Shown piece by piece: positions 1 through 26,989 of a stretch of DNA of 26,989 nt. The position numbers were made by a program, and so were the translations under genes. This DNA comes from a virus, in the IMG/VR virus record IMGVR_UViG_3300030419_007472, positions 1 to 26,989 of that record; one strand, 5' to 3'. How positions within the stretch are numbered: the first letter of the stretch is position 1; each line of letters starts with the position of its first letter. The notes beneath the pieces are model-generated. The model did no database searches, was not told the DNA's origin, and was given only the letters and a program-made list of their open reading frames with translations.

Positions 1-665
1 CCAAGTCGATAATCCATTTCTACAATATACGCCGACTCTAAAAGGTCGCTATCCAAGCCAAGCGAAGCGGGGACTTCAGTTGTGTCTAGGCCCTGATCAA
101 CTCTTATTAAATCAGCTGATGCTTGGGTGCCATTACCGTATCCTTTTATAAGGCCCGTAACCGACACACCAGTCGATAGCGGGGTGTTGGTGCCATTTAC
201 TCGATATGAGGCAATCGAAAGAGCAGTGAAATCATCAACTGCAACATAAAACCGACTTTGCGTAGAAATACTAGTTCCGACGGCGGCGCCAGTGAGGGTG
301 CGACTAAAATACTCAGAATTGCCATTTTGTAGTTTGTTGGCAGTGTTGCCCTGGCCGGAATTTCTATTCGGCGCCAAAATAGGCATAAACATAACATTCG
401 TTCTAGATATAGAAATTAACTTAGTCTTTAAGTTAGACGTGTTGTTTGTGAACGCCTCCAGGACGGGAGTTTGCAAAATTTCTAAATCATAATAAGCACT
501 GCCAGATTGGTGCGCTTTGTTGTAAAGCTCGTAGTTGATTTCGTCATCACCAAGAGCAAATTTTGAAATTTTAAAACTGCCGTCTCCTTGTGCCAAACGA
601 AGTCGTCCGGTGTCTGTTAAGACTGCATCTAAAATGATGTCGCCTGAATTATCTAAAAATGCCAT
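1..665 (-). CDS. Phage structural protein, N-terminal part (open at left edge)
   Basis: The reading frame opens with ATG at 665-663 and has no stop down to base 1, so at least 221 residues are visible and the C-terminus lies outside the window. The N-terminus carries MAFLDNSGDIILDAVLTDTG, then GRLRLAQG and KFALGDDEINYELYN. This pattern I recall from hypothetical structural proteins of uncultured marine phages (memory only, not searched). The rest is Ser/Thr/Asn/Gly-rich, without a signal peptide or membrane segment, as expected for a beta-rich virion protein. The start is supported by GAGGA at 672-676, 6 nt upstream. A 56-bp spacer separates it from the 997-aa gene, the largest gap in the window. 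The LTxxGRxxLAxG...FxLGDDEIxY motif is shared with the 335-aa gene at 7695-8702, so the two may have a common N-terminal domain. Function is unknown; a fibre or baseplate-peripheral component is an inference from context. Confidence 0.8.
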   Translation of the reverse strand, partial: MAFLDNSGDIILDAVLTDTGRLRLAQGDGSFKISKFALGDDEINYELYNKAHQSGSAYYDLEILQTPVLEAFTNNTSNLKTKLISISRTNVMFMPILAPNRNSGQGNTANKLQNGNSEYFSRTLTGAAVGTSISTQSRFYVAVDDFTALSIASYRVNGTNTPLSTGVSVTGLIKGYGNGTQASADLIRVDQGLDTTEVPASLGLDSDLLESAYIVEMDYRL

Positions 666-721
666 TTTTTGTCCTCACTCTAATAAATAGTTGGTTATTT
701 TATTAAATTTTAATCACTTTG
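666..721. other. 56-bp AT-rich intergenic spacer
   Basis: This is the longest non-coding stretch in the window, between the TAA of the 997-aa gene and the ATG of the left-edge gene. On the minus strand it is AT-rich and ends with the GAGGA ribosome-binding site. I see no GC-rich hairpin followed by a T run, so no intrinsic terminator, and no convincing -35/-10 pair. A phage-specific promoter cannot be excluded. Confidence 0.6.
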
Positions 722-3715
722 TTATTTTCTTTTAAAAGAAAAGTTAATATCTATCTTTTTTCCGCTGCCCTTCGAAGTTAATCTCATTTTAAATATTTTT
801 TTGTTATTCAAATCAGAGAAAATACTGTTGTCCCCAAGCTGATCAAGAAGGTGCAGTTGTTTTAGCTTTGGCTTCAAATATATGTACTTTTGACACTCCT
901 TAGCTGGAAGCTTGTTTGTTTTTGGCTTCATATCTATGGCTCTTATGATTGGCCTAACTGCCCCTTTTTCATCTATTAACTCTACTTCGTATGCTGCTGT
1001 AGGATTTGAAATGTGACCATGATCGTCTATTGCTCTGAATGTATAATAATATTTAGTATTGGGAAAAATATTTGTTTCTTCAAAAAAACCTTGTGTAATT
1101 TGATCGTGTAACGTAAAATCAGAATAACTGCTAGGCCTTTGCGTGGTTCGAAATATCTGGAAAGTTCGTACGGGATCATCAGAGCCGAATTCTATTTTTC
1201 CGTCGGTAGAAAGCTGAGCTTCTTTAATTTTCTGGAATTCTGCCTCATCCGTTCCCAAGATTTCAACTGGCACATCTCTAAACCTATCAGTTCCGCCCGA
1301 CATTAATATTTTTATTCTATTGTTTATTGCGCGATATGGGACAATTTCAACATCTGGTGGAACAGGCGGCTTATCTAAAATAATGATCTCTTCTGTTGAA
1401 AACAATAAATCTTGAACCAGCCTGACAGACGGGTGCACCTCGACGTCCACGGCGGCGGTAAGGTCCATCTTTTCATATACAGTCTTTGCTCCCCAAGACC
1501 ATCCAGCTTTTCCTTCTTTTTCTTTTTTTGTGGCACCAGGGGAAGAGGCCTCTTGTAAGTCCGAAGTCATGCCATATCCAAGTTCCGTACTGTAATCATA
1601 TGGTGTGTCAGGATCGACGTCTCGCTTTGCAAAGCCTCCTAGGAACTTGTTATCTTCCTCTGTCTTCCAAGCATAGCGATATTTGCTACCAAAAACTATT
1701 CTATGCGTGTATACATTATATTTATATTTAATATTATCCGACGTCTCGTTCGAGTATTTAACTTGAGTATCAACATATTTTACTATATCCAATTCGGATG
1801 TATTAGGTATTAAAATGTTTTGTATCACCTCTTCGTCGTCGCCTAATATTTTAATTTTTTCTATTCTGTAAAAGAGGTCTTCCGTATAGCATGGTTCGCC
1901 ATTTAGTATCTGTTGGAAGTCTCTTCTGTGAGTATTATACGCGTCTAATATCTTTGCGTTAAATGCATTAAAAAATAATTTTTTGAATATTGCGTTTTTA
2001 TCAGAATTTAAATCGATCTTGCTGTCGAAATCATCAGAAAAATAAGAGGTATAATTTCTTAAATCCCCTTCGGAGAATTCGCTCGTAGGCGCTTGTTCTC
2101 CAGAAAACACTCCTTCTTTTTCTAATACGCTTTCCCAATTGAAGATCTCTAAAACAAGGGGCAGGTCGATTGTTTTCTTAACTGTTGCGATGATTTCTCC
2201 AGACTGAGCTATTGGAAGTTTGGATTTTGATATGGAATTAAAGACTTCTTCTTGATAATAATCAACAAAGGTGTGGTCACTGATAAAGTCAAAAGGAGTC
2301 CAAATGCCGACGCCGGTCTCCAACACTTCGGACCCAACAAAGCTATCATACCACCTGTCAGCAGAGGGAGGTTTTAAAGAAGATAAGATAACGTCTGATA
2401 TAGGCTTCGTCAAATGAAATTTTTTCATTATATCTCCTATTTGCGTAAATAGATCTGCCGTAAACTCTAGCTCGCAGTATGAAGGAAAGTGCTTTTTATA
2501 TTGATCTGCCTTATTCAACAATTTCAAAGATTTTGGTGAAAAAACTATATTTGTCATTATGTTTTCCAAGGCACGAAGAAGGTGGGCAGGAGTATCATTA
2601 TCGATAATCTCAGAATCCCCAGTCTCCCACCAGTTCTTCACAGAAGAAAATGAAAATTTACTGTCTTTCGTTAATTGCTCTGCATATTCTCTGTAATAAT
2701 CAGAGAACATTTGATCGGCGTCGTGCTTATCAAAGCTTAACGATAATATTTTTTCTATTATGTTCGTATCTTTGCCAATTTGACCATAAAGATATAAATG
2801 TGTTAAAAATGGATATGTGTTTAGGAGGTCTATGTAGAGTTGCTGTACAGCATCTTCACTCTTATCATAGTAATATTGAATATGTTGCCTAAGACTACTA
2901 ATGTCGAACATACCGCCTTCAATAATGTCTTTATTTTCTAACATCCTCATGAAAGAATAGACGCTTGGTAAAGAATTTTGAATCTTCCGCTCAGAGTTTA
3001 TAATCTGTTCAATCTGATTTTTCTGAGCTTCTATTCCGCGGGCCCTTTCGTTATAAAATGTGGTATATTTTGCATAAAAAGCCTTCCCAGAAGGAGATTT
3101 TTCTTCCAACTCTTTTGGGCTGAAAGGGTTTGCCGCGATGTGATAGTGATCGAAAAAAAAGCCAGGTTGATCAGAACTTTCCGCCACTATAACCGGCTCA
3201 TACTCTAACCCGTAAGGTATATCTATGCCCCTTTTCATAAAGTCTATCCACGAATTCAAAACATCGTCAGAAGAGGCTGGCGGTGTAGCGGGGTATAAAT
3301 TCTGCAAAAAATCAAAATCAACAGTGGTGCTTAAGACAATTTTCTGATTTATAACCGTGCCCGTGCTACCATAAGATCCTGCGGCTTCTACTACCTCGGG
3401 GTCTGAACAGGATTCCATAGAGATAGGCGCGCCGCAGAATAAAATTGGCGTGGGCCAAATATTAGAGAATGTGTTGTGCTCAAGAATTTCGTTATTCTGG
3501 TCTTTTTCTGAAAAGTCCCAATTTCTACCCAGCACCACACGAAGCTTGTCGGTTCCGGGTGCAAAAAAATACTTAACACCCTCTTGGTCTTCGAAACCGG
3601 CGTCATCGACATAAGAAGTATCCCCAGCGTTGCTCCACATTATCGGACCTTTTCTACTAATTTGATAGAACGAACTAGCATCGATAATATTTTTTTTCTT
3701 TCCTGTTAGTTGCAT
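722..3715 (-). CDS. Large structural protein with C-terminal FN3-like region
   Basis: A 997-aa protein starting at ATG 3715-3713, with AAGGA at 3727-3731 as a somewhat distant (11 nt) ribosome-binding site inside the end of the preceding gene. The first ~200 residues are mixed and contain IWPTPILFCGAPISM. Residues ~220-620 look helical and charged, with several KxxEQI and EKIL-type runs. Residues ~780-930 look like a fibronectin type III-like or purple-phosphatase-like beta sandwich. They begin with KPPVPPDVEIVPYRAINNR and end with NTKYYYTFRAIDDHGHISNP, which fits the FN3 F/G strand pattern YxYxVxAxDxxGxxS. The extreme C-terminus (MRLTSKGSGKKIDINFSFKR) resembles the tail of marine-phage structural proteins I recall. 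No enzyme active site is visible. It lies 5 nt after the 1324-aa gene. A baseplate-peripheral or fibre-attachment role is an inference from position; the FN3 assignment is by pattern only. Confidence 0.8.
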   Translation of the reverse strand: MQLTGKKKNIIDASSFYQISRKGPIMWSNAGDTSYVDDAGFEDQEGVKYFFAPGTDKLRVVLGRNWDFSEKDQNNEILEHNTFSNIWPTPILFCGAPISMESCSDPEVVEAAGSYGSTGTVINQKIVLSTTVDFDFLQNLYPATPPASSDDVLNSWIDFMKRGIDIPYGLEYEPVIVAESSDQPGFFFDHYHIAANPFSPKELEEKSPSGKAFYAKYTTFYNERARGIEAQKNQIEQIINSERKIQNSLPSVYSFMRMLENKDIIEGGMFDISSLRQHIQYYYDKSEDAVQQLYIDLLNTYPFLTHLYLYGQIGKDTNIIEKILSLSFDKHDADQMFSDYYREYAEQLTKDSKFSFSSVKNWWETGDSEIIDNDTPAHLLRALENIMTNIVFSPKSLKLLNKADQYKKHFPSYCELEFTADLFTQIGDIMKKFHLTKPISDVILSSLKPPSADRWYDSFVGSEVLETGVGIWTPFDFISDHTFVDYYQEEVFNSISKSKLPIAQSGEIIATVKKTIDLPLVLEIFNWESVLEKEGVFSGEQAPTSEFSEGDLRNYTSYFSDDFDSKIDLNSDKNAIFKKLFFNAFNAKILDAYNTHRRDFQQILNGEPCYTEDLFYRIEKIKILGDDEEVIQNILIPNTSELDIVKYVDTQVKYSNETSDNIKYKYNVYTHRIVFGSKYRYAWKTEEDNKFLGGFAKRDVDPDTPYDYSTELGYGMTSDLQEASSPGATKKEKEGKAGWSWGAKTVYEKMDLTAAVDVEVHPSVRLVQDLLFSTEEIIILDKPPVPPDVEIVPYRAINNRIKILMSGGTDRFRDVPVEILGTDEAEFQKIKEAQLSTDGKIEFGSDDPVRTFQIFRTTQRPSSYSDFTLHDQITQGFFEETNIFPNTKYYYTFRAIDDHGHISNPTAAYEVELIDEKGAVRPIIRAIDMKPKTNKLPAKECQKYIYLKPKLKQLHLLDQLGDNSIFSDLNNKKIFKMRLTSKGSGKKIDINFSFKRK

Positions 3716-3720
3716 TAGAC

Positions 3721-6700
3721 TTAATATCCTTTATCGCCGGTGCCAAGACCGCCCATGCCCATATTTTGCATTTGCTGGTCCATGCTTTTGTTTGCGCCTT
3801 GCTGATTGCCAGAAAAGCCTGTTTGTTGTTGGGCGCTGGTTCCAGGCGTTGAGTCGATGGTAGTCGCAGTACTCGTCGCCATGTTGGTTTCGGTCGTGGT
3901 TGTCGCGGCCGCTCCCTCAAGGGCAGAAAAGTTTTGCATTTGCGTTTCAATACCTGCCGGCAGAACCTGCATCGTTGGGCTTTTCATCATACCCTTTTCC
4001 ATTATGGTAAGCATTTGATTAAGCTTGAGGTAATTTTTAGATTCCCAGAAACTCATATCAACTCCCAAATCAGCTCCTTGGTCAATTTGAGGGTTTGTCG
4101 GTGCAACAGGAGGGGGTTGTTCCATGACAGCTTGTTCGTTGCTAGTTATGAAAAAATATCTATCCAAAATAGGAAGCTCCATTTCTTGTGACAATCTTTT
4201 GTCGAATAAAGACATCCTGCAAAACTGCACCTCTCCGTCCGGCAAAAGCACATCTTCATTTCTTAACAACCTCCACGCATCTTGATCATCTTTTGCGTTC
4301 TGGGTGTAGCTTCCAACAAAAACTTCTATTTTTACTGTCAGGTTGATCTGAAAGAATGAAAAAGCTGAAGTTTGTTTTATGTTGAAATTTTTCAATACAT
4401 TTTTTACGCCCGGGTGTAGGAGTTCGTTACCCCCATGAGAAGGGTTGGCATCTCTGGAGTTTTGTATGTGGTGGTATTTAAAGCTGTTTGGGTAATTTAT
4501 GTTGTATGAGTGATACCCGGCCGGTATGGAAGAACAATAATCCATTCTCGTAAGATTTTGCAGCGGACTATATAAAAAATCTTGCATTTTTCCAAGAGGG
4601 AAAGACAATCCATCTGTAAATTCGTCTATAGACAAAGGAAAAACTTCTTCAAAATTTTCAAATTCTACATTTTTCGAGGCGCCGGGATTCTCCGGAAAAA
4701 TTGGCCGGCCAAATACCTCGTCGTGCTTGTTTCGCCTGTGGAGAGTAATCCCTATATCTTCTAGAATGTTTTTGTAACTTTGCTGCCAAGACATAAGCTG
4801 GTCACCTTGATATCCCATCCCCAAATGTTTGTATTTTGGCGCGCCGTAGCTTAAATTTTTATCAACATGAATGTCCTGAAAATAATTAACCATATCCATA
4901 AACATTTTATCGTGTTTGGTGATGTTCAAAAAGTCTCCAGAGTGCAGAGTGTTGGTAGGGGACCCGTTCTCAGAATTTATGTAGCTAATAGCAGTAACAT
5001 ACGGCTTAAAACTGGTCAAAACTTGATTATATCCTCTAGTTGGATTCGTTATGTTGCTTTTGATACTAACAACCGAGGGGCCCAAATAAGAAAAAGAATT
5101 ATTTTTTAATGAATCATTTTGAAGAAACTGTAAATTTCCCTGTTCTTTAACAACAATACCGATATTATTAACAACGCCAACGCCCTCGTAGCCGTTGTCG
5201 GTTTTTGCCAAAGGAGACCACTTTGCGGCCTCTAATCTACATCTGTCAATAAAATATTGATTACTTAGGACGCGCGCTGGGTAAATAGGAGGTATTGCCG
5301 GCTGGCCAACAGACAAATAGTCAAGAAAAACTGACTTATTATCTACGGCCGTGAATAATTCTTCCGGATGATCAAATGTATATTCTTCATAAATGGTTGA
5401 GTCGCTAGGTGAAACAACTATATCAAAAAAGTTATTTACAGTATAGCCGCTTGGGACAGAATTGGAGTCGATCTCTGATCCTGTCTTGTTAAGCTCTGTT
5501 GCGGACAACAAACTTTGCGTTTTTTGTATTGCAGCTTCAAGCAAAGAAAGAAAAAATGATATACCCTTTGGGGATCCCGAAACAGGGTCTAGTAAGTTTA
5601 TTAAACTAGCGTCACTAAAATCAACACTACTTCCTGATTTCGAACCTCCGAACAAGCCTAAAACTCGCTGGAGCCTGTGCAAAACCGTAGGCACGGACTG
5701 CCACGGTTTTGCACCAGAAGGATTCTTCGAAGGATCAGAAAAGTGTCCGTCAGCAAATTCAAAAAATTCAGGATTTTGAAAACTACCATTCTTGTAATAT
5801 TTTGTAAACATGGCTTTCGAGTATTCTTCGGAATCTTTCATTTGTGTAGAATATTCAAATTTTTTTGAAACAAGCTTGTTCACGTATGAAGACATAGACA
5901 TGTCATAGTATTGTTCTAATAAAATCTTGTTTCGCGTAAGCGCCTGGAAAAGACCATACAAAAATTCGTACGTGCCATCTTTAAACGCTAATTCAAGTCT
6001 ATACCTATACGTACCCGCTCCAAGCTTGGCCATTTCCCTGTCTTGAAAAATAAAATATCTATTTTTAAATTGTGAAAACGGGTCAGTAGCGCTGATGTTC
6101 GCTGCATGAAAACTTTTTATTTCTGTTATAGTGGCAGTAGATGTTACTGACTTAAATGTATCTTTGTCACTTATTGTGCCTATTAATTTAGATGGCTCTT
6201 CATAAAACTTATCATTTAAATGCTTTTCATATCTCGTGTTGATGGTCTTTTCTTTAACTCTGTCTCTATAAATCTTTAATTCAAGTAATTTTGATTTTTC
6301 TAAAATACTCAACATGTCAATTGGCGTCAGCGTAAGCATTTCTATGGCGCCCATTAGGCCTGGTGGAGATTGGTCAAAAAGAATTGGGAACAAAGAAGAA
6401 TTTTTCCTCAAAAGCTCCAGGGTGTCTATGAAAAACACTCCGCGAGCGATCCCGGAGGAGTCTCTAGAAACATATAACTTCGAAAATTCAATATCATTAT
6501 CTCTTACAAAATCTTTTCTTTTTTCTTTTTGAAAAGGCGACAAGAAATCTTCTATTTTCGCGGTAGCTTTGTTGAGGGCTGAAATATCTTTGTCCATTTT
6601 GCCCATGGCGTTGTCTATCGGCTCAGGATATATCCCGCTGCGAAAATCAGAAATTAAGTTATTAGGTACCTTGGCCAAATTTAGCTTGGGCAGGTCCTGT

Positions 6701-7695
6701 GAAGTATGCTTTTCGCCGACCATCCAGCCGCGGGGGGCAACACCTGTAGAAAAGCCGCCGTCGCCAAAATACCCAGGAGGTGTCGGAGGTGCAGGATTGT
6801 CCGGACCGTGGAGATGTACAGCCCCCTCCCATGGGAGGCCGTCTGGTAAGAAAAAAGCTTCCCTTTCCTGCTGTAAAACTCCATTAAGAAACAACACTTC
6901 AGAATTCACCGGGCCCTCGACCACCAGCTCCTCAAAATACTGCGTCCACAAAGAAGGATCCATGTCTAATTGTAAGTTTTGAAACCAAAGCGGCACGTGC
7001 AAAAAAGAATAAAAAAGAAAGCCAAGATTATTAATCGCGTCCTCGGTTCCCGTTAGAGAGGAAGCAAGATAGGTGTATTCATAGGGCAATACTAAGTAAC
7101 CCTTACCATCTATAATTTCTTCTTTTATTTTGCCTTTCTGCAACGCTTCTTCCAGGCTCTGGGGGCCGTCGAGATTGCCCACGATCGATGCTTTAGAGAA
7201 CTGTAACGGGACTGGAACTCCAGCCTCAGGAGAGAAAACCTTATTTGGCCAAACTTGAGACGAAAAATAATCAGCGCCTTGGTGCCCTATTTTCCCTCTT
7301 GGTAAATAATTGTCCTCATGAAAATATTTTGCATTATAAACCGTTCCTTTTTCGTCTCCAGGTGTTGGTTTTTCTAGCGGTGAGTTGCTAGGTAGAAGCT
7401 TTATAACATTTTCTTGCTTTTTAAAAGGCACAACCTGTATAAAAAGAGCATCTATTATCTTAAAGCTGTCGACACTAAAATCATTAAGCCAGTTCGATTG
7501 ATAAATTTTATCTTTTTCTTGATAAACTTCCAATTGAAGAGTTATTGAAGTGTCTTCACCACCGATGACGCTTGTCTCTTCGCCAAATTCAGTAGATTTC
7601 TTTATGGTCGTTTTAGACGAATTCTCTAATGTTATCTTTTTACATCGTATGTGAGGTAAAAGGCCGCCAGTTATTGTGTCTAAAATCGATGACAT
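3721..7695 (-). CDS. Large structural protein with Met/Gln/Gly-rich C-terminal tail
   Basis: The open frame reaches a TTG at 7701, but the likely start is ATG 7695-7693 (MSSILDTITGG), giving 1324 aa. It forms a TAATG overlap with the stop of the 335-aa gene and has AGGAG at 7706-7710, 10 nt upstream. No catalytic domain is recognised. Residues ~280-345 hold a Pro/Gly-rich loop with LPDGLPWEGAVHLHG and later RGWMVGEKHTS. A similar LPDG...G-VH-H...GWM-G..HT arrangement occurs, as I recall, in structural proteins of marine phages. From about residue 1230 the protein becomes low-complexity: MMKSPTMQVLPAG, a Thr-rich run (ATTTTETNMATSTATT), then AQQQTGFSGNQQG and QQMQNMGMGGLGTGDKGY. This tail is probably disordered. 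The gene contains an unusually strong hairpin at 5677-5714 (annotated separately). It is probably a baseplate or fibre component by context; function unknown. Confidence 0.8.
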   Translation of the reverse strand: MSSILDTITGGLLPHIRCKKITLENSSKTTIKKSTEFGEETSVIGGEDTSITLQLEVYQEKDKIYQSNWLNDFSVDSFKIIDALFIQVVPFKKQENVIKLLPSNSPLEKPTPGDEKGTVYNAKYFHEDNYLPRGKIGHQGADYFSSQVWPNKVFSPEAGVPVPLQFSKASIVGNLDGPQSLEEALQKGKIKEEIIDGKGYLVLPYEYTYLASSLTGTEDAINNLGFLFYSFLHVPLWFQNLQLDMDPSLWTQYFEELVVEGPVNSEVLFLNGVLQQEREAFFLPDGLPWEGAVHLHGPDNPAPPTPPGYFGDGGFSTGVAPRGWMVGEKHTSQDLPKLNLAKVPNNLISDFRSGIYPEPIDNAMGKMDKDISALNKATAKIEDFLSPFQKEKRKDFVRDNDIEFSKLYVSRDSSGIARGVFFIDTLELLRKNSSLFPILFDQSPPGLMGAIEMLTLTPIDMLSILEKSKLLELKIYRDRVKEKTINTRYEKHLNDKFYEEPSKLIGTISDKDTFKSVTSTATITEIKSFHAANISATDPFSQFKNRYFIFQDREMAKLGAGTYRYRLELAFKDGTYEFLYGLFQALTRNKILLEQYYDMSMSSYVNKLVSKKFEYSTQMKDSEEYSKAMFTKYYKNGSFQNPEFFEFADGHFSDPSKNPSGAKPWQSVPTVLHRLQRVLGLFGGSKSGSSVDFSDASLINLLDPVSGSPKGISFFLSLLEAAIQKTQSLLSATELNKTGSEIDSNSVPSGYTVNNFFDIVVSPSDSTIYEEYTFDHPEELFTAVDNKSVFLDYLSVGQPAIPPIYPARVLSNQYFIDRCRLEAAKWSPLAKTDNGYEGVGVVNNIGIVVKEQGNLQFLQNDSLKNNSFSYLGPSVVSIKSNITNPTRGYNQVLTSFKPYVTAISYINSENGSPTNTLHSGDFLNITKHDKMFMDMVNYFQDIHVDKNLSYGAPKYKHLGMGYQGDQLMSWQQSYKNILEDIGITLHRRNKHDEVFGRPIFPENPGASKNVEFENFEEVFPLSIDEFTDGLSFPLGKMQDFLYSPLQNLTRMDYCSSIPAGYHSYNINYPNSFKYHHIQNSRDANPSHGGNELLHPGVKNVLKNFNIKQTSAFSFFQINLTVKIEVFVGSYTQNAKDDQDAWRLLRNEDVLLPDGEVQFCRMSLFDKRLSQEMELPILDRYFFITSNEQAVMEQPPPVAPTNPQIDQGADLGVDMSFWESKNYLKLNQMLTIMEKGMMKSPTMQVLPAGIETQMQNFSALEGAAATTTTETNMATSTATTIDSTPGTSAQQQTGFSGNQQGANKSMDQQMQNMGMGGLGTGDKGY
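5677..5714 (-). repeat. Strong inverted repeat (hairpin) inside coding sequence
   Basis: Outer arms GTGCAAAACCGT (5677-5688) and ACGGTTTTGCAC (5703-5714) are perfectly complementary over 12 bp. After one unpaired base (5689), inner arms GGCA (5690-5693) and TGCC (5699-5702) add 4 bp around a 5-base loop (5694-5698). The mRNA would form a 16-bp stem with a single bulge. It lies in codons for residues ~660-672 of the 1324-aa protein (AKPWQSVPTVLH). No U run follows on either strand, so it is not a standard intrinsic terminator. Its role is unknown. Confidence 0.85.
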
Positions 7696-8702
7696 TAGCA
7701 AATTTCTCCTGGAGAATCAGACTCGTCAGTATAAATATCAAAAACTTTCTTTTTCTGATCATTAATAACGTCTTGGCATATTTTTGCGCGCGGTTCCGAG
7801 AAAACTCCAGTCTTTTCCTTGACGGGGTCGTGCTCACAAATAATTTCATCATCTATTTCATCGTCTACCAAGACATCAAAAAAATAATCTACCATGTTTA
7901 CATCATCTGAAGGGTTTTGTTCATCAGGATCAAACGATTGCTCGTAATCTTGCAAAAAGTCGCTCAAAATAGAAAACTTAATTTCCCTCAAGGTTTCTAT
8001 TGTCGCGCCGTCATGGACTTCGTTCTCTACTTCAAAAAGCTCTATATCAAAATTTTTCTTCTGAAAAAGGCCATTATTTTCTAAAATCTTCAATAAAACA
8101 TATTGATCTTCTTCCGGGGAGGTTATTACAAAGTTTGAATCAAGAAATCCTTCCTCGAATTCATCCATATTTGCACTATCGCCGGTCGCAGACGAGCGCT
8201 CCTGAATAGATACTTCAACATGTGTGTCTATTTGAGGTATTGTTTGAGAATTTTTTCCTCCTGTTTTTTCTGACAAAGTCAAACTAGAAATACTACCCGT
8301 AATGGTACCATTAAGAAATTCCACCTGCCAAGAGGGGGAATACTGCGAATTAACGTCGCTTGTTCCAATCGGCTGTGGAAGAGCATAAAATTTTTCTGGT
8401 GTTCTTTGTAGGTCTTGATCTCCTACTTTAGATTGGCCAGAAATAATTTTACTATAGTTACTATTAAAATTTTTCTCTAAAGAGCTGTAGGAGATTTGAT
8501 GGTGCATCGTTGGTGTAGTTTTTATTCTCTCTTCGCTTTCGTTTTGAGCTTCTGTCATATTTGCCTTTTCTATATCATACAGAATATCATCATCAAAAAA
8601 AGAGTAAAATGCCGGCTTCAGCTTTCCTTTCGATAAGAGATGCCTTCCAAATTGCGTTAATTTTAAATCAATAACTTCTTCTTTCTTGTTAAAAAACTCC
8701 AT
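7695..8702 (-). CDS. Acidic phage structural protein with LTxxGRxxLxxG motif
   Basis: A 335-aa protein starting at ATG 8702-8700, directly abutting the TAG of the 2162-aa gene and served by a near-consensus GGAGGTGAT site. Its N-terminus reads MEFFNKKEEVIDLKLTQFGR then HLLSKGKLKP and FFDDDILYD. I recall similar N-termini in hypothetical proteins of marine phages. The same core pattern occurs at the start of the left-edge gene. The C-terminal third is strongly acidic, with stretches such as VDDEIDDEIICEHD and YTDESDSPGEIC at the very end; it contains four Cys (EIICEHD, AKICQD and the terminal C among them) and no signal peptide. Its stop overlaps the start of the 1324-aa gene as TAATG, suggesting translational coupling. 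Whether it is a virion component or an assembly factor cannot be told. It is the smallest gene among the giants, so a connector or chaperone role is possible but speculative. Confidence 0.85.
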   Translation of the reverse strand: MEFFNKKEEVIDLKLTQFGRHLLSKGKLKPAFYSFFDDDILYDIEKANMTEAQNESEERIKTTPTMHHQISYSSLEKNFNSNYSKIISGQSKVGDQDLQRTPEKFYALPQPIGTSDVNSQYSPSWQVEFLNGTITGSISSLTLSEKTGGKNSQTIPQIDTHVEVSIQERSSATGDSANMDEFEEGFLDSNFVITSPEEDQYVLLKILENNGLFQKKNFDIELFEVENEVHDGATIETLREIKFSILSDFLQDYEQSFDPDEQNPSDDVNMVDYFFDVLVDDEIDDEIICEHDPVKEKTGVFSEPRAKICQDVINDQKKKVFDIYTDESDSPGEIC

Positions 8703-11700
8703 CTACTTTATCACCTCCACTGACAAATCTATTTTGACATTCTCAAACAAAGAAATATTATCATAAGGCCAATTATAACCAATAATTTCTGAATATGTTT
8801 TGAAATTCTTTAACGCTGAATCTTTCATTATCCTCGCGCCGAATTCAGCGCCCTCCGGAAAGGCGCCGGCGGCTTTTGCGTAAGCCACTCTCTCGTGTTG
8901 TCTTTGTTTGTATGCGCTATAATTCTTAAGGCCACGCTCTTTAACCTTGAACACCATAAATTTTAAATTTTGATAAAACTCTTTTGATGTTTTGTACGGC
9001 ATGCTTGAAACATCTTCATTTATAAATTCTGCGAACTTTGTTTTAGCCAGCAAGAACGATGGGTGCAGAAAGGTGTGAGGTTGCATTCCACCCAAAGTAA
9101 CCGCTCCCGGGAGGCCACTCACGGCGCCGACGATGGAGTCGGAGCGCTGGACTTGGCCAGCATCCGGATTTATACAAGGCATCCAGCTAGGATTTGTGCC
9201 GGCGGGGAAAAACATACTAGTTTTAATTTTGACATTTTGTCTTACTATTTCAGCTTTCAAGCTAGAGTCTGGCATGACGTTTTGGTACATATCAATCAAC
9301 TCTTCTTTGTTGAAAGTGTGAGAAATAGGGACAATAATCATCTGAAAGGGTTTAATTGGGAAATGAACAGGATTAAATTGAGGTGGCATCTCGTAACCAT
9401 GGCGACCTTCAGACTCCTCGCCCTGTATTAAATCAATCATTTTATATACATCTGTCTGTTTCGCCAGTTCTAACTCTTTTAAAGATTGATATCCCATGAA
9501 CTGGGATTTTTTTACCAACCATTCATCAGACGTCGTCGGATTTGGTGCCGTAAATACGGCTTTTGTTAGGTTGACAGATAAAAGATTATTGAAAAGCTCT
9601 TCGTGGATCGGTAAGAAGTGTTTTCCGGGGATGACTTCTCTTGTTGAGTAGAGATCGTCGAGCATGGGCGTGTCGCCGACTCTAGAGAACAAATGAATTC
9701 CTTTCTCTAGGTACGGGATAATCACCATAGCTTCTGATACCGTTTTGCTGTTTGCGATTCGACCAACATTTACACTTTTTTCATCATTCGCATCGTTTAA
9801 GAATTTCAATTCTAGCGATAACGGAGCGAATTTTTTAGGATCAGCAAACTCATCGTCTCTTGTGGTATAGAAGCCGTCCAAGTTTCCTACGCTACCTACC
9901 GTGGTGTTGAACGCCATCTGGGAATCTGAAGGATCATTCACTCTGGACGGATGTCTAAGCACCAATCTTACACCCTTGTCGTATTTCGCGATCTCGGCGG
10001 GATCTTTTAATTGTACGTTCGAGCCATGTAGGTTTGTAACATATTTATTAACAGAAGCAATTTCGGGGCCATATGGATCAGTACCATACCCACCCCAAAG
10101 GCCGCGGCCCGTGGTCGTGTCGTGAAACGAATTCGTCATAAAGCCGATAGTTTTGTGTTTTTCGCCATTTTCTTTTGTGTATCTATCTTTTATATATGTA
10201 GAATATGAAGACGAAAAGTCTAAAACAGGGCACACCCACTTGGGAGATATATAATGCATTTTATATGGCGCCTCGGTGGGGTCCAGGCCGCCGCCGGAGG
10301 TTCCGTCAGTACTTCTGTTGAATATTTTCATTTCTATTGGCATACGGTTGATTATGCTAATGTCAAGCTGAGCATCAGCTTTCATCCGACCGGACGTAGG
10401 CCTCGTATTGACGATAGAGCTGGTGCCGGGCCAGTGCCGACAGAGGTGCTCTAGGCCTGGACCGACATCATACTGCTCAAAATAGACACTTTGAGCGCTA
10501 GAGCTAGCGGCGACAGCTGCGAAACTAAGTGCGGGGACGGCAGGAGTCGTAAAGCCAACCAAGCAGCTGCTGTTGCCATAAAAGTAACTAGGGGTATAAG
10601 CTTGATATGCTGGATCTTGTAAGTTCGCTGCAAAATAGCTTTCATAATCGCCCCCTGGTGAGCCATCTAGCCGGAATCGAGGGTGATGGCCCCAGCTGGT
10701 GGCCTCAGAGGTCGAAATAAACGGAGACCTTACGTATGGTTCAGTTCTAAACGTCTCTTCTCCCGTGAGGGGGTCGATGTCTATAGCAGTTCCATCTTCA
10801 GTGACGGAGCCAGACATTTGTACGATCTCGGAAGGAGGACCAAACAAATACCCTCTCATCGAGAAGTTCATGCCTGGAAAAGTGAAAGCATTATACTCGT
10901 TCTGTCCAGCGCCGAGACCGGCGTTACGCGGACCTTCGCATAAAACTTGATTCTTCCCCATCTCCAAGGCAACCTCCATATAATATTCTTTACCTGACGC
11001 AAGGTTGTATTCTCCCGGATCCAGGCCAGACACTATGTGAGGCAGCTTGACACCAGGTAGATTTTCCTGGTCTTCGAGATAGAAATTCATGGTCTCGCAT
11101 AAGAAATTATTTATTGAAGCTTCATAAAGTTGTTTATTAAGATCTCCCGTTATACTAGACGGTTTTTTCTTCAGGCGAGCGCGCGGGCCGGTGGGTATTT
11201 GCGCATAGCCTGGATGATGATAAGATTGTTGGATTCCAACCAATTTTGCCTGTTCGGCGCGGGAAGCAGAGACTGGTGACGAAATGTCTAAATCTAAAAA
11301 GTCCGCTGTTAGATATAAATAATGACCCTCGCCAGAAAACTGATCAAGGTAGTTCAAGTTATAAAGTGCTTCGAAAGGCATCCGGGTAGGGTGTCCTGAA
11401 TTCAATATTGCAGGGATGCAACGCGATGCCCCGCACATTTGAAAGCCCCCATAATTAAAAGTCGACGTTACATGTTTGGTAAAACGATCATCGTGGTGGG
11501 CGCTCTTGGTGAGGTGGCCAAACATGTATCTATCATTAACAGCATCATATTGATTTTTGTTGTCTCCGTTGAACATGGTGACATCCAGATATGCTTCATC
11601 GCCAATACCAAAATTTCCTGTCGGATTTAACACACCCGACATAAAAGTCATAGGGGCATGATAAGCGGGCATGTAGCGAAATACCGGAAAGTCGACGGCG

Positions 11701-14700
11701 ACGCCTGATTTTATAGAATTATATAGCAAGCCAGGCGCAAAATATGGCTCTAAGAAGCACTGGAGGGCGCCCGGGCGAAGATCATCCTGTGTGTTCCACC
11801 CGTGCTGGCCATCTTCATATGTATTTTTGAGTTCATGCTTGTACACACCTTTATCTCTTTCTTCTTGAATGGCGTCCCTGACGGCCTGGGCGCTAGCTGG
11901 TGTGTCCAAGTTGCCGTATATAAACTTTTTAAATCTATTGCCAATTTCTATTGTTTTGTCGACGACGTAAAACTTGCCACGAGGACGAGGTTTTTTTACT
12001 GCCTCTACTGAAAATTCTATATTGAGGGGAATTGTAGATTCCCCGCTCTCAAAATATTCCATTATATTAGCAAACTGAACTAAGCCGTCAGGATGAGCAA
12101 ACTTTTCATAGAACAACACGGATGAAGAATTTTGAGACCACAACAGCTGCGCTTTGGATAGTGTTGATTCGGAAGTGGTTTGTGTGTTGGGATCAAAAGT
12201 GAAAATCTTTTTTGTATCAGCATCACTAATTTCTTCATATCTTGTTATCGTGGCGCTAGAGGTCTGATCTGCTCCTTCTAAAGATAAATAATTAGCCTGA
12301 ACGGATTCAATTGTATTTCCTCCCACAAAGCCGTTTGGATACGGAGACTTATAATAGTGTATATTTAGAGGCTTTCCTTTGGGCTCCCACACATCAAGTC
12401 CTGCTCGGACGAACTTCATGAACAGGTGGCTCGTGGCGCCCTCTTCGCCATCCGGATTCTCCCACCAGGACCGAGCCGGGACCAAATTATACACACGATC
12501 GTTCAGGGCGAATGGTAGTGAAAAAAGATAATCTAGATTTTCTTCTGCTAGATATTCCGGAACAATTGTATATTCCCTACCTATAATATCTAAATTTTCT
12601 GAATAATCACTATACGAGTTAAAGAACGGGCCTCTTTGTCGAATTTCTTGAGTTGCATAGAAGGGAGTATTGTAGGGAAAAGCGTGTCTATTGTATTGCA
12701 TCGAGGCAGTTTGTGATCTATACCCCTTGATAGCCACTGCGTCATCAGGTGCGATGTGGAAAGGCTCTGCGTCATTCGGCAAGACCGTAGATCTGGTTGT
12801 GTATGTGCTCCTATGATAAAACATGGTTGGCTTGGTGCTATAAACTAGTTCACCGGCTGAGCCTGTTTGCAGGCGCTGCAGTTGACCATAAGCTCCGGTC
12901 GCGCTGTACTTAAGCCTGTATGTTGAGGCTGCGCCGGCAAATTGATAAAGCAAATAATCGCCTGATTCTAAGAGAAGGCCTCCTCCGGAGAATTCGGTTG
13001 TATCTGTCACAAAAGATTCTGTAAATACAGAATTGCCCCGTTCCGCGTATGTGTTGTCTGCCTTGCTAAACTCCAGCATTCTGTGAGGAGTCAAGCCAAT
13101 CTGCATGCCTTGACCTCCAATACTGGAAGTGGAATACTTTAAAGGTGTGTAAATGCCCGTTGTAGTGTTGTGGGAGCCCGCAAATAGATCTGGCCGGGGA
13201 TCTAGTGGCCACATACTCAATAAGCTTATGGGGTATGGTTGATAAGTTTCATGCTCTACAAAAGCAAAACCCGGGTCGTAGGGGACATTCGACGCATTAA
13301 CTCCAGCGCCGATACCGCCCTGGAAAAAGCCTTCCCGAGAGCCATCCTCAGCATATATTGTGTCAGTGGAAGACGTTAGAAGAATAGACTGGCTATTATA
13401 AGTTGCCGCGGTGCCCAATATCGCGGTTGAACGAGGGCCAGATATTGTAAAAGTAGTTTTATCCGGCGAGCCGGTTGTGGTGCCAAGTGAGGCCGTCGCT
13501 TCCATGGCCATAAGGTGTACTGCGTCACAAATTCTCTGCGCCAAAGCAGCATCGTCGCCATCTGTAAGATCATCCAAACCAACCAAACAACCGACGCCAC
13601 CGGAGGTGGCAGGAACTGTCGTTAAGACGCCCGAAGTACCACCCAGGGCGTCGCCAGCCCGGAAAGTTTTATCAAACTTAACGGTTCTGATTCGGCCTGC
13701 GCCGAGACCGCCCCAAATATCAAACCACTCTCCGTGTGCGCTTTCTTTAGTCCAACCACCGGTGACGAATAAAGTTACCGAGGATCTCACACCTGCGGAT
13801 CCGGTTGTTGTGTCGAGGCCGGCGGCTGGAATTACGCCATTTTCTAGATATACTTGATTTGAATTTTGATGTGCAACATGGCCATCTGGGCGTACCATAA
13901 TGCCGGGATCAAGATTCGCGACGAGCTGCTGGTCTGCTACGTGACCATAAGCGGCCGTATATTGGATCACGTCCGAGTGTATATAAAACCTAGTATCATA
14001 GGTGGTTTGTACAATTTCTTGAGAATTGAGGGCAGTTCCGTCTGTCCTTATCCTCGTCGTGCCATTCGAATCAATATTTTGTGCCAAATCAGGTGTAACA
14101 TTTCTCCAAAAAGATCTATTAATCGCGCGGTCATAACCATTATGGCCTGTGCCAGCGACTTCTTCATATTTTGGCCTTTTGTTTTTAAAAACTCTAAATG
14201 TGTTAATAGATTTGGGGAAAATAGTTTGAGTATAGAGGAAGTTTGTTCCTCCATATTGACGTGCTGCAAGTATTAAATTCAAGTATTTTCTATTTGACAC
14301 TCTAAAGTTTTCTAATTTTTGAGTTCCGGAAATGCCGTTGTTGCCGATGATCTTCATTAGCTTATTAAATTCATCATTTTCAAAAAACAACATCTGGTTG
14401 CCCAAAGTTGTTCTGGCAACCATAGCTTCTGAGCCTCCGGGCTGTCCTACTATATTAACAGCTTGCAGTTGATATAAAAATGGCTTATGTTGGACAGAAA
14501 CCGACGGCTCGTAAAAATGTTGAGTTGAATTGTAAGCGGCTGGCTGTGTTGTTTCGCTGTCTATTGACAACGAAGGCTCTTCTGAAGGGCCATATTCTTT
14601 TCCCAGATCTACGTTTGTTAAGTTCTGCACTCTTGATCTTTCGACTGCGCGCGCTGACTCTCTTTTGCGAGCGTCTGGAGCATTTCTGTCGACAGACATG

Positions 14701-15191
14701 GTGTTGTGCAATCTTAGGCGTCTGGCTACTGGGTGTTCTCCTCCTCGTATTTGCTTCCACGAAGGGTGCTGATAAGGACCATTTCTATGAAGCATCAAAG
14801 CATTAAAAAGCGTTGGGTCCGAAAAAGCTATGCCTGGGCCTCCTGAGACACCGCCGGCGCCCATGTGGCCGACGCCGCCAGGACCGACTAGGTTATAGAC
14901 TGGCACATAATAACCTGGGGCACCGCTGTCATCGCCGACTTTTGCGGCGGCGCCGGGTGGAGTTCCACCATCATCATCAAACATAGGCACATCTACTGGC
15001 CGGCCCAAGAAGTTTTCAGAGGCAGTTAGCGGCTCCCTCACAACGGTATTTAAACCGACAAAGTCAACCGGAATAAAACCTTTAGCCGTGGAGTCAGTTT
15101 GGTCTTTCGTAAGAGTTCTGCGAGCGGAGCCTGCCACAAGGCCATACTCACTGGAAGTTAGAAAAGTTATTGATCCGCTATATAGAGCCAT
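8703..15191 (-). CDS. Giant (2162-aa) phage structural protein, fold unknown
   Basis: The start is ATG 15191-15189, with AGAGGT at 15197-15202, 5 nt upstream. The N-terminus (MALYSGSITFLTSSEYGLVA) leads into a Gly/Pro-rich segment to about residue 115. This is followed by a conserved-looking block at ~285-340 containing NRKYLNLILAARQYGG and LYTQTIFPKSINTFR. The long middle is rich in Tyr, Phe, Pro, Ser, Thr and Gly with no recognised enzyme domain, signal peptide or membrane helix. The C-terminus contains KFMVFKVKERGLKNYSAYKQ and ends with IGYNWPYDNISLFENVKIDL. A comparable NWPYDxxSLxExxKxD ending is one I recall from large structural proteins of uncultured marine phages (memory only). Base composition is markedly richer in G+C near the N-terminal end than in neighbouring genes. 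It sits between the gpI-like/lectin protein and the 335-aa protein. A baseplate-peripheral or fibre protein is the best inference; the exact function is unknown. Confidence 0.85.
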   Translation of the reverse strand: MALYSGSITFLTSSEYGLVAGSARRTLTKDQTDSTAKGFIPVDFVGLNTVVREPLTASENFLGRPVDVPMFDDDGGTPPGAAAKVGDDSGAPGYYVPVYNLVGPGGVGHMGAGGVSGGPGIAFSDPTLFNALMLHRNGPYQHPSWKQIRGGEHPVARRLRLHNTMSVDRNAPDARKRESARAVERSRVQNLTNVDLGKEYGPSEEPSLSIDSETTQPAAYNSTQHFYEPSVSVQHKPFLYQLQAVNIVGQPGGSEAMVARTTLGNQMLFFENDEFNKLMKIIGNNGISGTQKLENFRVSNRKYLNLILAARQYGGTNFLYTQTIFPKSINTFRVFKNKRPKYEEVAGTGHNGYDRAINRSFWRNVTPDLAQNIDSNGTTRIRTDGTALNSQEIVQTTYDTRFYIHSDVIQYTAAYGHVADQQLVANLDPGIMVRPDGHVAHQNSNQVYLENGVIPAAGLDTTTGSAGVRSSVTLFVTGGWTKESAHGEWFDIWGGLGAGRIRTVKFDKTFRAGDALGGTSGVLTTVPATSGGVGCLVGLDDLTDGDDAALAQRICDAVHLMAMEATASLGTTTGSPDKTTFTISGPRSTAILGTAATYNSQSILLTSSTDTIYAEDGSREGFFQGGIGAGVNASNVPYDPGFAFVEHETYQPYPISLLSMWPLDPRPDLFAGSHNTTTGIYTPLKYSTSSIGGQGMQIGLTPHRMLEFSKADNTYAERGNSVFTESFVTDTTEFSGGGLLLESGDYLLYQFAGAASTYRLKYSATGAYGQLQRLQTGSAGELVYSTKPTMFYHRSTYTTRSTVLPNDAEPFHIAPDDAVAIKGYRSQTASMQYNRHAFPYNTPFYATQEIRQRGPFFNSYSDYSENLDIIGREYTIVPEYLAEENLDYLFSLPFALNDRVYNLVPARSWWENPDGEEGATSHLFMKFVRAGLDVWEPKGKPLNIHYYKSPYPNGFVGGNTIESVQANYLSLEGADQTSSATITRYEEISDADTKKIFTFDPNTQTTSESTLSKAQLLWSQNSSSVLFYEKFAHPDGLVQFANIMEYFESGESTIPLNIEFSVEAVKKPRPRGKFYVVDKTIEIGNRFKKFIYGNLDTPASAQAVRDAIQEERDKGVYKHELKNTYEDGQHGWNTQDDLRPGALQCFLEPYFAPGLLYNSIKSGVAVDFPVFRYMPAYHAPMTFMSGVLNPTGNFGIGDEAYLDVTMFNGDNKNQYDAVNDRYMFGHLTKSAHHDDRFTKHVTSTFNYGGFQMCGASRCIPAILNSGHPTRMPFEALYNLNYLDQFSGEGHYLYLTADFLDLDISSPVSASRAEQAKLVGIQQSYHHPGYAQIPTGPRARLKKKPSSITGDLNKQLYEASINNFLCETMNFYLEDQENLPGVKLPHIVSGLDPGEYNLASGKEYYMEVALEMGKNQVLCEGPRNAGLGAGQNEYNAFTFPGMNFSMRGYLFGPPSEIVQMSGSVTEDGTAIDIDPLTGEETFRTEPYVRSPFISTSEATSWGHHPRFRLDGSPGGDYESYFAANLQDPAYQAYTPSYFYGNSSCLVGFTTPAVPALSFAAVAASSSAQSVYFEQYDVGPGLEHLCRHWPGTSSIVNTRPTSGRMKADAQLDISIINRMPIEMKIFNRSTDGTSGGGLDPTEAPYKMHYISPKWVCPVLDFSSSYSTYIKDRYTKENGEKHKTIGFMTNSFHDTTTGRGLWGGYGTDPYGPEIASVNKYVTNLHGSNVQLKDPAEIAKYDKGVRLVLRHPSRVNDPSDSQMAFNTTVGSVGNLDGFYTTRDDEFADPKKFAPLSLELKFLNDANDEKSVNVGRIANSKTVSEAMVIIPYLEKGIHLFSRVGDTPMLDDLYSTREVIPGKHFLPIHEELFNNLLSVNLTKAVFTAPNPTTSDEWLVKKSQFMGYQSLKELELAKQTDVYKMIDLIQGEESEGRHGYEMPPQFNPVHFPIKPFQMIIVPISHTFNKEELIDMYQNVMPDSSLKAEIVRQNVKIKTSMFFPAGTNPSWMPCINPDAGQVQRSDSIVGAVSGLPGAVTLGGMQPHTFLHPSFLLAKTKFAEFINEDVSSMPYKTSKEFYQNLKFMVFKVKERGLKNYSAYKQRQHERVAYAKAAGAFPEGAEFGARIMKDSALKNFKTYSEIIGYNWPYDNISLFENVKIDLSVEVIK
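8710..8718 (-). promoter_or_regulatory. Near-consensus ribosome-binding site for the 335-aa gene
   Basis: The minus strand reads GGAGGTGAT here, matching nine bases of the full anti-16S consensus, with 7 nt to the ATG at 8702. It lies within the last codons (VEVIK) of the upstream giant gene, whose TAG directly precedes the ATG. It is the strongest ribosome-binding site in the window and suggests high expression or efficient re-initiation. Confidence 0.85.
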
Positions 15192-15228
15192 TTTTTACCT
15201 CTTTCTCATCCTATAATTAGATTATAAT
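15192..15228. other. 37-bp intergenic spacer with AT-rich inverted segments
   Basis: The spacer between the two largest genes is very AT-rich and holds ATAAT/ATTAT inverted pairs at 15213-15236, running into the end of the 2303-aa gene. The arms are only 5 bp of A/T, so a stable hairpin or terminator is not supported. The AGAGGT site of the 2162-aa gene is at its low-coordinate end. I see no clear promoter. Confidence 0.5.
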
Positions 15229-18200
15229 CTAAATTATCGATCCTGTTATCCATCTAGTTTGATTATCTGTTCTTGGTATCATGTGTGAGACATAAGCGTT
15301 GTCAAACATAGTTTTCTCTTCAGCTGCCACAAACACATAACTTGAGTCCGCTCCTAGTGTCCCAGAAACAGTGTCGGATCCCCCGTAAAGAGAGGACGTA
15401 AGAATCGTCGGGACCAAAGACGTCGTCGCTGCAAATGATGAAGAATCCGCGTGGGCATTAGTCTCAGTACGCTGTTCTGTGTCTGGTGTAGAAGCTGCAT
15501 TAAATAAATAAAGTTTACTTAACGCGCCGACCTCGTGGTCTCTGGTGGAGTCGCCAAACCTGTACCAACCGACTAGATCAGACGCAGCCGAATGCGACAA
15601 AAAGTTGCACGTTTCGCCACTAGTATTGGCGACACTGAGCTGTGCGACCTGAAGGTCTGAAAGCACACTATTCCATATTCCAACCTCAGCCATTCTTCCT
15701 TTGAATCTCCTAGTGTTGTAATAATCATCTGAATATCCATTACTCTCTATCATGGCCAGGTCTACGCATGGACCTTTGAGTGCGGCGCCGATAAGATGCG
15801 AGTTGTTGCCGGCGGAGGTGTCAGATAAGTGTGCGGTCGCTATGTAACTTCCACTGGGCGAGAATCTTTCGAAAGTTCCCACTTTTTGACCATCAATATA
15901 GAAAGTAGGCTCAGCACTAGAGCTAGCATGGCTGCCGGAGGCCTGACTAATTGACATAGCTACATGGTGCCACTGGCCTGCGGTTATATCTCCAGACGCA
16001 GTTACTTCAGAGGAGTCGGTACTAAACCACACACCTGGACCTTCATCGCCAGCCAAGCCATCTGCGTTTGTGTTGTGTCCAAATTTAGATAGGTACCCGA
16101 TTCTTCTGCTAGTATCGCCGGCTGAGCCTGAAATGACAAAAGCCCGGTAGCCAGAGTCTGGCCTATAGTCCTGGTTAGTGATAATAGCGCCGGCACTACC
16201 GAGTTGCACTATACCACACACTCTTCCGGAGTTTTCTTTGGCGGTTCCTACACCGCTGGGGGTTGAAAGGCCAGACATGTCTGAATCATAATTTATCCAT
16301 GCTGCTATTGTAAAAGTATCCAAATAAAGAGGATGGTCAGCGGATCCGGTTTGCAAATAATATTCTGTCTGATCGAACTGGGCATGATGTCTAGTTGGAG
16401 TTAAAACAACGTTGCCAACACTTTTGCCTCCAACTGACGCGGTGATGGGCGCAACAGTAGCTCTTTCAGCGCCATTTCTATGATACTTGTGCGCTGATGC
16501 ATCTCCTGAAATTGTATAATCAAAAGCATTAATTGTTCCTGGTGTTTCGCTGCCGTATACCCTAGCTGTTGTTGTGTCGTGCGTGCTAACGCCATGGCGT
16601 CCTTGGTGCGCCTGAAGTTGCGTGTTGTAGACTTTTCTAGGCCATAAATTTCTGAAAGTCATAGCGTTGTTAGGTGAGTATGTTTCGTGCTCTGGGTCTA
16701 AGAACCCTCTAGATAACGTCTGCATTCCTCCTGGTGAACTAAACCTTGTCTTAATTCTAGTTCTATTTCTAACCGTGCCGGTAATATAGCTTCTATCTAA
16801 AAGCGTATATTCTGGAGCCATGGCGTGGTCCCGAGAGATTCCGGGCTGGACTGTAAGAAGATCATTTAAGTTTCCAGCTGCGAGTCTTAGCTTGTGATTT
16901 GCAGTAAAATTATCTATATTTTTAACAAAATATGGATCGTTGGCCTCGGGACTTACCGTACTAACATATTCATATCTGTCTAAGAAATTACCAGCATTAG
17001 TTGGCGAATTTCCAGTCATATGGATGTTTCTGATATTAACAGGCCGCTTTGCTAAAATACCCCTAGTATATGGAGCGTATGGTCTGTTGTGATCATCATA
17101 TGTTGGATGCAGTAGTTTGAATGAGTCCTGTAAAACTCCATCGCTGGCCTTATATAAAACAATACTATCTATAGCAACGTCACCTAGGTGGGTTACACCA
17201 GCAGTATACAAGAATCTCACATAAAAACGCTTCCCCATCCAGCCTGCAAATCCAGATCCTTGGTCTGTTGTGGAAACATATGCCAAAGTCCAGTCGTCTG
17301 ATGGAGATTCGTGCTGCTGACCTGACAGGTGGCGCCCTCTGCTTGAGGCGCTAGAGCCCCAAGCCACAACAAGATCTTCAACGCCCGAAGTAAAGTTTGG
17401 GTCTGATGATGCTTGAACTTTTAGTGTGCCTATTCCACTGCCGTGCATGTGATAGCGGAAAACAAGCCGAGCTAAAGAGCCCTCATCCAGGTCTAAAAAG
17501 TCTATCAAAGGTGTAACCAAGGAGAAGGTTTGGCCCACCTTGGAGGGAAGAACCTCACAATAGGCATATCCGCTATTGTCATCATATGCTGAAGCCGGAC
17601 CAGTGCCGGCAGACGGAGTAGAGCCAGAAAAGAAAATCCAAGGATTTTCAGCATTTACTCCATTTCTCCAATATTCATATGCGCTTGGCTCTCCTGATAT
17701 AGACCCGCTTGGAAGATTTAAGAGTGACGCGTCAGTTTGCGCTGTTGATGTAGCAAATTCAAAATATTCCTGGAAAAAGTAGTTGACCTGGCCAGTTTCA
17801 TTTAAAAACTCCTGCAAATGCCAAGCCTCTGGTCTGGTGAGTTGACTGTCGGCTCCAGAATTTAATTTTACATGTCGATGCTGGGATCCTCCCACATATT
17901 TTTCTGTAAAGGGGCCTTGCAAGGGGATTTCATTATCATATCCATACTTGTCGCTGTGCAGATCAGTGAATTCTAGACCAAATTGGTCCGAATATACTTT
18001 TTGATACCCAGAATTCACAGAAGAAGAGAACAAAGTAAAAGGCAAAACTAAATTGCTTTTCGTATCCGTATTCCTTTTGTCATTAATGCCTGTGCCGTCA
18101 GCATCAGAATCGACCGTTTCGTCAGCCGGCATGACAAGTGCATCGAATCTAAATTTTTTCTTAGTAATTTCTACTGGCTTAATAAGATCGTCACAGACGC

Positions 18201-21200
18201 GTGCCTTGAGTTCGTTGTCAACGTCTAAGTAAATGAAATCATCATCGCTACCCCACTTCACTACTGTTCTGTAAAGATCGTGCATTAGTCTGTTGTCTTC
18301 AGAATTCGCGCCGCCTTTTAGCTTCAGAGAACGGTTGGTGACCAGATCGACTGGGCGTGCAAGACTTCTATTGTAATAATAGGTACTATCATATCTTGCG
18401 CCTGCAGAAGTTTTATATACCGGCGCGGCCCCTGTGACATCTGTAGTAACAATTCTTAATAATGTAGCCTTGTTGCCATCAATATCACCATCTCCAGAAG
18501 AAAGTGGGCCATCTCTCTCTGCACGGTCCTTCCACCATAAACAATTTTGATTTTGGTTTGTTTTTTCATCTGGATTAAGAGGGGCGTGGCCTAATCTCCA
18601 ATTATATTTTAACTCCTCTATAGCTTTTAAAGAGGATATTGGATTGTGAGGCTTTATCTCAAGAGTGGGAAACTTGTTATAATACTTATTTCTTTCTAGT
18701 ATGTGACTTTCCACCATGTTTCGCAAAAAGCTAACTGAATTAGAAGACACAGGTATCAGCTCAGCGATCATGATTGTTACAGCATCATCAACCCACTTAA
18801 AATATTGTATAAATTTCTCTAAATCTAAAAACTCGCTTTCTACATTTTCAAAAAAGTATTGTCTTATCTTTTCTAGCTGCTTGTAGTTCATCCTATAGCG
18901 ATTGACAGGATCTCCGATAAGATTATTGAAGTCAGATATAGAGGCAAACAACTTTAACATATCTTCAGATATAGATTGATACATGCTTTTTTCAACAGAA
19001 AGCAAATTCTGTATGTATGTGGTGTCTCTAGTAAACACAACATCGTCTCGCTTGTCGAGAATTTTAACCATATCGGCGCTTCCGACGACTTCTGGCAGCT
19101 TCAATTTGGCCGTAGGAACAAACTCTATGTCAACAACTTGATCCAAGTATAAAGAATCAGTAATGAATTTGTCGCCTCTTCCAGAATAGTCATATCTGCT
19201 AATTGCTTTAGACCAGTGATCTCCCATCTTGTACTTGTCGTTTGCAGATCCGGATGCAAAATCATCAACTTTAAATTGCCCTGACGCGTTAGAGCCAGTT
19301 ATGTTTTCAAAAGTCCAGTTCATAATTAAGCTAGATATTTGAGGAGCATAATTGGTATTCAAAGAATTAATGTAATTTTTATATGGCGAGAATGTACCAT
19401 AAGAAGAAGCATTTCTAGCGTGCGAGCGTATAACATCATTTGTAAGATAATCCAACCATACCCGAGTAGAAGAAACTTTTACATCAGAGTGCGTCGCGAT
19501 GGTTCCTGTATAGTTTGTTCTGTTAGCCCCTATGTAGACTCTTTTCGGCTTTGCAAAAAACTTTTCTGCTTGTGCAAGGCTAATTGTGCCAGATATAGCA
19601 AACTCTTCTTGTTGGATGTCGGAAGAAAAGTTGACTCCATAAAGCTCATATGTGTAGGCAGAAGCAGCAGGCAGCAAATAGCCGGTACTGGTGTTGAGCT
19701 GATAAGATTCATCTGTTGGAGCCTTAGTGGGCCTTAACCTAAAAGCAAGATTCCACTTTTCATTATTGTAAATGTTGGGAAACGACGAGCTGTTAGATAT
19801 AGATGCGAAAACAGGTGACGCACCGGTCGTCGACAAAGCAAACTTTGCGCTTCTTTTATTTTCCAGATCTTTCACAACTGCAATATTAAAGTTTATATCG
19901 TTGTCTGAATCAAAAGTAAGGTCTGTGTTCGATGCACCAACTGCATTAAGGCCAAAAATAGAAGAAGTCAAGCCAGGGAACGATGCGTCTCTTAGATCAT
20001 TAACAACGTTTCTCTTCGGAAAGTGCACCTCTGTCTCTAAAGTAAACATAGCTCCGGAAAGAACAGAATTGTCTGGCGAAACGGCTGGAATATAAGAAAT
20101 AGATTCTGCTTTTCCAGAGGTGTAGTACTGATAGACAGTACCTCCGTACACACCAGCCAAAGAATCTGAAGCCGTGAGTCTAGTGTCAATATCGTCAAAA
20201 TCGATATATCTCTTTCTGACAGCCGTATTTAGTGTCCTGTCTTTTAGTTTAAACGTTTCGTTATTGGAGTAGATATTTAATTTTATAAGCTCCTCATCGA
20301 CACCAAAACATCTCAAGAAGTTTCTTAAAGCCTTTTCTGTTCCTTTTGCTTTTTGTATGTAAGAAAGATTATTATAGATGTTTTGATATATTGTATTTTT
20401 TACGTCATAAAGCTTCTTTTCAAACAATATCTTTTCATCTCTATTGAGATATTTTGCTAAATCACTGACATCTGCGAAAAGCTCCGGAGCTAAATAGCCG
20501 CGGCTTTCGAGTAGTCGATCGGCAAAAGGCGATGATTTTTCGTAGTATCCTTCATCGGCATAATTGACGTTCTTCAAAGAAGGTAGCTTCTCTATTTGCA
20601 TATATAGATCATCAAAATAACTTGCAATTATTTGTGTCAGATATTTTAAATTATTAGAACTTTCCTCATCCTCTTCCAATATCCAAGCTGGTAAAGATTT
20701 GTATATAGAAGAGGCATTCTCATAATCGTGAATTGATCCAGAAACAGTCTTATTGTTTAGAAGATTTGAAACATCCGGATGCGTAGAATATATTATAGGA
20801 TCTTTAAATTCTTTTGCGGCGGCCTTGGATAATACCATGGCAGACCCTGTATTTCTAGTTGTAGAGGAATTGTAATTTATAAATGTTCCGTTAGATATTC
20901 TGCCAGAATAGTCTAAAACCTTTTTATCTTGTGAAGCTACGCCAGCGATTCCTTCATTAAACTTGTAATAGACACCCAGGTATACTTTGTTCGAAACATC
21001 ATCATATTTGATATTATCAGTATTAGTTCCGCCGCCGATTTGATCTATATAAAACCTTCCAATTTCTTCAGCGGTTCGTTCGGTCTTCCAATATCTAAAT
21101 TCATCTAACTGCGCAAACGTCAAATTGCCCCAGCCGGCTGCTGCGTAATAGCCAAGAGCAGAGGAGCTAACTGAATGAGCTAAGGCTCCTAAGGCGCCTC

Positions 21201-22140
21201 GCATGGTTCCTGTTATCGGGCTGACTTTATTTGACGCGTCAATAATCTTAGACTTGTGAACTCCGTCGACGTATAAATTAGACACTGTTCCGTTGCCATG
21301 CGTTTTGACTGTAACGGCATAATGATGCCAGCTTTGGTCAGCTATACCAACCGAAGTGTTTAGTCCTGTGTCGTGATCAAATGTTATTCCAACAGAACCA
21401 GACTCCAAAATTAGTGTCATTTGGTGGTCTTGGTCTGTTTTACCTCTAGTGCGCACCCTCAAGCTTCCATAGTTGGAAACGGCCGAGCCTGTGCAGATGT
21501 TGTGGAAAATATACTCGTCTTTATCTGCAGAAGTTGAAGACCACCCGGTCTTTCTAAGCCAAAATTCTACAGTAATGCCTTGACTGAGATCCATTTCTAG
21601 ATTGTTGCCGCGGCCTGAATCTAGATCATAGATGTTTGCCTTAGACACGAATGTCTTACTTGGGCCGGCCTTTAAATCTTTTTTAAAATTGCCGTTTGGA
21701 TCGGCGTGTGGGCCGCCGTAGAAAGTAATATATTCTGGCGCCGACGAACTATAAATAGAATTAGTGCTTGATACAGTGTACGTGTGCGAAGAGCTGTTAA
21801 AGTTTACAAAACCATTTGTTCTAGGATATTCATTTTCGAATATAAAAAGATCTAAATACGTACTATCATTTTCCCATTCGATTTTTTCAGCCTGAGAGCC
21901 GTCGTACGGATAGGTCTGGTATATTCTTTTAATTGCAGAATTATAATACTCTTCCGCTAATCCAAATCTAGCAAAATTAGAAGCGGTAGTAAAATCCACA
22001 TCTGGAACGTATCTATCTCTTTTCTTTGAATATTCGTCGACGTATCTATAAGACTCAACACCGCTAGCAAGGTCGTCTTTAGTCTTATTTTTAACAAACT
22101 TTAGAGAGTGCCCCTTGTCAAATAGATCTTTTATACTCAT
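15229..22140 (-). CDS. Giant baseplate/adhesin protein: tail protein I-like segment with LamG-like and MAM-like domains
   Basis: I prefer ATG 22140 (MSIKDLFDKGHSLKF), giving 2303 aa. A TTG at 22152 is an alternative, with AAGGA at 22157-22161 only 4 nt before it but 16 nt before the ATG. Domains by pattern: residues ~162-395, laminin-G/concanavalin-like (GITVEFWLRKTGW, SWHHYAVTVKTHG, QLDEFRYWKTERTAEEI). Residues ~480-620, helical, with LPAWILEEDEES and YIQKAKGTEKALRNFLRCFG, which fits the KGTxxAlrxxLxxxG signature of P2 gpI-type tail proteins. Residues ~697-927, a second, more divergent concanavalin-like sandwich (NNEKWNLAFRLRP, STRVWLDYLTNDVIRSHAR). Residues ~1040-1170, helical. Residues ~1500-1663, MAM-like (TPSAGTGP, YHMHGSGIGTLKV, GDVAIDSIVLYK). 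Residues ~1930-2198, a third LamG-like domain (TFTIAAWINYD, QWHHVAMSISQ, GRMAEVGIWNSVLSDLQV). Two DxDxDG loops lie at ~1215 and ~1344. Following W and J in order supports a wedge role plus surface binding; the fusion reading is inference. Confidence 0.85.
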   Translation of the reverse strand: MSIKDLFDKGHSLKFVKNKTKDDLASGVESYRYVDEYSKKRDRYVPDVDFTTASNFARFGLAEEYYNSAIKRIYQTYPYDGSQAEKIEWENDSTYLDLFIFENEYPRTNGFVNFNSSSHTYTVSSTNSIYSSSAPEYITFYGGPHADPNGNFKKDLKAGPSKTFVSKANIYDLDSGRGNNLEMDLSQGITVEFWLRKTGWSSTSADKDEYIFHNICTGSAVSNYGSLRVRTRGKTDQDHQMTLILESGSVGITFDHDTGLNTSVGIADQSWHHYAVTVKTHGNGTVSNLYVDGVHKSKIIDASNKVSPITGTMRGALGALAHSVSSSALGYYAAAGWGNLTFAQLDEFRYWKTERTAEEIGRFYIDQIGGGTNTDNIKYDDVSNKVYLGVYYKFNEGIAGVASQDKKVLDYSGRISNGTFINYNSSTTRNTGSAMVLSKAAAKEFKDPIIYSTHPDVSNLLNNKTVSGSIHDYENASSIYKSLPAWILEEDEESSNNLKYLTQIIASYFDDLYMQIEKLPSLKNVNYADEGYYEKSSPFADRLLESRGYLAPELFADVSDLAKYLNRDEKILFEKKLYDVKNTIYQNIYNNLSYIQKAKGTEKALRNFLRCFGVDEELIKLNIYSNNETFKLKDRTLNTAVRKRYIDFDDIDTRLTASDSLAGVYGGTVYQYYTSGKAESISYIPAVSPDNSVLSGAMFTLETEVHFPKRNVVNDLRDASFPGLTSSIFGLNAVGASNTDLTFDSDNDINFNIAVVKDLENKRSAKFALSTTGASPVFASISNSSSFPNIYNNEKWNLAFRLRPTKAPTDESYQLNTSTGYLLPAASAYTYELYGVNFSSDIQQEEFAISGTISLAQAEKFFAKPKRVYIGANRTNYTGTIATHSDVKVSSTRVWLDYLTNDVIRSHARNASSYGTFSPYKNYINSLNTNYAPQISSLIMNWTFENITGSNASGQFKVDDFASGSANDKYKMGDHWSKAISRYDYSGRGDKFITDSLYLDQVVDIEFVPTAKLKLPEVVGSADMVKILDKRDDVVFTRDTTYIQNLLSVEKSMYQSISEDMLKLFASISDFNNLIGDPVNRYRMNYKQLEKIRQYFFENVESEFLDLEKFIQYFKWVDDAVTIMIAELIPVSSNSVSFLRNMVESHILERNKYYNKFPTLEIKPHNPISSLKAIEELKYNWRLGHAPLNPDEKTNQNQNCLWWKDRAERDGPLSSGDGDIDGNKATLLRIVTTDVTGAAPVYKTSAGARYDSTYYYNRSLARPVDLVTNRSLKLKGGANSEDNRLMHDLYRTVVKWGSDDDFIYLDVDNELKARVCDDLIKPVEITKKKFRFDALVMPADETVDSDADGTGINDKRNTDTKSNLVLPFTLFSSSVNSGYQKVYSDQFGLEFTDLHSDKYGYDNEIPLQGPFTEKYVGGSQHRHVKLNSGADSQLTRPEAWHLQEFLNETGQVNYFFQEYFEFATSTAQTDASLLNLPSGSISGEPSAYEYWRNGVNAENPWIFFSGSTPSAGTGPASAYDDNSGYAYCEVLPSKVGQTFSLVTPLIDFLDLDEGSLARLVFRYHMHGSGIGTLKVQASSDPNFTSGVEDLVVAWGSSASSRGRHLSGQQHESPSDDWTLAYVSTTDQGSGFAGWMGKRFYVRFLYTAGVTHLGDVAIDSIVLYKASDGVLQDSFKLLHPTYDDHNRPYAPYTRGILAKRPVNIRNIHMTGNSPTNAGNFLDRYEYVSTVSPEANDPYFVKNIDNFTANHKLRLAAGNLNDLLTVQPGISRDHAMAPEYTLLDRSYITGTVRNRTRIKTRFSSPGGMQTLSRGFLDPEHETYSPNNAMTFRNLWPRKVYNTQLQAHQGRHGVSTHDTTTARVYGSETPGTINAFDYTISGDASAHKYHRNGAERATVAPITASVGGKSVGNVVLTPTRHHAQFDQTEYYLQTGSADHPLYLDTFTIAAWINYDSDMSGLSTPSGVGTAKENSGRVCGIVQLGSAGAIITNQDYRPDSGYRAFVISGSAGDTSRRIGYLSKFGHNTNADGLAGDEGPGVWFSTDSSEVTASGDITAGQWHHVAMSISQASGSHASSSAEPTFYIDGQKVGTFERFSPSGSYIATAHLSDTSAGNNSHLIGAALKGPCVDLAMIESNGYSDDYYNTRRFKGRMAEVGIWNSVLSDLQVAQLSVANTSGETCNFLSHSAASDLVGWYRFGDSTRDHEVGALSKLYLFNAASTPDTEQRTETNAHADSSSFAATTSLVPTILTSSLYGGSDTVSGTLGADSSYVFVAAEEKTMFDNAYVSHMIPRTDNQTRWITGSII

Positions 22141-22167
22141 AAAGCTTCCCAACCAGTCCTTATAAAA

Positions 22168-23676
22168 TTAATTATCTTCAACTCTAAATTTAAACAACTC
22201 TTCTTGCTCTCTCCAGTTCTCCGACAAGCTATAAAACAATTTTACTCCGTACAAGTAGCCGGGCTCTAAAAGTGACATATCTAAATCAAAATAACTACCA
22301 GAGTTATCATACGATAAGTAAGTGTGTTTTGTCGCGCTGCCAGTGGAGTTGTTTATAACTGTCCTGTTGTCAACAACTCTAACAATTTCATAAGAAGCGC
22401 TGGGAATTATAACACCTTCGGGGTTTGCGTTGGCCACGCTGTATATCGTAGGACTAAAGTTGCGGGCCCGCGAGAAGACTCTAAATCTAGCTGTCTCATC
22501 TTTTACATATTTTGACTTCAGATTGGTTATTTTTGTAACATATTGACTGTAATCATCTGAGAGTAAAACGCTCGTTTTATTAAAATTTTTGACTTCTATC
22601 GAGCCCGTTTTATACTCTCCTCCGATCGATCCGGACCAAACATCATGTAAGGTAGCTTCAGAAGTGTCAACAGACAATTGCGCCTTATAAACTCCGGTGC
22701 TAGTCTTAGAGGCTGTCGCTGTAGCAAGAGCTGTACCACTAGGAGAACTATCACTACTAGCATATAAACTAACTGTTATTGTCTCGCTAGAATTTGGTAT
22801 ATCCACCAATCTTCCTCTAATGTAATTGTACAAATATAAGTTATTTAAATTATCATCAGCTGGGGCCATGGAAGAGCTAGCATAAAAGTTTCCTCTGTCA
22901 TCAGTTACTCTGGAGTCCCATCTAGCTTCGATCGTGGGCTTTTTAAAGAAAAACTCACTTGTTCTAGAAAAAAATCTCTTTGTATAATAACTGGTCGTAA
23001 CCCCTTCTGTGTTGTGTAAAACCGAGTCTTCGTCTATCCCTGAAGAGTTTGAGCTATAGCCTTCGTGGCTAGACGTCAAAAACACACCAAAGCCATGATT
23101 TGTCTGGGAACCAGATATCCACTCCTCTACTGCCTCCGTGACATCAACAAAAAGATCTTCGCCTCCACTTTGAAAGGTGTAGGTGTAGTTTGGCATACTT
23201 TGGCCGGCCGTATACGAAGAAGAGTGGTAGTCACCACCAACTTTTGCCCATTTTGAATCCTTCGTTCTGTTAACCCAGCTAGACCCATCGATACTGTCTT
23301 TTGTTTTGTCTTCATAAGTTTCCATGTCCAGGCCGATGCCCTCTTGCCAAGATTGTGATACGGCCATAACGTTAACAGTGAAGTCGGAAGGCAGCTGTTC
23401 GGAATGTCTAGCATTATACATTCTCAAATAAAACTTAACGCTTCCTGATGCAGGTATGTCGCCGGCTGTTCGATCGGTTGAGATTGTATCGACAGGGAAT
23501 TCAACCAAGACTCTGGATAACTCAACAGAGGACGTGGTCTCTTGCCCGTAAACAGAAAAAACCTCAAGGATATCGGCGGCGCCCATGTTCGAGCCAGTCG
23601 CTCTTGTTGATAAATCAATTCCAAATGCGTTAGTTATCGTGTTGTCTTTTGTAGCAGTGTATTTTTTTATGGCCAT
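22168..23676 (-). CDS. DNRLRE-like beta-rich phage structural protein
   Basis: A 502-aa protein starting at ATG 23676-23674, which shares one base with the TAA of the J-like gene (TAATG). AGGGA at 23687-23691 lies 10 nt upstream. The first ~220 residues fit the DNRLRE carbohydrate-associated fold. They show TATKDNTITNAF, then SRVLVEFPVDTI, SGSVKFYLRMYN, AVSQSWQEGIGLDME and FVDVTEAVEEWISG with HGFGVFLTSS. The family's usual order is a DxxI strand, RxLLxF, AxLxLY, a WxEG segment and DVTxxVxxW-xG. A second half contains FFFKKPTIEARWDSRVTDDR and Ig-like beta strands, ending in WREQEELFKFRVEDN. I recall very similar proteins in uncultured marine phage genomes. It lies between J and the gpI-like giant, where P2-like phages have no gene. 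A virion decoration or wall/glycan-contact role is inferred. No catalytic residues are evident. Confidence 0.85.
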   Translation of the reverse strand: MAIKKYTATKDNTITNAFGIDLSTRATGSNMGAADILEVFSVYGQETTSSVELSRVLVEFPVDTISTDRTAGDIPASGSVKFYLRMYNARHSEQLPSDFTVNVMAVSQSWQEGIGLDMETYEDKTKDSIDGSSWVNRTKDSKWAKVGGDYHSSSYTAGQSMPNYTYTFQSGGEDLFVDVTEAVEEWISGSQTNHGFGVFLTSSHEGYSSNSSGIDEDSVLHNTEGVTTSYYTKRFFSRTSEFFFKKPTIEARWDSRVTDDRGNFYASSSMAPADDNLNNLYLYNYIRGRLVDIPNSSETITVSLYASSDSSPSGTALATATASKTSTGVYKAQLSVDTSEATLHDVWSGSIGGEYKTGSIEVKNFNKTSVLLSDDYSQYVTKITNLKSKYVKDETARFRVFSRARNFSPTIYSVANANPEGVIIPSASYEIVRVVDNRTVINNSTGSATKHTYLSYDNSGSYFDLDMSLLEPGYLYGVKLFYSLSENWREQEELFKFRVEDN

Positions 23677-25472
23677 TATCTGATAGTCCCTATGATATCT
23701 AAATCAGGATATTTTAGTTCATAAATTGTGTCATCTGGAGAATATAAAATTCTTCCATCGGCTGACTTGTATTGCTTTATTTCTAGTGTTTCCGCAGAAT
23801 ATAGGCCTCCCGACTTGTTTTTTATGGTGACATTAGTCACGTCAACTATTTCATCTAAATTGTTTAAAACATCATATATCTTTGTTATATAAATCGGTTG
23901 GCCGATATTCAATTTTTCCGAGAACATTTTTTGCACTTCTGTAATTGCAACATTCAAGGCCTCAATTTTATCTTGAGAGTAGTCGACAACCGCAACAAAA
24001 TTTATTTCTATATTGATGATTCTGGGGTCTAGAATATCAACAGTGTCGTTTAGCATTTTGTATTGATTGATCCAAGTTTTTAAATTATTTTTAAGCATCG
24101 TCGGCGTTTGAATGAGATTGCCGTCGGAATCAGAAGAAGCAACATATAAATTTAAATTTCTCTTAAAAGAGTCCCTGTCGCGATATATTTTAGCTCTCTT
24201 GATTCTTCCAAACCTGGATGGCATTCTATATATTAGTGCCTCGTAGTCACTGGCAGTCACTGCTCTATTTTGAGAAGCAAAAACATCGTTAACTCGCTGT
24301 TTTAATTCCACTAACGTAGGCGTGCTAACATCCCCTAAAATTGGCTCTTCATTAACAACTTCTAAAGAATCTCTTACAAAGGATATTTTAGTATTATTTG
24401 TCGCTTCGCTAGGGAATATAAAAACTGGACTAACAACTCCGGATAAACCGCGGGTGGCCACGTTAACGTTGTCAACCGTGTTGGTCCTAAAGGTTACAGT
24501 GAGCGTTGTGTTCGCCGGCGCAATTCCAAATTTGTCTGTTTCTAATAACTTTGATGGATCAAAAGAATTATCTTTTTCATAATTTCTTCCGTGCATTTTT
24601 AAAACAACGTTCGAAGGGTGGGTTGTGTTGTCTGTTTTTAAGTTTTGTTCCGATCCATATCCAAATTTTAAAAATATCGAATCATTTTTATTTTGTACTA
24701 TATAGCGCCGGGGGACACTAGTAACGACCATGGTATTTGGGACATGCCTTCTTGTCTCCTTGTCTTTATTAACAACAGATCTAAACACTGTATCTTGCGA
24801 CAGATAGTCAACTTGAAAGTATTCATGGCCCTCAGAATCAACAACACTTATAATTTCTGAAACATTTGGATCAGAAAGCTCTAAAGTCAAAAACCTTCTA
24901 AAATCACCAATATTGAATATTTGTGTATTTTCTTCTCCAGAAATTACTTTTCCCATAGCTCTTACTGCGTACGCGGTAGCCTGACCTGATTGTTCATCGC
25001 TTGTTGCAACGATCACCTCATTATCTGGATTTCCAAAATCAACATCATCAATTAAAGTAAATATTTGTCCTGCAGTGGTGGAAAACTTACTATCTTTTGC
25101 AAGTACTGGCAAATAGGCTTTGTCGGGCCCAGCGCCGTCGGCTGAAATTGGCGCCAAAACATACATAGAGAGAATTCCAAATGAATTTGATTTAAGTGGT
25201 TGGGTGTAACCTACTTGTTCTCCCATTCTAAGCACATTATCGTATTCTACTGCCGTATCTAGAAAAGATTCGTTGGCTTGGTAATCCAAATAAAAAGACA
25301 ATATATCTCCAACATACGAAACAGTGTCTAACATCAAAGAACCAAAAGAAGCCTCGGAGAAGTCTTTATATATGTTCGGATAATACCTCTTTGCGTAGTC
25401 TACTAAGCCCTGTTTTATGTTATTAAAATCCCTATTAGTATACTTAATTAACTTTTTGCTTTTTTTCGACAT
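23676..25472 (-). CDS. Baseplate J-like / T4 gp6-like wedge protein
   Basis: A 598-aa protein starting at ATG 25472-25470, with AAGGT at 25483-25487. The N-terminus is characteristic of gp6/J proteins: IKYTNRDFNNIKQGLVDYAK, YYPNIYKDFSEASFGSLMLD, then YVGDILSFYLDYQANESFLD and GEQVGYTQPLK. The C-terminal half has the usual LKQRVNDVFASQNRAVTASD and YEALIYRMPSRFGRIKRAKI at residues ~385-425, and ends in a gp6-type domain with IGQPIYITKIYDVLNNLDEI. In T4, gp6 forms the (gp6)2-gp7 core bundle that closes the inner baseplate ring; in P2 the counterpart is gpJ. It follows the gp25-like gene by one base, the same order as W-J in P2. A near-complete length and a continuous frame suggest an intact protein. 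This is one of the two firmest functional calls in the window. Confidence 0.93.
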   Translation of the reverse strand: MSKKSKKLIKYTNRDFNNIKQGLVDYAKRYYPNIYKDFSEASFGSLMLDTVSYVGDILSFYLDYQANESFLDTAVEYDNVLRMGEQVGYTQPLKSNSFGILSMYVLAPISADGAGPDKAYLPVLAKDSKFSTTAGQIFTLIDDVDFGNPDNEVIVATSDEQSGQATAYAVRAMGKVISGEENTQIFNIGDFRRFLTLELSDPNVSEIISVVDSEGHEYFQVDYLSQDTVFRSVVNKDKETRRHVPNTMVVTSVPRRYIVQNKNDSIFLKFGYGSEQNLKTDNTTHPSNVVLKMHGRNYEKDNSFDPSKLLETDKFGIAPANTTLTVTFRTNTVDNVNVATRGLSGVVSPVFIFPSEATNNTKISFVRDSLEVVNEEPILGDVSTPTLVELKQRVNDVFASQNRAVTASDYEALIYRMPSRFGRIKRAKIYRDRDSFKRNLNLYVASSDSDGNLIQTPTMLKNNLKTWINQYKMLNDTVDILDPRIINIEINFVAVVDYSQDKIEALNVAITEVQKMFSEKLNIGQPIYITKIYDVLNNLDEIVDVTNVTIKNKSGGLYSAETLEIKQYKSADGRILYSPDDTIYELKYPDLDIIGTIR

Positions 25473-25473
25473 T

Positions 25474-25851
25474 TTAAATGTTACCTTGTGTGTTGATTAC
25501 TATTTTTGAATCAATATTTAAGCTTGGCACGTTATACTCAACAACAACCGAAAGTACTTGACCATCTGCACCGTCATTTATAGAGACTCTAATGATTTTT
25601 ATAAAAGGCATATATTTAGAAATTTGCTCGTCAATTCGCTGCCGTATCAAGCCAGAGACACGTGTCGCAGGTTCAAATAAAAAATTTCTCATTCCGACGC
25701 CAAAATCAGGATTCATCATTCTCTCTCCAGGTGCAGTTAAGAGTAAATTTTTAAAATTTTGCTTAACCTCGTTACCAAAAGACCGAATTAAATCGTAATT
25801 TCCGAAACGAGAGTCTCTCTGTAACGGCAATTTTGGTCCTATCCCTTCCAT
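25474..25851 (-). CDS. Baseplate wedge protein, GPW/gp25 family
   Basis: A 125-aa protein starting at ATG 25851-25849, with AGAGGA at 25857-25862 (5 nt spacing) overlapping the stop of the preceding gene. Length and pattern fit the GPW/gp25 family (T4 gp25, P2 gpW). PLQRDSRFGNYDLIRSFGNE leads to a helix, then LLLTAPGERMMNPDFGVGMR and NFLFEPATR. A helix (IRQRIDEQISKYMPFI) and beta strands (VLSVVVEYNVPS, SKIVIN) follow. The LLxTxPGERxMxPxFGxGxxxxLFEP signature is diagnostic. The T4 EPR motif appears here as EPA, so the arginine is not conserved. Family members act in the inner baseplate, attaching the wedge to the sheath-initiating ring; despite an older 'lysozyme' label I see no basis for calling an enzyme. 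It is immediately upstream of the J-like gene, with a 1-bp gap. Confidence 0.94.
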   Translation of the reverse strand: MEGIGPKLPLQRDSRFGNYDLIRSFGNEVKQNFKNLLLTAPGERMMNPDFGVGMRNFLFEPATRVSGLIRQRIDEQISKYMPFIKIIRVSINDGADGQVLSVVVEYNVPSLNIDSKIVINTQGNI

Positions 25852-25860
25852 CTTCTTCCT

Positions 25861-26989
25861 CTAAAGCTGATCTTCGCAGTTGGGGCTGTCATCATCAAGT
25901 TTCTGCATGTCATCGTGTGTTTTTTCTTCTATCGCATCTATAAGTAGTAGCGCAATATAAATCATACCAGGAACAGTACTGGGGAATGGGCCTCCCGGGA
26001 AAGGTGGAGGAACAATCCCGCCTCCTAGAGGCATCATAGGGGGCATAAGAGCAGCCCACATACCAGGCAGCAAATAAGGAGACTTAAAGAATTTTTTAAG
26101 TTTTCTTTCTGCATCTTTCAAAGCACCTTCTTTGTAAGCAACTAACTTTGCTTTCTCAGCTTCTAAATCAGAGAGTTGTGTATTTGCTTCTTCTAATTTT
26201 TGAACTAGGCTCAAAAGATCTTGGAACTGCTCTTGAAATGAGTTCCAGTTTTCCTTTTCCTCGTCGGTCATGTCGTTTTCGACTTCTGGTGGTAGATCCT
26301 TTATTTCGAGGTCGGGCGCCTTCCATTTGCTAATTGGATCTTCGGCGGATACATTTATCACAACACTGTCCTGGGCCGGCCCGAGCGCTGGCTTAAGAGA
26401 CTTGAGCATCTCTAGAGCAGCCCCAAGCTCCATTTTCAGTTGCATTACGACCTGGCGGCCTGTGAGAATCCCCGTTTCGATAATTTGTAATGCTGTATTC
26501 ACCGCTGCTTTTATGGCCGCCAGAGTTGTGAATACGATTGTGTTCGCTATATCTATAATCGTTTTCGCAGCACGTACCGCGGGATCTGTAATTTCAACGA
26601 AGCCTTTGAGCACTAAAAATGGCGTTCTAAAAATTATTCTTAATAGCTCCTTAGTAAGGTCTTCCTCTTTGCCTGTTGTGCCCATGTCTCTGAACGCAGC
26701 TGCGTTGGCAAGGGCATTCTTTACGGGATCCGGAACTGTAGTGTAATCAGTGGAGTTAACAAGAGAAAAAATTATATTTTTTAAAGAATTTTTTGTTTCA
26801 TCTAACACAATTGTTGGATCCGGAATAAACTTAGAAAGGCCATCGGATGCCATAACAAATGGTAAGGCCATATATCTTTTCATGGGAAAAAGATAGTCGT
26901 ACATAAGCTTGAATTCCGGAGTAGCCTTCAGTTCCCTTAGCATATCGTTTGCCACATTACCATAGAAAAATTGCTTGAAATTGTACGCC
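25861..26989 (-). CDS. Tail/baseplate-region protein with coiled coil and Pro/Gly-rich hydrophobic tail (open at right edge)
   Basis: The frame is open to base 26989. A GTG at 26955 could be read as a start, but in-frame codons upstream (AYNFKQFFYGN) continue without a stop and there is no ribosome-binding site there, so the true N-terminus lies outside the window. About 375 residues are visible. They contain a conserved-looking LRELKATPEFKLMYDYLFPM, and a long Ala/Ile-rich helix (IIDIANTIVFTTLAAIKAAV). A charged coiled-coil-like stretch follows (QKLEEANTQLSDLEAEKAKL, genomic ~26100-26270). Then comes a hydrophobic Pro/Gly-rich segment (WAALMPPMMPLGGGIVPPPF and PGMIYIALLLIDAI). The stop (25861-25863) is 9 nt before the gp25-like ATG. 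I recall related sequences upstream of gp25 in uncultured marine phages but know no assigned function. A tail-hub or tail-tip component is inferred from position; the hydrophobic tail could also contact a membrane. Confidence 0.8.
   Translation of the reverse strand, partial: AYNFKQFFYGNVANDMLRELKATPEFKLMYDYLFPMKRYMALPFVMASDGLSKFIPDPTIVLDETKNSLKNIIFSLVNSTDYTTVPDPVKNALANAAAFRDMGTTGKEEDLTKELLRIIFRTPFLVLKGFVEITDPAVRAAKTIIDIANTIVFTTLAAIKAAVNTALQIIETGILTGRQVVMQLKMELGAALEMLKSLKPALGPAQDSVVINVSAEDPISKWKAPDLEIKDLPPEVENDMTDEEKENWNSFQEQFQDLLSLVQKLEEANTQLSDLEAEKAKLVAYKEGALKDAERKLKKFFKSPYLLPGMWAALMPPMMPLGGGIVPPPFPGGPFPSTVPGMIYIALLLIDAIEEKTHDDMQKLDDDSPNCEDQL

Follow-up and report, generated by a model that had tools for sequence, protein, structure and literature searches.

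A gpI-like segment embedded among lectin-type modules in a 2303-residue viral protein with natural split and fused versions

As a rule, the baseplate wedge and the adhesin are distinct polypeptides held together by docking. The locus described here raises the question of whether one polypeptide could be both, as its initial annotation had proposed. It lies in a window of 26,989 bases, the whole of IMG/VR virus record IMGVR_UViG_3300030419_007472; this record may be a fragment, so the rest of the virus's own genome is outside view. The source is an uncultured tailed virus, probably a marine one. In contractile phages the baseplate is formed by (BW2)2-BW3 wedges, of which BW3 (T4 gp7, P2 gpI) makes up the periphery and holds the receptor-binding proteins (PMC10811340); such wedges are also described for XM1 (PMC10457771), with parallels in the T6SS (PMC6300606, PMC4604203).

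All large open reading frames of the window are on the minus strand. In the order of transcription they are a partial 375-residue gene, gp25/W, J/gp6, a 502-aa gene (X) and the 2303-aa gene, followed by D (2162 aa), genes of 335, 1326 and 997 aa and a partial 221-aa gene. The genes that matter for the argument are the following:

25474..25851, minus strand: gp25/W homologue, 125 aa (PF04965, E 6.9e-14, over the cut-off; phrog_261 and phrog_43, baseplate wedge)
23676..25472, minus strand: J/gp6 homologue, 598 aa (phrog_219, baseplate wedge subunit, E 2e-18; phrog_10646, E 6e-16)
22168..23676, minus strand: X, 502-aa beta-rich gene between J and the 2303-aa gene (resembling Disaggr_repeat, PF06848, below the cut-off)
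15229..22140, minus strand: 2303-aa protein, whole gene including the stop codon (413 IMG/VR relatives of its core segment)
8703..15191, minus strand: D2162, the next gene, fast-evolving and in another branch fused to the counterpart of the 2303-aa protein
7695..8702, minus strand: 335-aa gene, which follows D in the window and the fused I+C+D gene in relatives

The frame of the 2303-aa gene is intact from the ATG at 22140 to the stop codon at 15229-15231, with no internal stop, and the single large protein first described is real. Starting at a TTG 12 bases further upstream would lengthen the protein by 4 residues; the relatives begin as the ATG form does (M..K..F).

Homologues of the protein are numerous. 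A 231-aa core segment retrieved 413 relatives from IMG/VR, and the family has at least four clades. Against phages, the whole protein gave no tblastn match at 1e-3; the 231-aa segment alone found Flavobacterium phage immuto at 2e-5 and Microcystis phage Mel-JY01 at 0.02. The homologues in these phages, immuto gp109 (YP_010114574, 1265 aa) and Mel-JY01 WWT39511 (1336 aa), are both annotated as hypothetical, and a further one of 1400 aa is encoded by the uncultured 484-kb phage LR756508. Two relatives (L208 and L209) come from contigs of very low coverage, one in a Flavobacteriales MAG and one in a Poseidoniales MAG, placements that may be host hints or binning errors. In a 157-kb immuto-like genome the homologue (L202:8954-13096) ends in a Hint/intein-like domain at residues ~1219-1367 (PF07591, E 1.4e-10, and PF01079, E 8.9e-8, both over the cut-off), and no Hint-type match was observed at any other locus of the set.

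The initial annotation had likened the order gp25/W, J and I-like protein to that of P2-like phages. Both homologues do precede the 2303-aa gene, the J/gp6 homologue sharing 31% identity along its whole length with the immuto baseplate wedge protein; yet X intervenes, so that J and the I-like gene are not adjacent as in P2. Of 82 loci read, all 75 whose contig reaches W have the order W-J-X-I, and the same order is present in immuto and Mel-JY01. At two loci (L066 and L076) J and X are separated by about 1 kb of additional sequence. X itself was found in nearly all relatives and is kept across clades. Its match to PF06848 (E 9.9e-6, 25.8 bits) is below the cut-off of 33.9, as is the CBM96 match (E 5.5e-5) of its Mel-JY01 homologue (L082:16369-17529), and X could possibly be another sugar-binding part of the baseplate. 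On the other side of the gene, D2162 gave no convincing Pfam family (best E 0.07, below the cut-off) and no PHROG match. D2162 is ~27-45% identical to its counterparts, far below the 63-76% seen for most J proteins of the same clade, and may for this reason be the fastest-changing surface part. The partial 221-aa gene (3-665) is shared with the Mel-JY01 clade, in which L177:8314-9036 has a similar start (MAFLDNSGDIILDAVLTDTGRLRLAQG vs. MGYLDNSTITVDAILTKRGRELLAQG, the window given first).

The wedge proposal rests on a helical stretch containing the motif KGTxxALRxxLxxFG, which is indeed present at residues 599-613:

20221..20778, minus strand: gpI/BW3-like helical segment, residues 455-640 (profile-profile comparison with 15 gpI proteins)
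20230..20361, minus strand: KGT core of this segment, residues 594-637, corresponding to Tail_P2_I positions 70-116

Taken one by one, the sequences all stay below the curated gpI cut-offs, and no convincing match was obtained for any member of alignments A1 or A5. The window protein scored 12.0 bits against Tail_P2_I (cut-off 20.6), and the best TIGR02242 score among the members listed was 15.3 bits (cut-off 51.85). The near-hits nevertheless point the same way. When a 34-member alignment was scanned against NCBIfam, the two commonest near-hits were TIGR02242 (10/34, best E 0.0012) and TIGR01634 (3/34), both of them gpI families, and the KGT region was matched in one register among the members listed. 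Tail_P2_I was likewise the commonest near-hit in the Pfam scan of A5 (5/34).

For profile-profile comparison, querying IMG/VR with P2 gpI returned near-identical copies that were useless as a profile, and diverse gpI proteins were therefore gathered one by one. Alignments A3 and A5 matched 13 such proteins with P 5.5e-4, and four clades matched 15 gpI proteins with P 9.8e-5 over 114 collinear columns, which begin at a leading LP and end at the turn that follows the KGT helix. The latter score was 36.5, as compared with a maximum of 21.0 among 200 column shuffles. A sliding-window test covered seven gene families in 98 windows, of which just the three with the KGT motif stood out (P ~0.002, next 0.035).

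We also scanned 12 relatives of 92-484 kb with Tail_P2_I. Three weak spots were obtained (E 0.005, 0.0075 and 0.024); all three are the gpI-like segment of this gene, and the scan found no separate gpI in these genomes; such a gene would have spoken against the initial proposal. The positive controls (P2 and two others) gave strong signals. Weak chance matches at E<=10 were seen in some control archaea, and what counted for the spots was therefore where they lie, not only how they score. In T4 neither the Tail_P2_I nor the A5 model gave a signal, so that no direct sequence tie to T4 was obtained, and hmmsearch of the PDB with A1 and A5 returned irrelevant matches only.

Could the KGT resemblance be convergent, with another gene encoding the true BW3 and this one a peripheral adhesin of large size or a protein of the tail-fibre type? 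The sub-cut-off scores and the chance matches in archaea would fit such a reading, as would the structural searches given below, which returned no gpI or gp7 for a weakly modelled segment. We nonetheless consider it improbable, given that the register agrees across Pfam, TIGR02242, TIGR01634 and the profile-profile alignments, that none of the 200 shuffles came near the score of the 114 collinear columns, and that the 12 long relatives offer no other candidate gene. X, which stands beside J, was rejected as the true gpI: it is beta-rich, unlike gpI, and reached only P 0.035 in the sliding-window profile test. Our comparisons thus support the segment at ~455-640 as a distant relative of the gpI family. 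The wedge segment of the initial annotation holds insofar as independent tests of weak to moderate strength agree in register, and falls short insofar as the curated cut-offs are missed. If the protein works like BW3, as we favour below, it is still, by those cut-offs and by its size, outside the Tail_P2_I family.

AlphaFold predicted the segment alone to be all helical at low confidence (pLDDT 56.5), and Foldseek of this model gave no PDB match. Modelling of residues 1-1195 with 69 sequences raised the pLDDT to 70. Here residues 460-520 reached ~80-91, the KGT half 40-64, and the second helical block was poor; LamG1 and a second beta-sandwich (640-1013) were mostly confident. Among the matches listed for this model in the PDB there was none to gpI or gp7, only LG/pentraxin-type and other beta-sandwiches, and in BFVD the matches were uncharacterised marine-virus proteins.

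The remainder of the chain consists of the following modules:

21736..22140, minus strand: N-terminal block, residues 1-135, helical then beta (70% mean identity, 23 relatives)
21061..21594, minus strand: LamG1, residues 183-360 (PF13385 over the cut-off; confident model sandwich)
19102..20223, minus strand: middle beta-sandwich, residues 640-1013 (LG-like by predicted structure only)
18556..19023, minus strand: second conserved helical block (IGDP...PAS...ESHxLERxK), residues 1040-1195
17806..18123, minus strand: block C1, residues 1340-1445 (here within this gene; opens the next gene in L057 and L059)
17158..17670, minus strand: MAM-like domain, residues 1491-1661 (below the cut-off)
15370..16338, minus strand: LamG3 module, residues ~1935-2257 (PF13385 on fragment 1894-2303)
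15232..15369, minus strand: conserved C-terminal 46 residues, 2258-2303 (70% identity where present)

PF13385 matched the whole protein in two stretches with E 7.8e-18 and 65.5 bits, and separately the fragments 1-454 (36.1 bits) and 1894-2303 (46.4 bits, E 5.8e-12), in each case above the gathering score of 27.6. Lectin-type modules thus lie on both sides of the I-like part in the same chain, as had been claimed. The LamG assignment is firm at two places; the MAM assignment made alongside it is not, as PF00629 (E 0.002-0.012, best 18.4 bits) missed its gathering score of 26.4, and phmmer against the PDB gave enteropeptidase, SR-C and neuropilin-1 chains at E 0.01-0.07 only. Foldseek of the LamG1-bearing model returned neurexin LNS domains and pentraxins at E 2e-7. 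Two-domain laminin LG structures aligned over ~730 query columns, which equals the spacing from LamG1 to the middle sandwich, and the latter, modelled with pLDDT ~80-92 over most of its length, is for this reason probably LG-like too. In the immuto clade only a short linker takes its place. The second helical block has near-invariant columns in alignment A4 (G1076, Y1086, D1118, P1130, R1150 and K1152). The C-terminal 46 residues follow directly after block C2 in L001, L030 and L031, all of which are without LamG3.

Conservation divides the protein into a core and a periphery. Across 23 window-clade relatives the N-terminal, gpI-like and second helical blocks are 66-70% identical (core blocks overall 66-73%), LamG1 and the middle sandwich ~50%, and the lectin-type blocks overall 30-52%. 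For the LamG3 stretch, present in a minority of these relatives, mean coverage is 0.33 and identity 30%; LamG1 is kept in nearly all of them (coverage 0.96). In the immuto clade, most of nine relatives compared lost detectable similarity over the last ~200-300 residues, their first ~650-1040 residues being 50-68% identical. From the fold class of the modules together with this variability we infer a role in adhesion.

LG folds can, however, be structural instead of sugar-binding. The protein could accordingly be a BW3 whose LamG/MAM-type sandwiches serve as spacers, wedge-to-wedge contacts or fibre docking sites and bind no receptor, and the coverage of LamG1 in the clade is what one would expect of a structural part. 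Immuto and Mel-JY01 moreover have separate tail-fibre-like genes, and the receptor-binding proteins held by BW3 are usually chains of their own (PMC10811340). We regard this purely structural role as rather unlikely, though deserving of more weight than convergence. A scaffold would sit poorly with the scarcity and poor conservation of LamG3 and with lectin-type blocks more variable than the helical core, and in one relative FG-GAP repeats (E 3e-9) as well as LamG (E 5e-10) exceed the cut-off in the split-off second gene (L057:12363-19193). A wedge-region protein with CBMs is also known to bind cells. This protein, Gp119 of Bacillus phage Vp4, is encoded in the wedge/fibre region and decorates host cells; its homologue without CBMs, Deep-Blue Gp177, does not (PMC11406892). 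Gp119 resembles the 2303-aa protein in having sugar-binding-type modules in a wedge-region protein and differs in that these are CBMs and not LamG. It is homologous to A511 gp105, a proximal tail fibre (PMC11406892), and it may not be the gpI counterpart, because the A511 BW3 is gp105 according to PMC11406892 and gp104 according to the authors of the Milano study (PMC10811340).

We show that the border between this gene and the next is not fixed. Relatives measure ~1200-4100 aa, save for one of 647 aa. Among 46 complete window-clade genes, 30 have the split form of the window, 13 are fused with D and 3 end early. The 13 fused I+D genes encode 2,783-3,474 aa; five further fused genes are open at the contig end, the longest having 4,131 codons so far (L058). 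After the fused forms the 335-aa homologue comes next, at gaps of -1 to 84 bases, as it does after D in the window. In L057, L059 and L060 the gene stops at 1228 aa and C1 opens a next gene of ~2,250 aa. In L203, of the immuto clade, the gene has 647 aa and closes after the gpI-like part; the second helical block then opens a new ORF. The border can thus follow the gpI-like part (L203), the second helical block (L057/L059) or the LamG/MAM tail (window clade), and in the fused clades there is none. In an unrooted J tree the window's form makes up one clade (99/100) and the short immuto/Mel forms lie on one side of one branch; three changes explain all four labels.

L203 is also the one observation in line with the gpI-like part really being a gene of its own and the large size an artefact of sequencing or gene calling. 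This we find hardly credible: the architecture follows the J tree, the frame is free of stops over all 2303 codons in the window, and dozens of independent contigs carry the long open frame, for which a sequencing artefact was rejected for the window's clade. The existence of relatives in which D and this protein form one chain points to the two products being located together in the virion.

Taken together, we think it fairly likely, if well short of certain, that the protein is a BW3 subunit which corresponds to P2 gpI and T4 gp7, is extended by lectin-type modules and bears a variable, probably glycan-binding, outward C-terminal part. One wedge would be made of its helical core (~455-640, probably also 1040-1195) and two J/gp6-like chains and would sit under the gp25-like sheath initiator, with LamG1 before the core and the middle LG-like sandwich within it. 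The C-terminal ~1100 residues (C1, MAM-like, C2 and the optional LamG3) would, together with D2162, reach outward as a variable surface, and, wedge and outward modules being covalently joined, cell contact could pass directly to the wedge. More tentatively, a single chain of up to ~3,500 residues may span the distance from wedge core to surface adhesin, the border between them shifting or vanishing, and couple receptor contact covalently without a docked fibre.

The kinship with known systems is uneven. P2 gpI (PF09684, TIGR01634) and TIGR02242 share with the segment the motif KGTxxAxRxxxxxxG in register, with the preceding helices and the leading LP in the same order, and P2 gpI also its gene place after W and J. 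It differs in that its own chain is 176 aa (~180-260 aa in the gpI family) vs. 2303 aa, and in that here the scores are below the cut-offs, a gene lies between J and the I-like gene and lectin-type modules are part of the chain. In a Bacteroidota search for large gpI precedents, a Tail_P2_I/TIGR02242 domain over the cut-off was observed in a 1102-codon open frame (L216:1470-4676) of a G+C-rich genome from a phylum-level draw around the MAG of L208; the start of this frame is uncertain, and no further domain was found in it. The contrast with the small P2 gpI, which the initial annotation stressed, was overdrawn. The T4 counterpart gp7 has 1032 aa (PMC10457771) and three domains (PMC3004832), and is similarly a large wedge-3 protein with a gp6 partner and several extra domains, although LamG modules are not known from it. 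In AlgoCIS, which is a bacterial injection system and not a phage, and in which gp6- and gp7-like parts are fused, the wedge protein Alg11 has two inserted CBMs forming a cage around the spike, and the gp7-like part of Alg12 is a re-engineering hotspot that holds fibres (PMC8894135). Immuto gp109 and Mel-JY01 WWT39511 are homologous and have the same gene order, but their C-terminal part is shorter, and neither protein gives Pfam LamG matches. The proposed merging of the roles of gpI and gpH is supported on the gpI side by the distant similarity described above; further tail-fibre-like genes lie downstream in immuto and Mel-JY01, so that the protein is not obviously a gpH substitute. In sum, the original observation is confirmed, and the interpretation given to it is partly supported.

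Large BW3 proteins and carbohydrate-binding modules in wedge-region proteins are thus already known. What is new is a gpI-like domain embedded with LamG modules in proteins of 1.2-4 kaa that occur in natural split and fused versions. These versions make up a ready construct set for asking how much of the link between wedge and adhesin must be covalent, and how receptor contact reaches the sheath. At the same time, a function can be offered for hypothetical proteins of immuto, Mel-JY01 and the 484-kb phage, whose wedge part is missed by routine annotation.
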